Of a DNA stretch of 64,000 nucleotides, positions 1 through 64,000 are shown one piece after another (the first letter of the stretch is position 1; each line of letters opens with the position of its first letter). The translations under genes were made by a program, and so were the position numbers. The DNA comes from Gaetbulibacter sp. 4G1 (GTDB taxonomy: Bacteria; Bacteroidota; Bacteroidia; Flavobacteriales; Flavobacteriaceae), in the NCBI RefSeq assembly GCF_002741945.1, contig NZ_MDVN01000002.1, forward strand, positions 62,001 to 126,000, read 5' to 3'. Below the pieces are notes generated by a model. The model saw nothing but the letters and a program-made list of their open reading frames with translations. It did not search any database and had not been told where the DNA came from.

Positions 1-201
1 CAAAAACTTCTGTTTAACTATAGTTTCTTACCGACTGCAGAAATAATTTATTACTTTACTACAAACCTTATATATCTATATAATACCTTTAAGCATGTTT
101 TATTTTAATGTATGTATAATAAGATTATTTTAGCTTAATTAATAAAGTATTAGCTATATTTTTTGCATTAACTAAAAAACAAATTCTTATATATACCTTT
201 A

Positions 202-427
202 ACCTTTGTTATTCTTGGAATAGTTTTATTGTTCTTTTTAATTGCCATATCCAAACTTAATGCTTTTCATTTCATTTATTATAGTCTGTCTCTTTGTAGG
301 TATCCTTCAAGGTGTGAGATAAGAACAAATCATTCAATCCGTCCAAACAAGAATTGGTAATACTCTTGGTTTTTTGGTCATGATTCTTGGTTTAGGTACT
401 ATGCTAGGTAAACTGGTTGTATACACG
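202..427 (+). pseudogene. Decayed N-terminal fragment of a GntP-type gluconate/H+ symporter
   Basis: Translating frame 1 from 202 gives a hydrophobic stretch ending in SKLNAF. After a shift to frame 2 near 270 the reading continues as a hydrophobic segment (an in-frame TAA falls at about 320), then IGNTLGFLVMILGLGTMLGK. The KLNAF start and the 'G-NTLG...LGLG-MLGKL' signature are typical of the first membrane segments of the GntP permease family, which imports gluconate and related sugar acids across the inner membrane. The frameshift, the stop and the loss of everything after about residue 70 show that it is not functional. It runs directly into a different gene remnant. The family call rests on motif recall, not on a search. 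Confidence 0.6.
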
Positions 428-654
428 GAGGCTCACACCCTAGAGTTGATTTACAAGCTTCTCTAGAAAAATTTACTACTGTAAATATCCCTTGGACATG
501 CTTTAGGTTAGACGGAAAATTAAATGGTAATTTATGTAAATTCAATTTTGTGAATAACAACCCTGTTGCAAATGCAACTATAGAAATTACTTCAATAAAG
601 ATTGATGGCTTTAAATTATTATTCTCAAAGTTTAGTAAAAAACTATTAAAATGA
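427..654 (+). pseudogene. C-terminal fragment, possibly of a GH3 exo-glucanase (galactose-binding-like tail)
   Basis: An open frame of about 75 codons with no start codon ends at TGA 652-654. It reads VDLQASLEKF, then VNIPWTCFRLDGKLNG, then a beta-rich tail. A 'vDL...W/t.l.IP..CF...G.dl' pattern is found in the C-terminal carbohydrate-binding-like domain of large secreted GH3 beta-glucan glucohydrolases, so I read it as the tail of such an enzyme. The catalytic domains are absent. It lies in a different frame from the permease scrap before it, with the junction near 420-430, and overlaps the end of the convergent PorP/SprF gene by 9 bases. Assignment is tentative; another secreted hydrolase tail is possible. 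Confidence 0.35.
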
Positions 655-1629
655 CTTACGTACTGCACTCTGTGTACAAGGGCAATTACTTATACCTTGT
701 AAAAAGTCTATTCCTATGGTAACAACATGCGTTCCTGAATTAAACCTTGACAAATCGTTAATAGTTACTTGGTAAGCATAACCAAAATAAAACTGTCTCT
801 TTTTAAAACCTGCCATCGGACCTATATTAAGAGGTTTAAAAAATTGATCATTGAGAAAGCGGTAAGATATACCTGCCCAATAATAATCATCATTTTTGTT
901 ATACTTTCTAAATTTGAAATTAAAGTCGGTAGCAGAACGCTTATCACTACTAAACAATTGATAAAAGATAGAAGGCTCATATTCTAAACCACTTTTTTTA
1001 GGGCCTCTAAAAGTAAAACCTGAATATATTTGGTAATTAGAAAGCAAATTAGGTTCTAATTTTCTTATAGAACTATCAAAATCTTTATCTAATATATTAT
1101 TAGCATTAAAGCTTACAAAGAATCCTTTATATCTGTAAAGCGCACTCACATCAAAGTTATGATTTGAAGTTCGTCTATCATCAGTAACAAAAGGGTCTAT
1201 TATTGGGTTTTCGTAACCTGTATTGAAATTATTTATATCAATTCTGAAATTATTTAGATTATACGAAATACCAAATGATAAATATTGTTTTGTGTAATAA
1301 TCTAAAACTAGATGATGTGCAAATGAAAATTTGGCGCCCGTTTGGATTGTATTTCCGTTTCTATCATTATAAAGTGAGACTCCAATACCAGATCGGTCAG
1401 CAATCCTGAAATCGCCATAAATGGATTGATTATCTGGAGCTCCTTTTATGCCAACCCATTGGGTCAATCCGTTAGCTCTAATTTTTAAATTATCACCAAT
1501 ACCTGCATAAGCTGGAGATATAACAAATTCGTTATCTGCTAAATACTGCGTAAAAACAGGTAAGTTTAATTCTTGGCTATAACTAAATGTTACAGTTATA
1601 AAAAGAATATATATGATTAGTTTTTTCAT
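646..1629 (-). CDS. PorP/SprF family T9SS outer-membrane protein
   Basis: An outer-membrane beta-barrel of the PorP/SprF family. In Flavobacterium johnsoniae the prototype SprF is needed to deliver the giant adhesin SprB to the surface through the type IX secretion system. Residues 1-18 are a signal peptide ending SYSQ. The family's opening motif is present (PVFTQYLADNEFVISPAYAG), followed by alternating amphipathic strands up to a closing strand HVVTIGIDF. A short Cys-containing tail (CPC) follows. The length of 327 residues is normal for the family. It starts 20 bases after the stop of the giant SprB-like gene, so the two are almost certainly co-transcribed and this protein is the dedicated partner of that adhesin. 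The partnership is inferred from position. Confidence 0.9.
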   Translation of the reverse strand: MKKLIIYILFITVTFSYSQELNLPVFTQYLADNEFVISPAYAGIGDNLKIRANGLTQWVGIKGAPDNQSIYGDFRIADRSGIGVSLYNDRNGNTIQTGAKFSFAHHLVLDYYTKQYLSFGISYNLNNFRIDINNFNTGYENPIIDPFVTDDRRTSNHNFDVSALYRYKGFFVSFNANNILDKDFDSSIRKLEPNLLSNYQIYSGFTFRGPKKSGLEYEPSIFYQLFSSDKRSATDFNFKFRKYNKNDDYYWAGISYRFLNDQFFKPLNIGPMAGFKKRQFYFGYAYQVTINDLSRFNSGTHVVTIGIDFLQGISNCPCTQSAVRKSF

Positions 1630-1649
1630 TTTAATTTTTTTTGAGGGTT

Positions 1650-4600
1650 TTATCTGTACAATGTAAAGTGACCAACAAACTCACGATCGTCCAGATTATC
1701 GTTTAACCTTACTACATACCAGTAATCACCAGTAGGAAGTTCTTTGCCATTGTATTTGCCATCCCATTTTTGTCCAACCCTTAAAGTTGCTATTTTACGA
1801 CCATATCTATCAAAAATATCAAACGTCATATCTCTATACTGATCTGTACAACCAGGCCCCCATCCATCTAGAACACCATCATTATTAGGAGTAAAATAAT
1901 TAGGGATACACACATCTATATATTCAAAATATCTAGTAGCAATTGCAACACAACCATTACTATCTGTTACTGTTACTGTGTAATCGCCAGACGCATAAAT
2001 AAGGAAAGTATTAGTGCTTCCGTAAGACACACCATTTAGTGTATATTCATAATCTCCAGAACCTCCTGAAGCTACAGCAACTATTTCGTTTAATGCTCCA
2101 TCTTCTAAAACTAACACTAATGGTTCGTAAGCAATAATATCAAAAGTATCAGTTCTTTTAATACATCCATTTGTATGCCTTACATCTATAAAATGATTTA
2201 ATCCTGGTGGCACATCTATAAATACATTACTCGTTTGGTATGCTCCTCCATTTAATGAATAGTCTAAATCTGATGGATTTACACTAGCATCAACCGTTAC
2301 AGTAACTGTGTTGGTTGATAAATTGTTTGTACATCCATAGTCTACTTCTACCATAGGGTCTATTAATACTGATGGTGGAAATGTAATGTTCCATTCAGAT
2401 TCACAACCTTGAGCATCACGTACATAAACTACATGGTCGCCACCTGCTAATCCTGTAAAATCGAATTGAGTTTGTGTTAAAGTACCAGTTGTATATGTAC
2501 CATTAATATCATCTAAACTAACACTGTAAGGTAAATTTCCTCCAGAAATTTCAATACTAAACTCACCGTCTAAATCACCATTACAAACTTCTGGAATAAT
2601 TGAGTTTGGAACAATAGTTAGTGTTACTGGAGTTGGTTGATCGATAATAAAATCTAAAAGAACAAAACAACCTAATTCATCTTGAGCAATAGCTTGATAA
2701 GTTCCTGGTGCTAAATCTTCAAAAATTGGAGTATCAAAAAACTGATTTAATTGAGGTGAAATAGCATATTTTATAACTCCTGTCCCCCCAGAAGCAGTAA
2801 TTTCCATTACGCCATCATTACTTCCAGTACAAGTAACATCAGTAACCGTAAAGTTTGCAATTAATGGTGCTGCTGGTTCTGTAATTGTTGCTTGAGCACT
2901 TGTAGATAAGCAATCACCGCTATCTACCTGTACTTGATAGGTACCAATTGGTAAATCAGTAAATACTCCTGGGCTACTTTGTATTGGTGCAGGAGCAATA
3001 TCTGTTCCTGAACCATCTTGTAATGTATAAATATAGCTACCTAAACCTCCTTCAGCAGTTGCTATAATAACACCTGTACTATCTCCAGCACAATTAATTG
3101 AAGCATTAGTAGTATCTAAACTAACCATTAATGTTGGTAATGGATCTATTGTAATTTCATTAGAAACACTAGATATACAACCATTAGTATCTCTTACATA
3201 ATACATATATGTACCTGGTGTAACACCAGTAATAGCTGTAGATGTAGCAAAAGAACCTAAAACAGTTGCAAAAGTAGCAGAATTACTATACTCGTAAGTT
3301 CCTGTTCCGCCAGTTGCACTTAAAGTAAGGGTCGCATCTGTAGTACAAGTTGGTGTTGTAGCAACAACCAAGCTTGGTTGTATTTCAGTTGGTTCTGTAA
3401 TAACAACATCGGCTGAAGTGTATATACAATTATAACCATCAGTAACAACAACATTATAAGTTCCTGCTCCTAACCCATTAAATACATTTGATGGTTGAGG
3501 ACCAGACGTACTAGTTGTTGGAGAAGTCATATTTAATGTATACGAATAGTTGCTCCCTTGCCCTCCACTTACAGCATTTACTGTTATTGAAGCATTAGTG
3601 TCTCCAAAACAAGACAATAACGGTGTATTTGCAGTAGCTGTAGCCGTAATTGGAGGCGGAATAACTAATGTTGCTCCATCGGATGCTATACATCCACCAG
3701 CATCTCTAACATTTACTGTATAGATACCTGCTGATAAATTAGTAAACGTACCGCTTGGTGAGTATGCAACTGTTACCGCTCCTGTTAACTCATATTCATA
3801 AGTTCCCCAACCGCCACTCGCAACAGCAGTAATTGTTCCGCTGTTATTATCACAAGTCACATTTGAAGTCTCAGTAGCAACAACCGATAAGGCTTCAGAT
3901 GGAGAAGGAATAATAACGCTTCCAGTGTTGGAACAAAACGGGCTAGCAGTTTCTGTAATAACAATAGAATAACTACCTGCAAGTAATCCTGTAACTGGTT
4001 GAGGGTTTGTTGATGTATTAACAGCTACGACACCAAAAACAGAAGTGCTGGAACTATCAAATACTTCATAATTGTATGGACCTGAATAACCACTCACATT
4101 TAATTCAAACGAGCCATCATTATCACCAAAACAGGTTACTGGAGCTGGTGTAGTTGAGATTGTTGGAAGCGCTGTTGTAGGAACAACTATAATTGCATCT
4201 TCAGAACATAATGTATTAGTATCAGTTATTGTTACAGTATATGTACCAGACGGTACACCCGAAAACACGTTAGTACTTAAACTAATTGATGCAGGGTTAG
4301 GACTAATAGTATATGTATATATTCCTGTACCTCCTGAGCCAGTTACAGTAATTTCTCCATCATCGTCATTACAAGTTGCTAATGCTGTTACTGAAGGAAT
4401 TAAGTCTATTGGTGCTTCTATAGTTACAGTTACTAAATTTCCACAACCGTTTATATCTTGAATTTCAACAGTGTGCACTCCAGATGATAAATTTGATATG
4501 GTAAATGGTGCTGTACGTATTTGAAATGCACCGCCATCTATACTATAACTATATGGTGCAATACCTGCTGTTGTTAATGCAACATCAATTTCAAAATTAC

Positions 4601-7600
4601 CTTCTGTAGCTGTACATTGATTAGTAACTAATGCTGTTATAATTGGTTCAGAGTCTGCTGGTAAAACTAAAACCGGGGTCGATTTAATACAACCATTAGC
4701 ATCAATAACATGTACATAATAACTATTAGCATCAACATTGAAAGTACTTGCAGATGCCCATGAAGGATCTGTAGCTAATGGTGGAACTGCTGATGTTGTA
4801 ATTTGATATAAATATGGTGCTGTACCATTTGTGGCAATAGCACTAATTAATCCAGAGTTTGGATTACAATTTGCGTTTTTATCAACCGTAGCTGTTATAT
4901 CTAAATCTATAGCAGATTCTGCAATTTCAAAAATTGCCGTTGCAGATTGACAGCCATTGAATGAACCTGTTCCGTTTTCAGTAAAAACAATATAATATTG
5001 TCCTACAGCTAGTGTTCCAGGTGACGGTGTTGTTACCGTTTCTGGAGTCCCAAAAGTAACTGGTAAATTTGTTGGTCCATCTACTAATACATTTGTAAAC
5101 GCTGTATAAATAGCATAATCAACTGATGTCGTTGTACTATCAAAGTTATCAATAGTAAATGTTACACTACCATTGTTTTCACCTATACAAACTACATTAT
5201 TAGGAACAACAGATGATGTTAAAGTTGAAGCTGGATCTATTGGTGCATCAGCAGATTTAACATAGTAACAATCTGTTACAAGATCGTGCACTACAAAAGT
5301 GTAAACAACGCCTGGTATTAGATTTGTAAATGTTCTTCTATTTGGAAAACCTACATCCGAAGGGAAAAAAGTTGATGTATAAGGCGCAAAATTAAATTCT
5401 AAAATACCAAACTCATAACTACCACTACCTACAGCAGATATTGCTTCTACAGTAGCTGTGCCACCTGACGTACAATCTGGTACAACGGTAGTAACATCAA
5501 TTAACAAATCTGATGGCGGTGATGCAATAACTATTTGCTGAGAAAAACTACAGCCATTAGCATCAACTACATTTATTGTATAAGTACCAAAATTGATGAT
5601 ATTGAATGTATGGTCTTCATTTGATATAGCTGAATATGGGTTACCAGGAATAACATCATTAAAGTTATTGGTAATATAATATGTAAAAGGTGCAGTTCCT
5701 CCTGCAACGTTTTCAACAGTAATTGAACCTAAACTAGAACCTCCTGGATTATTACAAGTAATATCTACCTTTGTTAAATCAAAAGTAATCGGGTTAGGTT
5801 CTGTAATAGTAATGGTTTCAGTATCTGTACAAGATTTAGAATCTGTTAATGTAATCGTGTACGTCCCTGCTGGTAAACCACTAGTTTGTGTACCGTAATC
5901 TGTAGCTGTTGTATCGTTATTAACATTAATTACAAAAGGAGGTGTTCCAACTGAATTATTAATTGTTATTTGAATAGCAGCATTAGAATCTCCATTACAT
6001 AAAATAGGTTGCGTTTGCACTACCGAAATAATTTCTGGTAATGTTATAGCATTTATAGTTTGTACATTAGACACGGCTGTACATCCATTGGCATCGGTTA
6101 CTTCAAATTGATATGTACCATCTGTAGCCGTTGTATAAGTAAATGGAGTGCCTGTAACCCCTAAAGAAGTATAAGCTCCACCATTAAATGAAACAGCATA
6201 GGTAAATGGCGAAACCCCTCCAGAAATTGTTCCAGCAATTGAAGCATCTGGTGATGCTGTACAATCTATATCTTTAGTTAAAACTGTGCTTACTGCAATT
6301 GGTGGTAATGGAGCAATAGTATAAGATTCAATGTATACACAATCATTTGCATCTCTTACTTGAAATGTATAAGTGTCAGGTGATAACCCTAAAAACACAT
6401 TAGAAGGTTGATATGCTGTAGCTGAAGCAGCTGGAGCAATTATTTGATACTCTAATGGCAATGTGCCACCAGTAGTTCCTGTAATTGTAACATCAGTTGT
6501 AACAGTAGGGCAACTTAAAGGTGTATTACTAAACGCTAAATTTGTTGGTGGGTTTAGTGGATCAATAGTTATTGGTGCAGTAACAAAAGTACAATTATTT
6601 GCATCTCTAATAGTAACTGTATAAGTTCCATCTGTTAATCCAGAAAATGTTGTTCCTAGTTGAAAATTAAATCCATCAAGACTGTAAGCATATGGTGGGT
6701 TTCCGCCAGAAACTCCAGAAACTGTTATAACACCATTAGTTATACAAGTATAAGGTGTTGTTAATGTTGCTGTTCCCGAAATTGCAGTAGTAGCAATAAT
6801 AGATGTAAGCTGCGGAGTTGTAACACACACCTCTGTTCCAAAAGTATATTGTACCACCACATTATAATCTCCTGCTGCAAGTCCAGTAAATACAGGCGAA
6901 TTAAAAAATGTCACACCGTTATCAATACTGTACTGTAAAGTATTCCCATTTGGATTAGTGACATTAATATTTATTGTACCTACGTTACCATCATCTGAAC
7001 ACAGAATATCTGTTTTAGTAACATTAAAATCTGGTGATGGAGTGGCATCAACTGTTATCGATGTATCTGCAGAACAATTATTAGAATCTACAACAGTAAT
7101 ATTATAAACTCCTGCATTGGGTACATTTATTATTGGTGTCGTTTGAAAAACCGTAGTACTATTTACAAAATAGAAATATGGTGGTGTACCTCCTACTGGA
7201 TAAACAGTAATTTCGCCATCTGTACAGGTTAATGGTTTTGTTAATGCCGAAGTTGCTTCTAATAAAAGAGGGTTAATAATATCAATATTTCCAGAATAAG
7301 TACAGCCGTCTTCAGTTGATACATTTACTGTGTAAGTTCCAGGGTTTAAATTTGAAAATGTATAATTATTATCATTTATAGGTCCTACACTATTTACTAA
7401 AGTAGCCCCATCATAAATTGAAAAGAAATATTGAGGACGTACATCATTTGCAGCTAATACCACACTACCTAATTCGCCATTACAATAAGGTTGGGTAATA
7501 ATTGTTGAAACTGTAAAATCTCTTTCTCGTATTTGAACATCTGGAACAGAAAATATACAAGGATTAGGAGTAACACCAATTTGTCTTACATAAACACTAT

Positions 7601-9878
7601 AAATATTAGGCGAAGTAATTGAAAACACATTACTCGCTTGATAGTTAGTACCATCAATACTATACTCATATCCACTAGGCACACCCCCTACAACAATCTC
7701 TCCTGGTGTAGTACAGTAAATATCTCTAGATGTAACCGTAGGAACTAGTAAATTGGTATAAACATTAAAATAGAATTGATTAAAGCAACCTCCTGTATAA
7801 TTTAAGGTTAATCTATATTGACCAGCCGTATCGATTAAATAATTAGGACCGGTTTCAACTTGATTCCAAACGCACCCTGGGTCTTCATTAGCACAATCTT
7901 GGTCAACAACAGCAGCACAACTTGTCTCATCAAGTCTTTCCCAAATTATAGATGATGTATCTGTTATATTGGTTTGAATATATCTTGTATCTCCTCCTCC
8001 ACATAAGAAAAAATTAGGCAACTCTTTACCATCATTTGGGCAAATAACTACTTGGTCTGCAAAAGGAATTAATGGGTTTGTAACTCCTGCTCCAAAAGTA
8101 ACAACATTAAATTCTTGATTTATTGATTGACAAGGAGCTGTAGCAGTATTTCGAACATAATAAGTCCCTACTGCGGTTACTGTAATGGATTGTGTTGTTC
8201 CTATTACTGGTGTTCCGGTAGGGCTTGTAGACCAAGAATAGGAATCATAACCATCGCCAGCAGTTAGTACTGTACTTGCTCCACAAAGGATAACATCTTC
8301 AATAAATGTACAGTCAATATCTGCTAAAAAGTTTGTAGCAGAAGGATTTAGTAAACAACCTGCATTAGTATTAAAACTTGGATCATCTGATATGGTAAAT
8401 GTTGGATTTAACGTTCCGTTATATGTTGCAAAAGCCTGATTACTTATAATATTATCACAAGCATCATTTAATAAACTACAGGTTTGAACAACAGTCACTT
8501 TAAAACGAATTTCTTGTACAGGATCATTTTCTTCTACAACAGAATTATCAACATTAAAAATTATTTCTCTTGTAACTGGATTATAGCTTTGCACCGTAAC
8601 TCCTGGTGGTAAAACATCTAAATCAGTAGGATAATTAAAAACTATGTTTATAGGGAGTATATCTCTAATAGTAAGATTTGTTGCATCATCATTACCTGTG
8701 TTTTGAAAACCAATAACGTAATTTAATTCATCCCCAAGTGCTACTAACTGGCCACCAATATCATTTCCTAAAGCATCTTCAACAATTTTAGTAAGTACAA
8801 TATTTGGTTCAATAATATCAACCGCTAAGGCATAGAAATAAGGAAAATAAGTATCTCCACTAGTTTCTAAACGAACTGTTCCAGATGTAGCATCATTAGC
8901 AATAACTGTATTTCCTGGGTTAGGAACTACCATTACACCTGTATCAAATCCTAAAGTATTGGTACTATTTGGGTTTCTATTGTTTACTGGAGTTGCACTT
9001 AATTGGGTAACTGAGCTATTAAAAAAGTTAGTTGCTGGTCTATCAGTTGTTGAAAGATTTACGCCATTAAGTAATAACTGATCTCCCAAAATTGGACTAT
9101 CACCTTCTAAAGTTGCAAATGCAAAATTTGCTCTAACTGGAGCTGGTGCTGGTACAGTTCTAAATCCAGAAACTGGAATATCTAATGCTGGATTTCCGCC
9201 AGGAACACTTATAGCGCTAAAACCATCAAAGCTTGTAATTGATTTCCCTGGTAATGTAGGATTCTCATAAACAATAAACAAAGACCATCCTGCTGAATGC
9301 CCTGTACCATTATATGGACTATAAGAATCTGTTTGCCCCTCTGCACTAGAAACATTAGCTACAGTATAAGTTCCTAAATCTGTTCCTAAACTTGTAACAA
9401 TACTTGTAACGTCTGCATAGCAAGCATAAGGAAAACTATCACCACCATCTACAGAAGTTCCGTTGGCATCGAATACAACGGTTCCTACAATATCATTATA
9501 GCCTCCAGTGGGGCCTCTAAATTTAACGTTTGTAATAGGTGCTGCTCCATTTGTAACTGCTCCCCAATATAATCCTGCATGAATAATTCTATAACAATTA
9601 GGGTCTGGAATTACTAAGTCTGCGCTAGAAGAACTAAATGTTGACGCATCTCCATCTATATCAATATACCGCATATCAACATTATGGTTATATACGGTAT
9701 TATCATTAAAGGCATTATTGTCTGGCCCCAAAATATTATTACCAATTAAAACTATATCGCCTTTTAAATCCTGATTAAACCTAGGAGTAAATGGTACAAA
9801 GTTTTGAGAAAAAGCATGAAGACTCACCAAGAGAAATAAAACAACAAGTCCAATGCTTACATAAGTAGTTTTTTTCAT
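1650..9878 (-). CDS. Giant SprB-like repeat adhesin with gliding-type T9SS C-terminal domain
   Basis: A 2742-residue secreted surface protein. Residues 1-24 form a signal peptide (ending FSQ). About 25-350 is a non-repeat N-terminal region, and about 355-480 is a DUF11-like beta-sandwich (LTKIVEDALG, then YVIGFQNTGND). From roughly residue 770 to 2600 there are about 23 SprB-type beta repeats, each ending in a 'GTYTVTVTDANGC'-like strand and usually carrying a pair of cysteines. The last ~85 residues (from IPNYFTPNNDGVLDGWG to the final FTLYR) are the gliding-motility-associated (type B) C-terminal sorting domain, which needs a PorP/SprF-like partner; one is encoded 20 bases downstream. In gliding relatives such proteins run along the cell surface as adhesins. 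Whether this one drives motility, attachment or biofilm cannot be told from sequence. No frameshift was seen despite the repeats. Confidence 0.88.
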   Translation of the reverse strand: MKKTTYVSIGLVVLFLLVSLHAFSQNFVPFTPRFNQDLKGDIVLIGNNILGPDNNAFNDNTVYNHNVDMRYIDIDGDASTFSSSSADLVIPDPNCYRIIHAGLYWGAVTNGAAPITNVKFRGPTGGYNDIVGTVVFDANGTSVDGGDSFPYACYADVTSIVTSLGTDLGTYTVANVSSAEGQTDSYSPYNGTGHSAGWSLFIVYENPTLPGKSITSFDGFSAISVPGGNPALDIPVSGFRTVPAPAPVRANFAFATLEGDSPILGDQLLLNGVNLSTTDRPATNFFNSSVTQLSATPVNNRNPNSTNTLGFDTGVMVVPNPGNTVIANDATSGTVRLETSGDTYFPYFYALAVDIIEPNIVLTKIVEDALGNDIGGQLVALGDELNYVIGFQNTGNDDATNLTIRDILPINIVFNYPTDLDVLPPGVTVQSYNPVTREIIFNVDNSVVEENDPVQEIRFKVTVVQTCSLLNDACDNIISNQAFATYNGTLNPTFTISDDPSFNTNAGCLLNPSATNFLADIDCTFIEDVILCGASTVLTAGDGYDSYSWSTSPTGTPVIGTTQSITVTAVGTYYVRNTATAPCQSINQEFNVVTFGAGVTNPLIPFADQVVICPNDGKELPNFFLCGGGDTRYIQTNITDTSSIIWERLDETSCAAVVDQDCANEDPGCVWNQVETGPNYLIDTAGQYRLTLNYTGGCFNQFYFNVYTNLLVPTVTSRDIYCTTPGEIVVGGVPSGYEYSIDGTNYQASNVFSITSPNIYSVYVRQIGVTPNPCIFSVPDVQIRERDFTVSTIITQPYCNGELGSVVLAANDVRPQYFFSIYDGATLVNSVGPINDNNYTFSNLNPGTYTVNVSTEDGCTYSGNIDIINPLLLEATSALTKPLTCTDGEITVYPVGGTPPYFYFVNSTTVFQTTPIINVPNAGVYNITVVDSNNCSADTSITVDATPSPDFNVTKTDILCSDDGNVGTININVTNPNGNTLQYSIDNGVTFFNSPVFTGLAAGDYNVVVQYTFGTEVCVTTPQLTSIIATTAISGTATLTTPYTCITNGVITVSGVSGGNPPYAYSLDGFNFQLGTTFSGLTDGTYTVTIRDANNCTFVTAPITIDPLNPPTNLAFSNTPLSCPTVTTDVTITGTTGGTLPLEYQIIAPAASATAYQPSNVFLGLSPDTYTFQVRDANDCVYIESYTIAPLPPIAVSTVLTKDIDCTASPDASIAGTISGGVSPFTYAVSFNGGAYTSLGVTGTPFTYTTATDGTYQFEVTDANGCTAVSNVQTINAITLPEIISVVQTQPILCNGDSNAAIQITINNSVGTPPFVINVNNDTTATDYGTQTSGLPAGTYTITLTDSKSCTDTETITITEPNPITFDLTKVDITCNNPGGSSLGSITVENVAGGTAPFTYYITNNFNDVIPGNPYSAISNEDHTFNIINFGTYTINVVDANGCSFSQQIVIASPPSDLLIDVTTVVPDCTSGGTATVEAISAVGSGSYEFGILEFNFAPYTSTFFPSDVGFPNRRTFTNLIPGVVYTFVVHDLVTDCYYVKSADAPIDPASTLTSSVVPNNVVCIGENNGSVTFTIDNFDSTTTSVDYAIYTAFTNVLVDGPTNLPVTFGTPETVTTPSPGTLAVGQYYIVFTENGTGSFNGCQSATAIFEIAESAIDLDITATVDKNANCNPNSGLISAIATNGTAPYLYQITTSAVPPLATDPSWASASTFNVDANSYYVHVIDANGCIKSTPVLVLPADSEPIITALVTNQCTATEGNFEIDVALTTAGIAPYSYSIDGGAFQIRTAPFTISNLSSGVHTVEIQDINGCGNLVTVTIEAPIDLIPSVTALATCNDDDGEITVTGSGGTGIYTYTISPNPASISLSTNVFSGVPSGTYTVTITDTNTLCSEDAIIVVPTTALPTISTTPAPVTCFGDNDGSFELNVSGYSGPYNYEVFDSSSTSVFGVVAVNTSTNPQPVTGLLAGSYSIVITETASPFCSNTGSVIIPSPSEALSVVATETSNVTCDNNSGTITAVASGGWGTYEYELTGAVTVAYSPSGTFTNLSAGIYTVNVRDAGGCIASDGATLVIPPPITATATANTPLLSCFGDTNASITVNAVSGGQGSNYSYTLNMTSPTTSTSGPQPSNVFNGLGAGTYNVVVTDGYNCIYTSADVVITEPTEIQPSLVVATTPTCTTDATLTLSATGGTGTYEYSNSATFATVLGSFATSTAITGVTPGTYMYYVRDTNGCISSVSNEITIDPLPTLMVSLDTTNASINCAGDSTGVIIATAEGGLGSYIYTLQDGSGTDIAPAPIQSSPGVFTDLPIGTYQVQVDSGDCLSTSAQATITEPAAPLIANFTVTDVTCTGSNDGVMEITASGGTGVIKYAISPQLNQFFDTPIFEDLAPGTYQAIAQDELGCFVLLDFIIDQPTPVTLTIVPNSIIPEVCNGDLDGEFSIEISGGNLPYSVSLDDINGTYTTGTLTQTQFDFTGLAGGDHVVYVRDAQGCESEWNITFPPSVLIDPMVEVDYGCTNNLSTNTVTVTVDASVNPSDLDYSLNGGAYQTSNVFIDVPPGLNHFIDVRHTNGCIKRTDTFDIIAYEPLVLVLEDGALNEIVAVASGGSGDYEYTLNGVSYGSTNTFLIYASGDYTVTVTDSNGCVAIATRYFEYIDVCIPNYFTPNNDGVLDGWGPGCTDQYRDMTFDIFDRYGRKIATLRVGQKWDGKYNGKELPTGDYWYVVRLNDNLDDREFVGHFTLYR

Positions 9879-10241
9879 AGTCGATTAGTTTAGCTTTTCT
9901 TTTTCTTTGGGGGCTTTAAAAAAGAAATGTTACAGCTATTTAAAATCAATAAAGTAAGTCTATATCTACTTTAAAAGCATTTCGTCTATATTTAATGATT
10001 TTAAACGGTATAAATATCGTAATTTTTTTTGTAACAAAGCGGAAGATGGACAACAAATTAAGCAGTTTATCGATGAAATGATACATTAATCATTAAATTA
10101 AATTAATTTTGTAGTATTTTTAATTCAAAATATATTTATCAATAACTGTTTTTAGTTTAAAAGCAGACCTATAAGTGTATAATCATTCTTAAAACACAAT
10201 GAAGTATTAAAAAAAAATGACAAAGAGTAACGGAAAACTAA
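9879..10241. other. 363-base intergenic stretch upstream of the giant adhesin
   Basis: The stretch lies between the SPOR-tailed PorP/SprF gene and the giant adhesin, both on the minus strand. It must hold the adhesin's promoter, but no clear TAnnTTTG element was found. It contains one copy of ATCGATGAAA (10069-10078), which recurs upstream of two other secreted-protein genes nearby. A short plus-strand frame ends here (AEDGQQIKQFIDEMIH then stop); it has no start or recognisable family and may be a gene scrap. Confidence 0.4.
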
Positions 10242-12629
10242 TTATTCATTTTCTATTTTAACCAGGGAAATATTACCGTTATATGGTTTACTTCCTTTTA
10301 ATTCCATTGCATTTCTTGCAGATTGTATATTATCAAATTTTTGGTAATAGATATAATATTTACTTGTAGTTACATCAAAGAAGAAGTCTATATTGGATTG
10401 ACCAGCAGCCACTGCTTTTCTTAAAAATTCATCTCTTTTAGCTACATCACTATGTACACCAACTACAACATAAAATCCGTTTTCGGTATTTTTTACATCT
10501 TTAACAATTTGTATGCTGTTACTCTGCGCTTCACCAGAATCAAAGTCTTCTGCTGTTAAAGGTTCAGATGCAACAGGTGTGAATTGTTTTATTTGGTTTA
10601 AAGCAGCCCTGTCTTTTTGGTATCTATCTTCTTCATTATCGTAAGCAGCACGCTTAATTCTTCTTTTTCTTTCCACCTCAGTAGCAACCTTAATAGTTTC
10701 TAAAGTTGATAATAATCTGTCTTTTGTTCTTAATATCTGTATTTGCTCTGTTTTTAAGTCTTGAATGGCTTTAGAATAGAACGCATTAGCTGGATCATTC
10801 ACATCACTAACTTCTTTAAGTCTTTCTGTATATAAATTCTCTAATCTCACTATTTTTTCATTTTGAGATTTAATTACATTATCAATATCAACTTTTAAAG
10901 ATTCTAATTTTGCATTCTCTGCCGTTACACTTTTAAATGGCTTTGGAGCTTTATAAATACCTCTTTCACTTAAATCATTTTCCTCTTTTAAGTCTTTAAG
11001 GTCTTGTTCTCTACTGGCTACTGTTTCATTTAATTTTGCTAATAATTCTTGTTGCTCAATTTTAGAATCTGTTGTTAACTTAGTAAGATCATATAAATAC
11101 CTAGTGGTTTCATCAGTTGGTGCAGGAACAATTACACCGTCCAATTCTATCATCTTAATTTCTTCTTCCTTCTCTTCTTCCTCTTTTGCCTTCTTCTGTG
11201 CTTCAACTTCTGCTATCGCTTTTTCTTCAGCCAATTTAATTCTAGCTTGTTCATCAGCTTTTAACTTTTCTTCTAGTTTTAATCTAGCTTCTTCAGCTGC
11301 CTTGAGTTTGTTTACTTCTTCTAACTTTAAACGCTCTTCTTCTTCAGCTTTCTTAATAGCATCAACTTTAGCCTGTTCTTCTAATTTAATTCGGGCCTCC
11401 TCATCTGCTATTCTTTTTTCCTCTACTTTGGTTACATTATCTAACTCTAGTTCTGACTTTACACTAGAACTATCTACTGCTTTAACCAAAATTTCTTCTT
11501 CAGTTATTACATTATTTTGTTGTGAAGCACGTTTTCTTTCTTTTGCTTTTTCTGTCGCTGCTAATCGTCTTGCTTCTATTCTGGCCTTAGCTTCTTCTTT
11601 AGCAATTCGTCTTTCTTCTGTACTTAACTTTGGTGTTGTAGTGCTTTTTGCAAGTACTTTTCTTTTCTTTTTGCTTGTTAAAAGCGCTTGTTCATCGTCA
11701 TCTCCGCTATAACTATATCGTTCTTTATTTTTGAATTTATATGCTAAAGTAATTTCATGGGAGTTTCCAAAACCTGAAAAATCACCTATAGACTTCTCAT
11801 AATTATATTCTATTGCGATTTGAGTGCTAATGTTTAATCCTAATCCTCCTGACATACCATATATGCTATTATACCCTGCTTGCATCCAAATCCCTTTTGG
11901 CACACTTAACATAACTAGCCCAGAAATAACGGTTTGATCTTTTTTAAATTCTGATCGTAATAATCCTGAAAATTTACTTTCATCAAAAAAACCACGACTG
12001 TTTACATAACCTGTATACATTATATGACCTTGAACACCTTGTTCTGGGTTATCTTCAATAAGGTTTGAATTGAGTAAATTATAGGAAACGGCATTGTTTA
12101 TAGACACTCCAAAATCAAAAAAATCTGTACCATAATTTATACCAGGGTTTACCGTAATTATGGAATTTGATGGTATGTTTTCTAATGATGGATCTGGAAA
12201 ATTTGTGTTAACCCTACCTTCATTTATACCACTCTTGTAAAACCCAAGGTTAAGTCCAAACGTTAAATTACTATCAGTATTAAGAACCGCATTGTATGCA
12301 AAATTTAAAATACCTCCAAAAGTTGTTAATACACCATAATCTTGTTGAAACACTCCAACTCCAATACCCATATTTTCTCTAAACCTTCCAGCATAACTCG
12401 CTAAATATGTTAATGGTGCATCATCAAACTGAACCCATTGTCTTTTATTATAAAAGCTTATATACTTATTTTGCTCTCTTACAAAACTAAATGTTGGGTT
12501 AATAGTATATTTGTTAAACTTTAAAGAATTTCTAGTTGGTATATCAAAAGCAACAATTCCATCCTCTTGAGAATAGAATTGCTGTGTAATACAGAAAAAT
12601 AAAACTATATGTAATAATAGTTTTTTCAT
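10242..12629 (-). CDS. PorP/SprF-type barrel fused to a long coiled coil and SPOR-like tail
   Basis: A 795-residue outer-membrane protein. Residues 1-20 are a signal peptide (ending YSQ). About 25-310 is a PorP/SprF-like barrel (INPTFSFVREQNKYISFYNK, later strands ending HEITLAYKF). About 330-510 is a strongly charged Lys/Glu/Ala-rich coiled coil with many 'EARLKLEE'-type heptads. Residues 520-690 form a second helical charged region. The last ~80 residues (GFYVVVGVHSDVAKRDEFLR onward) resemble a SPOR domain, a fold that binds denuded peptidoglycan at division sites. Normal PorP/SprF proteins are 300-350 residues, so the added 450 residues suggest a barrel tethered through the periplasm to the cell wall. 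It starts 1 base after the cargo gene's stop and is presumably the dedicated partner of that protein. Confidence 0.8.
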   Translation of the reverse strand: MKKLLLHIVLFFCITQQFYSQEDGIVAFDIPTRNSLKFNKYTINPTFSFVREQNKYISFYNKRQWVQFDDAPLTYLASYAGRFRENMGIGVGVFQQDYGVLTTFGGILNFAYNAVLNTDSNLTFGLNLGFYKSGINEGRVNTNFPDPSLENIPSNSIITVNPGINYGTDFFDFGVSINNAVSYNLLNSNLIEDNPEQGVQGHIMYTGYVNSRGFFDESKFSGLLRSEFKKDQTVISGLVMLSVPKGIWMQAGYNSIYGMSGGLGLNISTQIAIEYNYEKSIGDFSGFGNSHEITLAYKFKNKERYSYSGDDDEQALLTSKKKRKVLAKSTTTPKLSTEERRIAKEEAKARIEARRLAATEKAKERKRASQQNNVITEEEILVKAVDSSSVKSELELDNVTKVEEKRIADEEARIKLEEQAKVDAIKKAEEEERLKLEEVNKLKAAEEARLKLEEKLKADEQARIKLAEEKAIAEVEAQKKAKEEEEKEEEIKMIELDGVIVPAPTDETTRYLYDLTKLTTDSKIEQQELLAKLNETVASREQDLKDLKEENDLSERGIYKAPKPFKSVTAENAKLESLKVDIDNVIKSQNEKIVRLENLYTERLKEVSDVNDPANAFYSKAIQDLKTEQIQILRTKDRLLSTLETIKVATEVERKRRIKRAAYDNEEDRYQKDRAALNQIKQFTPVASEPLTAEDFDSGEAQSNSIQIVKDVKNTENGFYVVVGVHSDVAKRDEFLRKAVAAGQSNIDFFFDVTTSKYYIYYQKFDNIQSARNAMELKGSKPYNGNISLVKIENE

Positions 12630-12630
12630 G

Positions 12631-14070
12631 CTATTTAATGATTGTTATCGAGCCTTTTTTAGTTTTATTATCTTGAGTTGTAATAACATAATAATAAACA
12701 GGGTTTATAGCTTTAAATGCTAATTGCTCTTCTGGCCAATTATTTAAATAGTTATCGGTTTGAAGCATTACTTTGCCTTGAGCACTAAGTATGGTTACAG
12801 ATGCATTTGCTCCGTTTACATACTCTTGCGGAATTATCCATGTATCATTTATTCCATCGCCATTAGGACTAATTAAATTTGGAATACTAGAAACATTAGG
12901 AAAAGCAGTACTTACTTTAAATAGAAATTCGCTTGTAGATATGCATCCTACAGTTTGTTTAATTACAACCTTATAGTCACCTGTTTGAGTAGCTTCGTAA
13001 CTATTACTAGTTGCTCCTGCAATTAAGGTGTCATTTAAATACCACTTAAACTCAGGGTTATTGGCAGTTGTAGTTACCGTTGCAACTAAGGTTTCATTAT
13101 CTTCAATCATGTTAAGCTCTGGGACATCAATCTCACTAGTAAACCCAACACCATTTAAATCTATTGTTGCACTTGTTGCACAATCTCCTAAATCTATATC
13201 TACAGAAAACTCTCCAGATTCATTAGTTACATACATTTGGTTTGTTGCTCCAGGAATTTCTGTACCATCTTTATACCATTGATAGCTAATACCGTTTATA
13301 GCACTTAAAGTTGTTGAACCTTGACTTGCGCAATACGGGTTACCAAGACTAGAACTAATAGACGATGTTCCGTTTGTTGTTGATTCGCTTACAGTAACTC
13401 GATTTGAAAATGAATTTGATGTACATGTACCATAATTAGTTTCAGCAAAATAGGTACCTGATTGATTTACAGATAGAGTATTTCCAGATGAAACAAAAAC
13501 TGATGTTGTTGGACTTGTTACTTTATACCAATTAAATGTAAGTGATGGGTATTGTAAAGGTGAATCGTTATCACCTGTTCCAGGATCATCAATAGTTAAC
13601 AAATAACTACCGCCTGAACAATACACTCCTGTATCAATCAAATTGTTTATTGAGAATGGTGTGTCTTGAATTTTATAATATGCAGGAAAAGCTACCGAAC
13701 CTGTACTTGTAGCAGTTGGAGCAGTACTTTTAACTCTAACCTTATAAGATTGACCAGCTGTATCAGTTGGTAATGAAATACTTAATGTTGCTGGAGATGT
13801 TGTAATTGCTCCTTGTGCAGAAGTATATACTACAGTAGCATTAGAAAAAGCACCAGTTTCATCAGAAAGTTCTATTACAAATTGATTGGATGAACTCAAA
13901 TTTCCTTCAGGGGAAAAAGAAAACGTAACATTATAAGTATTGAAAGAAGGACTTGCACAAGCCTGACTGAAGCCTAAACTTGGCGTACTTATAACCACTT
14001 GTGCATCAATAATATTAGGTGCAAGAAGTGCAAAAAGCGTTATAACACAAGTAATGTAAAAATTCTTCAT
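12631..14070 (-). CDS. Secreted Ig-like protein with gliding-type (type B) T9SS C-terminal domain
   Basis: A 479-residue surface protein. Residues 1-23 are a signal peptide (ending IDAQ). They are followed by a beta-sandwich region and Ig/PKD-like modules; one contains a Gln-Trp-Tyr-Lys-Asp motif (YQWYKDGTEIPGAT) and another FKWYLNDTLIAGAT, both typical of bacterial Ig-like domains. The last ~85 residues begin IPNLISPNGDGINDTWIIP, the standard gliding-motility-associated C-terminal domain, which sends proteins through T9SS with the help of a PorP/SprF-like partner. The next gene, 1 base away on the same strand, encodes such a partner with a SPOR tail, so the two form a cargo/secretion pair like the larger pair beside them. 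Ligand unknown. Confidence 0.85.
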   Translation of the reverse strand: MKNFYITCVITLFALLAPNIIDAQVVISTPSLGFSQACASPSFNTYNVTFSFSPEGNLSSSNQFVIELSDETGAFSNATVVYTSAQGAITTSPATLSISLPTDTAGQSYKVRVKSTAPTATSTGSVAFPAYYKIQDTPFSINNLIDTGVYCSGGSYLLTIDDPGTGDNDSPLQYPSLTFNWYKVTSPTTSVFVSSGNTLSVNQSGTYFAETNYGTCTSNSFSNRVTVSESTTNGTSSISSSLGNPYCASQGSTTLSAINGISYQWYKDGTEIPGATNQMYVTNESGEFSVDIDLGDCATSATIDLNGVGFTSEIDVPELNMIEDNETLVATVTTTANNPEFKWYLNDTLIAGATSNSYEATQTGDYKVVIKQTVGCISTSEFLFKVSTAFPNVSSIPNLISPNGDGINDTWIIPQEYVNGANASVTILSAQGKVMLQTDNYLNNWPEEQLAFKAINPVYYYVITTQDNKTKKGSITIIK

Positions 14071-14229
14071 TCGATATTATTTTCTTTAAAAGAGAAATGT
14101 TTATCATTACTATCATAGAGTTTTAATTACCTGCTTCATTATTACTGGTTAATCATAATAAATTCCGATGTTTATGTACAAACAGGAAATCGAAAAGTTC
14201 TATCAAACTAATAATAACTGGATTCACTT

Positions 14230-15561
14230 CTAATCGTCTATTCGATTTAAATCTGGATCAACTTCATTTGAAGCTATTATTTTATTAATTCTTAACCTAT
14301 AATCTGGTCGTCTTTTATTTTTTAAATCAATAAACGTTTCAGAATTATTACTTTTAGAATAAACATTAAAAAATGCTGTATTTCCATACCAGTTCTCTAA
14401 ATCTTCATTATTCATATTGTTTTCAACAAAAATGTTTCCATTACAATTGTTAAAATACATATCTGTAAATTTGATTTTTTCCAAATTTTCTTGATTAACT
14501 CTAATTTTATCTTCAAATAAAACCGCTGGATTAAAACCAGATATAACACTTTTAACCATTTCTAGTGAAGCGTTATGACCAACATAAACTGCCTCTTTAA
14601 CTAAGCCTTGATTTATATCAGATTTTAAATCATCACTATCTGTTATTAAAGTTATATTTTTTGCTACTACTAAAGTTCCTTTTTTTGTGAAGTCTACTTC
14701 CTCTTTATTATCATAGGAATTTACCTGTAAACATCTAGCTCCAGAGCTATTTGAAACATAAGGCGAACGAATAGCTAAAGAGTTGGATAAATTACATTGT
14801 GCTCCATAATTAAATTTAAAATCATTACTGTTTGACTTATACGAAACGGCTTTATTTAAATTAACCTCACCTCCTAAAACTTCAAATGAATTACCTGCAC
14901 AATGACTAACCATTATATTTTCTAATACAGTTTCGTTACCAACACTAGCCAATAAAAGTCCGTTAAAATAGCCTGCATTTTTAATTCTCTTACCTGCATA
15001 TTCAATTCTTACATATCTTAATATTCCAGAATTACTTGCAGGATTTTCTCCTCCATAGTTTGAGTTTTTATAAATAGTTGCATTAAGTTGTGTATAATAC
15101 GATGCTACAGATCCGCTTCCAAATTTTGTTATAGGTGCGTCACCAAGAATAATTAGTCCGCCCCAATCCCCTGCTCTTTTAACACTTCTGTTTGATGTAA
15201 AAATAATAGGGTCTGTTTCTAAACCATCTGCAATTATTTTTGCCCCTTTAGAAATAGTAAGTGATCCCTTTGTAGCATAATCTCCTATAATTACTGTTCC
15301 TGGCTCTATAGTAAGTGTCGTACTATCTGTAACAAAAACGCTACCAGACAGTAAGTAAACATATCGTTTTGAAAGTTTTGTGTCTTCGGTTATATTGCCT
15401 GCTAGTATCTGAGTAGGTTCACCATGATCTACCGACTTAGGCTTAAACTCCGTCCAATTGTGTAACCAATTATCAGTACCAATTATTCCTTTTTCTTGTT
15501 GTCCAAAAATGTTTCCAGCAACTAGAAGAAATACACATAGTATTTGAGTAAAATTTTTCAT
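14230..15561 (-). CDS. Secreted right-handed beta-helix protein
   Basis: A 443-residue exported protein with a signal peptide (residues 1-20, ending IFGQ). It belongs to a Bacteroidota family recognisable by DSTTLTIEPGTVIIGD, TKGSLTISKGAKIIADG and RAGDWGGLIILGDAPI. These repeated hydrophobic turns are typical of a parallel beta-helix. No T9SS sorting domain is seen, so it is probably periplasmic or outer-membrane associated. Relatives are commonly found beside TonB-dependent receptors and are often mislabelled as transporters; no enzymatic residues can be assigned. It has its own promoter-like element 52 bases upstream and is not co-transcribed with the neighbouring adhesin pair. Confidence 0.6.
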   Translation of the reverse strand: MKNFTQILCVFLLVAGNIFGQQEKGIIGTDNWLHNWTEFKPKSVDHGEPTQILAGNITEDTKLSKRYVYLLSGSVFVTDSTTLTIEPGTVIIGDYATKGSLTISKGAKIIADGLETDPIIFTSNRSVKRAGDWGGLIILGDAPITKFGSGSVASYYTQLNATIYKNSNYGGENPASNSGILRYVRIEYAGKRIKNAGYFNGLLLASVGNETVLENIMVSHCAGNSFEVLGGEVNLNKAVSYKSNSNDFKFNYGAQCNLSNSLAIRSPYVSNSSGARCLQVNSYDNKEEVDFTKKGTLVVAKNITLITDSDDLKSDINQGLVKEAVYVGHNASLEMVKSVISGFNPAVLFEDKIRVNQENLEKIKFTDMYFNNCNGNIFVENNMNNEDLENWYGNTAFFNVYSKSNNSETFIDLKNKRRPDYRLRINKIIASNEVDPDLNRIDD

Positions 15562-15612
15562 GAGTATTTTTTTATGTTAAATAGCAAATAGGTATATCTT
15601 TAATATTAAGCT

Positions 15613-15645
15613 CAAATATATAACAAAATATCTATGAAATACCAA
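15613..15645 (-). promoter_or_regulatory. Flavobacterial -33/-7 promoter for the beta-helix protein
   Basis: On the minus strand, TTG (15643-15645) is separated by 22 bases from TATATTTG (15613-15620), matching the TTG-N17-23-TAnnTTTG consensus of Flavobacterium promoters. The start codon lies about 50 bases downstream. Seen by eye only. Confidence 0.45.
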
Positions 15646-15825
15646 TTATTTCGATAAAATGCTTAAAATGATCATTTTTATATTACTTTTTTATCGATGA
15701 AATACACATTAACAAGACAAAAAAAATAGAAATAAAAGAAATGTAAAGCTTATTACATTTCTTTTATTTCTATTTTAGGTTTGAAAAACAATAGAATTAA
15801 ATCTATTATCTAATCAATAGAGTTA

Positions 15826-16272
15826 TCAATGAAACTCACTATACTCATGTAATGATTTCATAGTTTCTTCATAAAACAGAATAGCAGCAATTAAATTACT
15901 AGTATCTGAATATGGTAATATTCGTCTTTGAAACTCATTGTTTGTCTCCAAAAAGCTCTCTGTAGCTTCAAATTGTTCATCAAGCGCTGTTCTATTGTCT
16001 TTATCGTTCGGAATTCCTAAAGTAGTCATAGTTACTCCAGGTTTAGTAGCAAATGCAATATATGGCAATAATTTAACAAGGCTTTCTATCCGTTCAACAT
16101 ACAAATCCAATAACTGACCTTTTTGCATTCTGTCTAGATCTTCTTTTGTATGATATTTCTTTATAGAAACTTTTTCGCTAATGATGCTTTTTGCTACTTT
16201 CTTTTTTTGAGCAAAACCAATGCCAGTAACTAAAAAGAAACTAAAACTTATTAAAATAATTCTTATTTTCAT
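15826..16272 (-). CDS. Small secreted protein of unknown function
   Basis: A 148-residue protein with a clear signal peptide (residues 1-21, ending GFAQ), then a basic stretch (KKKVAKS) and a mostly helical body. No cysteine pair, lipobox, metal motif or known domain was recognised. The body (KGQLLDLYVERIESLVKLLP, later ILFYEETMKSLHEYSEF) suggests a small helical periplasmic protein. A good flavobacterial promoter sits 25 bases upstream, so it is likely expressed as a single gene. The neighbouring secreted proteins are not close enough for an operon. Confidence 0.7.
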   Translation of the reverse strand: MKIRIILISFSFFLVTGIGFAQKKKVAKSIISEKVSIKKYHTKEDLDRMQKGQLLDLYVERIESLVKLLPYIAFATKPGVTMTTLGIPNDKDNRTALDEQFEATESFLETNNEFQRRILPYSDTSNLIAAILFYEETMKSLHEYSEFH

Positions 16273-16595
16273 GTCGAAGATTTAAGGGTTTAAAAAGCAA
16301 ATTTATGTAATTAATCGTAAAAAACAAGCGTTTCATCGATTTTTTTATAAATTTATTTAGTTTCGGCATTTAAAAAAAAACTATTTTATCAAAAAAAGAA
16401 TGGTTTACTATTCATATTAACTATGGTAATCAATATTTAGGTCTAGTAGCCTCACAAAATTAATAGAACTATTGTTCAGAAATAAAAACAGTCATGAAAT
16501 AATGTATTTTTCTGTGAAGATTAAAAATAGAGCATAGAAAAGAGGAGAAATTAATAAATTTTATGAGCAATTTATACTCATTAAAAATCAATCTT
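16273..16595. other. 323-base intergenic stretch
   Basis: AT-rich DNA between the LytTR regulator's stop and the small secreted protein. It holds that protein's promoter and an ATCGATGAAA motif. No open frame, hairpin with a T-tract, or RNA gene was seen in the rest. Confidence 0.5.
16298..16327 (-). promoter_or_regulatory. Flavobacterial -33/-7 promoter for the small secreted protein
   Basis: Minus-strand TTG (16325-16327), 19-base spacer, TAAATTTG (16298-16305), an exact match to TTG-N17-23-TAnnTTTG. The start codon at 16272 is 25 bases downstream. A copy of the recurrent ATCGATGAAA motif (16331-16340, minus strand) lies 3 bases upstream of the TTG. Confidence 0.5.
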
Positions 16596-17348
16596 TTATG
16601 ACAAAAATTCTCTTAATCTAGTGTAGCTTTCTTGACTTATTTGAATTTCTTCATTGTGCGAAGGATTAAGTTTAGCTATATAGTTATCATTATAGTTTTT
16701 AGTAAGTTGTTGAATTGAATTAATGTTGGCTATTACTTTTCTATTGACTCTAATAAAAATGTTAGGATCTAGAATCTCTTCTAATTGATTTAATGAATAA
16801 TTTAAAGAATAAGATACATTATCAAATAATTTCACAAATACAATTCCTGTTCTATGAAAATATGCAATATTATCCGTTATTATTGGTATATACCCTTTAC
16901 CTTCTTTAACTAAAAACCTTTTCTTATAATCATGTTTTTTAAAATTGAAAATAGAGTCATTAATAATACCTTGATTATTTACATAGATTGTTTTTTTATC
17001 CATAAACGATTTTAATGTGTCTTTTAAATGTTCATATACAATAGGTTTCAATAAATAATCAATACCACTGGTTTTAAATACTTGAATTGCGTAATAATCA
17101 TATGCTGTCGTAAAAATTACTGGTGTAGTAATATTATATTCTTTAAATATCTCTAGTGATTTTCCGTCAGATAAATGAATGTCCATAAAAATTAAATCTG
17201 GTAGGAAATTATTTTTAAGCCAACTTACAGATTCAAAAACACTGTCTATTTCTGCAACTATTGTAAATGGTAATGCCGTTTTTTTTAACAAAGCCTTCAA
17301 ATTATCTACAGATAGCTTTTCATCTTCTATTATAACAATCCTTAACAT
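16596..17348 (-). CDS. LytTR-family response regulator (orphan)
   Basis: A 250-residue two-component regulator of the LytR/AlgR type. Residues 1-120 are a receiver domain with an N-terminal acidic pair (IEDEKLS), the phospho-acceptor Asp in LIFMDIHLSDG, Thr in VIFTTAYDYY and Lys in YLLKPI. About 150-250 is a LytTR DNA-binding domain (FIRVNRKVIANINSIQQL is the characteristic strand-turn). No histidine kinase gene is adjacent, so its partner must lie outside the window. The gene downstream of it in transcription is 323 bases away, and the M3-like gene upstream ends 63 bases before its start, so co-transcription with that gene is possible. Confidence 0.9.
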   Translation of the reverse strand: MLRIVIIEDEKLSVDNLKALLKKTALPFTIVAEIDSVFESVSWLKNNFLPDLIFMDIHLSDGKSLEIFKEYNITTPVIFTTAYDYYAIQVFKTSGIDYLLKPIVYEHLKDTLKSFMDKKTIYVNNQGIINDSIFNFKKHDYKKRFLVKEGKGYIPIITDNIAYFHRTGIVFVKLFDNVSYSLNYSLNQLEEILDPNIFIRVNRKVIANINSIQQLTKNYNDNYIAKLNPSHNEEIQISQESYTRLREFLS

Positions 17349-17411
17349 ACATTGCTTTTATTAATTAATCCTCACAACTTTTAATGGTTTCTTATAAATT
17401 ACATCTAAGCT

Positions 17412-19259
17412 CTATTTTTTTATATTAAATTGTTTATCCATTTCATCAAAGTAGTAGTACATTTTTTTAATTAAACTATTATAAACATGAGGCTTGGTCA
17501 TATCAATTCCTGCTTCTTTAAGTATTTGAAAAGAGCGATCACTTTTAGCATTTGTTTTACCGATTAATAACTTTTTCACTTGGACTTCTCCTATGTTCTC
17601 CAATATATTACAAGCAGCAGCCATTGCAACAGGCCAATATTGATGTTCATAAGTATTAAATGGTTGTGCAATAGTCATCCACTCATAAGCATATTCTTTT
17701 GGGATTTCAATTTGTTTGCCATAATAGTTTTTTAAAACTCCATAATAAATATTTGACACTTCTTCACCATTAGGTGATTTTCCCATTTGAAGCCTCTTTT
17801 CGATTTCATATTCAAAAGAAGCATAAACAGCATACTTAAAAAACGTATTATAAAGACTATAAATGCCAGCTTGTAAATAAGCAAGTTTCTCTTCTTTATT
17901 ATGGGCCTCTTTAATCAAGTAATCTTGGTGTAATAAGCTACCCACATAAATAATTCCATTGTTATATACTGGTGGATCATCGCGTGTATCAGGCTTGTAA
18001 TGATGCTGGGCTAGATTACCAACAATTGCCCTTGAAAGCACACTTGAGGCTCTATAAGTATTATTATAAGGCATGATGGTATAAGGTTTAGCACCTCCTA
18101 CAGGAGGGAAAATAGCCCACATAATTCGCTTGTTTTTTGACATTTCAAAATGAAAAGTATTTTCATTTAATAATGAATCTATTTTAGATTTATATTCGTC
18201 TCCTAAATAATGTGTAGAATTGTAAACAATATCAATGCTTTCTTGTAGGCTAAATTCTCTATCTATATTTGCTGTTCCTGCATAAACATCTGCATAATGT
18301 GGCTTTTTATTACCATTTAATTTAGCTACTATTTTGCAATATTTTTGTAATAATTCTCTATGCTTAAAGGCAATATCTCTAAATGTGCTTGTAGTGCCTA
18401 CCGGAAAACCATCTCTAATAAAGAATTCTGCATCAATTCCTGAAGAAAACCCTCTAAACTTACCAATTTGAAGTTCCGTTTCTATTCTTTTAGTTAATTG
18501 AATAGCAAGTATGTCTTTATACTTGCTTATACTGTTAAGAAAAGTTTTTGATACATTAACTCTGTCTTTAGAATTACTACTCTTTCTAATATTGAAAAAT
18601 TGTCGAGGGAATACTTTTATTCTTTCTTTATTAGAAAGCATTACTTCTGGCCAATCTAAATTTTTATTTTCAAATAGTGCTTGATACGTTTGACCAGATT
18701 GAAGCCATAAGCGTTTCATTCCCAAAAGTGCTTTCTCAGTTTCTTTTGGTAGCCTAAATTTAGCTTCTTCTTTAATACGATTAATTCTTTTTATATGTTT
18801 GGCTAATTTTGGCTGAGTTAGAATTTGTTTTTGAATATCGTTTGATGGTATTTTAGCAATTTCATAATTTATAAAACTTGTTGTTGCTTCTATCTCATCT
18901 TCTATCTCTAATGCTTCTAAAAACTGTTGTTGTGCCTCAACAGATGTGTAATCAAGATTTTCCATCAATGCGCCATATATAACTAATTTTGCAACTTTCC
19001 CTCTTAATTGCGATACACGCTCAAGAACCATGTATAAATTATCGTAATCTTCTTTAATTAAACCTTCTAAATGAGATACTTGAATATTCTCTTTTTTTAA
19101 CTGTGCGATTTTAGATTCCCAAGGAATACTATCATCATATATAGATTTCAAATCCCACTTAAAACTTGATGGAACAAAAGGTTTAGAGTTTTGTTGAGCC
19201 TTAGCAAAGAGACTAAAGCAAAAAACAAGAAGCAAAAGGTTTCTGATAATAATTTTCAT
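17412..19259 (-). CDS. Secreted M3 (oligoendopeptidase F-like) protein lacking the HExxH zinc motif
   Basis: A 615-residue exported protein (signal peptide 1-22, ending FAKAQ). It has the layout of the M3B/PepF family: an N-terminal helical half beginning WDLKSIYDDSIPWESKIAQL and a C-terminal half ending with the helical FxYxYxxEIE segment. Where PepF carries HELGH, followed later by the third zinc ligand Glu, this protein has AIVGN-LAQHHY (about residues 410-420) and no Glu in the expected place. The residues needed to bind zinc are therefore missing and it is probably not a peptidase. The frame is intact, without stops, so it appears to be a maintained pseudoenzyme rather than a dead gene; a binding or scaffold role is possible. 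It lies next to a regulator and to gene scraps. Confidence 0.65.
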   Translation of the reverse strand: MKIIIRNLLLLVFCFSLFAKAQQNSKPFVPSSFKWDLKSIYDDSIPWESKIAQLKKENIQVSHLEGLIKEDYDNLYMVLERVSQLRGKVAKLVIYGALMENLDYTSVEAQQQFLEALEIEDEIEATTSFINYEIAKIPSNDIQKQILTQPKLAKHIKRINRIKEEAKFRLPKETEKALLGMKRLWLQSGQTYQALFENKNLDWPEVMLSNKERIKVFPRQFFNIRKSSNSKDRVNVSKTFLNSISKYKDILAIQLTKRIETELQIGKFRGFSSGIDAEFFIRDGFPVGTTSTFRDIAFKHRELLQKYCKIVAKLNGNKKPHYADVYAGTANIDREFSLQESIDIVYNSTHYLGDEYKSKIDSLLNENTFHFEMSKNKRIMWAIFPPVGGAKPYTIMPYNNTYRASSVLSRAIVGNLAQHHYKPDTRDDPPVYNNGIIYVGSLLHQDYLIKEAHNKEEKLAYLQAGIYSLYNTFFKYAVYASFEYEIEKRLQMGKSPNGEEVSNIYYGVLKNYYGKQIEIPKEYAYEWMTIAQPFNTYEHQYWPVAMAAACNILENIGEVQVKKLLIGKTNAKSDRSFQILKEAGIDMTKPHVYNSLIKKMYYYFDEMDKQFNIKK

Positions 19260-19263
19260 ACGT

Positions 19264-19407
19264 TCATATATTTTTTAAATGTGAAATCATTTTTTTTCTA
19301 CCTTTTTCATCTGGTAGGCGTCCATATCCAGCTATTAAATTATCAACAGCATGTTTTGGTTTTGATGTACCAGGAATAACAGATTTAATATGAGGAATAC
19401 GTAAAAT
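19264..19407 (-). pseudogene. C-terminal fragment of an aldo/keto reductase
   Basis: A minus-strand frame of 47 codons without a start reads ILRIPHIKSVIPGTSKPKHA, then VDNLIAGYGRLPDE, and stops at 19264. The 'V-S-VIPGT-KP-H--DNL-AG-G-LP' pattern is the well-known C-terminal end of aldo/keto reductases, the loop that closes over NADP and the final helix. The catalytic barrel is absent. The upstream side merges with a transporter fragment in another frame, which points to a deletion joining two genes. Confidence 0.6.
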
Positions 19408-19688
19408 GATTTAAAGAATGATACAATTGAAAACTTAGAGATAAAGTATCCAAGAACAGGGAAGCATATTAAAAAACCTAAAAAGGAACCTGTTAAGAGC
19501 CAATGCATTTGATCTACACCACATTGTAAACCTATTTCAGATCGAAGTGGTCTTAAAATACTAAAAGACAACATCAACATAAAAAAAAGCGAAAATGAAA
19601 TTAACTTAGGCTTCGATTTTTTATCTGAAAATTGAAAAAAATATTTAGTTTTTTTCTTTGAAAAAATTTTGATGAAACTTTTAAACAT
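19335..19688 (-). pseudogene. N-terminal fragment of an MFS-type (NTP/NDP-exchanger-like) transporter
   Basis: A 117-residue frame with a basic N-terminus, a membrane segment, the motif ILRPLRSEIGLQCGVDQMHW, a second segment LLTGSFLGFLICFPVLGYFI and a third (FFKSFYVFLILNLLFLV), after which it runs out. An 'RP-R-E-G---GV----WL-T--F' layout is found at the start of a bacterial MFS-related family of about 400-450 residues. Only the first quarter is present, and the frame ends inside DNA that reads as an aldo/keto reductase in another frame. It is therefore a truncated remnant; whether it is still translated is unknown. Confidence 0.5.
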
Positions 19689-19824
19689 CTAAATATTAAA
19701 TATAGGAGCATAAGTCAGCTTATTTAAAAATACGTATTGAGTAAATCAAAATTTAGCTTATACTTTTATGAATTTTATTTATAACAAATAAAATGATAAG
19801 ACTATTGATAAAGGGCGTAATTAA

Positions 19825-20937
19825 TTAATCTGTACAAAATTCTAATTTGTATTGTCTAGGTGTTTTTCCTGTATGCCTTTTAAAATGATGGTAAAAAGAT
19901 GATTTAGAATTATATCCAACATCATAGCCTAAAGCTTCAAATGTGATATTAGAAACTTTGTTGCTATTTAACAGACTAATAGCAGACTCTATTCTTTTGG
20001 CATTAACAATATCATAAAAGGTAGTATCCATGCCTATATTAATAACTTGCGATAAGTGATGCTTTGGTGTATTTAATTGTGTTGATAGTTCAGATAAAGA
20101 AAAATCAGGGTTTAAATATAGATTACTAGTATTAAAGAAAGCTTCAATCATTTGTATTGTATATGATACCCCATCTATATTCAAAGGGCTGTTTTTATAT
20201 TTGTTTTCCTTTATTAAAGAATCTGTAGAGGACTTTTCTTTAGTAATATCACTATTTTCATTTAATATAATAGTCTTATTTATTACTTTATGATTAATTA
20301 CTGTATAAAGAGTTAATATATAAATGAAAATAGCATATAATACTGGGCCTGTTTCATATGGTACCATTTTTAAAATATAGTTGGTAAAATAGGAAAATTG
20401 AATAACAGAAGCACCTATAACCAGCAAAAATAGCCAGAGCCATTCTTTTAATGAAAATGTAACACATTGTTTTTTTCTATTATAATAACTATATAAAAGA
20501 ATAGAAATACATAAGACTGTATAAATCAATTGATGGTATAGAAGAACTGAATATCCTCCTATATACCAGAAATTTTCACCATTAAGTTTGGTTAAAAAAA
20601 AGCACAAAGTAAAAACTGGTAGAAATTGTAAATAATTGGTTTTGTGCCAATCTTTTTTTTGGATATAAAACTTTAAATATAAGAATAGTGCAGGGCCAGA
20701 TGCAAGATGCGATGCATAGCCTAAATTTAAAATATAGTGTGGCACATCGTCTAAATACAACCAAAGCATTGATTTAACAATACGCAAAGTAATAACGGCA
20801 AAAAAAATTATAAGCATAATATTTTTATGATCTCTCTTTTTCGAAAAAAACAAATAAAAGACCATAAACAAGCTCTGAATAGCAGCAATACTACCCATTA
20901 TTAGACCAATATCTCTAGAAGCTTTAAGAACTCTCAT
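19825..20937 (-). CDS. AraC-family regulator with an N-terminal membrane sensor domain
   Basis: A 370-residue protein. About residues 10-215 contain seven hydrophobic segments (for example IMGSIAAIQSLFMVFYLFF and WLWLFLLVIGASVIQFSYF), typical of the membrane-embedded sensor module common in Bacteroidota AraC proteins. The last ~115 residues are an AraC double helix-turn-helix (FSLSELSTQLNTPKHHLSQVIN, then YDVGYNSKSSFYHHFKRHTG and KTPRQYK). The membrane part is expected to detect a signal directly and alter DNA binding, without a separate kinase. The gene stands alone: the small reading frame upstream is 74 bases away and the scraps downstream are in decay. The target is unknown. Confidence 0.88.
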   Translation of the reverse strand: MRVLKASRDIGLIMGSIAAIQSLFMVFYLFFSKKRDHKNIMLIIFFAVITLRIVKSMLWLYLDDVPHYILNLGYASHLASGPALFLYLKFYIQKKDWHKTNYLQFLPVFTLCFFLTKLNGENFWYIGGYSVLLYHQLIYTVLCISILLYSYYNRKKQCVTFSLKEWLWLFLLVIGASVIQFSYFTNYILKMVPYETGPVLYAIFIYILTLYTVINHKVINKTIILNENSDITKEKSSTDSLIKENKYKNSPLNIDGVSYTIQMIEAFFNTSNLYLNPDFSLSELSTQLNTPKHHLSQVINIGMDTTFYDIVNAKRIESAISLLNSNKVSNITFEALGYDVGYNSKSSFYHHFKRHTGKTPRQYKLEFCTD

Positions 20938-21010
20938 ATTTTAAATGTTAGTAATATTTTTAATAAATTAAATGTACACAATACTCCTCTTTTAAATAAA
21001 AATTTCACAT

Positions 21011-21220
21011 TTATTTATAACTTACTCCAGATATCAAGATAAATTTCCCATCTTCCATACTCTTTTTTACATACAATTGCATACTTGCTATTTCATTGTG
21101 AAACGTTTCAATTAGAGAAGATAGTTTCTCCTTCATAAAAGTAAGTTGTTTTGCAACAATTTGAGTTTCAACTGGAGTAATTGCATGGGTTGTCTTTTTT
21201 GTATTTTGCAGTAAAATCAT
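21011..21220 (-). CDS. Short open frame, possible small protein
   Basis: 69 codons with an ATG preceded by a purine-rich stretch on the minus strand. The product is mainly helical (KQLTFMKEKLSSLIETFHNE), without signal peptide or known domain. It may be a genuine small protein or the tail of a decayed gene, given the other remnants close by. It was not recognised. Confidence 0.3.
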   Translation of the reverse strand: MILLQNTKKTTHAITPVETQIVAKQLTFMKEKLSSLIETFHNEIASMQLYVKKSMEDGKFILISGVSYK

Positions 21221-21611
21221 CTTTCTTTTATTGTATCTATCCCTTCATTAATACCTGTTTTATCTGAAAATATTTTTTTCATTTATAGCATAAGATTTTG
21301 CCAATTCACTATAATCTTTTGGATATACAATATTCTGAAAATTTATTAACCTTATTTATGTTTTTATTTATTCTATTAGTATAAATTCTAGAAAAGTAAT
21401 TTTAACAAAATTATATTATAGCTCATATCATCTTTTTTAGATAAAAGCTTTATATTCTTTTTATCTATTCACGAATCATTAATATCCATTCAAAGTTGAT
21501 TTTCATCTATTCGCATTAAAATTAGAAAGTTTTATATAAAAAGTTGTCACTATTGACGACTTTGCTAGTCTATTATATATACTAATAACTAATATATTCA
21601 AAATAGTCATT
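21221..21611. other. 391-base intergenic stretch
   Basis: Very AT-rich DNA between a doubtful minus-strand frame and the plus-strand alpha/beta hydrolase. It should contain the hydrolase promoter, but no good TAnnTTTG element was found, and no RNA gene or remnant was recognised. Confidence 0.4.
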
Positions 21612-22904
21612 ATGAAAAATTTATTATCCATCCTGTTAATAGCTATGACTATTAATTTAAGTTCGCAAGAAAAATTATTACTCAAATACAAAGGGCTTTA
21701 TCAAGATTCTCAAGGAGAAAAGTATTTATTAAATCCAAGGCCTGGTTTCCCGCATTTTGTAGTTATGAAAACAGGAGAAACACACATGATAAGAGCCACA
21801 GAAACAACTAATTTCGAATTTTCTAAAGCAAGAAATAATTGGGAGTCAATTGGCGGAACAATAAAATTTTCTAATAATAATGATGATGTTTTAATGCATA
21901 TTTCATCTATTAATGACAGTTTAACTAACGATCTCACAAAAGTGAAAATACATATAAATCAGCATAGGCTTGTATTGGGTGATAGCTTGGTGATTTCGGG
22001 AGACTTAATTAGCCCAATTGATCATAGTAAAAATGCAATAGCTGTCTTATTTCATGGAGATGGAGACAACGACAGATATGATTTATATGATTTAGGCATG
22101 TATTTAGTTGATAATGGCTATTCAGTATTTGCATTTGATAAAAGAAATGTTGGAATGTCATATGGAAAAAAAGTTACTGGCGATAGTTATGATAAAATCT
22201 CTAGAGTATATGCCGAAGATGGAGTGAAAATTATTGATAAATTAAAACTGAAATATCCAAATAAATCAATCGGTAGCATAGGAATTAGCCAAGGAGGCTG
22301 GATTGGTTCTATCATTTCTAGTAAAACTATCAATACAGATTTTTACGTAAATATTGCTGGAAATATATCAGTCGGTTGGCAACAATGGAAACATTACATG
22401 ATTAGTTATTTAAAGCGAAATAGCTTCTCCAAAAATGATGTTTCTGAAGCAGAAGATTATTTTCAAAGTTTTTTTGATGCTGGGTTAGAATTAATTGACT
22501 TTGAAACCTATCAAACTAAACTTTTAAAATATAAAGAGAAAGAATGGTTTTCTAGACTAAAAAAAAGAAAGTACATCGAGTGGAAAAGTAAAAAAAATGC
22601 TAAACAAGGTCTTGAATTAAACATGAATGAACCAATTAAAGATCTAATGGCAGTTAACTGTCCATCTTTAGGTGTTTTTTACCAACACGATCATTCAACT
22701 CCACCAAATTCTCCATTACTTTTTGTTAAAGGCTTGTCATCGTCTAATGCAAAAGATATTACTATTCGAATATTTCCAAATACCACTCATGGAGGATGGG
22801 TTGTGAATAACCCTTATTATAATAGTCTTGAAATCACAAGACAAGAATCAGAAGCATATTATTTCATAATAGGTTGGCTAAACTCTATTTTAAAAAAATC
22901 TTAA
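21612..22904 (+). CDS. Secreted alpha/beta hydrolase
   Basis: A 430-residue exported hydrolase (signal peptide 1-19, ending LSSQ). The first ~130 residues are a beta-rich domain; the alpha/beta-hydrolase core follows. It has the oxyanion-side HGDGDNDR turn, the nucleophile elbow GISQGG (Ser near residue 225), an Asp in YQHDHSTPP and a His in TTHGGW (near 391), completing a Ser-Asp-His triad. It resembles the dipeptidyl-peptidase/acyl-hydrolase-like group that acts on esters or short peptides. The substrate cannot be stated. It is the only plus-strand gene in this part of the window and is not in an operon. Confidence 0.82.
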   Translation: MKNLLSILLIAMTINLSSQEKLLLKYKGLYQDSQGEKYLLNPRPGFPHFVVMKTGETHMIRATETTNFEFSKARNNWESIGGTIKFSNNNDDVLMHISSINDSLTNDLTKVKIHINQHRLVLGDSLVISGDLISPIDHSKNAIAVLFHGDGDNDRYDLYDLGMYLVDNGYSVFAFDKRNVGMSYGKKVTGDSYDKISRVYAEDGVKIIDKLKLKYPNKSIGSIGISQGGWIGSIISSKTINTDFYVNIAGNISVGWQQWKHYMISYLKRNSFSKNDVSEAEDYFQSFFDAGLELIDFETYQTKLLKYKEKEWFSRLKKRKYIEWKSKKNAKQGLELNMNEPIKDLMAVNCPSLGVFYQHDHSTPPNSPLLFVKGLSSSNAKDITIRIFPNTTHGGWVVNNPYYNSLEITRQESEAYYFIIGWLNSILKKS

Positions 22905-23189
22905 ATTTTTGTGACTTCAAATTAATATAGCCTTATTAATAAAAATTCTACAACTAAGATTAACTATTCAATCTATTTACTGATACATAAGAAACTAAGC
23001 AATATTAACAAGGCTTAGTCTATTTCCGGTACGAAAATGATACATTGAAAATCAAAATAAATCTAAGTGTCTCATAGTAATAATAATTGATTCAAAACGA
23101 ATATTTCAATTACTATTAGCACCACCATGTATTAAAAAAACTTGATTTTTTCTTATTAAAAGCATAGTATGAATCAATTGGTTGGTTGG

Positions 23190-23216
23190 TTGGTTGATTA
23201 ATAATCAATCAACCAA
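23190..23216. repeat. GGTT tetranucleotide run and 10-bp hairpin overlapping a stop codon
   Basis: Four tandem GGTT units end at 23194. TTGGTTGATT (23190-23199) pairs perfectly with AATCAACCAA (23207-23216) around a 7-base loop. The hairpin covers the stop codon (23205-23207) of the small lipoprotein gene. It could help end transcription of the four-gene operon, although no long T-tract follows on the minus strand. Confidence 0.4.
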
Positions 23217-23618
23217 TTCAAAATCGCCTTGTTCTATATAGTTTACTTCAGTAGAAGTACCTGTTGAGGATAATTCTGCTACATTTCTTCCATCAACCAA
23301 AACAATTGGATTTCTTTTTGTTCCAGCCGCTGTAAACGACATACTATATATAGCACCATTTATAGTATATTCTATTTTTGAAACTGCAGTATTCCCATTA
23401 TTATTCTTCGTTGTTGTAATCTGAATAGCATAAGCCTCATCTGGTGTAATACAATCATTTGCTGTAATGCCAGTACCGTCTTCATGAACAAATTCAATAG
23501 ACACGGGGTCAAAACTTTCTACAGTGACAGGTGGTGGTGCCGGATTATCATCATTTTTTGAGCATCCTAAAACAAAACATAGGATTATTATGATTATGTA
23601 ATAATATTTAGTTTGCAT
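23205..23618 (-). CDS. Small lipoprotein of unknown function
   Basis: A 137-residue lipoprotein: a hydrophobic leader, then the lipobox LGCSKNDD (Cys near residue 19), then a proline-rich linker (NPAPPP). A compact beta-rich domain of ~100 residues with one cysteine follows. No family recognised. The acidic residues right after the Cys (SKNDD) resemble surface-export signals of Bacteroidota lipoproteins, so it may be displayed outside. It is the last gene of the four-gene operon containing the giant LamG protein, separated from its upstream neighbour by 4 bases, so it probably serves the same surface system. Confidence 0.75.
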   Translation of the reverse strand: MQTKYYYIIIIILCFVLGCSKNDDNPAPPPVTVESFDPVSIEFVHEDGTGITANDCITPDEAYAIQITTTKNNNGNTAVSKIEYTINGAIYSMSFTAAGTKRNPIVLVDGRNVAELSSTGTSTEVNYIEQGDFELVD

Positions 23619-23622
23619 TACT

Positions 23623-24543
23623 TTATTCTTTTAAATTAATACTTATCTGTTTTTCAAACCCATTAACTTGAATGGTATAATTTCCTTCACTTAAACTGGT
23701 AAAAATAACTTCGCCATTACTTAAGGTTTGAGCAGCTTGTGCCACCTGATTTTTAAGTAACACCACTTCACTACCATTTTCGGAAGACAATACCTTAATA
23801 GCCCCCCCATTATAACACACGGCATCTTTTTTATAAAAGGTTAAATTCCCTATTACAGCATTATAACTTACGGTTATTTCCCATTCGTTGCGTGTAGATT
23901 CGTCTTCTGAAAGTACTTCAACCATAACTGGATTGGTAAAATCTAATACGCTGCTATCTGAGATTAATTTTTGACTTTCACTAAACAGTTGCGCACCCGC
24001 GCTTATTTCAAAAATGGAAGTTAAGGCTGATACGCTTATACCATTATCTACATAAAGTGTCATAGTATTATCTTGTATATTCCTATTACTAATAGTGACA
24101 TCTTTAAAATTAAAACTAATTAGTTCTGCTTCATCATTTAAAGCGGGACTCGCAAAACTAAAGGCTTGTGCTAAATCGCCATAAAGAGCATTAATTTCGA
24201 AGTTTACTGTTTTAACTATATCCACAACCTCATCGTTGGTGGAGTCGTAAACTTTAAAATTCAACACTTCTCCATTGGTGTTTGAAAACACATTAAAATA
24301 AGCATAATAGCGATCTTTACTTGATACATAAATTAAGTTAGTAACACCTCTACATTCGCCACCTACAAATGCCGCCACCTTATCATTAGTACTGGTTAAT
24401 GTTGCTCCATCTACATTTAAAAAGGCCACAAATGACATGGTATATTCAAAATCGTTTTCGTTTACAGACCATACTGGCTCTTGACCATAAACGGTTATTC
24501 CTACAAAGAAGAATACTATTGTGTTTGTTATTATACGTTTCAT
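23623..24543 (-). CDS. Secreted protein sharing a domain with the adjacent giant LamG protein
   Basis: A 306-residue exported protein (signal peptide 1-20, ending VYGQ). About 22-140 is a beta domain starting EPVWSVNENDFEYTMSFVAF and including KVAAFVGGECRGV and YYAYFNVFSN. The same domain is in the giant neighbour near residue 2375 (EPAWEVDPNDFDFSMNIVG, RIAAFVNGETRGV). About 145-240 resembles a Bacteroidota Ig-like module (SVSALTSIFEISAGAQLF, then WEITVSYN). The last ~60 residues are a small beta domain ending in NYTIQVNGFEKQISINLKE. There is no T9SS sorting tail. It sits 5 bases after the giant and 4 bases before the lipoprotein, so it is part of one operon. The shared domain suggests a matching function or a binding partner; no enzymatic role is visible. 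Confidence 0.75.
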   Translation of the reverse strand: MKRIITNTIVFFFVGITVYGQEPVWSVNENDFEYTMSFVAFLNVDGATLTSTNDKVAAFVGGECRGVTNLIYVSSKDRYYAYFNVFSNTNGEVLNFKVYDSTNDEVVDIVKTVNFEINALYGDLAQAFSFASPALNDEAELISFNFKDVTISNRNIQDNTMTLYVDNGISVSALTSIFEISAGAQLFSESQKLISDSSVLDFTNPVMVEVLSEDESTRNEWEITVSYNAVIGNLTFYKKDAVCYNGGAIKVLSSENGSEVVLLKNQVAQAAQTLSNGEVIFTSLSEGNYTIQVNGFEKQISINLKE

Positions 24544-24548
24544 AGCTT

Positions 24549-27500
24549 CTAGTTTTTAATGATTCTATAGGTTGTATTTACATTGTTAAGATTCACTTTT
24601 AAAAAGTATACACCGTTACTAATTCTTGGGGTCAGCTTAATTGTATTTTGCCCTTTTATTGTTTTGTGTGTTTCTGAATGAACAAGTTGTCCTACCACAT
24701 TAAATAGTTTGAGTTCCATATTACTTACTTCGTTAGAATTAAGTTGCAACATCAATTCATTTTTAAACGGATTTGGATACATTTTAAGGCTTTCTAAAAT
24801 ATCAGATTCTAACACTAGAGGGTCTGCTACTGTACCTAGCACTGTATTACTTTTAAAGGTTACTGCTTTTTGTGTTGATCTTTGACTATTACCGTTACCT
24901 ACGTGAAAGGTTAATGCTTCTGGGCGTTCTCCGTATATGGTAATAAAACTTAGTGCTTTATCGCCTACTATTTGGTTAGTTGCCTCTCCTTTTAACACAC
25001 CATCTTCATCATAGATAAAGAGCTCATGATATCCCTCAGGTAGTAAAACCACAGCATTCATATTCTCTGAATATTTTGCAAATTCTGGTTCAGTGCGTTT
25101 GTGCACAAATGCCGTGTTAGTATTTTTTGAAGCCTTCGTGTTTGAAGATTTTCCAAAAATATTAGCATATTTAAAGGTTTGATCTTTACTAGATTTCACC
25201 ATATATCCCTTACCAGTTTCCAGATAATTTAGTGTACCACTCCATCCATTCAATGGATCGTAAATAGCAAATAAATTCTGTGATTTTATGATGTCTCCAT
25301 CAGATACATCAAACGTAGCTAAAGCTTCATTTACTGATACATTCTTATTTAATGGGTATGGCAGCCAATTCCAGTTCTCCTGAATATTAAAACTCCAAGC
25401 ATTAACATCAACACTACTCCCCTTTACTTTTAATGATTGTTGATTTGCAAATTTCATCTTATACATAAAATTTGTAGACAAACCAGAATTAGCACTAATA
25501 GCTCCATTCCATGAGCTGTTAGCAGGTGTGGTGTCATCTTTGAAATAGGTTTCTAACTGTGTTGGAGAATGACTCAATATACGATCTGATGTTTGCAAAT
25601 TCATACCAGATGTTAATACATTGAGGTTTGAGAAGTTAGCGTCATTTACATTAAATGACACCCAAGTCCAACCTGCATTTAAAGCAATGTCTTGTTCTAC
25701 AACATTAGTATTTTCAAATATCGCAGGATTGCTTAAAGATCCTATAACATTATTCTCCACAAAGGTTACGGAGGCATTGCCATCTAAAGTAGACTGCATT
25801 ATTTGGCCTTTTGTTGCATCCCATATACTGAATGCTATTGCTTCTCCTGATACAGTATTACTGTAAACTGTTAGGAATACAAAATATTCTTGATACGATT
25901 CGTTATAAATAATATTCGCAACACCTCTAGTTTCTCCATTTACAAACGCTGCAATTCTATCGAATTCATCATCTGAGAAAATGCCATCTATCTTTATACG
26001 ACCAACAATATTCATACTAAAATCAAAGTCATTAGGGTCTACTTCCCATGCTGGTTCTTCGGCTAAAACTCTAACTTCTAGTTGTAGTTTTTCATCTAAA
26101 CCAAAATCGGTTTGTAAATAAAGGCTTTCTATATACTCTCCTACGGATAGACTTGCATCAATAGTTGCCGTGATTGTGACCTTACTATCTGGTGCTAAAC
26201 TGCCTGATGTACTACTTAAAGACAACCAGTTTGGCACACCTGAGATATTATAAGGCTGGACTAAACCACCTTTATTAATAATAGTAATTTCAAACGAAGG
26301 GGATTCGTTACCTTCTTTTACAATATCTACCACATCGTTAAAGCCTTCTACAAACCAACTCATTTCGTTTTTCTGAACAAACGCAGTCCAGGTAATTGGC
26401 GATTGCTGCATGTTGTTTGAAGCATCAAACATACGATGCACTGTAATGTCTAGTATCTGACCTTCCAAAGTTGCCCAATCTGAAATAACAGGTTCCAATA
26501 TCATATCATCTTCATTAATCACATGGTTTACCTGGAATTTGATAAGCTTACGTTCTGGTTTTATCGCTGGTACGTCATCAGAATAGTTCACAGTTCCTAA
26601 ATTTAACACCGCGTTCGATGGAATCACGCTTTGATTTGTAAACGCATGATAATATCGTGGCCCGTTTGCTGTTACCGGATCGGGGTCGTTCATACGTGCA
26701 TATAATAATAAACCTATACTTTCCACGTCCATTTCGTTGAATCGATCTCTGGAAATTTGGTCTACGTTACGTAATGTATTCCATAAACGGAACTCATCAA
26801 TTTTACCTGAAAATACACGATCTACAGTTTCAACACCTGCCTGGTCTTTAAATCCGCGAGCACCAATCCAGGCTTGATTTCCTGAAAAACCACCGATATC
26901 TGTTATTGGGTTTGAAGACACCTGTTGTGCATCTACATAGGTTCTTAAAGAGCCATTTCTATTGAATAACAGTGTAATATGGTGCCAGTTATTATCAGCT
27001 ACACTTTCGGCTGTTAATACATATTCATTTTCCTCACTGGCAAAATATAAGGCTCCCGAACTATTCATATTAATAGCCCATTTATTAGCAAACCCGTTAG
27101 ATTGTACAGGGTCACTTGTTTGCGGTGTTCCGCCTCCTTTTCCCCGACCGTTAGAGAATATAGTAGCCTCTTGCGGCGTGTCTGTTTTTATCCAAAAGGA
27201 TATGGTCGCATCCATTGTGTTGGTGAGTTGTACAAAGCCTACATTATCTAATTCTAAATACTGCCCATTAGCAAACTCATAGGAAGTCCCTTTGGGTTTT
27301 ATGTCCCAATCAGCACTCACTGCAGCGTGTTTAAATCGCGCTAGGTCATTAGCAATAGTTCCTCGTCCTTCGTTCATTGGCCAATAGCCAACTAAACTGT
27401 TTTCATTGCCTAATAGCTTGGTATAGATATTGGCAAAAGCTTCACTTAAACTTATAGATTTTGTCCATAATCGCAGGTCATGTATGTTTCCTATAAAGGT

Positions 27501-30500
27501 GTTTCCGCCAATTACTAGTGGGTTATTGTTTGTAAATTGCGTATTTGCTATTCCGGTTGCTCCACCAATGTCACGATCATCTTCATAAATACTAAGACTA
27601 CCTGATGCATTATTGTGTGTAATTGTATAATGGTGAAATAGTCCATCAGTAACTATGGTTCCATTAGCCGTAATGTCTCCTAGGGTAGCATAAATGTCTC
27701 CATTTTCTAAACGAATATTTAGTCCGTTTTGCTGACTAATTACTGTAGCTGTTGATGCAGTTGTGGCATTGTTCATCCAGAACTCCACAGTCAAATCGCC
27801 TGATACTAATCTTGGGCTTTCTATGGTCGCGGTGTTATTAGCGCCTTCAAAACGCAGGGACACACTATGATCTATTGGTAACTGATTAGTTTCTCCTTTA
27901 ATCTCAATAGTACTTACCGCGCTGTTGTAGAAGATGTTTTCGTTAAAACTAACGCGTAAATCTTCTCCTGGGCCTAAAATACCATCGGTAGGTAATGGTG
28001 TGCCGAATTGTTGTGGCGACTGTAAATCTATACTTCCCGAAATCACGTCTGAAATAAATTCGGTATCATTGGTACAGGTGCTTCGAGCTCTTATTTCATA
28101 GTTTCCATCTTGTAATTGCAAGCTTACAATATCAAAAGCGAAAATAACTTCGGCATCTGTAATTAAAGAAATCTCAGACTCGCTATTGGCCACGGCCTCA
28201 TCATAAAACACCTGTGTATTATAATAGGTATGCAAGCGTGTCCAGTTAGGAGACGTTGCTAAACGGTATTCTAGATCTATCTTCTTAAAATTGTTAAAAG
28301 CCTGATTGTATTCCGATACATTGATAGCTAACGGATTGGTTGAACCATCATTATTAAAGGCTGCATCTACATTATACACCCAATTATCTAATGGGGCTTT
28401 TACAGCTACTTGTGAACAAGATGGCACAAAGTGGGCAGAAATCAATACATCATCAAATACGTTTACAGGATCACATTGTGATTGTAAAATAACTCGTATA
28501 TCTTCATAATCATTAACATCAGAAACTGATTTTCCTAATGTTAAGGTATATTCTACCGTTTGACCATATGGTACAAAAACCACAGTTCCATTCTGACTAA
28601 CATTTATTAATGCATTATCTGGATTTGTTAAGTTATCTACAATAAGTTCGAAATAATTAAAACTAGCTGCATCGCTTGTAGCATCTGCATTGTTTGAAAG
28701 CTGCAATTTAAATTCCGCATTGTTACTTTCTGGGATATTAAATATTTCAGAAACTTCAACAAGAATTTTAGGGTCTTCTGCTTTTTCAGTGGCGTTACTT
28801 AATGTTTCTCTATCTCCTTGCGCCAATTCTATAACAGGATTATTAGGATTATAAGTAGCGTGATTATAATAATGCGATAACTCTGGACCTTCATAAGGAC
28901 AGGATGTTCTACCGCCTACGGTTGTAAATATAGGACCACTACCATCAAACAAATTGATAATATCTACACTTAACACATTTGCTGGATCGTTGTCTTTTAA
29001 GGTATAACTAATAGTTGTCGTCTTTGTATCTTCTTCTGTTAAGGATGCACTAAATGCTTGACTTGCAAATCCTGTTGTTGTAGATTCTATACCTAATTTA
29101 TTGACGCTAAAACCAAGTTCTAGTTGTAAACTTTGTTCTATATTAATATCAAACTCTAAAGTTGATGTATTTACAACGACAGATTCTATACTTCTAGACA
29201 CTTCACCAACACCAGAATCAAAAGTGATATTATCTTGCGATTTTGATGTTATTAAAGCTTTTTGTTCATCCGCTAGTTTTAATTTTTCTTGTAATAAACT
29301 TTCATACGGTCCACCAACTTGCGCATTATTTATTTCATCTTGAAGATCGCTTGTAAAATCGCCAATAGCCTGCAATGCAGTTTGCCCAATAAAAGTAGGA
29401 TCATTTAATGCCGTATATTTACTACGCTCGTTATTTAATATGATTCTGCGCCATAAGTTAATTTGATTTTCATACCAAGATTGAGGTTTAGCATTTTCTA
29501 CTGTACCACCATTTGATAAAGTTTCTACAATAGTTTCGTATTCCGGAATTAAATCTGTAATAATGAATTTTTGAGAATACACAAAGAAGGTGTTTGTTGG
29601 CTTTTCACCAAGGTAGAAGGCTTTTTGTTTATTTAAATACACTTTATCACCAACTCCATTGGTTAATTCAAAATTATCACTAGGGTCACCTATCTGATCT
29701 AAAGTTGCCTGAAAATCATCAAAACTTCCTTTAGAATAATTTTTAGAATTTCCTATATATAAATCACCTTCTGCTCCTACAAATTCTGGATCATCACTGG
29801 TTGATATGGTTTGGTTGAATGTATAGGTTTTGGTAATACTATTGCCATCTTTAGAAGAGGCTTCTACTGAAATATTCCCTGTTAAGCTATTGGTAACTTC
29901 GGTATTAACAACAAGTCCAGCTCCTGGAGGTCCTGCTACAATGGATACTTCTCCTCCCAACATTAATTTCACACTTTGAGAAATGCCTCCTCCACTTGAA
30001 AAACTATTGTCTGTGGTAAAACTAATGCTTTCTCCAGCTTCTATAGATGCGAAACTATTTGACCCTGGCGGGTCTCTTAAAATAATATCTGGAATCTCTG
30101 GTGCTTCTGATAGTATGGATTGACTTCCATCTCTTGCACCTCCTAAAATAATCCCATCGCTAATATAATTTTCAGCAGAATATGATACCCCTTCAATAAC
30201 ATATTGAATATCAATATTACGTGTAAAAGGTGTGTTTGTATTAGGTACTCCACCAATAAATGAATAATTGGTAATACTATTATCATTAGCATCAGTTTCA
30301 ATAACTTCTGATTCTGGTATTGCTAAATTGTTTGTAATACTTAATTGCCCATCTACAATAGGAACTATATCTTCAACGCCATTTATATCCATATCAAAAT
30401 TTTCATAACGCTCAAACGTATTTAAAACTATTTGGTAAGTAGAAAACTGTTGATAAATAAGAACATCATCATTTGATCCATCTGGATGCTTAAACCCTTC

Positions 30501-33173
30501 TGTACTTATAGTTTGGTCAACACCATTACTGTCTTTTAAGACAAGTTCACTTTCAGAGGTTTGGTCAGTAACCCGTAAAACTGGTGTAGACCTATAAATA
30601 AAACTTTTCTCAAAATGATAAGGTACGCCTTCGAGCACCGTATCATCAGGATATTTAAACTCTGGAGTTAAAAGTGGTGGAATGCTTGCAAAGTTAACAG
30701 CTTCTTTAGTTCCTGAAGCAATAATACTTGTATTGATAGCAGCATTACTAGCAATCTGTAAACCAGTACCTCCAACAATCTCATAGTTAAGTGGCATCAA
30801 TTCTACACGATACTCTCCTGACTCACTATTAGTTTGAAAATTAAATTTTGTATAGGGCGTTACATTGGCTCCAACTGGTGCATAATCAAAAGTCATATTC
30901 GCTACACCAATATTATTTTTAGAACTTACATCTAAGTTTTCTATAACTGGTAGGCTATTTTCAACTTTAATAAATGGTGTACTAAAAAACCCATTATCAC
31001 CAAAACCTATTGGTTTTTGGGCTTCTACCGAGCCACCAACAACACGACCAACAGCTGTAACTCTGGTTTCATCTATAAACACAACCTGTTCTTGTGCATC
31101 TTCAAAAAATTCTTGAAAAGTACCCGTTTCTGCCGGAAACCTGCCTTCAAAAGTAAAATCATGTCCGTTTTTAGCAACGCGAATAAAGTGATTACCAATA
31201 GGCACACTAATATCAAAATTACCTTCGCCATCAGACTCTATAGGGATATTATTTTCATCTAAAACAATATTGCCATCTATATAAATGTTAGCACCTTCTA
31301 CGGGAATACGTGCATAACGTTCTAAACGGTCATTATCCGCATCGGTATCATTTAAATCATTTAACCAATATTCTCCTTTATTATAAAAATTACCGTTTTG
31401 CTCATACTGGTTATACGTTTCATCTAAAATACTAGTGCCTCCACTTACATACTCATCACCATCACTAAGACCACTCAAAACACCTCCGTTTACATCAACA
31501 AAAGAAGGGAACACACCTCTGGTATCATATAATATTTTACCTTTAAAAATAAAGGATGACGTGTCTGTAAAATCTATTTTATTAACTACTTCCGAGCCTT
31601 CTCCTAAGAAGACCAGTTGCTGATTCGGTTCAAATTTATGCTGTCCGAAGACAGGCGTTATTTTAAAAGATTCCCCCGTGCCTGTATATGGAATGGCATT
31701 GATTTCGTAGTTTCCATTGGCATCGGTAACACCTAAAATACCCAATTGGCTAGATGATGGAATATTTCCAGCACCTGATACAAAAGAAATATCGTTGCTA
31801 ATGTTCTGAATATTTAGGTTTCCGTGATTTTTATTGTAGTTGAACCCGTTTCGGGAAGCGTCGTAAGCGTAGTTACCTGTATTTTCGTTAGCACTTAGAT
31901 AAGCTATTAGATCCGGATCATTCCCGCTTATATAACGTTTATAATCTGTACGAATATCGGAAGCAACCTCTTTGCTCTTCCACACTCTAATTTCATCAAT
32001 CAATGCCGTGTTTCCACCACCTATATGAACGTTGGTCCAGCTACCAGAACCCACATTAAGATTGGTGGTCTGCGTGGGTATGGTAATCTCCAGATAGGGC
32101 GATGTGTTCGCGGGATCAGTCTCAGCTCTAACATTGTGTGCCTGATCCCTGTAAACTGTGGTCATGGGACGTCCGTTAACAAATAAAAGAGGCACTTTGT
32201 TATCCTCCATCTGTACCGTAATATGCATGAAATTAGTATTGAAGTCAGTCACGGAAACCATAATATCGTCACCACGTGTATTTACATCGCCAGAAGGATA
32301 TACATTTTCAATAACAAACAAGCTTCCGGCTATATCAATTTCAAGCGTTTTTGATGCTTCCTTTAAATTAACGGTAACATCAAGATTATTACTATTCTTT
32401 TCACTTACCCGGAATAATCGAATGGCATTTCCGTTGTCGTCTGTATAGGGTGAATCGGGCCTCACCCAAGCTTGTAATGTGGTAGCCGTAGCGATGGGTT
32501 TGTTTAGATTATTAACTTCCAATTGATTGGATGCTGGAATTATCAATCCACTACCATAGCTGGATACACTCCCATCAGATTCTGCTATAACGGTCACATT
32601 TTGCACTGGGTTACCTCCCTTAAAGTTAACATTTCCGGTAACAATGGCCGTTGGATTTCTAAACCCTATGCCCGTAATAAAATTGGTATATCGTATTTCG
32701 GTCTGGCTTACCCCTTTTGCCAATACTTTATATTCGTATAGCACACCGCCATCTACATATTTATCTTCATATTGAGTGTCGTTAGGCCCAACGCTGCCAA
32801 TAAATTGAAAAGCGCCAGTACTTCCCAGTTCCCGACGGGATATTTCAATAGAGGTAATTAAATTAAAATTGTTTCTTATTTCCCATTGTAATAATACCTT
32901 ATCACCAAAGAATCCCTTGGAAATATCGAAGGAATCTTCAGAAAAGGTTCCGAAGATATAAAACACATCCCATGGAAAGCGAATATCGGTTGGCGTCGCA
33001 TTATTATCTGTTCCCAAATAAGGTACCCCCACCTGGATGGTATAATTATTACTGTTTACGGTTTCCTGTATGGCCTGTGAGGCGGTAACCACCTTGGCGC
33101 CATCATCTTGCTGTGCCCAGAGCCCCGAAACCAGGAGCCCCAGGAACAGCGTTAGTAGTTTTGTTCTCATCAT
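24549..33173 (-). CDS. Giant T9SS-secreted protein with three LamG-like domains
   Basis: A 2874-residue cell-surface protein. Residues 1-21 are a signal peptide (LWAQ). About 60-170 is fibronectin-III-like, followed by a carboxypeptidase-regulatory-like fold. About 220-420 is a LamG/concanavalin-type domain (HITVQMEDNKVPLLFVNGR). A long middle region follows, with several carboxypeptidase-regulatory-like folds and a conserved SCPYEGPELSHYY motif. Two further LamG domains lie at about 1775-1935 (FHHYTITHNNASG) and 1970-2130 (WHHITLLFNRNG). A 'WEVDPNDF' domain at about 2375 is shared with the next gene. The last ~80 residues are a Por-type (type A) sorting tail (KMYPNPFKNELMLQL ... GVYFLKVN). 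LamG domains commonly bind glycans or proteins, so a binding or matrix role is likely. It is the second gene of a four-gene operon, 9 bases after the tail-collar gene. Confidence 0.85.
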   Translation of the reverse strand: MMRTKLLTLFLGLLVSGLWAQQDDGAKVVTASQAIQETVNSNNYTIQVGVPYLGTDNNATPTDIRFPWDVFYIFGTFSEDSFDISKGFFGDKVLLQWEIRNNFNLITSIEISRRELGSTGAFQFIGSVGPNDTQYEDKYVDGGVLYEYKVLAKGVSQTEIRYTNFITGIGFRNPTAIVTGNVNFKGGNPVQNVTVIAESDGSVSSYGSGLIIPASNQLEVNNLNKPIATATTLQAWVRPDSPYTDDNGNAIRLFRVSEKNSNNLDVTVNLKEASKTLEIDIAGSLFVIENVYPSGDVNTRGDDIMVSVTDFNTNFMHITVQMEDNKVPLLFVNGRPMTTVYRDQAHNVRAETDPANTSPYLEITIPTQTTNLNVGSGSWTNVHIGGGNTALIDEIRVWKSKEVASDIRTDYKRYISGNDPDLIAYLSANENTGNYAYDASRNGFNYNKNHGNLNIQNISNDISFVSGAGNIPSSSQLGILGVTDANGNYEINAIPYTGTGESFKITPVFGQHKFEPNQQLVFLGEGSEVVNKIDFTDTSSFIFKGKILYDTRGVFPSFVDVNGGVLSGLSDGDEYVSGGTSILDETYNQYEQNGNFYNKGEYWLNDLNDTDADNDRLERYARIPVEGANIYIDGNIVLDENNIPIESDGEGNFDISVPIGNHFIRVAKNGHDFTFEGRFPAETGTFQEFFEDAQEQVVFIDETRVTAVGRVVGGSVEAQKPIGFGDNGFFSTPFIKVENSLPVIENLDVSSKNNIGVANMTFDYAPVGANVTPYTKFNFQTNSESGEYRVELMPLNYEIVGGTGLQIASNAAINTSIIASGTKEAVNFASIPPLLTPEFKYPDDTVLEGVPYHFEKSFIYRSTPVLRVTDQTSESELVLKDSNGVDQTISTEGFKHPDGSNDDVLIYQQFSTYQIVLNTFERYENFDMDINGVEDIVPIVDGQLSITNNLAIPESEVIETDANDNSITNYSFIGGVPNTNTPFTRNIDIQYVIEGVSYSAENYISDGIILGGARDGSQSILSEAPEIPDIILRDPPGSNSFASIEAGESISFTTDNSFSSGGGISQSVKLMLGGEVSIVAGPPGAGLVVNTEVTNSLTGNISVEASSKDGNSITKTYTFNQTISTSDDPEFVGAEGDLYIGNSKNYSKGSFDDFQATLDQIGDPSDNFELTNGVGDKVYLNKQKAFYLGEKPTNTFFVYSQKFIITDLIPEYETIVETLSNGGTVENAKPQSWYENQINLWRRIILNNERSKYTALNDPTFIGQTALQAIGDFTSDLQDEINNAQVGGPYESLLQEKLKLADEQKALITSKSQDNITFDSGVGEVSRSIESVVVNTSTLEFDINIEQSLQLELGFSVNKLGIESTTTGFASQAFSASLTEEDTKTTTISYTLKDNDPANVLSVDIINLFDGSGPIFTTVGGRTSCPYEGPELSHYYNHATYNPNNPVIELAQGDRETLSNATEKAEDPKILVEVSEIFNIPESNNAEFKLQLSNNADATSDAASFNYFELIVDNLTNPDNALINVSQNGTVVFVPYGQTVEYTLTLGKSVSDVNDYEDIRVILQSQCDPVNVFDDVLISAHFVPSCSQVAVKAPLDNWVYNVDAAFNNDGSTNPLAINVSEYNQAFNNFKKIDLEYRLATSPNWTRLHTYYNTQVFYDEAVANSESEISLITDAEVIFAFDIVSLQLQDGNYEIRARSTCTNDTEFISDVISGSIDLQSPQQFGTPLPTDGILGPGEDLRVSFNENIFYNSAVSTIEIKGETNQLPIDHSVSLRFEGANNTATIESPRLVSGDLTVEFWMNNATTASTATVISQQNGLNIRLENGDIYATLGDITANGTIVTDGLFHHYTITHNNASGSLSIYEDDRDIGGATGIANTQFTNNNPLVIGGNTFIGNIHDLRLWTKSISLSEAFANIYTKLLGNENSLVGYWPMNEGRGTIANDLARFKHAAVSADWDIKPKGTSYEFANGQYLELDNVGFVQLTNTMDATISFWIKTDTPQEATIFSNGRGKGGGTPQTSDPVQSNGFANKWAINMNSSGALYFASEENEYVLTAESVADNNWHHITLLFNRNGSLRTYVDAQQVSSNPITDIGGFSGNQAWIGARGFKDQAGVETVDRVFSGKIDEFRLWNTLRNVDQISRDRFNEMDVESIGLLLYARMNDPDPVTANGPRYYHAFTNQSVIPSNAVLNLGTVNYSDDVPAIKPERKLIKFQVNHVINEDDMILEPVISDWATLEGQILDITVHRMFDASNNMQQSPITWTAFVQKNEMSWFVEGFNDVVDIVKEGNESPSFEITIINKGGLVQPYNISGVPNWLSLSSTSGSLAPDSKVTITATIDASLSVGEYIESLYLQTDFGLDEKLQLEVRVLAEEPAWEVDPNDFDFSMNIVGRIKIDGIFSDDEFDRIAAFVNGETRGVANIIYNESYQEYFVFLTVYSNTVSGEAIAFSIWDATKGQIMQSTLDGNASVTFVENNVIGSLSNPAIFENTNVVEQDIALNAGWTWVSFNVNDANFSNLNVLTSGMNLQTSDRILSHSPTQLETYFKDDTTPANSSWNGAISANSGLSTNFMYKMKFANQQSLKVKGSSVDVNAWSFNIQENWNWLPYPLNKNVSVNEALATFDVSDGDIIKSQNLFAIYDPLNGWSGTLNYLETGKGYMVKSSKDQTFKYANIFGKSSNTKASKNTNTAFVHKRTEPEFAKYSENMNAVVLLPEGYHELFIYDEDGVLKGEATNQIVGDKALSFITIYGERPEALTFHVGNGNSQRSTQKAVTFKSNTVLGTVADPLVLESDILESLKMYPNPFKNELMLQLNSNEVSNMELKLFNVVGQLVHSETHKTIKGQNTIKLTPRISNGVYFLKVNLNNVNTTYRIIKN

Positions 33174-33182
33174 CCTATGCTT

Positions 33183-34073
33183 TTATAGTTTAATGATATA
33201 GTTTACCCCATAATTTATTGGGCGAGACTCTGTACCTTCTGTAGAAACTGTTCCAGAAATAGTATGCGAATGATCTCCATTAGCACTTGTTGGAACTACA
33301 GATATTCCAGCTTCAGAACTAAGAATATTAAATGCCGGATTGGAGCCAGCAGCAAACCTTCTATTAAGCATAGAAGTGGTGTGAAAGTGTGCACCAGCTG
33401 TGTTCGTAGCTAAACTACCCGCCGCATGATTATGTGCCAGATTATCGTCTTGCTGTCTGGTATTTAATGCCGGACCGGAATTGCCCGTATAACCGTTTAC
33501 CCCATTGGAGCCGGCACCTCTTAAAAAGAAGCCTCTTAAATCGGGCGCGTTGTTGCTGCCCAATAGCGCTATTAAATTATCAGAACCATTAATTCCGGTT
33601 AAGGAACTGCCATCACATAGTACCCAACCTGTTGGGGCCGTTGCTCCCACAAAAGGCATAATAGACCCTGTTGGCACACCGTTATTGGCGGCCACGGCAT
33701 AGGGAACGTGTTTTAATTTTTCATCGGATATCGGTGTGTTGCCTTCACTAATTCTTAAATAGAGTTGTTGGTTTGCAAAAAATGCTCCGTTGGTGGCTGC
33801 TGGACTTAACACATGAGAAAATACCCCAAAGGCATCTGTAGCGATACTCACCGTTTCTAAATTACCAACTCGTACTTCGGCATTACCATTATTGGCATCT
33901 AAATAATACAGCTCGAAGGTTAAATTGATATTGGTATTTGCTCTTGCCGTGTTATTATTATCTCTGGCAATTCCTTGTACCGCAATATCGGCTATTTCTG
34001 CTGAGGTTTGCGCATAATTGTAGGTTGCTACAAAAAGCATTAATAGGGTTAAAAATGTAAATTTTGTTTTCAT
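33183..34073 (-). CDS. Secreted protein with phage tail-collar-type domain
   Basis: A 296-residue exported protein. I place the start at the ATG at 34071-34073 because it begins a proper signal peptide (MKTKFTFLTLLMLFVATYNYAQ); an in-frame ATG 54 bases upstream would spoil it. About 25-130 is a beta domain found in many secreted Bacteroidota proteins (ending KLKHVPYAVAANNG). From 132 on is a tail-collar domain with VPTGSIMPFVG, TAPTGWVLCDGSSL and LRGFFLRGAGS, the DNA-independent trimerising fold of phage tail fibres. With its signal peptide and no phage genes nearby, it is not prophage but a host surface protein using this fold. It leads the operon of the LamG giant, and the upstream region carries the TACGTA operator. 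Confidence 0.8.
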   Translation of the reverse strand: MKTKFTFLTLLMLFVATYNYAQTSAEIADIAVQGIARDNNNTARANTNINLTFELYYLDANNGNAEVRVGNLETVSIATDAFGVFSHVLSPAATNGAFFANQQLYLRISEGNTPISDEKLKHVPYAVAANNGVPTGSIMPFVGATAPTGWVLCDGSSLTGINGSDNLIALLGSNNAPDLRGFFLRGAGSNGVNGYTGNSGPALNTRQQDDNLAHNHAAGSLATNTAGAHFHTTSMLNRRFAAGSNPAFNILSSEAGISVVPTSANGDHSHTISGTVSTEGTESRPINYGVNYIIKL

Positions 34074-34134
34074 GGTTATTATTGTTAATTCGTTATACTC
34101 TTTTTTGAGACAAGGATATACATCCAATGCTAGT

Positions 34135-34165
34135 GCAAGGTATAACTAGGGGTAGTCTATAACAA
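34135..34165 (-). promoter_or_regulatory. Possible promoter of the tail-collar/LamG operon
   Basis: On the minus strand TTG (34163-34165), 20 bases, then TACCTTGC (34135-34142), an imperfect TAnnTTTG. It is accepted mainly because it lies at the same distance from the first TACGTA box and from the start codon as the better-formed peroxiredoxin promoter. An alternative -7 (TATCCTTG, 34111-34118) with a TTG at 34136-34138 is equally possible. Confidence 0.3.
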
Positions 34166-34201
34166 TACGTACCACTTGCAAATACTACGTAGGGCTACGT
34201 A
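34166..34201. promoter_or_regulatory. Triple TACGTA operator (tail-collar/LamG operon)
   Basis: TACGTA occurs at 34166-34171, 34186-34191 and 34196-34201. The last two form TACGTAGGGCTACGTA. Start-to-start spacing is 20 and 10 bases, one or two helical turns. The first box begins 93 bases upstream of the tail-collar start codon. The same arrangement recurs at 46396-46430. The likely ligand is the LuxR-type response regulator encoded next door, acting as an activator just upstream of -33; this is inference. Confidence 0.6.
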
Positions 34202-34230
34202 GCGTTTGATATGAAAGTTGCTTACCGAAT

Positions 34231-34869
34231 TTATATGGAAAGTATAAGCTCTTTATGCTCCTGAGCCCAAGAACTTAGGGCATCCATTTCGTTTGAAAGG
34301 TCTAATTTTTGGATGATATTGGAGCGGTGTTTTTCTACAGTTCTACTTGATATGCTTAATAATTCTCCAATTTCTTTAGAAGATTTCCCTTGTGCTACTA
34401 AACGAACAATGGTACGCTCTGAAGGGCTTAAGAATTTAATTTTCTCAATTTCTGGTGAAATCTGATTTTGAAGTATTTTATTGAATTCTGAGCTAAAGTA
34501 TGTGCCACCTTTATAAACTTCCTGAATGCATTTGTGGAGTTCGATTGATGGTTCATCTTTTAAAATATAACCTTGTATATTAAGTTTTTGTGCTTTTGAA
34601 ATAAAGCCTTTTTGTTTATGAGATGTCAGGATGATAAACTTTGTGGTTTGTTGCTTATCCAAACATTTTTGAATGACTTCAAAACCTGATAACAAAGGCA
34701 TTTCTATATCCAAAATGGCAATATCTGGTTGCAATGACATAATATCATCTAAAGCTTTTGCTCCATTTTCTACTGAAGAAATGACATTATAATTAAACGA
34801 TTTAAGTTCATCTACTAAACCTTTGAGTAACATCGGGTGGTCATCGGCAACTAAAACAGAAATTTCCAT
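34231..34869 (-). CDS. NarL/LuxR-type response regulator (partner of the propeller kinase)
   Basis: A 212-residue regulator. Residues 1-120 are a receiver (VLVADDHPMLLKG; phospho-acceptor Asp in AILDIEMPLLSGFE; Thr/Ser in FIILTSHKQKG; Lys in GYILKDE). About 145-205 is a GerE/LuxR helix-turn-helix (LSPSERTIVRLVAQGKSSKE, then ISSRTVEKHRSNIIQKLDL). It begins 2 bases after the stop of the propeller histidine kinase, so the two form a co-transcribed pair. Its HTH recognition helix (RTVEKHRSNII) is identical to that of the regulator at 46469-47125, and both genes are followed by a triple TACGTA operator. The likely target is therefore the operon starting at 34073. Confidence 0.93.
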   Translation of the reverse strand: MEISVLVADDHPMLLKGLVDELKSFNYNVISSVENGAKALDDIMSLQPDIAILDIEMPLLSGFEVIQKCLDKQQTTKFIILTSHKQKGFISKAQKLNIQGYILKDEPSIELHKCIQEVYKGGTYFSSEFNKILQNQISPEIEKIKFLSPSERTIVRLVAQGKSSKEIGELLSISSRTVEKHRSNIIQKLDLSNEMDALSSWAQEHKELILSI

Positions 34870-34871
34870 AA

Positions 34872-37739
34872 TTATACTATTGGTATTTGAGCTAGAACCA
34901 GCGTTCCTTCTTCTTTTTTACTTTTTATTGATAGTGTACCTTTTAACATGCGTATGCGTTCTGCTATAGTTTTTAAACCTAGGCTATGTTGTTTTACAGA
35001 CGCCACATTATCAAAACCAACACCGTTGTCTTTTATTAAAACTTCTATAGTACTACTATATTTTATAATGTTTACGGTTAATGTTTTAGCTTTGGCGTGT
35101 TTTAAAGCATTTGTTACCGTTTCTTGAATAAATCTATATAAATTAAGTGTTTCTGTTTCGTTAAACTCGTTATCAATATCATCAATCTCTACAGAAAAAA
35201 ACATATCGGTTTCTTCATCTAAATCATTTAATAACTGCTGAATGCTTTCAGATAATCCCAATTGTTTTAATGCTGCCGGATAAAGCCCTCTTGATATGCT
35301 ACGCACTTCTTCAAGCGCATTATTTGTCATGGCAGATAATTCTTGTTGTTCCAAATTCTGAGCTTTCTTTTTAATTAATGTCAGCTGCTGGCCTACACTA
35401 TCGTGTAAATCTTTAGATACCCTGGTCCGTTCTTCTTCTTGAGTTTTTATAAGGTCTTGCGAAAATTGTTGTAATCGTTTTTGTTCTATCTTATTCTTAC
35501 GATTAATACTATACAATACAATTCCTGATAATATGGCTATAGTTAAAACCCAAAATAAAGGTCTTCTCCAAAATGGTACGTTAATCACAAACGGATAGGT
35601 ATATATATTGTCTTGCCATATGCCGTTACCATTATCTGCAGTAAATTCAAAAGTATAATTTCCGGGAGGCAGATATGAAAAAACAACCTCATGGTTTTTG
35701 ACTGGTTGAGACCAGACATCTCCATCCCTTAAACCCTTTAGGCGATACTTATATTTTACGTTTTCAGGAAATGTATAGGTAATCGCTTCCATATCAAATG
35801 TCAGGTAATTTTCTTTATAGGACAAAGACACTTTCCCATCTTTTGTATAGAATGATTCATTTAGGGGTTCGGAAAATAATGATACGCCGGATAGATTTAA
35901 TTTAGGAGGCTTTTCATTTGACTTATATAAAGATTCATTAAAGATTAATAAGCCTTTTGGAGTTTCACCGTAAACAATATCATTGTTTTTTATACTCACA
36001 CCATTAATATGAAAACCATCTTCCATAATATCCTTATCAATAGGAAAGGTCTTCATACTAATACTGTCCTTCTCCAATAACAAATTCAGGTCTACTCTTC
36101 TTAAGGAAGAAATATCGCCTAACCATAAATCATTACCATTTACGGTCATGGAATTAAGACCATTCAAATCGTTGAATCTACTTTGGTGGAACGTTTTAAC
36201 CTGATAACTTGAGTCTGTATATCTGACGTAATAAATACCTTGCTCCGTATCCCCCACAAAAAAGGAATGGTCGTTCACCTGAGCCATAGCGTTATATAAT
36301 CTGCCATCCGGTTCAAACCCATTTATTGGCGAAAGTGGCCCGTCTTTAAACTCAAAAATACCAACCTTAAGACCTGCCAGATAATGATCAGCGATCTTTA
36401 TAAGATTAAAAGGTTCTGCGGCAGGAATAATCAAGGTTGTGTCCGGTTTTACGATATGAAACCAGTCATATCCGCAAAGTATATAACGGTCTTTATGCGC
36501 ATAAACGTTGTTAAAATAACCTTTACCTATAATATCTTTTTGTTTTAGGTTTTCGTATAAATAAGTCCGACTCGTTCTGGAAATCAAAAATTTGTCCTTA
36601 GAGATTTGATCTATGGCTCTAATATCTAAATCGTTTATGAGCGTATCTTTAAGTGTGTTATTTTTTAATCGATACAAACCCTTGCTGGTGGCCATTAGAA
36701 CACTGTCTTTTCCTTCCTGAATAGTTTTCGCAATGCCTTCTTCCGCTAATCCATTTCCAATAGGTAAAAACTTAAATGAATCATCCCTGTATTTAACCAA
36801 ACCATTCCATATATCGACACCCCAAATATTACCATCCGGGTCTTCCGTAACATCATGAACATAGGGTGTAGGAATCCCTTTTTTGGTATTAAGCATGTTA
36901 TAATGCCCGGTCGTTTTATTAAAAATCACAATACCATTTCCTTCCAACCCCAATAGCAGTTCATCGTTATTTCTTTGGCGGATACTTTGAATACGATTAC
37001 TATTGAATTCCTTCTGATTAAATTTGTATTTTACTATGGAACCATCCGGCAATAATTTTACCAATTCGCCATAGGTTCCTATCCAGATGTCACCAGAACC
37101 ATTAATATCTTTTGATATGCAATACGAAATATTATTAAGAGTGGGAGAGGTTATTAGTTTTTCCGATTTAAAAGGATTCAATGTTATCTTATGAACACCA
37201 TCATTTAATGTAGGCGCCATAATGGTATTATCATCTAACCAAATAGCGTCGTTAATAGCCAGTGGTAGCTCATGCTCATCAACAATCACTTTCGCTTGAG
37301 CACCATCGAATTCAACAATACCTTTAGCTGTAAAATAGATGATGTTTCCATTTTTCTTTTCCAAAAACGACCTAATATGTGCATATTTTTGAGGGAGCCT
37401 ATCTTTCAGATTGATTACGCTGTCATTTTCAATATAATTGGCACCTCCGGAAATGGTTGCCACCCAGATGCGGCCTTTAGAGTCCTCATATAACTTAGTA
37501 GCCAAATTGGAAGACAGGCCTTCTTTAATAGTGAAGTTTTTAAAGTTAGATCCGTTAAACTTTTGTACCCCTTGTGAAGTAGCTATCCATAAATAGCCAT
37601 TACGATCGGTCAAAATACTTTGAGAAGCATTACTCAAAAGTCCTTGTTTCGTGGTGTAGTGCTTAAAGGTGTGATCTTGTGCAAATAGAGAGAGTGAGAG
37701 AGCACATAAGAAAACACCTAAGACAACTTTTTTTAACAT
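34872..37739 (-). CDS. Sensor histidine kinase with two-component regulator propeller
   Basis: A 955-residue membrane kinase. Residues 1-20 are a signal peptide. About 25-620 are repeated 'two-component regulator propeller' blades (DRNGYLWIATSQGVQKFNG, EDSKGRIWVATISGG, EDPDGNIWGVDIWNG), forming a periplasmic sensor. About 630-715 is a Y_Y_Y beta domain ending in YLPPGNYTFEFTADNGNG. A transmembrane helix lies near 727-747. After a short coiled coil comes a HisKA_3 phosphoacceptor (KDLHDSVGQQLTLIKKK, His near 776) and an HATPase domain (NALKHA, then DNGVGF, SLGLKTIAERI). In Bacteroides such propeller sensors often detect polysaccharide fragments, though those are usually hybrid proteins with an AraC output; this one passes phosphate to a separate LuxR-type regulator. 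The ligand is unknown. Confidence 0.92.
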   Translation of the reverse strand: MLKKVVLGVFLCALSLSLFAQDHTFKHYTTKQGLLSNASQSILTDRNGYLWIATSQGVQKFNGSNFKNFTIKEGLSSNLATKLYEDSKGRIWVATISGGANYIENDSVINLKDRLPQKYAHIRSFLEKKNGNIIYFTAKGIVEFDGAQAKVIVDEHELPLAINDAIWLDDNTIMAPTLNDGVHKITLNPFKSEKLITSPTLNNISYCISKDINGSGDIWIGTYGELVKLLPDGSIVKYKFNQKEFNSNRIQSIRQRNNDELLLGLEGNGIVIFNKTTGHYNMLNTKKGIPTPYVHDVTEDPDGNIWGVDIWNGLVKYRDDSFKFLPIGNGLAEEGIAKTIQEGKDSVLMATSKGLYRLKNNTLKDTLINDLDIRAIDQISKDKFLISRTSRTYLYENLKQKDIIGKGYFNNVYAHKDRYILCGYDWFHIVKPDTTLIIPAAEPFNLIKIADHYLAGLKVGIFEFKDGPLSPINGFEPDGRLYNAMAQVNDHSFFVGDTEQGIYYVRYTDSSYQVKTFHQSRFNDLNGLNSMTVNGNDLWLGDISSLRRVDLNLLLEKDSISMKTFPIDKDIMEDGFHINGVSIKNNDIVYGETPKGLLIFNESLYKSNEKPPKLNLSGVSLFSEPLNESFYTKDGKVSLSYKENYLTFDMEAITYTFPENVKYKYRLKGLRDGDVWSQPVKNHEVVFSYLPPGNYTFEFTADNGNGIWQDNIYTYPFVINVPFWRRPLFWVLTIAILSGIVLYSINRKNKIEQKRLQQFSQDLIKTQEEERTRVSKDLHDSVGQQLTLIKKKAQNLEQQELSAMTNNALEEVRSISRGLYPAALKQLGLSESIQQLLNDLDEETDMFFSVEIDDIDNEFNETETLNLYRFIQETVTNALKHAKAKTLTVNIIKYSSTIEVLIKDNGVGFDNVASVKQHSLGLKTIAERIRMLKGTLSIKSKKEEGTLVLAQIPIV

Positions 37740-37866
37740 ACGTGTAAATATAATTAATTTTAGAATATGTTAAAATTGACTTACATATATAAAATTTAAG
37801 CAACCGTTAAAACATATAATTAAACTGTTGTGACTTAATACAAAAATAAGCAAGAACAAACGCTAC

Positions 37867-38544
37867 CTAATAATCTAGTCGCTTTAAGAATAGCTCTTTA
37901 TAGGTTTTACCAATTGGAATCGATTTATCATTGATAAAAACCTGACTACCGTAAACTTTTTCAATTTTATTAATATTGATAATGTATGATCGATGCACTT
38001 GTACAAAAGAAAAATTTGCTAATTTATCTTTCCAATTTCTCAAACTATCTAATATCAAGATTTCTCTATCCTTGGTAATAACATTTACATAATCTACTTC
38101 GGCTTTTAAGTATAAGATGTCATCAATTTCTACTTTATAGATTGTTTTATCAGCATATAAAAAGAGCTGTTCGATTTTTTCTTTCTGTTGTACTAAAAAC
38201 AGATTCCTAGCCCGTGTGACAGCTTTAAAGAATCGCTCATAAGAAAATGGTTTTACTAAATAATCTAAGACAGCTTCCTCAAAAGCTTCAATAGCATGAT
38301 TAGAATACGCAGTTGTTACGATTACTTTCGGTGGATAGGTAACCGTTTTTAGAAAAGACAAGCCGTTTAGTTCTGGCAGTTGAATGTCTAAAAATAAAAC
38401 GTCTGCTCGCTTTAACTTCTCCAGAGGGATGTCTAATCCGCTTTCGTACATTCCAATGCAATTTACAAAAGGTGTTTTGTCTATATACCCCTGCAAAACC
38501 TCTCGTGCTGATTGTTCATCCTCTAAAATCAAACAGTGTATCAT
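37867..38544 (-). CDS. LytTR-family response regulator (partner of the adjacent LytS-type kinase)
   Basis: A 225-residue regulator with a receiver (ILEDEQSAREV; phospho-acceptor Asp in VLFLDIQLPELNG; VTTAYSNHA; YLVKPF) and a LytTR domain at about 125-225 (FVQVHRSYIININKIEKVYG). Its ATG overlaps the stop of the kinase gene by 4 bases, showing translational coupling in the order receptor, lipoprotein, kinase, regulator. LytTR proteins usually bind direct repeats and activate promoters near their own operon; the TonB-dependent receptor at the start of the operon is a plausible target. Confidence 0.92.
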   Translation of the reverse strand: MIHCLILEDEQSAREVLQGYIDKTPFVNCIGMYESGLDIPLEKLKRADVLFLDIQLPELNGLSFLKTVTYPPKVIVTTAYSNHAIEAFEEAVLDYLVKPFSYERFFKAVTRARNLFLVQQKEKIEQLFLYADKTIYKVEIDDILYLKAEVDYVNVITKDREILILDSLRNWKDKLANFSFVQVHRSYIININKIEKVYGSQVFINDKSIPIGKTYKELFLKRLDY

Positions 38545-39572
38545 AATTCAATTTTCAATAGTACGTTAAATAGGTTATTTTCTTTTTTTATCTCAAGTTG
38601 ATGTTTCTCTGGGTATAACAATTGTAAACGATTTTGAGTGTTTTTTATTCCTACTCCGCTTTTTTTCCAGCCCAATTCTAGTGATTCTTCGGCATTTGCT
38701 AGAAATGGGTTTTGGCATTGAAATATCAATTCATTATTCTGCAATTGTATATTAATTTTAATCAAATGATTTTCTCCTTTTAAAATACTCGTATATTTAA
38801 ATGCATTTTCTACAAAACCAATAAATAACAATGGGGAAATGTGCTTTTCTTCGGAATCAATTTTTGATATGAAGTCAACTTTTACTTTACGTAACAAGCG
38901 CTCCTGTTGCAAATTAATATAATCATTTACATGCCGAATTTCTTGCTGAACGAGTACTTGTGCCTTTTGTCCTTCATGTAATAAATACCTGAAGCTATCG
39001 GACAATTTTAGAATCAACTCAGGTGTTTTCTCATCTTTCTTCAAAGCGTTCGCATAGATAGTATTAAGTGTATTAAACAAAAAATGCGGATCTACTTGAG
39101 CTTTTAGAGCTTTTAACTCTGCTTCTCTTTTCTCTTTTGATAATGAATCAATCACTAACTGTTTCTTATACAAACCCTTTACTGAGTATATGGCAAAGAA
39201 AACAATTCCGAAGCTGATATACGTCAGCATATTCGCTGCAAAATGTTTCCAGAAATGAGCATTCTCTTTATGAAAAACTCGATCAGAGAATTCATAGATA
39301 ACGGCATTTAACACAAAGGCAATAATAACAAAAGGAATGAATTTCAGTAAGTTCTTCTTTGGGAAAAACCATAGATATAAAAAATAAGAAATTGTCATTT
39401 TAAACAGCAATGAATTAAGCTCGTGTGCAAACGTCATCATATAACCACCTTCCCTTCCTAAGTACTTCATATAGGGATAAAACAACACAATACTCCATAT
39501 AAAAATATGAAGTATTGGTTCCATTTTTAAAAATTTATAATATCTGTTTTTCTTTTTTTCCAAGATTAGCAA
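38541..39572 (-). CDS. LytS-type sensor histidine kinase
   Basis: A 343-residue inner-membrane kinase. Residues 1-145 contain four hydrophobic helices (for example ILHIFIWSIVLFYPYM and FIPFVIIAFVLNAVIYEF) without a large outer domain, as in Bacteroidota LytS-like kinases. About 155-240 is the His_kinase domain with the phosphoacceptor in QVDPHFLFNTLNTIYA (His near 162), then an HATPase-like part (FVENAFKYTS, GVGIKNTQNRLQLLYPE). It lies between a lipoprotein gene (9-base gap) and its LytTR regulator (4-base overlap). The signal is probably linked to the membrane or to the co-encoded outer-membrane receptor; this is inferred from the operon only. Confidence 0.92.
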   Translation of the reverse strand: MLILEKKKNRYYKFLKMEPILHIFIWSIVLFYPYMKYLGREGGYMMTFAHELNSLLFKMTISYFLYLWFFPKKNLLKFIPFVIIAFVLNAVIYEFSDRVFHKENAHFWKHFAANMLTYISFGIVFFAIYSVKGLYKKQLVIDSLSKEKREAELKALKAQVDPHFLFNTLNTIYANALKKDEKTPELILKLSDSFRYLLHEGQKAQVLVQQEIRHVNDYINLQQERLLRKVKVDFISKIDSEEKHISPLLFIGFVENAFKYTSILKGENHLIKINIQLQNNELIFQCQNPFLANAEESLELGWKKSGVGIKNTQNRLQLLYPEKHQLEIKKENNLFNVLLKIEL

Positions 39573-39581
39573 GTTACAATA

Positions 39582-40274
39582 TTATTCATGTGAAATGATC
39601 AAATTTTTTAGAGCAGCTTTGGCAAAAATTACTTTTTCACCAGTAGTACCACTAATCCGAAATATCAAATGCCCTCCAAACAATGGATTGCAATCTTCCT
39701 GATCAAAAATTATTTCGTCATTGAGTTTAAACCATAAACGGTTGCCTTGTTTTCCTATTTCTACATCATACCATTCATGGATACCCATAATGTTTTCTGC
39801 TTTTGTAAGATGAAAACCTTTAGAGCGTGGCGATGTATTTTTAAAAAAGAATGGTTTGTAGTTATGAGAAACATTATTAAATGTTAAGTTATAATGTTCT
39901 AAATGAGTTCTCCAAGTCCAAAATCCAATGCCTTTAGTTTCTTTTGGTGGAAGTGTGATTCCTTGAGACTCACCAGCATCTGACGCAGAAAAAAGAGCAA
40001 TTAAAACAGTAGATTCTGACAAAGCTTTTACTTTATAATTTATAATAATGTCCCCTTTGTAACTTTTAGGGCTCACTAAAAAATAGCCGTCTGCTCCTTC
40101 AGTTTCCTCAATAATGAGCTCCTCACCTACTACTGTTGACTTTCCCTTGTCTAACGTTCTCCAAGTAGAAAGTTCTTGAACTGTAATTGTTTCTTTTTTT
40201 AATGTTGTTTCCGAGCAGTTTGCCAGCAATACAAGCGAACAAAAAAGCATAATTCTAGGTGTAATTGTTTTCAT
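39582..40274 (-). CDS. Lipoprotein with a concanavalin-like (DUF1961-type) fold
   Basis: A 230-residue lipoprotein, lipobox LLANCSE (Cys near residue 20). The rest is a beta-sandwich with motifs WRTLDKGKSTVVGEELIIEE, YFLVSPKSYKGDIIINYKVK, IGFWTWRTHLEHYNLTFNN and WYDVEIGKQGNRLWFKLNDE. Those features resemble DUF1961/DUF1080-type domains that bind or act on carbohydrate. Acidic residues are present, but no certain catalytic set was identified. It sits in the TonB-dependent receptor operon, 18 bases after the receptor gene, which suggests it helps handle the same ligand at the outer membrane. Confidence 0.65.
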   Translation of the reverse strand: MKTITPRIMLFCSLVLLANCSETTLKKETITVQELSTWRTLDKGKSTVVGEELIIEETEGADGYFLVSPKSYKGDIIINYKVKALSESTVLIALFSASDAGESQGITLPPKETKGIGFWTWRTHLEHYNLTFNNVSHNYKPFFFKNTSPRSKGFHLTKAENIMGIHEWYDVEIGKQGNRLWFKLNDEIIFDQEDCNPLFGGHLIFRISGTTGEKVIFAKAALKNLIISHE

Positions 40275-40292
40275 TATAATGTTTTAAATAGA

Positions 40293-42623
40293 TTAATCGG
40301 TAGTTCCTCCGTAGTTATAGTTTCGTGATTTTCTGCTTCTAATTTTTCCTTTGTTCTGAAATATTCTATAGTTTAGACTAAGCATCCATGCGAAGGTTTG
40401 TGATTGGAATTTCCAAGTTTCATTTTGAATTATCCCAGGTAATACAATTGTACGCCTGCGCAAATTAGCATCCAACACATCCACTATTCGGAAATTTGTT
40501 GTTAGTTTATTATCCAAAAACGAAGCCCTAATTGCAAAATCGATACGATTTCTAGGTTCGGTAATACTATAAACACTTTGGTTTCTTGGTGTATGACGAA
40601 AGGTAATGTCTGTACTGATATTTTTTGTAATTTTAAAAGTGCTCTTCAATATGATATTAGAACTGTATAAGTTATTCCAAGTTATATCAGGTTGATTTGC
40701 CTTGGTATAATAATAGTTTGCAGAAAGTTCTGAATTCCAATAGCTAGTAATTTTATATTGAATTGTATTTTCTATTCCAAAAGAATTTCTTTGTCCAATA
40801 TTATCAAAATTTATAAAATGAACTCCATTAGCATCAATAGTTTCTAACCATTGAATGACATCTGTACGATATCGGTAGAAAGTTGATGCTGAAATATTTA
40901 TTTTTTTTCCATTGTATTGATAATTCAATTCAAAATTATCGGCAAACTCTGGTTGTAAACTTGGATTGGAATTCCATTGAAAGTATTGATTCCCAACTTG
41001 AAACGGGTTGATATGACGAAAATTAGGGCGCGAAATTCGTCTACTATAACCTATACTAAAGGTATTCTTATCATTTGAGGTATAGGATACATGGACTGAT
41101 GGAAAGAGGTTTAAAAATCGTAAATCACTAGCCTGATTGTTTGCTGTATTGTTAGAGTCTGATGTAAAGTGCTCATAACGAATACCTGTTTGCCAATTAA
41201 AACTTCCTGTTTCAAACCTTGTTAGTCCATAGATTCCAATCAAGTTTTCTTTATAATCAAAAGCATCCTGCGTTGCATTACTTGCATTTGGTGTAAATTC
41301 TCTAAAGCTTCTTAATTTTCTATAATTCCAAGAAAAACCAGCCTCGAGCGTCATTTTATTTATAGGTAATGTATAATCAAAAGCTAAGGCATGTAAATCA
41401 TTTCGATTGTTTTGCAATTCATCAAATAAAAAAATGCCTTCTTCAATATCAGATGCAGGCAAAATATTTTCATTGTTCGTTAGATTGTAATCCAATTCTA
41501 AATAATGCCCTTTTGAAGTAAACTTCTTCCTGTAATTGGCATTATAAACTGTTGTTTTGTGCATATGTGATGAATTTCTTGTGTACACATAGTCTTGGCG
41601 GCCGGTTACATTGGAATAAAAAGTGTTGTTATGGAAACTATGTGAATCATCTGTATAATCGACCTGAAAGGATAACTCGTTGCTTTCATTTAAGAAAAAA
41701 TCTATTCCTAATGAAATGTTATTAATTTTCCCATTAAAATCATGCGGCGCAAAAAAATCACGGGTATTTCCGTTAGTATATTCTTGATAAATCCATTGCT
41801 TACTATCCATGCTTCTTCTACTATTTGATGCATTCAATCGAATATTTACAGAAGAAAGATTATAATTCGCATCAAAGCCATATTGATGACGTTTTGTACC
41901 TACAGAAGAATTTAATGTGAGATTCAATCCGTAATTTGTATTCTTTTTTAGAATTATATCAATGATTCCTGAGATTCCATCTGCTTGATTCTTGGCAGAT
42001 GGAGACGCAATAATCTCTATTTTATCTACTGATGAAGCAGCAATTTGCTGCAAAAGCTCTGTTGTATTTAATGGTGATGGCTTCCCATTCACTAATACTC
42101 GAACATTACCACCTCCACGCAGTGAAATTGTTCCCGTTCCTAAATCGGTTTGTATTTCAGGAATTTGATGAAAGGCTTCTAAAGCTGTGTTTCCTGATTG
42201 TTGTAAATCTGCTCCAAGATTTATTGTTTTATGATCAATTTTAAGCTGGGTGGTGTTTTTTTTCGCTTGTATAACGACTTCTTCCAATTCATTGTCCGGT
42301 TGTAAATTGATGACAATAGCATTGAAATCACTAATCTTGGAGATCGACAACATATAAGTTTTGTATCCAATAAAACTTACTTCAATATGTGTAGCATTTT
42401 TATTGTTCCTCAATTGAAATTCACCATCATCATTGGTCGAAACACCATCAATGAGGTTTGTGCTATTATAAATGACAACAGTGGCATAAGGAATATTTTC
42501 CTGAGTATTCGCATCCTTTATAATCCCTTTATAAACAAGATTTTTTTGAGAGAAAACAGGTGCAACACATATTAAAATAAGTAGTAATGAAAGTACTAAT
42601 CGCATTATTATTGAGTTTTTCAA
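40293..42623 (-). CDS. TonB-dependent receptor-like outer-membrane protein
   Basis: A 776-residue outer-membrane protein. It has a signal peptide (1-25), a carboxypeptidase-regulatory-like domain (about 26-110, with GIIKDANTQENIPYATVVI and EVSFIGYKTY), a plug domain (about 130-225: LRGGGNVRVLVNGKPSPLNT and SAKNQADGISGIIDIILKK) and a long beta-barrel (family 'outer membrane beta-barrel 3'). Barrel landmarks include the SIGYSRRISRPNFRHINPF strand and the LSLNYRIF-like closing strand. It lacks the long SusC extension. It probably imports or senses a ligand with TonB energy. It starts the operon with a lipoprotein and a LytS/LytTR pair, so it may be part of a self-regulated sensor-import unit. 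Confidence 0.88.
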   Translation of the reverse strand: MKNSIIMRLVLSLLLILICVAPVFSQKNLVYKGIIKDANTQENIPYATVVIYNSTNLIDGVSTNDDGEFQLRNNKNATHIEVSFIGYKTYMLSISKISDFNAIVINLQPDNELEEVVIQAKKNTTQLKIDHKTINLGADLQQSGNTALEAFHQIPEIQTDLGTGTISLRGGGNVRVLVNGKPSPLNTTELLQQIAASSVDKIEIIASPSAKNQADGISGIIDIILKKNTNYGLNLTLNSSVGTKRHQYGFDANYNLSSVNIRLNASNSRRSMDSKQWIYQEYTNGNTRDFFAPHDFNGKINNISLGIDFFLNESNELSFQVDYTDDSHSFHNNTFYSNVTGRQDYVYTRNSSHMHKTTVYNANYRKKFTSKGHYLELDYNLTNNENILPASDIEEGIFLFDELQNNRNDLHALAFDYTLPINKMTLEAGFSWNYRKLRSFREFTPNASNATQDAFDYKENLIGIYGLTRFETGSFNWQTGIRYEHFTSDSNNTANNQASDLRFLNLFPSVHVSYTSNDKNTFSIGYSRRISRPNFRHINPFQVGNQYFQWNSNPSLQPEFADNFELNYQYNGKKINISASTFYRYRTDVIQWLETIDANGVHFINFDNIGQRNSFGIENTIQYKITSYWNSELSANYYYTKANQPDITWNNLYSSNIILKSTFKITKNISTDITFRHTPRNQSVYSITEPRNRIDFAIRASFLDNKLTTNFRIVDVLDANLRRRTIVLPGIIQNETWKFQSQTFAWMLSLNYRIFQNKGKIRSRKSRNYNYGGTTD

Positions 42624-43082
42624 TACTCAAATGTGTTGCTCTTATTCTAGAATAGGAATTTTATTCTGTGAACTTACTCAGTAGCTCTGTTAACTAACAT
42701 CAACATTAATACTTCCTTGTAGCAAACGTCTTAATTTCCATTCCACACACATACCTCTCCTCCCTATTCATAAGGATTTCAATGAAAATGGTATAAAAAC
42801 GGAACAATTACTTTGACCTATTTGCCTATACAGAAAGTAATTTATATTGATTACTAATTAGTTAGGAATTACAGGTACAAATAGAATACAAAGCTACTTC
42901 ACCTTATAAATAATACATATAGATAATAATTATACATAACCATTATTGTCTTGAATACCTTTTCTTGACATAAAAAGAGTAACCAAACTATACTTTAAAG
43001 TTTACATCTGAATTTACTTAATATATCAAAAAAATACATTAAATTTCAGACAAAACATTTCTATTATCGCTAAACAAAATAA
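42624..43082. other. 459-base intergenic stretch between divergent units
   Basis: AT-rich DNA between the TonB-receptor start (minus) and a pirin scrap (plus). It should contain the receptor operon promoter; a CAAATGTG element at 42649-42656 is one base off the consensus. No RNA gene, tandem repeat or intact frame was seen. The missing N-terminal half of the pirin gene may have decayed here, but I could not recognise it. Confidence 0.4.
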
Positions 43083-43373
43083 GGATTTAGGTTCAGTAGC
43101 GAAACATGGATTTTTGACGTTAGATTGTCAAAAAACACAACAATAGAATTACCGAATATTGAAAATACAGATTCAATAGCCTTGTTCTATGTTTTTAATG
43201 GGAAAATTTCTATTAATGATAACCTTACGTTAAGAAAAAAAGATAGTGTAATTATAGAAGATGAAAAAGTTGATATAAATAGTGAAGAATTATCAGATTT
43301 AGTTTTGTTTATAACAGATAAAAGCAAACCCTATTTTGATGGAGGGATGTTTAGTAGAAATAGAAACAAGTAA
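43083..43373 (+). pseudogene. C-terminal remnant of a pirin-family (bicupin) protein
   Basis: An open plus-strand frame of 96 codons from a preceding stop: SSETWIFDVRLSKNTTIELP, then ALFYVFNGKISINDN, then LVLFITDK and a final DGGMFSRNRNK. The 'fDVrL--nt---LP' strand followed by 'Y--nG-i-i' is the C-terminal cupin of pirin-like proteins (quercetinase-like metal-binding proteins). There is no ATG at the start; the only in-frame initiator is a TTG at 43125. The N-terminal cupin with the metal ligands is gone. It is probably a dead gene, though the surviving part is free of stops. Confidence 0.55.
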
Positions 43374-43447
43374 ATAAGCAACACATATTTATAGTAGATA
43401 TGCATTCCAAGAAAATAGTTGGTTATGGGGTTATGTTTTCAGTTGTT

Positions 43448-45496
43448 TTATTCTATCATCAGTTTTTTTGATACTCGACCTTCATCGCCAGTAATAATTA
43501 AAAGATAATTTCCTGGGTTTAACGTAGAGATATCTATTGTAATTTCGTTATATAAGTTTTTAACATCATACGTTTGTATTAAGCGTCCAGTAAAATCATA
43601 AATATCTACTTTGTCTAAAGTTAAATTCTCCTTATTAAGAAGTATTATTTTATATTTTGTTGGGTTAGGGTAAAACGATAATCCGTTGTTAAGCACATTA
43701 TCTCCTATGCTTAACGTTGTATTAAACTCATAAGCACCTACATCTACTCTATTTAAACTCCCTATTTGTACGATGCGTTGTGCGCCTGTAATATCTATAG
43801 GAAGCCGTTCTGTAGTGTCGCCGTCATTGTCTATGTCAAAGGTGTCTAGCGGTAATTCTAAATTGGCTCCTCCATCTATAAGTGGGCTATTTTCTGCAGG
43901 AAACAAACCGTCATCTTGGGTGCCAAATACATCATCAGGACCATCTGGGTCGCTACTATTAATAAAAGGATCACTAGTTAAGGTAGTAAAGCCTGTGTCT
44001 TCAAAATTTTCAGCAAAATTGTTTCTTCCTGTTATAGTACTAGTACTTGAAACAAAAATTTCATCATTGCCATTCGGGTCTCCCCAAAAAACATTATTAT
44101 TAAATTCATGATCAAAGTTACCACCTACTACGAAATTGCTATTATCATTAATACCATTTGCAAAAAAAGTAGAGTTAGTTATTGTACTTGTAAAAGAGCC
44201 AGTACCTCCATTACCCGTACCACCAACAGCTATCGTACTAAAAGCGCCGCTTAAAAAAACAGTGCGATTTTCTATAAACACGTTATTTATAACATTATAT
44301 GGTTGATTAAAATGAAATATAGCTCCTGCTATTTCGTTAGCGATATTATTATAAAAAATATTATTGATATAGGTTGTAAGACGTGCACTTGATGGTGATG
44401 ATGCTAAATCTAAACCAGATACAGCTCCACCCCAAAACGCAGTATTTCCGATAAAGACATTCCCAATCATAGTTGGATTACCACCATGAATACGTATAGC
44501 TCCCCCGGTTGCATCCTCATCTATATTAGAAATAGGACTTGCGCTATTGTTTAAAAACATGCAGTTTTTTACGATGAAGGTCTCACTAGCGCTGGTGGAT
44601 ATTGCACCTCCAGATCTAGCATCATTATTTTCAAACAATACATTGGTAACAGTAGTTCCAGATGCTAATGTTAAAAATGAAGTACTCATTGCTCCACCAT
44701 CTGCTAAAGCCCTGTTACCTCTAAATATTGAATTCTCAACAACATTATCATCAGTGGCACCTAAAATACCCAAACCACCAGCTGTAGAATCTGCTTGGTT
44801 TTGAGTAAAAACGGCATTGCTCACTGTAAAACGAATATCTTCTAACCCTTCGTAAAGTAAGCCACCTCCTAGACTTAGACATGAATTACCAACAAAAATC
44901 ATATCGCTAACATTAGGTGAAGAACGTAGATGATACATACCGCCACCACTATCACGACGAAAACTTTGACCACCGTATGTAAGGTCTCCACTTCCTGATG
45001 CATTACCGCCTTGTACAGTAAAGCCATTTATGGTAGTTGCATCAGTAAGGTTAGCTGTAATAAGGACATGAAACGCATTTTCAGCATTACCGGTAATGTT
45101 TAGGTTTTCTCCAAGACCTGTAACCACATCATCAGTATTAAAATCACCACTTAAAATACTTGGATTACTTAAATCTTGCATATTGGTAGCTGGGTTAAAA
45201 CTCCCTAATAAAGTAATATTTCGATTAAAATGAAATGCTCTATCTCTTGGTTCAGTATTATTCCCGTCAGGGGATTCTGTAGGGAAATAAGTGCCATAAG
45301 CCACGCGTATTTCATCACCTACTACTGCAGCATCTAGTGCTGGTTGTAGGTTTCTTGTTGCTGTGGCCCATGAGGTACCATCACCAGAATCGTCTGGTTG
45401 GGAAGCATCTACAAAATAGGTGGTTTGGCTAAACGAGTCGTTTATAGTAACCATTATAATAACTACCGTAAATAGAATATGTAATTTTCTTTTCAT
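43448..45496 (-). CDS. T9SS-secreted parallel beta-helix protein (choice-of-anchor Q type)
   Basis: A 682-residue secreted protein. Residues 1-24 form a signal peptide (SFSQ). About 25-590 is a parallel beta-helix of short GG-rich turns; examples are DSGGGMYHLRSSPNVS, DGGAMSTSF, SGGAISTSA and TGGAIRIHGGNP. These are typical of polymorphic outer-membrane/adhesin-like passengers and of the choice-of-anchor Q family (YFVDASQPDDSGDGTSWATA start; PIDITGAQRIVQIGSLNRVDVGAYE near the end). The last ~75 residues are a Por-type (type A) sorting tail (LSFYPNPTKYKIILL ... LNPGNYLLII), so it is exported by T9SS and anchored to surface lipopolysaccharide. It may bind or act on polysaccharide. Single gene. 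Confidence 0.82.
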   Translation of the reverse strand: MKRKLHILFTVVIIMVTINDSFSQTTYFVDASQPDDSGDGTSWATATRNLQPALDAAVVGDEIRVAYGTYFPTESPDGNNTEPRDRAFHFNRNITLLGSFNPATNMQDLSNPSILSGDFNTDDVVTGLGENLNITGNAENAFHVLITANLTDATTINGFTVQGGNASGSGDLTYGGQSFRRDSGGGMYHLRSSPNVSDMIFVGNSCLSLGGGLLYEGLEDIRFTVSNAVFTQNQADSTAGGLGILGATDDNVVENSIFRGNRALADGGAMSTSFLTLASGTTVTNVLFENNDARSGGAISTSASETFIVKNCMFLNNSASPISNIDEDATGGAIRIHGGNPTMIGNVFIGNTAFWGGAVSGLDLASSPSSARLTTYINNIFYNNIANEIAGAIFHFNQPYNVINNVFIENRTVFLSGAFSTIAVGGTGNGGTGSFTSTITNSTFFANGINDNSNFVVGGNFDHEFNNNVFWGDPNGNDEIFVSSTSTITGRNNFAENFEDTGFTTLTSDPFINSSDPDGPDDVFGTQDDGLFPAENSPLIDGGANLELPLDTFDIDNDGDTTERLPIDITGAQRIVQIGSLNRVDVGAYEFNTTLSIGDNVLNNGLSFYPNPTKYKIILLNKENLTLDKVDIYDFTGRLIQTYDVKNLYNEITIDISTLNPGNYLLIITGDEGRVSKKLMIE

Positions 45497-45666
45497 AGTA
45501 TAATTTTTAAACGTGTGCTTTTATTTAAACATTAACCCATTGTCTATTTTATAGTTTAAAAAGGTAGTTACAGGTTTCTTCCCTTATAATTTGTAATAGC
45601 CTTTATTATTATAGCCTAAATAAGCAATGGGCAATAGAGAGATTTGAGAAAATTGATAATAGCAAT

Positions 45667-46305
45667 TTACTTATTAGGTTGTGGCGTCATTCTTAAATAC
45701 GGCTTTATCTCAGTATGCCCTTTAGGAAATAATTCGGGAATTTGCTCATTAGACACAGAAGGGACAATAACACAATCGTCTCCGTTATTCCAATTGGCAG
45801 GTGTAGCTACTTTTTGGTATGCTGTAAGTTGTAAAGAATCTATGACGCGTAACAATTCATCAAAATTACGCCCTGTGGACGCAGGATAGGTTAACGTGAG
45901 TTTTACTTTTTTATCATTCCCAATTACAAATACCGAACGCACAGTTAAATTGTTATCAGCATTTGGATGAATCATATCATATAAGGTCGCTACTTTTTTA
46001 TCTTCGTCAGCAATAATGGGAAAGTTTACTGAAGTATTTTGAGTTTCATTAATATCTTTAATCCAACCATGATGTGAATCAATGCCATCTACACTAAGTG
46101 CTACTACTTTTACATTACGCTGCGCAAAAGCATCTTTATATTTGGCAACTGTACCTAATTCTGTAGTACATACTGGTGTATAATCTGCTGGATGCGAAAA
46201 TAAAACGCCCCAACCTTCGCCAAGCCATTCGTGAAAATTAATTTCTCCTTCTGTTGAGTTTGCTGTAAAATTTGGTGCTTCATCACCTAATCGAATTGTT
46301 TTCAT
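45667..46305 (-). CDS. 1-Cys peroxiredoxin (Prx6 type)
   Basis: A 212-residue cytoplasmic peroxidase of the AhpC/TSA superfamily, reducing H2O2 and organic peroxides. The peroxidatic Cys is in the motif HPADYTPVCTTELG (near residue 46). The Prx6-type features follow: VVALSVDGIDSHHGWIKDI, SVFVIGNDKKVKLTLTYPAS and the C-terminal dimer domain PANWNNGDDCVIVPSVSNE. No second resolving Cys of the 2-Cys type is evident. It is a single gene 163 bases downstream of the TPR-kinase/LuxR-regulator pair. Its upstream region holds a good promoter and the triple TACGTA operator, so it is probably controlled by that regulator. Confidence 0.93.
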   Translation of the reverse strand: MKTIRLGDEAPNFTANSTEGEINFHEWLGEGWGVLFSHPADYTPVCTTELGTVAKYKDAFAQRNVKVVALSVDGIDSHHGWIKDINETQNTSVNFPIIADEDKKVATLYDMIHPNADNNLTVRSVFVIGNDKKVKLTLTYPASTGRNFDELLRVIDSLQLTAYQKVATPANWNNGDDCVIVPSVSNEQIPELFPKGHTEIKPYLRMTPQPNK

Positions 46306-46364
46306 ATATTCTTTATTTATAGTATTGAATAGACGTAGGTCTTATCCTCATTGTTTTGATTTAA

Positions 46365-46394
46365 CAAATGTAGGATACTGTACTATGCCAACAA
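46365..46394 (-). promoter_or_regulatory. Flavobacterial -33/-7 promoter of the peroxiredoxin gene
   Basis: Minus-strand TTG (46392-46394), 19-base spacer, TACATTTG (46365-46372): an exact TTG-N17-23-TAnnTTTG match, 60 bases before the start codon. The first TACGTA box of the operator begins 1 base upstream of the TTG. Confidence 0.5.
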
Positions 46395-46395
46395 A

Positions 46396-46430
46396 TACGT
46401 ATAAAGATGTAATATTACGTAGGGTACGTA
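46396..46430. promoter_or_regulatory. Triple TACGTA operator (peroxiredoxin gene)
   Basis: TACGTA occurs at 46396-46401, 46416-46421 and 46425-46430; the last two form TACGTAGGGTACGTA. Spacing is 20 and 9 bases. The first box begins 91 bases upstream of the peroxiredoxin start codon, against 93 in the tail-collar operon. The likely ligand is the LuxR-type regulator at 46469-47125, or its paralogue at 34231-34869. Confidence 0.6.
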
Positions 46431-46468
46431 TATGAAGAAATACAATTTACCATTAGAAATTACTGATA

Positions 46469-47125
46469 TTATAAAGAATCTACAATAATTTTATGTTCAT
46501 TAGCCCATTTAGCAATGATATTGGCATCATGTTGCAGACCTAATTTAGAAATAATATTGCTACGATGCTTTTCTACAGTTCGAGTAGCCATTGATAATTG
46601 AAGACTTATTTCCTGAGAAGACTTTCCTTTTGAAACTAACCGAACAACAGCACGTTCTGTAGGCGTGAGTAATTTTATTTTTTTAAATTCTTTTTCAACA
46701 GATTTAATAATGTCTTCAGAAAATGAAGTGCTAATATAAATATGATCTTGCAATACCTGATTAATACAATTATTTATCTCAGGAACACCATCTTCTTTTA
46801 GTAAGTAACCATGGACCCCTATAGAAATAGCTTGTAGTAAGTACCCTTTACTTTTATGATAGGTCATGGTAATAAATCTTGTATTTGGACAGGATGCTCT
46901 TGCTTTTTTTATAACTTCAAAAGCATTTAATAAAGGCATTTCGATATCCAATAACGCAATTTTAGGTTGTTTTTCTACTATATAAGTAAGTGCTTTTGCG
47001 CCGTCTTCTACATTTGCTAAAATAGTATACCCTTCTTTTTCAAGTAGTTTTAACATGCCATTACGCATTATAGGATGGTCGTCTGCTAAAATTACTGTAA
47101 TGTTCTGTTTAAACATGGTTTTCAA
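46469..47125 (-). CDS. NarL/LuxR-type response regulator (partner of the TPR kinase)
   Basis: A 218-residue regulator: receiver (VILADDHPIMRNGML; Asp in IALLDIEMPLLNAFE; MTYHKSKGY; GYLLKED) plus a LuxR-type HTH near the C-terminus (LTPTERAVVRLVSKGKSSQE, MATRTVEKHRSNIISKLGL). Its start overlaps the kinase stop by 4 bases (ATGA), so the pair is translationally coupled. It is a paralogue of the 34231 regulator, with the same recognition helix, the same LDIEMPLL receiver motif and a similar length. The gene ends 163 bases before the peroxiredoxin start, with the TACGTA operator in between, which makes peroxide defence the probable output. Confidence 0.93.
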   Translation of the reverse strand: MKTMFKQNITVILADDHPIMRNGMLKLLEKEGYTILANVEDGAKALTYIVEKQPKIALLDIEMPLLNAFEVIKKARASCPNTRFITMTYHKSKGYLLQAISIGVHGYLLKEDGVPEINNCINQVLQDHIYISTSFSEDIIKSVEKEFKKIKLLTPTERAVVRLVSKGKSSQEISLQLSMATRTVEKHRSNIISKLGLQHDANIIAKWANEHKIIVDSL

Positions 47126-49176
47126 TTAAATGGGTTCAATTTAATGGTAGTTTTTGTTCCTTTATTCTCATGCGATTCTATTTTACAAGTCGCATTAATA
47201 ATAGAACAACGCTCATATATGGATTGCATTCCTAGGCTTTTTCCTTTTTTTAGAACTCTTTCAACTTCGAAACCTATACCATCATCTTCTAACTCAATAA
47301 GAATAACTTTAGCAGTTTTTGTAACAGTGAAAAAAGCATTCTCTGCTCCTGAGTGTTTTATCACATTACTTAACAACTCTTGAACAATACGGTATAAATA
47401 TAAAGCTTGTTGACTATTAATCTCTTGATCTACATTATCTGTTTTTATACTAAATATGATATCTGTGTGTGTTTTTACTTCTTCCAATAATTCTTCTAAA
47501 GCGGCAGTAAACCCTAATTTTTCTATGGTTGACGGGTGTAATGTTCTTGAGATAACTCGTAAACTCTCTAAGGTCTGAGATGCGAGCTCTTGTAGTTCTC
47601 GGTCATCTTTACTTTTTACTTCGCGAGTTAAGTACATCAATTTTTGCCCTACGCTATCATGTAAATCTAATGCTATCTTTGCTTTTTCATCTTCCTGAGC
47701 CTTAACCAGATTTTTAGAAAAATCGGCTTGTAAACGTTGTTTTCGAATGGCAAAATTCCTAGAGCGAATTAATGATATAAATCCAAAAATTGACAACAAT
47801 ATCAATCCACCAATTAACATCCATTGATTTTTTATTTTATTCTTTTCATCAAGCAAAGCAATATCAGTTTGCTGTTTCTCAATCTGTAAATCACGTTTTT
47901 CTGTCTCATAAAGGGTTTGATAATAGACTAGCGATTTGATATTTTGGGCACTTACAATAGAATCCTTGAGTGCAGTAGATACTGCCAAATGTTCATAAGC
48001 TTTTTCTTTTTCACCTAATTCTAAATAGGTTTTGTTTAAAAACTGATGTGCCCAAACGGTTTCTTCAAATTTTTTTTGTTTTTGATAAATTTTTAAATGG
48101 GTCTTTCCTGCTTCTAATGCTTTTTGGTAATCTCCATTACTATATAAAAGGTGTTTTTTTGCATTCAGATAAGACGTTTCTTTTGAGTAATAGTCATCAT
48201 TTACTTTAAGCTCCTGTGCCTCATTAAAACACATTGTAGCCTTGGTGTTATTACCTAAATCTAAATATGCAACCGTTAAACTACACAATAATCTATATTG
48301 AGTATTTATGTCATCTATTTTTTTATTCTCAAGTAAAGCGGCTTCAAGATTTTTTAAACGAAGGTTATGTTTATTTTGTTTCCTATAATCTATACTAGCA
48401 TTATTGTATAGGGTTACCAGATGTCTATAATCATTAGTTTTTTTAGCTAAAAACACGGCCTCTTTTCGTTCTTTTGCAGCTTCAATGAAAAAGGAATTTC
48501 GACTATAGAGATTAGCTAACAAATTTTTAGTTGAAACAATGTTAAATGTATCTTTTGCTATTTGAAAACGTTTTGCAGCTTCTTTTATATTTTGAGATGC
48601 ATCAGCAAAAAGTCCTAATTTATCCTGTGCATAACTTGTATAAAGATGTACAAAGGCAATTAGAGAGTTGTTTTGAGATGCCAAAGCATGCTCTTTAGCA
48701 ATATTATAAACTGAGATTGATTTTTCAATTTCTCCTAGAAAATAATAACTATCTGCAACATTAAGATATACACGACCTATGGATCTTTCATCAGTTAATT
48801 TATCTAGATAAGGTTCGAAATTAGTAAAAAGCTTTAAGCCCTCATTTGGTTTTTCTAAAATACTGTTTTGATGATAAATAAAGCTTGCGGTATGCCAACC
48901 AGCTAAATTAAAAGAATCGATAGCTATAGCATGTTCTATTGTAGCTTTTACAATTGAGTCATACTTGAATTCTGGTTGATATTTTACTAAATTGGTGAGA
49001 CTGTCTAAAAGTTTAAGTTTTTCAGCCTTTTCAGAATTTCGTATAACTTTTTTTAAAGTTTTTAATGTTTGAATTTTTGTAATATCTTGGGTATATCCAA
49101 TCCAGACATTAAAACACAATCCTAAACAAATCACAAGCTTTGTATACCTATTCTTTGAAATGATTTTTCTCATCAT
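47122..49176 (-). CDS. TPR-containing sensor histidine kinase
   Basis: A 684-residue membrane kinase. A short N-terminal hydrophobic segment (residues ~10-30) is followed by about 400 residues of tetratricopeptide-like helix pairs (for example SDEYYFLGEIEKSISVYNIAKE-type repeats and LGNNTKATMCFNEAQELK). A transmembrane helix lies at about 451-470. The cytoplasmic part has a coiled coil, a HisKA_3 phosphoacceptor (LDLHDSVGQKLMYLTREVK, His near 502) and an HATPase domain (LLSNVIKHSG, DDGIGFE, SLGMQSIYERC). Such TPR kinases are widespread in Flavobacteriia; the signal is unknown. It overlaps its LuxR-type regulator by 4 bases. A CAAAGATA sequence (minus-strand TATCTTTG, 49218-49225) could be its -7, but no good TTG is placed upstream. 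Confidence 0.9.
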   Translation of the reverse strand: MMRKIISKNRYTKLVICLGLCFNVWIGYTQDITKIQTLKTLKKVIRNSEKAEKLKLLDSLTNLVKYQPEFKYDSIVKATIEHAIAIDSFNLAGWHTASFIYHQNSILEKPNEGLKLFTNFEPYLDKLTDERSIGRVYLNVADSYYFLGEIEKSISVYNIAKEHALASQNNSLIAFVHLYTSYAQDKLGLFADASQNIKEAAKRFQIAKDTFNIVSTKNLLANLYSRNSFFIEAAKERKEAVFLAKKTNDYRHLVTLYNNASIDYRKQNKHNLRLKNLEAALLENKKIDDINTQYRLLCSLTVAYLDLGNNTKATMCFNEAQELKVNDDYYSKETSYLNAKKHLLYSNGDYQKALEAGKTHLKIYQKQKKFEETVWAHQFLNKTYLELGEKEKAYEHLAVSTALKDSIVSAQNIKSLVYYQTLYETEKRDLQIEKQQTDIALLDEKNKIKNQWMLIGGLILLSIFGFISLIRSRNFAIRKQRLQADFSKNLVKAQEDEKAKIALDLHDSVGQKLMYLTREVKSKDDRELQELASQTLESLRVISRTLHPSTIEKLGFTAALEELLEEVKTHTDIIFSIKTDNVDQEINSQQALYLYRIVQELLSNVIKHSGAENAFFTVTKTAKVILIELEDDGIGFEVERVLKKGKSLGMQSIYERCSIINATCKIESHENKGTKTTIKLNPFN

Positions 49177-49567
49177 AAATATTCTACTTCAAAGCATATA
49201 GTATTATGCTATAGGTTCAAAGATAAAACAATAATACTAATCTAAATATAACTTATGATAGCTTAATATTTTTGAAAATACAATTACTTATGATTCTAAT
49301 AGTCTCGAATTCATTCTTGCTACTTGAATAACTATAAATTCTTTTAATATCAATATTATACTCATATTTAATTGTTTAGATTTAGCTACCCAAATAAGAC
49401 CAAAATATTAGGCTTGGACGAGATATGACAATTGGAGGTACAAAAAATGTACAAGTATTAGCCTATTTAATACGTGTATATACTAATATTAGAAGTAAAA
49501 ATGAGTAGTTTAAGTTCAGGAGAAGGTTGATTTTTATTGATTTTGATTGTATTTTAATGACAATCAA
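49177..49567. other. 391-base intergenic stretch after mnmE
   Basis: Between the mnmE stop and the start of the TPR kinase, both minus-strand. It holds the hairpin directly after mnmE and a possible -7 element for the kinase. No tRNA, integrase scrap or attachment-site duplication was recognised. Confidence 0.4.
49543..49567 (-). terminator. Possible terminator directly after mnmE
   Basis: TTGATTGT (49543-49550) and ACAATCAA (49560-49567) form an 8-bp stem with a 9-base loop immediately after the mnmE stop codon. There is no strong T-run on the minus strand, so termination is uncertain. Confidence 0.3.
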
Positions 49568-50965
49568 CTATTTACCAATACAGAAATTCGCAAAAATATT
49601 ACCTAACAAGTCATCATTTGTAATTTCTCCTGTAATCTCACCAAAATAGTAAAGTGCTTGACGAATGTCAATTGCTAAAAGGTCTCCCGATAAGCCAGAA
49701 CCCAGTCCAAGCTTAACTTTTTCAACTTCTTCTAATGCTTTCAATAGCGAATCGTAATGTCTTGTATTAGTGATAATTGTATCATTATTTCTAAGAGCTC
49801 CGGTGTTTACAAAACCAAGGAGTTTGTTTTGCAAGGTATCTACACCAAAATTCGTTTTTGCAGATAACAATTCTACATCAGAGATTTCATTTTTTAATTC
49901 AGCAATTGCTTTTTCTGAAAGCATATCTATTTTATTAGCAATAACAATAAGTGGTTTTAATGGGTATTTATTTTTTATTTTTTCAATTTCAACTTTCAAC
50001 TTTTGTAGTTTATCTCCATCATTTAAAATAACATCTGCTTCAAATAAATAAACAACCACTTGTGCTTGATCAATTTTCTCAAAAGTTTTTTTAATCCCTA
50101 TACTTTCTACAACGTCTTTAGTATCTCTAATTCCAGCAGTGTCTATAAATCGGAACCCAATACCTCCAATCGAAATCTCATCTTCAATAGTATCTCTTGT
50201 TGTTCCTGCTATATCAGAAACTATAGCTCGATCTTCATTTAACAATGCGTTTAAAAGAGTTGATTTTCCAACGTTAGGTTCTCCAACAATAGCTACAGGA
50301 ATGCCATTTTTAATAACATTACCAACAGCAAACGAATCTATTAATCGCTTTAAGACCAATATTATACGTTCAATTAGCTCTTTAAATTGAGTTCTATCTG
50401 CAAACTCAACATCTTCTTCAGCAAAATCAAGCTCTAATTCTATTAACGAAGCAAAATTTAATAACTCTCCTCGCAACTTGGATATTTCAGATGAAAAACC
50501 ACCACGCATTTGTTGCATTGCAATTTGATGCGATGCTTCATTATCACTAGAAATTAAATCTGCTACTGCTTCAGCTTGAGATAAATCGAGCTTCCCATTT
50601 AAAAAAGCACGTAACGTAAACTCTCCTGCTGTTGCCATTCTACAGCCGTTTCTTAGAAATAATTGAATAATTTCTTGCTGAATATAGTTAGAGCCATGAC
50701 AAGAAATTTCAATAACATCCTCTCCTGTATAAGAGTTTGGATTTTTAAAAATTGATAATAACACCTCATCTATGGTTCTATCTCCATCAATAATATGACC
50801 TAGATGTATAGTGTGTGTAGCTTGGTTACTTAGTATTTTACCAGAAATTGATTTAAATTGCTTTTCGGAAATACTAATGGCGTTTTTACCAGAAAGCCTT
50901 ATAACTGCAATCGCTCCTGCTCCAGACGGTGTTGCTAATGCTACTATGGTATCTTGATTTATCAT
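49568..50965 (-). CDS. mnmE: tRNA modification GTPase MnmE (TrmE)
   Basis: A 465-residue GTPase that, with MnmG, adds the carboxymethylaminomethyl group to U34 of several tRNAs, using 5,10-methylene-THF. Residues 1-120 are the THF-binding N-terminal domain (IVALATPSGAGAIAVIRLSG). About 120-215 is the helical domain start. The inserted G-domain has GEPNVGKST (P-loop), GTTRDT (G2), DTAGIRDT (G3) and NKID (G4). The C-terminus is FCIGK, with the conserved Cys of the CIGK motif. Length and motifs are complete. Flanked by a stop-adjacent hairpin and, upstream, a TATTTTTG -7-like element 4 bases before the ATG (50970-50977). Confidence 0.97.
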   Translation of the reverse strand: MINQDTIVALATPSGAGAIAVIRLSGKNAISISEKQFKSISGKILSNQATHTIHLGHIIDGDRTIDEVLLSIFKNPNSYTGEDVIEISCHGSNYIQQEIIQLFLRNGCRMATAGEFTLRAFLNGKLDLSQAEAVADLISSDNEASHQIAMQQMRGGFSSEISKLRGELLNFASLIELELDFAEEDVEFADRTQFKELIERIILVLKRLIDSFAVGNVIKNGIPVAIVGEPNVGKSTLLNALLNEDRAIVSDIAGTTRDTIEDEISIGGIGFRFIDTAGIRDTKDVVESIGIKKTFEKIDQAQVVVYLFEADVILNDGDKLQKLKVEIEKIKNKYPLKPLIVIANKIDMLSEKAIAELKNEISDVELLSAKTNFGVDTLQNKLLGFVNTGALRNNDTIITNTRHYDSLLKALEEVEKVKLGLGSGLSGDLLAIDIRQALYYFGEITGEITNDDLLGNIFANFCIGK

Positions 50966-51121
50966 AACGCAAAAATAATAAATTGCTTTGCCAGTTTTGA
51001 TACATATTCTTTAATATATTATTATAGTACTACTCTGCCGATATAACTAAATATGCAGCATTAATATTTTTATGAAAGATATTTCTTTCAAAATAATTAT
51101 TACTGTTAATTTTTTGATTAT

Positions 51122-51247
51122 AAAATGATATCAATAACAAATATTTTCTAAACTAATTGTAACTAAATCTTTAAATATCAATGATATTACTATAGATATA
51201 TTTAAAATGATGCCTTCTTCATAAAAATGATATCAGCTAACAAATAT
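51122..51247 (+). repeat. Imperfect direct repeat of about 23 bases
   Basis: AAAATGATATCA then ATAACAAATAT at 51122-51144 recurs as AAAATGATATCA then GCTAACAAATAT at 51224-51247, about 102 bases apart. It lies in an intergenic region. It may be a regulatory site pair or a by-product of AT-rich sequence. Confidence 0.45.
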
Positions 51248-51262
51248 ATTATGCAAGCATAG

Positions 51263-51270
51263 TATATTTG
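51263..51270 (+). promoter_or_regulatory. Possible -7 element for the STAS/SEC14-like gene
   Basis: TATATTTG fits TAnnTTTG and lies 26 bases before the ATG. No TTG is found at the usual spacing, so only half of the promoter is supported. Confidence 0.3.
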
Positions 51271-51296
51271 CACGCCCATTTTTATGATGAAAAGAT

Positions 51297-51713
51297 ATGT
51301 CAATTACAGAAAGTGCCCTTTACTCAAAAGCAAAAAGTATTAAAGCTATAGAATTAGGAAATCTATACTTTTTTGAAAATTTCTTAATTGCAGAGTTCAA
51401 TGAGGGTGTAAATATTAGCTTTGATAATTTTCATGAAGCAAAAGCCTTGATAAAAGAACACTATGGCGAATCGAACTTTGGCTTTATAGGTAATAGAATA
51501 AACTCTTACTCTATATTGATTTCTGATGCGCCACTTTTTAATGAAGCTTTTAAAAATCTAACTGCTTATGCAACTGTAACCTATAGTTCGTTTGCAGAAA
51601 AAGTGTTTGATGTTGAAAATCATTTTTTCGAGTTTAACAAAAAGAACTTTACATCTTTATTTGAAGCTATAAAATGGGTTATGAAATCGCTACAAGAAGA
51701 AGCATCAAGCTAA
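51297..51713 (+). CDS. Probable STAS/SEC14-like (SpoIIAA-like) small protein
   Basis: A 138-residue cytoplasmic protein with an alternating alpha/beta pattern (LGNLYFFENFLIAEFNEGV, then FDNFHEAKALIKEHYG, FGFIGNRINSYSILISD, LTAYATVTYSS). This layout is like the SpoIIAA-like/STAS-SEC14 proteins of Flavobacteriia. No catalytic motif is seen and the function of that family is not established. Single plus-strand gene; its end overlaps the end of the convergent S1 gene by 9 bases, which may couple the two transcripts through antisense pairing. Confidence 0.55.
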   Translation: MSITESALYSKAKSIKAIELGNLYFFENFLIAEFNEGVNISFDNFHEAKALIKEHYGESNFGFIGNRINSYSILISDAPLFNEAFKNLTAYATVTYSSFAEKVFDVENHFFEFNKKNFTSLFEAIKWVMKSLQEEASS

Positions 51714-52535
51714 ATAAATACCATCTGGTTTAATCTCAATTAAACGTTGCTTATACAAAGTACCCACAGCTTTTTTAAAATTCTTTTTACTCATTTGTAG
51801 CTTGTCTTTTATTGCATCAGGGCTAGACTTATCCGTTAAATTTATATAGCCACTATTATCGTTTAGCTCTTGCATAATACGCTCAGCATTCGGTTCTATA
51901 TTCCTGTAGCCTATTTGACCTAAAGCAATATCCAATTTGTTACCTGGACGTATTTTTTTAACAATTCCCTTTAGCTTATCACCAACACTAATGTCTTTAA
52001 AAATTTGGTCTTTATAAATTAAACCTAAATGGGTTTTATTTACAATTACGTTCATCCCAATATCGGATGGGTGAGAGACTATTAAATCTACTTCCTCAAA
52101 CTCAGTAACTGAAAGCTCTTTGTTATCTAAAAATCTATTGGTTTTACTCGAAGCTACTAGCCTATCGGTTTTTTCATCTAAATAGCAATGCACTAAATAC
52201 CAACCACCTGGTTTCATTTTAAAGGCTTGCTCTTTAAATGGGCAAAATAACTCTTTAACTAACCCCCAATCTAAAAAAGCGCCATAATCAGTTACTTGAT
52301 TACACCTCAATAATGCAAAATCGTTGCGTTTAATATAAGGCATATCAGTAGTTGCTACGGGTCTTTCTTCATTATCTAAATACACAAAAACCTCTAGCTT
52401 GTCCCAAATTTTAAACGCTTCCGGAACATACCTATTTGGTAATAATACTTCGTTATCTTCATCATCAATTAAATAAACGCCATGATCTGTTTCGCGAAGT
52501 ATTTCTAATGTATTTATTTGTCCTAATTCTATCAT
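51705..52535 (-). CDS. S1-domain RNA-binding protein, CvfB-like
   Basis: A 276-residue cytoplasmic protein of the CvfB family. Three S1/OB-type domains lie at about 1-65 (LGQINTLEILRETDHGVYL), 70-135 (YGAFLDWGLVKELFCPF) and 140-215 (VGDKLKGIVKKIRPGNKLDIAL). A C-terminal winged helix follows, at about 220-276 (DKLQMSKKNFKKAVGTLYKQ). CvfB-type proteins bind single-stranded RNA; the Staphylococcus homologue influences virulence-factor mRNA. The role in Bacteroidota is not known. Single gene following a strong terminator; a TACCTTTG -7-like element lies 4 bases before the ATG. Confidence 0.85.
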   Translation of the reverse strand: MIELGQINTLEILRETDHGVYLIDDEDNEVLLPNRYVPEAFKIWDKLEVFVYLDNEERPVATTDMPYIKRNDFALLRCNQVTDYGAFLDWGLVKELFCPFKEQAFKMKPGGWYLVHCYLDEKTDRLVASSKTNRFLDNKELSVTEFEEVDLIVSHPSDIGMNVIVNKTHLGLIYKDQIFKDISVGDKLKGIVKKIRPGNKLDIALGQIGYRNIEPNAERIMQELNDNSGYINLTDKSSPDAIKDKLQMSKKNFKKAVGTLYKQRLIEIKPDGIYLA

Positions 52536-52539
52536 AGCG

Positions 52540-52547
52540 CAAAGGTA
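52540..52547 (-). promoter_or_regulatory. Possible -7 element of the CvfB-like gene
   Basis: Minus-strand TACCTTTG lies 4 bases upstream of the ATG, suggesting a nearly leaderless mRNA. No TTG is found at the expected distance, so support is partial. Confidence 0.3.
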
Positions 52548-52631
52548 ATGATATTGAAGAAGATTATTTATTTGTTAACAACAAAACTACTGGGATATAT
52601 TTCTTTCATTTAAAAAAAATCAGAACAAAGA

Positions 52632-52660
52632 AAAAGCGTTACAATTATTGTAACGCTTTT
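52632..52660 (-). terminator. Strong rho-independent terminator after the DUF2853 gene
   Basis: AAAAGCGTTACAAT (52632-52645) and ATTGTAACGCTTTT (52647-52660) form a perfect 14-bp inverted repeat around one base. On the minus strand it is followed by a T-rich tract. It lies 26 bases downstream of the DUF2853 stop and separates that gene from the S1 gene. Confidence 0.75.
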
Positions 52661-52685
52661 AAAATTATATTGAACTACTTATATA

Positions 52686-53024
52686 CTAGTAAGCAGACTC
52701 TTTTTTGAAATGCTTAGTCAATAAATAGTATACAACTGCTCTATACTTATTTCTGTTTGATTGACCATATTGATCCATTACAGCTGCAATCCCTTTATCT
52801 AAATCTGCACCATCTTTTAATCCTAGCTTTTTGATTAAAAAATTGTTTTTAACTGTAGCTAATTCTGATTCGTCAGAACCTGAAACAGTAGAAGAATCTG
52901 CATTATAAATTGAAGGGCCGCAACCAATTGTAACTTTAGTTAATAAATCCATATCAGCATTAACGCCGCATTTGTCTTTTAAATCAGCTGCATATTTTGC
53001 AATAAGTTCGTCTCTTTTACTCAT
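52686..53024 (-). CDS. DUF2853 family protein
   Basis: A 112-residue cytoplasmic protein of the DUF2853 family: a helical protein with DELIAKYAADLKDKCGVNAD, LLTKVTIGCGPSIYNADSS, NFLIKKLGLKD and a C-terminal YRAVVYYLLTKHF. The function is not established. Small size, conserved Cys and abundant charge are typical. Single gene with its own terminator. Confidence 0.85.
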   Translation of the reverse strand: MSKRDELIAKYAADLKDKCGVNADMDLLTKVTIGCGPSIYNADSSTVSGSDESELATVKNNFLIKKLGLKDGADLDKGIAAVMDQYGQSNRNKYRAVVYYLLTKHFKKESAY

Positions 53025-53116
53025 AATTAAATAGTTTTTTAATGTGTTTGTGAAATTTGTAAAATACCTTTTAAAGATAACTATTTTTTAGACACACAGA
53101 ATTATAGAAAGTCACT

Positions 53117-54874
53117 TTATTGTCCAATAAACTTAAAATATTGAAGTAAAACCTCATCATTTAAGTTTTTTGGAGTAAAAACCTCCAATAATTTTGGTTG
53201 ATTGCCTAATGAGTAAAATGAATTTAAGTTATAAATTAAATCCGATTCATTTGAAACACTATTGTATTCAAAACCATACATTTTGCACAAATGCTCTGCC
53301 GATAACTGATGCTTTGTTTCAAAATAAGCATCAAAATTTTCAGTGTTTTTATGACCAGGAAGAATTCTAAAAATACCCCCCCCTTGATTATTAATAACTA
53401 TAATTCTAAAATTATTGGGTATATAGTTATTCCATAACGCATTACTATCGTATATAAAACTTAAATCTCCAGAAATTAATGTGGTTTGTTTAGCATTAGC
53501 TACTGCACAACCTATAGCAGTAGATGTACTGCCATCTATACCACTAGTGCCCCTGTTGCAAAACACTTCTAATGTACTATTTAAGTCGAATAATTGTGCG
53601 TAGCGCACAGTAGAGCTGTTTCCTAGCTGCAATATGGTATCATCTGGAATAGCATTCAAAATAACTTCGAAGGCTTTTAAATCGCTAAAATTAATAGCTT
53701 TCAAATAATCATTGTGTTTATTAAGACGTATTGATTTTATAGATGTCCAGGTATGTTTATAATCACTTTCCCTTGCTTTAGAAACATCATCTAAAAGGTT
53801 TTCTAAAAATTGATTTGGTGTTGTTTTAATAAATTTATCTAAACTAAAAAATGTGTCATTTGCTTTCTTTGTATCTACATGCCAATGATGCTTTGGTTTA
53901 TACTTACGTAAAAAAGCTTTAATCTTTTTTGATACAATTAAACCCCCAAACGTTAATAAGATATCTGGTTGTAAGTTTATGAAATTTTCGTTATTAAAAG
54001 GTGCAATTATTTTATCTATACTTGGAAAAAAATCTTCGTGATGCAAATTCGAAGTCGTTTCGGTAAACACAATCACACTGTCATCGTTTGCTAAAGTATC
54101 TAACCATTTTTGCTCTATAGTATTGGGTTGGCTCACACCAACCAATATCATTTTCTTTGAAGCTTCACTCCAATTTTTAATACAATCGTTTAAAACTGAA
54201 GGTTCAATTTGCAAAATATTCTCTTCAATAGAAATTGTTTTGGGGTGTACCGTTGGCTCATCAATCATATCATACAAAGGTTCATCAAATGGAATATTAA
54301 TATGTACTGGTCCATGCTTTGAAGATGCAATATTTATGGCTTTGTTTATTTCAACTTCGTTGTATTCTTGAATGCCTTGCTTTAAACCTAATAAGGTTTC
54401 AAGCTTATTTTCTAAATTTTTAAAAATAGGTAACTCCTCTTCTTCCTCTGCTTGATCATCTAGATCCAACTTTAAGTTAGCTGAATACAAAATATGATTT
54501 TCAAATACATTGGGTTGATTTATGGTTTGTCCGTCTCCAACACCAATTAAATGTTTTGGTCTGTCTGCCGATAAAACTAACAATGGAATATCGCTATAAA
54601 AAGCTTCTGCTACAGCAGGGTAATAATTTAACAAAGCACTACCAGAAGTACAAACCACAGCAGTAGGTTCTTGTAATTGTTGCGCTATACCTAAAGCAAA
54701 AAATGCAGCACAACGTTCGTCAACAATGCTATAACACTTAAAGTAAGGATTATTAGTAAAACCGATAGTTAATGGTGCATTTCTGCTGCCTGGAGAAATA
54801 ATAATATGCTTTATACCTTTTGCTTTACAGAGCTGTATAACGGTTTGCGCTAGCGGAATTTTTGGGTATTTCAT
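53117..54874 (-). CDS. menD: MenD, SEPHCHC synthase
   Basis: A thiamine-diphosphate enzyme joining isochorismate and 2-oxoglutarate to make SEPHCHC, the first committed step of menaquinone synthesis. I start at ATG 54872-54874 (MKYPKIPLAQTVIQLC); a TTG three codons upstream is possible. The MenD signature is complete: IISPGSRNAPLTIGFTNN, VDERCAAFFALG, TSGSALLNYYPAVAEAFY, PLLVLSADRP, FCNRGTSGIDGSTSTAIG and INNQGGGIFRILPG near the C-terminus (TPP and Mg binding). The length of 585 is normal. It is the last gene of a thioesterase-menF-menD operon (39 bases after menF). Confidence 0.96.
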   Translation of the reverse strand: MKYPKIPLAQTVIQLCKAKGIKHIIISPGSRNAPLTIGFTNNPYFKCYSIVDERCAAFFALGIAQQLQEPTAVVCTSGSALLNYYPAVAEAFYSDIPLLVLSADRPKHLIGVGDGQTINQPNVFENHILYSANLKLDLDDQAEEEEELPIFKNLENKLETLLGLKQGIQEYNEVEINKAINIASSKHGPVHINIPFDEPLYDMIDEPTVHPKTISIEENILQIEPSVLNDCIKNWSEASKKMILVGVSQPNTIEQKWLDTLANDDSVIVFTETTSNLHHEDFFPSIDKIIAPFNNENFINLQPDILLTFGGLIVSKKIKAFLRKYKPKHHWHVDTKKANDTFFSLDKFIKTTPNQFLENLLDDVSKARESDYKHTWTSIKSIRLNKHNDYLKAINFSDLKAFEVILNAIPDDTILQLGNSSTVRYAQLFDLNSTLEVFCNRGTSGIDGSTSTAIGCAVANAKQTTLISGDLSFIYDSNALWNNYIPNNFRIIVINNQGGGIFRILPGHKNTENFDAYFETKHQLSAEHLCKMYGFEYNSVSNESDLIYNLNSFYSLGNQPKLLEVFTPKNLNDEVLLQYFKFIGQ

Positions 54875-54913
54875 GTCGCACAAAAATAAGAAATTAGGCA
54901 GTTAAAATGCTAA

Positions 54914-56053
54914 TTACAAAACGTTTTTAATAACTAAGGATTTTGATACTGTTTCTTCCCACTCACTCACTGCATCAGAGCTTTTTGTAATACCACCACC
55001 AATATAAATTAAAGCTTGGTGGCTTTTTATTTGCATGCAACGCAAATTAACATACAACTGTGTGCTTTTTTTAGTTATGGCATAAGCTCTATTTTCTATA
55101 TTACGCTTTCCTGAACGAGGTGACTTAATCGTTTCTAAGTTTAATTCTCCCAAAAAACCTGTGTAAAATTCGCGATTATGTCCTTCATTTTTTAAAATGA
55201 ATTGTTTAGCACTCATCTTTGGAAATCCACAAACAGCTGGAGTTGGATGCAATACAGAAATTACATCTTTTAGGCTTGAATTTGATTGTAATCTTGCAGA
55301 AATCATCGTTTTTAAATGCAATAAGTTTCCAGCCTTTACGGTTTCGGTTTGCGATGTGTTTATTTTTTCGACTAAAGGTTTTAAGCTTTCAATAATAAAA
55401 TCTGTAACAATGTGTTGTTCTTCTTTCTCTTTTTCTTGCCAAACCACATCTAAAGTTCCCTCATAATCTTGTGTGCCAGCCAAAGCCATAATAGAAAATT
55501 GCTTGCCCTCTATTTTTATTAAAGTTTCGGGTGTTGCACCTAGCCACAGCCCTACTTTTGGGTGATACCAACAATATATAAATGCTGATGTATAAAGATT
55601 TAAAAGGTTTTTAAAAATTGAAATCGGATTTGGCTCAGAAATATTAATAGCTTCCATTCGAGATAATACGACTTTCTCAAATTCATTATTGTTAATAGCA
55701 TTTACCCCCTTTTTCACAAGATTGATATGGCGTTTTTTAGAGTTTTCGTCTGTATACTTCCCTACTAAAGGCATCTCGACGGGGTTTATACCGAGCGAAG
55801 TTGAGGTGCTCGATACAACTTTGGAAACAGAAATTGTTTCTGAAGCTTCAGTTGGTATCAAAACCGAATTCTCTGAATCATCAAAAGGAGAAAACACAAA
55901 CCCTTGTTCGGTAAAATCTTTAGTAAAATGCAAATCGTTAGTTTCTTGAAGTAGTGCTTTTATAACATCTTCATTGGGCTTTCTATAAACTACAAAAGGA
56001 ATTTTGTTACGGTAATGGGTTTCAATACGATTAAAAAAATCTTCCAAAGTCAT
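54914..56053 (-). CDS. menF: MenF-type isochorismate synthase
   Basis: A 379-residue chorismate-binding enzyme converting chorismate to isochorismate for menaquinone synthesis. The core has FEKVVLSRMEAI, AFIYCWYHPKVGLWLGATPETLIKIEG, MALAGTQDYEG, LHPTPAVCGFPK, NREFYTGFLGEL and LYVNLRCMQIK and IYIGGGITKSSDAVSEWEET at the end, with the expected Mg and substrate residues. The N-terminal ~110 residues are variable, as usual. Neighbours are menD downstream and a thioesterase upstream overlapping its ATG by 1 base. EntC-type siderophore synthesis is unlikely in this context. Confidence 0.93.
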   Translation of the reverse strand: MTLEDFFNRIETHYRNKIPFVVYRKPNEDVIKALLQETNDLHFTKDFTEQGFVFSPFDDSENSVLIPTEASETISVSKVVSSTSTSLGINPVEMPLVGKYTDENSKKRHINLVKKGVNAINNNEFEKVVLSRMEAINISEPNPISIFKNLLNLYTSAFIYCWYHPKVGLWLGATPETLIKIEGKQFSIMALAGTQDYEGTLDVVWQEKEKEEQHIVTDFIIESLKPLVEKINTSQTETVKAGNLLHLKTMISARLQSNSSLKDVISVLHPTPAVCGFPKMSAKQFILKNEGHNREFYTGFLGELNLETIKSPRSGKRNIENRAYAITKKSTQLYVNLRCMQIKSHQALIYIGGGITKSSDAVSEWEETVSKSLVIKNVL

Positions 56054-56481
56054 TAACTCTTCTTTTTTGGTAATGAAATGGTAGAAAGTCTACAAATAGA
56101 TATTAAATTATCAGCATCATCAGTTACTCTAATATCTAACAATTGTGTAGTTCTGCCTCTATGCAAAAAAGTAGCTTTGGCATAAACGAAACCTTCTGTA
56201 ACACTTTTTAAATGATTGGCAGTAATTTCTATACCGCGTACAAAGAATTTTTCAGTGTCTATAAAAATATGTGATGCAAAACTCCCTACACTTTCTGCTA
56301 ATGCTGCAGTTGCTCCACCATGCAATACACCATCTGGTTGATGCACTCTTGAATTTACTGGCATTTTAGCAACTAAAAAATTATCACCAAAATCTACAAC
56401 TTCAATCTCTAAAGTTTCCATTAAAGTGTTTTTACAGGCCTTATTAGCTTTAGCTAAAACGTCTTCTTTAGATAATTGCAT
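56053..56481 (-). CDS. Hotdog-fold thioesterase (PaaI family; candidate DHNA-CoA hydrolase MenI)
   Basis: A 142-residue hotdog-fold acyl-CoA thioesterase. The family signature is present: SRVHQPDGVLHGGATAALAE and SVGSFASHIF, then VRGIEITANHL, and GRTTQLLDIRVTD, with the HGG loop and Asp/Glu in the helix. It is the first gene of the menF-menD operon (the stop shares one base with the menF start). The context suggests the 1,4-dihydroxy-2-naphthoyl-CoA hydrolase of menaquinone synthesis (MenI), as in some other bacteria. The sequence alone cannot distinguish it from a phenylacetate-type thioesterase, so no symbol is given. Confidence 0.85.
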   Translation of the reverse strand: MQLSKEDVLAKANKACKNTLMETLEIEVVDFGDNFLVAKMPVNSRVHQPDGVLHGGATAALAESVGSFASHIFIDTEKFFVRGIEITANHLKSVTEGFVYAKATFLHRGRTTQLLDIRVTDDADNLISICRLSTISLPKKKS

Positions 56482-56507
56482 AGAATAGTGTGTTTATAAA
56501 ATCGCAA

Positions 56508-56538
56508 CAAAAGTACATTACTTATAGTTAAAAATCAA
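56508..56538 (-). promoter_or_regulatory. Promoter of the thioesterase-menF-menD operon
   Basis: Minus-strand TTG (56536-56538), 20-base spacer, TACTTTTG (56508-56515), a match to TTG-N17-23-TAnnTTTG 27 bases before the thioesterase start. The -33 part overlaps the stop of the DUF1080 gene (56535-56537). Confidence 0.5.
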
Positions 56539-57245
56539 TGACGAATAATTTTGATTTCAAGGTTTTTATAATAAACCTTCATATTAGGTCCTGTATGTAC
56601 TTGCAGTGCTATAACTCCAGAGTTTGAATTAGCACCAACTTCTTTATCTATAGCGTCTATTGTTTTAATATCATTTATAAAATGTTGTAAATGGTTACCG
56701 TTAGCAACAATTTTATAGTCATTCCACGCTTCATTATATATTTTACTTTGAATCGCCTTTGATGTTGTAAAAGTTTTAACTTCTTTTTCACCGTTTTCCA
56801 AAACAGTAACTTGTTCTCCTCTATTTGCAATAATACCTCTACCCTTTTCTTCATATAAAATACCCGAATAATTATTTCCTGCTTCCATATCGGCCTGATA
56901 ACCGCCAACTACAAACAAATCTTCATCAAGTACTTTTGCTCTATATTGTACACCACTATTTCCTCCAATTATTTTATACTGAAATTTTAGTTCGAAATTT
57001 GAAAATTCGTTTTTATGAATTAAAAAAGTGTTTTGCTTCAATTTATATTCATCAGTATTCTTTCCAACAATACAACCATCTTCAACTGACCAAACATTAA
57101 CATCTCCTTTCCATCCTTCAAAATTTTCTCCATTAAACAATATAATATTATCTGATTTATTTTTAGAAATCAAATTACAACTAGACAAAAAAGCAATTAT
57201 TATTGCTAAAGCTAGTCCCTTAATAAGGAGGTTTTTGCTATTCAT
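56535..57245 (-). CDS. DUF1080 lipoprotein (3-keto-disaccharide hydrolase-like)
   Basis: A 236-residue lipoprotein (lipobox LSSCNLI). The rest is a DUF1080 concanavalin-type domain: ILFNGENFEGWKGDVNVWSVEDGCIVG, FELKFQYKIIGGNSGVQYRAKV, GGYQADMEAGNNYSGILYEEKGRG, and a C-terminal VIALQVHTGPNMKVYYKNLEIK. DUF1080 proteins include 3-keto-glucoside hydrolases and related carbohydrate-acting enzymes; the Glu/Asp residues and the GNSGVQYR motif are conserved. It is co-transcribed with the upstream PVC-type haem protein (6-base gap), so the two probably act on the same sugar. Confidence 0.85.
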   Translation of the reverse strand: MNSKNLLIKGLALAIIIAFLSSCNLISKNKSDNIILFNGENFEGWKGDVNVWSVEDGCIVGKNTDEYKLKQNTFLIHKNEFSNFELKFQYKIIGGNSGVQYRAKVLDEDLFVVGGYQADMEAGNNYSGILYEEKGRGIIANRGEQVTVLENGEKEVKTFTTSKAIQSKIYNEAWNDYKIVANGNHLQHFINDIKTIDAIDKEVGANSNSGVIALQVHTGPNMKVYYKNLEIKIIRH

Positions 57246-57251
57246 AAAATT

Positions 57252-59873
57252 CTAATTATAAACCTTATTACTTTTATCACCTCCAGCTATCAAGAAAGCC
57301 ATCAAATCACTTAATTCTTTCTCGTTTAAACCATTAATTAAACCGGCAGGCATTGCAGACTGGGATGCTATTTCTTTTTTTAAAATATCCTTTTTGTTTA
57401 TTTTACTGGTAATATCTGGTGAGAATGCATTAACACTTATTTCTATTTCATTTTCGGTCTCGTTAATAAGTCGTCCTGTAATTGAATTACCATTATTTAA
57501 ATGGTATATGGTATTCCTATAGCGGTCTGAAACTGCTTTTGAAGGATGTATTATAGCTTCAGCCATATCCTTAATAGAGAAACGCGTACCCAGTTGAGTA
57601 AGTTCTGGACCCGAATTCCCTCCAACGCCTTTAACACTATGGCACGAAACGCATAACGAGGCTCTAAATAAATTTTCTCCACTTTTAAAATCCGCGTTTT
57701 GCTTATTTGCTATATATGCTTTTTCAACATCTGAAACCGCATAATTTTTACCTGGACCTACTGGCATTTTTACATCTTTCATCAAATTTGCTTGCTGGCT
57801 CATAGATTCAGTAGATAAAGATTCAAAGTATGCTCTTTCATCTTCAAAAACATTATCTAACGCCTTACGCTGTATTGCTTTTATAAAATTAGCATATTGC
57901 TTACCTCCAGATTTTTTTAAAGCTCTATTGTACCATCTAAAATAACGTTCTCTTAAAGCTTTTGTCCAACCTGTTTTTATTTCACTTAAACTCTTAGCAT
58001 AACTTATATTTTGCTGATTAGGCATGTTTTTGAGCATGTTCTCTACATCCTTACCATATTGATCACTACGTTTAGAAATATCTCCAGACAAATAAATTGA
58101 TTTCAAATTTGATGTAATGGTATCGTTTTCCATTTTATAAATGGTAGGTTCTAAAATTTCTGGTACATCTAAATAACTAAACAAAGCGCATAATTGCTTA
58201 TTTACTAAATGAGATTCTTTCAAATAAAATGGTAATAGTTTGTCCTTAATTGAAGTACTCAACGATAAATCCATTTTTTCCTCAGTTCTAATTATTAATA
58301 ATTCTACCGCTCTTAAAAAATCTGTTTTTTCTGTTTCATTTAAAATTTCCCAATCCATTTCTAACAGCGTTTTTAATGCCATTATTCTATCATTGTTTTG
58401 TCCTTGGTGAGCAATGGCTATAGCTATAGCTATTTTTCTTAAAGTATTATTTCCTCTAGCGACTTTGTATTTCCAAATATTTACATCTTGATTTTCTAAA
58501 GCGACTCTCGAAGCGTATCTTATATATCTATCTTCATCACTTAAGTTTTCTACAAGAAAATCAATTTGAGTTGCATCTTTTTTTATTTGAAAAGCTTCAA
58601 TCTTTTTTCGCAGTATTCTTTTATTTTTTCCTGAAGTGTTTTCAGATAGTTTTTGCACCTCATTAGAACGTGTTCCTGTATAGGTTACCTTATACAATGC
58701 TGATTCTAAGCGCCTTCCTCCTGTTAAAAAATATAAAGCACCATCATTCCCTACAATACCATTAGTTAGTGGTAATGGCACTCCCGATAAAAATTCAGTT
58801 ACCTCAGCGGTATAACCACTTCCTTTTGGTGTTAAATTTGCAAAATACATGGTTCCATAACTCCAATCAAAAAGATACAATCCCTTTTGGTAATAAGCAG
58901 GAAATTTTAAACCATTACCTTGAAGAAGTCCTGTTGGAGAACCCTGACCTAAATTAGCAATGCCTGGTAAATTATCTGGATATTCTGGAGCAAATTTCCC
59001 AGTTCCTGTTCGCCATCCAAAATCACTACCACTTGTTAAATGGCAAAGCCTAATGGGTCTATACCAAGGCATTCCCATATCATATTCCATATCAGAATCA
59101 AAAGCAAATAACTCACCATCATGATTAAAAGCTATATCGTATGTATTTCTAAGCCCTACACTTAAAATAGTCCAGTCTTTACCTTCAAAATCCGTTTTAA
59201 CAACCCATCCTCCTGGAGCTTTCCTATCATTTGCATGGCCGCTAGGATCTTTTATAACTGGCAGCAAATTATCTTCACCCCAATTTTTAGGGATTGTACT
59301 TTCAATATCTTCTGGAATATCAGTATGATTCCCTAAAACTAAGTATAATGATTTCCCATCGGGTGCCAGTACAATATTATGTGGTCCGTGTTCTCCATCA
59401 CCATCAAAAGACCGCAACATACTTACAGTATCAAAATCATCATCATCATTTGCATCTGTTATTTTATAAAAACCACTATGAATCTTTAATTCGTTATCTG
59501 GATGCGCATTTACCAAGGCATATAAATTTTTATTATGCCAAAGTAAGCCTTGAGCCATACCTATGGTTACGTTAAGTTTTTTAACCTGAACAGAATCTTG
59601 TTTATTCTCAACATTTGGTAAAGTCACTCTATATATATTTCCGTATTGATCAGAAGCATACAAACGCCCTTTATCGTCTTTAGTAACACTAACCCACGAT
59701 CCTTGATTATGTTCTCCTGGGCTATAAAGCTTTTCGATTTCAAAACCTTTAGGCATAGTAATTCCTTGCTGTGTTATCCGCTCTGTTATAATTGTTTCTG
59801 GATCAGATGAGCAAGCAATTATAACAAGGCATGTAAAACTTATAGCTAAGTATCTTGAAAAAGATTTCTTCAT
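57252..59873 (-). CDS. PVC-type haem-binding protein with beta-propeller and cytochrome c domain
   Basis: A lipoprotein of ~873 residues. I place the start at ATG 59871-59873 (MKKSFSRYLAISF, lipobox IIACSSD); an upstream ATG two codons before is equally possible. About 35-400 is a sugar-dehydrogenase-like beta-propeller (GSWVSVTKDDKGRLYASDQYG, DGEHGPHNIVLAPDGKSLYL, VGLRNTYDIAFNHDGELFAFDSDMEYD). About 420-660 is helical, HEAT-like. About 740-873 is a cytochrome c with CVSCHSVKG haem motif and the 'putative haem-binding domain' tail (IIHPSKAVSDRYRNTIY, GRLINETENEIEI, SAMPAGLINGLNEKELSDLMAFL). Such proteins oxidise sugars or related compounds at the outer or periplasmic face; the substrate is unknown. 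It heads a two-gene operon with the DUF1080 gene. Confidence 0.85.
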   Translation of the reverse strand: MKKSFSRYLAISFTCLVIIACSSDPETIITERITQQGITMPKGFEIEKLYSPGEHNQGSWVSVTKDDKGRLYASDQYGNIYRVTLPNVENKQDSVQVKKLNVTIGMAQGLLWHNKNLYALVNAHPDNELKIHSGFYKITDANDDDDFDTVSMLRSFDGDGEHGPHNIVLAPDGKSLYLVLGNHTDIPEDIESTIPKNWGEDNLLPVIKDPSGHANDRKAPGGWVVKTDFEGKDWTILSVGLRNTYDIAFNHDGELFAFDSDMEYDMGMPWYRPIRLCHLTSGSDFGWRTGTGKFAPEYPDNLPGIANLGQGSPTGLLQGNGLKFPAYYQKGLYLFDWSYGTMYFANLTPKGSGYTAEVTEFLSGVPLPLTNGIVGNDGALYFLTGGRRLESALYKVTYTGTRSNEVQKLSENTSGKNKRILRKKIEAFQIKKDATQIDFLVENLSDEDRYIRYASRVALENQDVNIWKYKVARGNNTLRKIAIAIAIAHQGQNNDRIMALKTLLEMDWEILNETEKTDFLRAVELLIIRTEEKMDLSLSTSIKDKLLPFYLKESHLVNKQLCALFSYLDVPEILEPTIYKMENDTITSNLKSIYLSGDISKRSDQYGKDVENMLKNMPNQQNISYAKSLSEIKTGWTKALRERYFRWYNRALKKSGGKQYANFIKAIQRKALDNVFEDERAYFESLSTESMSQQANLMKDVKMPVGPGKNYAVSDVEKAYIANKQNADFKSGENLFRASLCVSCHSVKGVGGNSGPELTQLGTRFSIKDMAEAIIHPSKAVSDRYRNTIYHLNNGNSITGRLINETENEIEISVNAFSPDITSKINKKDILKKEIASQSAMPAGLINGLNEKELSDLMAFLIAGGDKSNKVYN

Positions 59874-60002
59874 AATCATTATTTTGGAATAGTTAATAAT
59901 TCGGTTAGGTATGACCCTATAAATCTAATAAATATTATGGCTTAATATAGCATTAAGAATATAAGATGATGTATTTTTAATCTTTAAAACAAAAAAACAT
60001 TA

Positions 60003-60638
60003 ATGTATCCACAGGAAAAAGAAATATCATATAACATAACAAATTCCTATTCTACACTAAATACGCTTACAGAATCGACTAAAAATGTTTGGTTTGTTTG
60101 CCATGGCATGGGATATTTAAGCAGGTATTTTTTAAAATATTTTAAAGGATTAAATACTGAAGAAAACTATATTATTGCACCTCAAGCAGATAGTAAATAT
60201 TATATTCAACCTGGTTTTAAGCACGTTGGCGCAAGTTGGTTAACTAAAGAGAATACTGTGAAAGACACCGAAAATGTGATGCGAAATTTTGATGCTATTT
60301 TTGAAGCAGAAAATATTCCAAATACTACTAATTTAATTGTTCTTGGATATTCGCAAGGTGTTAGTGTTGCTTTACGTTATGTTGCAAAACGTAAATTACA
60401 GTGTACACAATTAATATTACATTCTGGTGGTATTCCCAAAGAATTAAATGCTGAAGATTTTGCATTTTTAAATGCCAAAGTAAATTTAGTTTGTGGAACA
60501 CATGACGAATATTTAACTACAGAACGTTTAGCATCTGAAACTAAAAAAGCAAAACTTTTATTTAAAGATTATTTAAATGTTATTATGTTTGATGGCAAAC
60601 ATGAAGTGAATATTGAGATTATTAATCAATTAGTTTAA
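60003..60638 (+). CDS. Cytoplasmic alpha/beta hydrolase (carboxylesterase type)
   Basis: A 211-residue alpha/beta hydrolase without a signal peptide. It has VWFVCHGMGYLSRYF (oxyanion side), the nucleophile elbow VLGYSQGVSVALRY (Ser near 118), an Asp in CGTHDEYLT (near 166) and a His in DGKHEVNIE (near 200), which form a full triad. Size and layout match small esterases of the carboxylesterase/phospholipase group. It is followed after 9 bases by a GH18 lipoprotein gene, so they are probably in one operon. Natural substrate unknown. Confidence 0.85.
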   Translation: MYPQEKEISYNITNSYSTLNTLTESTKNVWFVCHGMGYLSRYFLKYFKGLNTEENYIIAPQADSKYYIQPGFKHVGASWLTKENTVKDTENVMRNFDAIFEAENIPNTTNLIVLGYSQGVSVALRYVAKRKLQCTQLILHSGGIPKELNAEDFAFLNAKVNLVCGTHDEYLTTERLASETKKAKLLFKDYLNVIMFDGKHEVNIEIINQLV

Positions 60639-60647
60639 TTATTCAAA

Positions 60648-61679
60648 ATGAAAAACAAGCCTCTACTATTTATTTTATTTTTATCGGTTTTCATTCAACT
60701 CTACAATTGCAGCAGTAATACTGATGAGTCAGAAGATGAACAAGTGACTCCATTTAATGAAACTGCAAAAGTAATAGGTTATTTACCAAGCTATAGATTT
60801 AGCCAAAGCTCTAAAATAGATTATTGTAAAATTACGCATCTAAATTTGGCTTTTGCAAACCCCGATGTTTCAGGAAATTTAATTATGCCTTCTATTACTG
60901 ATGTAATAAATCAAGCAAGAACTGCAAATCCAAATATAATAATTTGCATTTCTCTTGCAGGTGGTAGTCTAACTCCAGAGGTCGCAGACAACTGGAGCGA
61001 TTTAATTGATATTGAAACTAATAGACCTGCATTCATTACCAAAATAGTAGATTATGTGCTTGCAAATAATTTAGACGGCGTTGATGTAGATTTAGAGTGG
61101 GACCATGTAACTATAGGCTATAGTGGTTTTGTTACAGAATTAAAGACTGCCTTAGATTCGCATAATAAAATTATTACCGCTGCATTACCAAATAATACTC
61201 GGTTTGGAAACATAACAGATAGTGCATTGCAAGCCTTCGATTTTATTAATATTATGTCTTATGATGCTACTGGTCCATGGAATCCTAATAACCCTGGGCA
61301 ACATAGCTCTTTTCAATTTTCAGAGATTGGTATTAATTTTTGGAGAAACACAACTAAAATTCCTAAAGAAAAACTAACTCTAGGCGTGCCTTTTTATGGT
61401 TATAATTTTAGTAGTAATCCTGTAACTGGCGTTTCCTTTCAAGATATAATAGCCTCTGATGCGGCACTGGCAAACGTAGACCAAACTGGTAGTACATATT
61501 ATAATGGCATACCAACCATTGAAGCAAAAGTCGAATTAGCACAAAACGAAGTTGGTGGCATTATGATATGGGAATTGGGTCAAGATGCATTCAATTCATA
61601 CTCGCTACTATCAACCATACATAATAAATTTACATCGCTAAAAGTAAAAACTACTGGCTTATGCGGTAACGAACCTTGA
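60648..61679 (+). CDS. GH18-family glycosidase lipoprotein
   Basis: A 343-residue lipoprotein (lipobox LYNCSSN, Cys near residue 21). It is a GH18 barrel of the chitinase/endo-N-acetylglucosaminidase family: KVIGYLPSYRF (strand 1), KITHLNLAFAN, IICISLAGGS, the catalytic motif LDGVDVDLEWDHV (D-x-D-x-E, acid near residue 150), ITAALPNN, FINIMSYDATGPWNP and GIMIWELGQDAF. All catalytic carboxylates are present, so it is likely to cleave chitin or similar GlcNAc-containing glycans at the outer membrane. It lies between a small esterase (9 bases) and an acetyltransferase (14 bases). Confidence 0.9.
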   Translation: MKNKPLLFILFLSVFIQLYNCSSNTDESEDEQVTPFNETAKVIGYLPSYRFSQSSKIDYCKITHLNLAFANPDVSGNLIMPSITDVINQARTANPNIIICISLAGGSLTPEVADNWSDLIDIETNRPAFITKIVDYVLANNLDGVDVDLEWDHVTIGYSGFVTELKTALDSHNKIITAALPNNTRFGNITDSALQAFDFINIMSYDATGPWNPNNPGQHSSFQFSEIGINFWRNTTKIPKEKLTLGVPFYGYNFSSNPVTGVSFQDIIASDAALANVDQTGSTYYNGIPTIEAKVELAQNEVGGIMIWELGQDAFNSYSLLSTIHNKFTSLKVKTTGLCGNEP

Positions 61680-61693
61680 TAACAAAAACAGTA

Positions 61694-62266
61694 ATGAAAG
61701 TACCTACCCTAGAAAACAATCGTGTTAAACTGTCGCTTTTAGATTTAAGTAACTACGAACACTTAGCTCCCATTGCTCAGCAACCTAATTTAGTACAATT
61801 CTCACCTAGTAAAATTGATACTCCAAACGATTTAAAAGCCTATGTTCAAAAGGCTGTTGATGGTTATTACCATAAAACCACTATTCCTTTTATAGTATTT
61901 GATAAACAAACTAGTAGGTATGCTGGAAACTCGCATTTTATGAATATTAGCTGGAAAAATAAAGTGGTTGAAATTGGATCAACATGGATTGGTAGAGAAT
62001 TTCAAGGTACAGGGCTTAACAAGAACATGAAGTTTTTAATGTTACAGCATGCCTTTGAATCTTTAGAAGTTGATAAAGTAGCCTTTAGAGTAGATGAACG
62101 TAATATACGTTCTAGAAAAGCCGTTGAAAAATTAGGCGCAACTCTTGAAGGTATTATGCGCAAGGACACCTTAATGCTTGATGGTTTTAAGCGTAGTACA
62201 TGCTGTTATGGTATTTTAAAAGAGGAATGGCCAAAAATTAAAGAAACTGTTTTTGATGGATTTTAG
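61694..62266 (+). CDS. GNAT-family N-acetyltransferase
   Basis: A 190-residue RimJ/RimL-like acetyltransferase. I start at ATG 61694 (MKVPTLENNRVKLSLLDLS); an upstream in-frame TTG would overlap the GH18 stop. It has the usual fold, with VEIGSTWIGREFQGTGLNKNMKFLML (acetyl-CoA loop), FRVDERNIRSRKAVEKLGA and LEGIMRKDTLMLDG. Such enzymes acetylate amino groups of proteins or small molecules; the substrate is unknown. Third gene of the esterase-GH18-GNAT plus-strand unit. A terminator-like hairpin follows. Confidence 0.88.
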   Translation: MKVPTLENNRVKLSLLDLSNYEHLAPIAQQPNLVQFSPSKIDTPNDLKAYVQKAVDGYYHKTTIPFIVFDKQTSRYAGNSHFMNISWKNKVVEIGSTWIGREFQGTGLNKNMKFLMLQHAFESLEVDKVAFRVDERNIRSRKAVEKLGATLEGIMRKDTLMLDGFKRSTCCYGILKEEWPKIKETVFDGF

Positions 62267-62295
62267 AGGGATTAACTTTTTCATTCTCTGACGTT

Positions 62296-62330
62296 AAAAA
62301 CGATCATTTTTAGCAATTATAGTCGTTTTT
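62296..62330. terminator. Probable bidirectional terminator between convergent genes
   Basis: AAAAACGA (62296-62303) and TCGTTTTT (62323-62330) form an 8-bp stem with a 19-base loop. It has T-rich tracts on both strands. It lies between the GNAT gene and the convergent MltF-like gene, whose stop overlaps its last base. Confidence 0.45.
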
Positions 62331-63772
62331 TATTCTATAAACTGGGTATAATGCTTATATCTTTCAAAAATTTGTTTTACGTAATTATACGGCTCTAAAC
62401 CACGAACATAACCATATTTTACTACGGGGTTATTGTAATGTTTAGCTTTACTTAGTTTTAAAATTGTAGTTTCAACATGATCATCCCAAACATCTTTTTG
62501 TAGCCCTTCTACTTCTGCTAATCTTTGTGCGTCAAAAACATGCCCCAAACCACAGTTATAAGAAGCCAATACAAATTTAGTCCGTTGAATTGAATCTGTT
62601 ATATGCTCAAAATTCTTCCATAATTGTTTTAAATATTTTGTTCCTCCTTTTATACTTTGTTCAGGGTCCGATCTATTAGTTACTCCAAGCTCTTCAGCTG
62701 TTTTAGGCATTAGTTGCATTAACCCAGATGCCTTTGCCCAAGAACTTACTCTAGGGTCAAATTTTGATTCTTGATAAACTTGAGAAGCCACAAGTCGCCA
62801 ATCCCAATTTAATGGTTTTGTGTATGTTTTTATTAAACCATCATAAGGGCTAATTTGCTGTTTGTTTAAGCTATAAAAATTACTCTTTATTCGTCGTTTA
62901 TAGTATTTCTTGTTTTTGAAGTATTTGTTATAAATAACATTAAAGTCTATTTTTCTTTTTATTTGTTTTAACCAATCATTTGTAGCATTTAATAAATCTT
63001 GAGAGTCATGTCTTGTAGCCCATGCTATACGTTGAGAAAAACTAACAGGCAACTTAACATCTAAAACAGGATAATAGGTACCCATAATACTAGCAATGTT
63101 ATTATCTGCTATGGTATATTTAATTTCTCCATCAGCAACTTTTTTAATTATTTCATCAGTAGCCAATTCTCCAGACATTAAGTTTATATGTATTGTTCCT
63201 CCTAACTCTTCAGACAAGCTAGATATTCTTTCTTTATATGATGTCTCACTTCTTACAGAAATAGTATCACCTAATAAATCTATGGGATCATGTACTAAGG
63301 CCTTTTTTAGTTTTCCCCAAGATATACTGCGCCAATTATCTGGCTTCTTTTGTACCAAAACCTGCTTGGTTAAATATAAATGGTTAGTAAAAGAAACGTA
63401 CTCTTTTCTATCGTTAGTAATAGTTAAACCATGTGCTATAATATCGCCTTCTCCATTATTTAATTTTTCAAAAAGATCATTAGCATTATTAACTACTATT
63501 ATTTCTAAATCAACATCCAAGTATTCTGCGAATCGCTCTAGTAGCTCAAATTCATACCCCATAGGGCGTCCTTTGTATAAAAAGTAAGATGTTCCACTAT
63601 ATACTGTTAAAGCTCTTAAAGTTCCAGATGCTTTAATTTGTTCTAAATCCCATTTTTCGTTAGTTTCAGGTATTTCATTTTTGTTTATTGTCTCTTTTTC
63701 GCAGCAAAAAAAAAGAAACAAAACCAGATAAAGTAGCCTTATGTTTATATTTAAACCAACTTTCTTTTTCAT
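62330..63772 (-). CDS. MltF-like lytic transglycosylase lipoprotein
   Basis: A 480-residue envelope protein. The N-terminus is a lipoprotein-like leader (FLFFCCEKE). About 50-280 is a periplasmic solute-binding (SBP_bac_3) domain (LRALTVYSGTSYFLYKGRPMGYEFELLERFAE; DIIAHGLTITNDRKEYVSFT). About 310-445 is an SLT lysozyme-like domain with the catalytic Glu in VYQESKFDPRVSSWAKASGLMQLMPKTAEELG (near 331), then FVLASYNCGLGHV and NPVVKYGYVRG. This is the layout of MltF, which cuts peptidoglycan strands with 1,6-anhydro products. It follows a GH16 glycosidase after 6 bases; the role in that pairing is unclear. Confidence 0.92.
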   Translation of the reverse strand: MKKKVGLNINIRLLYLVLFLFFCCEKETINKNEIPETNEKWDLEQIKASGTLRALTVYSGTSYFLYKGRPMGYEFELLERFAEYLDVDLEIIVVNNANDLFEKLNNGEGDIIAHGLTITNDRKEYVSFTNHLYLTKQVLVQKKPDNWRSISWGKLKKALVHDPIDLLGDTISVRSETSYKERISSLSEELGGTIHINLMSGELATDEIIKKVADGEIKYTIADNNIASIMGTYYPVLDVKLPVSFSQRIAWATRHDSQDLLNATNDWLKQIKRKIDFNVIYNKYFKNKKYYKRRIKSNFYSLNKQQISPYDGLIKTYTKPLNWDWRLVASQVYQESKFDPRVSSWAKASGLMQLMPKTAEELGVTNRSDPEQSIKGGTKYLKQLWKNFEHITDSIQRTKFVLASYNCGLGHVFDAQRLAEVEGLQKDVWDDHVETTILKLSKAKHYNNPVVKYGYVRGLEPYNYVKQIFERYKHYTQFIE

Positions 63773-63778
63773 TAAACG

Positions 63779-64000
63779 TTATTGATAAACTCTTATATAA
63801 TCAACCACCATACTGCTTTCTTCAAAAGAAGGATCTATATCTGGTTCTATAGCAATATTCAATAAAATATATTGATCCGTTGTAAATGGCCAAGTATCAG
63901 AGTTTCTTTCAGCAGGTTCGTATTCATAATGTACTACATCATCAACACTAAATATCATTTTATCCTCGTACCACTCTAAACTATAGATATGAAATTGATT
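63779..64000 (-). CDS. GH16-family glycosidase, C-terminal part (cut by the window edge)
   Basis: The final 73 codons of a gene whose start lies outside the window. The reading FHIYSLEWYEDKMIFSVDD, then WPFTTDQYILLNIAIEP and finally MVVDYIRVYQ is the standard end of GH16 beta-glucanases and laminarinases, which cut beta-1,3(4)-glucans or related algal glycans. The catalytic E-x-D-x-(x)E motif lies further upstream and is not visible. It stops 6 bases before the MltF-like gene, so the two are probably co-transcribed. The usual GG after N-L/I-A is replaced by EPDID. Confidence 0.8.
   Translation of the reverse strand, partial: NQFHIYSLEWYEDKMIFSVDDVVHYEYEPAERNSDTWPFTTDQYILLNIAIEPDIDPSFEESSMVVDYIRVYQ

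Follow-up and report, generated by a model that had tools for sequence, protein, structure and literature searches.

Two sensor-regulator loci with TACGTA arrays

The window (the whole stretch of 64,000 nucleotides of the Gaetbulibacter sp. 4G1 genome analyzed here) carries two two-component loci (Table 1). At both, a kinase with HisKA_3 and HATPase_c domains lies directly upstream of a regulator in which Pfam Response_reg and GerE domains were found, as is typical of the NarL/FixJ type, and these adjoining kinases are presumably the cognate partners of RR1 and RR2. The sensor part of HK1 is unlike that of the closest relatives. The 2874-aa Laminin_G_3 gene starts 9 bp past target 1, with which it probably shares a transcript, and the peroxiredoxin has a second, 82%-identical copy at C23:96900; a 3.6-kb stretch spanning that copy lacks TACGTA.

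Table 1. Genes and predicted regulatory features at the two loci (window coordinates).
Feature	Position	Strand	Description
HK1	34872..37739	-	Histidine kinase with two-component propeller sensor (Reg_prop, Y_Y_Y, HisKA_3, HATPase_c)
RR1	34231..34869	-	NarL/FixJ-type response regulator, receiver + GerE (Pfam)
Operator 1 (predicted)	34166..34201	-	Dyad A TACGTAGCCCTACGTA, 34186-34201; dyad B right half TACGTA, 34166-34171
Promoter 1 (predicted)	34130..34165	-	TTG directly after box 3; -7 box TACCTTGC, 34135-34142, 23 nt downstream; predicted transcription start ~34130, leader 57 nt
Target 1	33183..34073	-	Tail-collar domain protein; signal-peptide-like start (by eye)
Gene after target 1	24549..33173	-	2874 aa, Laminin_G_3 + type IX secretion C-terminal domain
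HK2	47122..49176	-	Histidine kinase with TPR sensor
RR2	46469..47125	-	NarL/FixJ-type response regulator, 45% identical to RR1
Operator 2 (predicted)	46396..46430	-	Dyad A TACGTACCCTACGTA, 3-bp spacer, 46416-46430; dyad B right half, 46396-46401
Promoter 2 (predicted)	46360..46395	-	TTTG directly after box 3; -7 box TACATTTG, 46365-46372, 23 nt downstream; predicted start ~46360, leader 55 nt
Target 2	45667..46305	-	1-Cys peroxiredoxin

A sequence-only reading of this DNA had described, after each LuxR/NarL-type regulator and before the gene that follows, a triple TACGTA array spaced 20 + 10 and 20 + 9 bases and beginning 93 and 91 bases upstream of the start codon. All of this holds at both loci, with hexamers starting at 34166, 34186 and 34196 (operator 1) or 46396, 46416 and 46425 (operator 2), and start codons at 34073 and 46305. 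Arrays and genes lie on the minus strand, with the sense order TACGTA-[G]CCC-TACGTA-N14-TACGTA.

By itself the hexamer shows no enrichment in the window (16 vs. 11.1 expected, a count reached by 6 of 100 shuffles), and single occurrences were therefore dropped as a signal. Its clustering is enriched: 300 dinucleotide shuffles of the window yielded 0 close pairs (N3-4) and 0 triples. Across the whole genome, TACGTA pairs at N13-15 are confined to the two window arrays (reversed-pattern control: 1 per strand), and an operator-promoter profile run over all 3.89 Mb found full-length sites only there (60.6 bits for operator 1 and 43.6 bits for operator 2, both among its 36 training sites). With 3 mismatches allowed at 4/14 spacing, a genome scan returned four rows, of which three are the two window sites or overlap them; the reversed control returned 7. 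Close pairs (N1-6) occupy six further genomic places (control: 2 per strand), of which C3:344287 and C19:290664 are intragenic and the other four, from two loci, are CTTC-spaced (one at C2:129225, three in tandem on C3).

Architecture and conservation of the proposed operators

The three boxes are present but are not best taken as equal: the array makes better sense as two NarL-like inverted-repeat dyads of 16 bp (TAC-N10-GTA), 20-21 bp apart, the second of which retains only its right half in both window arrays. Dyad A of operator 1 has the NarL 7-2-7 form (TACGTAG-CC-CTACGTA, i.e., TAC-outermost heptamers around a 2-bp centre). Operator 2 departs from this 16-bp form, its dyad A being 15 bp long with a 3-bp spacer, and the inner gap between boxes is 10 bp (centre to centre) in operator 1 vs. 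9 bp in operator 2. The 3-bp spacer recurs in 4/4 array-bearing rows of the six-row clade of RR2, and at L106, L241 and L232. Among 88 sites with a 4-bp spacer (≤5 mismatches, related rows kept unthinned), 14 differ from TACGTA in each half of dyad A; the differences share a mirrored position in 12 of these and a tandem position in 1.

A search of related bacteria, which the sequence-only reading had proposed as a check, found the array conserved beside relatives in other genera. Loci of RR1 relatives carried a perfect triple in 27/66 cases and one with ≤3 mismatches in 53/66 (5 of 71 loci, L128 and L134-L137, were omitted, and L074, without a candidate, was scored as a miss), vs. 11/2581 random stretches of the same loci. 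More broadly, 81 of 122 distinct regulators, the window pair included, have an array within 340 bp downstream (143 records, thinned to 122 by dropping any whose final 150 residues or initial 150 downstream bases duplicated another's). The other 41 have no good array within this distance; a looser scan of the retrieved stretches, with no chance control, gave candidate sites in 20 of them, some belonging to a neighbouring regulator. The genes behind the array vary, and include type IX-secreted HYR/PKD proteins, Collar proteins, lipoproteins, peroxiredoxin and receivers (69 targets kept for the 81 sites, those <100 aa or on the opposite strand being omitted; a few first downstream ORFs counted may be the wrong ones).

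Operator spacing tracks regulator phylogeny. A tree of 118 regulators (4 short or distant sequences omitted) needs 3 changes of inner gap, where 200 shuffles average 6.8 and never fall below 5. For the outer gap the count is 4 (shuffle mean 26.7, lowest 20), and for array presence or absence it is 19 (mean 32.4, lowest 27). When the profile was run over 299 genomes, all 33 matches of at least 27 bits lay ≤11.5 kb from a family regulator, 30 of them ≤610 bp, a count that is partly circular because the 36 training sites, window pair included, themselves lie beside such regulators. Two matches, of 25.5 and 24.6 bits, had no family regulator nearby (distances were measured for 36 of 55 matches, the other 19 being 18 below 24 bits and one 24.8-bit match overlapping a measured site).

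Both RR1 and RR2 contain the helix RTVEKHRSNII, as previously described. Across the family, RTVxKH or KTVHKH pairs with TACGTA, and NTVDTHRR with TACTCA, at 25/25 readable loci (of 32), although these are not 25 independent events, since they fall mainly into two clades, and the two helix classes were spotted by eye before counting. The same recognition helices are found also among array-less regulators.

Predicted promoters

Both predicted promoters carry, at a fixed position, a flavobacterial -7 box of the sigma A (TAnnTTTG) or SM5 (TAnnTTGY) type, with consensus and position as given in the promoter description of PMC9723704. Box 3 lies ~23 bp upstream of such a box in 76/81 sites (offset 23-25, at least 5/6 positions); this offset was spotted by eye before counting, and 12 other offset windows score 0-7 of 81. 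By type, 39 of the 81 boxes are TAnnTTGY, the form of the SM5 promoters of Flavobacterium psychrophilum and of TACCTTGC in promoter 1, 15 are TAnnTTTG, 16 are TAnnTTT with another end, and 11 are other. Promoter 2 is kept in G059. A sigma-70-type promoter scan did no better than shuffles (57 vs. 61.8). The fixed distance from box 3 to the -7 box is what we would predict for activator geometry.

Proposed mode of action and alternatives

That the arrays are binding sites, as the sequence-only reading had proposed, is strongly supported from sequence, because they are conserved, their spacing follows regulator phylogeny, their distance to the promoter is fixed, and helix and half-site agree. Conservation, spacing and helix/half-site agreement, together with co-inheritance, are read directly from the sequences. 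The TACGTA boxes are thus very probably the landing site of the adjoining sensor-controlled regulator, in an arrangement common to many marine bacteria. In our favored reading, which we hold with considerable confidence, the array would be the operator of the NarL-type regulator just upstream and serve the promoter of the next gene. The adjoining kinase would phosphorylate the regulator, whose dimers would occupy two 7-2-7-type inverted-repeat dyads (TAC-N10-GTA, shortened to 15 bp in operator 2) set two helical turns apart. Box 3, the promoter-proximal half-site, would abut the -33 region, where bound regulator could recruit RNA polymerase to the -7 box 23 bp away and so switch the neighbouring gene on.

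The sequence-only reading had further joined RR1 and RR2 into one regulon, both binding both arrays and connecting surface display with peroxide defence. The two share half-sites and helix, lie 12 kb apart in one genome, and adjoin the only full-length sites found in it, but we consider such a regulon unlikely: the inner gap differs between the arrays and tracks regulator lineage, the HK1 and HK2 sensors are of different types, and peroxiredoxin accounts for only 2/69 targets (the window and one other locus). The modules also occur apart. Among the 7 candidates scored in each genome, the sole match to RR2 at E ≤ 1e-45 in G248, which carries the RR1 module, is RR1 itself; in G059 the only match is RR2, which comes with array and peroxiredoxin; and three other same-genus genomes gave no match at this threshold. 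A conserved regulon of this kind is therefore unsupported, the modules being separate and the sites lying beside their own regulators, whereas the arrays as operators, and the pairing of a shared helix with a shared half-site, stand. Some cross-talk between the two may occur within this one genome.

Less probable still is that dyad A serves chiefly to end the kinase-regulator transcript as an intrinsic terminator hairpin and is no protein site. In operator 1 it does fold well (-11.4 kcal/mol, z -4.3) and looks terminator-like to a terminator scan, if on the opposite strand; the mirrored changes in dyad A would likewise preserve a stem, and the dyad of a third paralogue, RR3, sits between A and T tracts 3 bases past the stop. 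Yet neither window dyad was called on the coding strand, dyad A of operator 2 folds to only -3.8 kcal/mol, the median over the 81 sites is -4.5 kcal/mol, only 9/81 combine ≤-6 kcal/mol with ≥5 T among the 8 bases that follow, and 21/81 have a stem mismatch. A terminator would also leave box 3 and the -7 distance unexplained, and the sequence itself is conserved beyond pairing. A double role as terminator and operator is possible at some sites.

It is very improbable that another DNA-binding protein reads the arrays, for although 7/29 TACGTA-triple loci (6 places) lack a LuxR neighbour, with nitrite/nitrate-type genes behind triples in G177, G227, G382 and G011, a lipoprotein-like gene in G164 and a secreted-type gene in G195, 11 kb from a regulator, array spacing tracks regulator phylogeny, the array stays with the regulator though targets change, and the half-site changes along with the helix.

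A third paralogue and a putative small RNA

RR3 has a single dyad in the same register, ahead of a putative small RNA that is highly conserved and present there in tandem copies; the same operator rule led us to it. The three tandem CTTC-spaced TACGTA pairs on C3 lie beside this paralogue; we dropped their reading as mere terminators, as they stand 35 nt before the putative small-RNA starts. The CTTC-spaced pair at C2:129225 still looks terminator-like by eye. The putative small RNA is present in 72/299 genomes. At the curated cut-off, Rfam found only tRNA at the C3 locus and nothing for the putative small RNA (four weak matches, E 0.67-0.8, were disregarded), and a literature search for a conserved flavobacterial small RNA gave nothing matching among the matches listed.

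Relation to known systems and significance

Escherichia coli NarL has the same protein architecture (1a04_A, 1.3e-23 over residues 4-204), DesR being the closer structural match (4ldz, 4.3e-29). The 16-bp inverted repeat starting TAC and ending GTA resembles the engineered NarL site TACCCCTAAAGGGGTA, and the promoter-proximal dyad lies near the place of the 7-2-7 sites at napF (-40 to -49) and yeaR (-38 to -47), as given in the site descriptions of PMC4549865. The present operators differ from those of NarL in having GTA instead of CCC as inner half-site bases, in pairing two dyads 20-21 bp apart, the second often half-degenerate, and in adjoining their own regulator gene, with the neighbour as target and a flavobacterial promoter.

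To our knowledge, PorX is not a LuxR/NarL-type regulator. The PorXY-SigP system of Bacteroidetes likewise brings type IX secretion under two-component control, but, in the descriptions available to us, acts on the secretion machine, whereas the targets here are single secreted or surface products. The gliding operon remFG-sprCDBF has one of the SM5 promoters, according to the promoter description of PMC9723704, in the main text of which "LuxR" and "response regulator" are absent. Searches of the open literature returned nothing on TACGTA with a response regulator in Flavobacter, only other subjects for TACGTA with LuxR, and no description of these two-component operators, among the matches listed.

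Between species, sensor and target vary but the kinase core, regulator and operator-promoter remain linked, which points to a locally acting switch; each regulator seems to act chiefly on the gene next to it, which in many cases encodes a secreted or surface protein. On balance, we lean towards the view that Flavobacteriaceae possess a clade of two-component cassettes that can be exchanged. Their constant part would be the kinase core, the NarL-type regulator, the double-dyad operator and its own promoter; sensors and surface or secreted targets would vary around it, making the cassette a plug-in switch for individual displayed proteins. Sister regulators obeying the same operator rules would drive a new small-RNA family, near-invariant and arranged in tandem copies, in this genome under two regulators with different half-sites (TACGTA and TACTCA). 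The comparison offers a rule that relates the recognition helix of flavobacterial NarL-type regulators to their half-site and, because the site adjoins the regulator, lets targets be read from genome sequence alone, yielding a testable list of operators, promoters and targets for a large two-component group that often controls secreted or surface proteins in Flavobacteriaceae.

Two regulator modules and their probable operators

The sequence-only reading had placed two triple TACGTA arrays between a LuxR/NarL-type regulator gene (here RR1 or RR2) and the next gene, and both arrays are present as described (see table). Since the genes lie on the minus strand, the sense order is kinase, regulator, TACGTA-(G)CCC-TACGTA-N14-TACGTA, promoter and target, the latter being a tail-collar (Collar) gene followed by a LamG-type gene in module 1 and a 1-Cys peroxiredoxin gene in module 2. 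Array 1 starts 29 bp past the RR1 stop (34231) and array 2 38 bp past the RR2 stop (46469). RR1 and RR2 are receiver-GerE response regulators with 45% identity to each other, and directly upstream of each is a HisKA_3 kinase (HK1, whose sensor is a two-component propeller, and HK2, whose sensor consists of TPR repeats). TACGTA alone shows no excess in the window (16 vs. 11.1 expected); its clustering does, with no close pair arising in any of 300 dinucleotide shuffles of the window.

Features of the two window modules and of the third paralogue's locus (C, contigs of the same genome, G000)
Feature	Location	Strand	Remark
Array 1 (operator 1)	window 34166-34201		
Array 2 (operator 2)	window 46396-46430		
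All genes of both modules		minus	
Third paralogue	C3:15902-16522		41%
Putative small-RNA copies	G000:C3:15528-15897	minus	locus L037
Putative small-RNA copy	G000:C21:33373-33400		locus L017

The array has a dyad as its unit: boxes 1 and 2 pair up as an inverted repeat of 16 bp (TAC-N10-GTA), arranged like the engineered 7-2-7 NarL site TACCCCTAAAGGGGTA (passages of PMC4549865). Both boxes deviate from TACGTA in 14 of 88 sites, and the two share a mirrored position in 12 of these (e.g., TACGTG..CACGTA or TAAGTA..TACTTA; the rows involved include close relatives) and a tandem position in one. Many relatives with a 15-bp outer gap display a second dyad, of which box 3 is the right half and to which half it is reduced in the window-type array; dyad centres are 20-21 bp, or two helix turns, apart.

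Promoter geometry

In 76 of 81 sites, box 3 is followed at a distance of 23-25 nt by a -7 box that matches TAnnTTTG or TAnnTTGC at 5 or more of 6 positions (0-7 of 81 at the 12 other offset windows), the best offset among 22-25 being 23 in 77 of 81 sites, with ties counted as 23. With this box set at -12 to -5 (passages of PMC9723704), box 3 covers approximately -41 to -36, similar to the NarL 7-2-7 sites of napF and yeaR (passages of PMC4549865) and where an activator can touch polymerase. TTT or TTG directly follows box 3 in 65 of 81 sites. Window promoter 1, TACCTTGC, is of the SM5 type, which passages of PMC9723704 ascribe to an alternative sigma factor, and promoter 2, TACATTTG, is of the sigma A type.

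Conservation in the family

The operator is real and conserved. A perfect triple occurs in 25 of 397 Flavobacteriaceae genomes (own genome counted; reversed-pattern control, 1). Among 29 fetched perfect-triple loci, the triple stands behind an RR1/RR2-homologous regulator in 21 and in front of one in a single case, while seven (six places) have no such neighbour. Of 71 RR1-relative loci found, 66 were counted (five omitted): the triple is perfect in 27, and 53 have one with up to three mismatches, vs. 11 of 2581 random stretches. RR2 relatives are found in 61 of 395 genomes (E ≤ 1e-45). Pooling both sets gave 122 distinct regulators, 81 of which have an array (≤3 mismatches) within 340 bp. For 20 of the other 41, a looser scan of fetched stretches, run without a chance control, yielded candidate sites at greater distance or with greater divergence, some of them belonging to a neighbouring regulator instead; the remaining 21 commonly have a convergent neighbour.

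A putative small RNA beside a third paralogue

Downstream of the third paralogue lie three tandem units of 144-145 bp, each with a TACGTA dyad whose end lies 35 nt ahead of the 28-nt GCTATTAATTAGTTCTTAGGGAGAATTA, followed by a terminator-like hairpin. The 28-mer (≤3 mismatches) is found in 72 of 299 family genomes (reversed control, 0 among the matches listed). A TACGTA dyad (≤2 mismatches) ends 34-35 nt 5' of it in 26 of 36 examined sites; nine of the other ten have TACTCA..GAGTA by pattern, 35 nt off in the five anchored on the TACTCA dyad. The hairpin folds in all 38 distinct copies, with both-sides changes in 9 of 21 consensus pairs (26 aligned copies). The near-invariant start and the hairpin would define a putative small RNA family, presumably transcribed as such. 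Rfam gave no small-RNA family at cut-off on the C3 locus, and no description of it was found among the papers listed or in passages of PMC9723704. By eye, short ORFs for single hydrophobic helices come after the third-type regulator and, if present, its putative small RNA (loci L234, L236, L238, L240 and C3 ~15400). At five other loci (L085, L088, L097, L184, L199), also by eye, the array promoter is followed by a short stretch with CTATTAAT, a terminator-like hairpin and the next gene, which may represent a small RNA or attenuator output.

Which protein reads the array

The earlier proposal that the arrays are binding sites of these regulators holds as the most likely reading: the neighbouring regulator is predicted to bind the array and activate locally. 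A quick tree of 118 regulators (simple model, SH-aLRT only) shows 3 changes of the inner gap (3 or 4) vs. 6.8 in shuffles (minimum 5), and 4 of the outer gap (14 or 15) vs. 26.7 (minimum 20). Around the putative small RNA, helix RTVxKH (or KTVHKH) pairs with TACGTA at 16 loci and NTVDTHRR with TACTCA at nine, the half-site at the TACTCA-type sites agreeing with the adjacent regulator's helix. Helix and half-site agree in 25 of 25 readable loci (32 examined), not 25 independent events because these are mainly two orthologue groups.

Were the dyads terminators, stable folds followed by T-runs would be expected. Operator 1 folds at -11.4 kcal/mol, is listed as terminator-like on the opposite strand and may have a double role; operator 2 reaches just -3.8, the median of 81 dyads is -4.5, and only 9 of 81 combine -6 or better with five T. 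That another DNA-binding protein reads the arrays could draw on the triples without LuxR neighbour directly 5' of genes that, judging by their N-termini, are probably nirB-like and nitrate reductase-like (L040, L050, L051, L057; genomes G177, G227, G382, G011), but is contradicted by the co-inheritance of array and regulator.

Regulon size, targets and exchange of parts

In the whole 3.89-Mb genome, the TACGTA-N13-15-TACGTA pair is confined to the two window arrays. An 80-position operator-plus-promoter profile, built from 36 sites including both arrays, scored these at 60.6 and 43.6 bits and the next best match at 19.1 bits, hence two full sites and no large regulon. Among 299 genomes, every one of the 33 matches of at least 27 bits has a family regulator no more than 11.5 kb away (for 30 it is within 610 bp), a proximity that is partly circular because such sites served to train the profile.

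The shared regulon of surface display and peroxide defence that had been suggested is unlikely, as the modules are found apart: in G248 the RR1 module is present and RR1 is the sole match to RR2, and G059 has RR2, array 2 and the peroxiredoxin, with a sole RR2 match, while three other genomes of the genus have no RR2 match (all at E ≤ 1e-45, 7 candidates scored per genome). Cross-binding of RR1 and RR2 in the window genome is possible. A second peroxiredoxin copy (82%, C23:96900) has no TACGTA around it in the fetched stretch.

Targets are diverse: Pfam hits among 69 downstream proteins include type IX secretion tail (20), HYR (16), PKD_4 (8), Collar (7), Response_reg (6), YadA_head (5), Thiol_cytolysin (5) and AhpC-TSA (2). 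The lipoprotein-like targets of L073, L077, L084 and L138 are candidates for the Thiol_cytolysin ones. In one clade (L203, L229, L233; relatives such as L114-L126) the target is itself receiver-like or LuxR-like, and G337, G087 and G078 have an extra profile match ~540-820 bp beyond the regulator, which together suggests a cascade.

Near-identical RR1 relatives at L069 and L180 (99.5 and 97% identity) share the operator type and Collar-type target with the window, and their kinases (688 and 673 aa) match the C-terminal 218 residues of HK1, encoded at window 34872-37739, at 86-88% identity. Their N-terminal part is shorter and different, and the HK1 propeller has no match in them among the matches listed. 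With the kinase core alike and the sensor part different, sensor and target can therefore change around a constant core.
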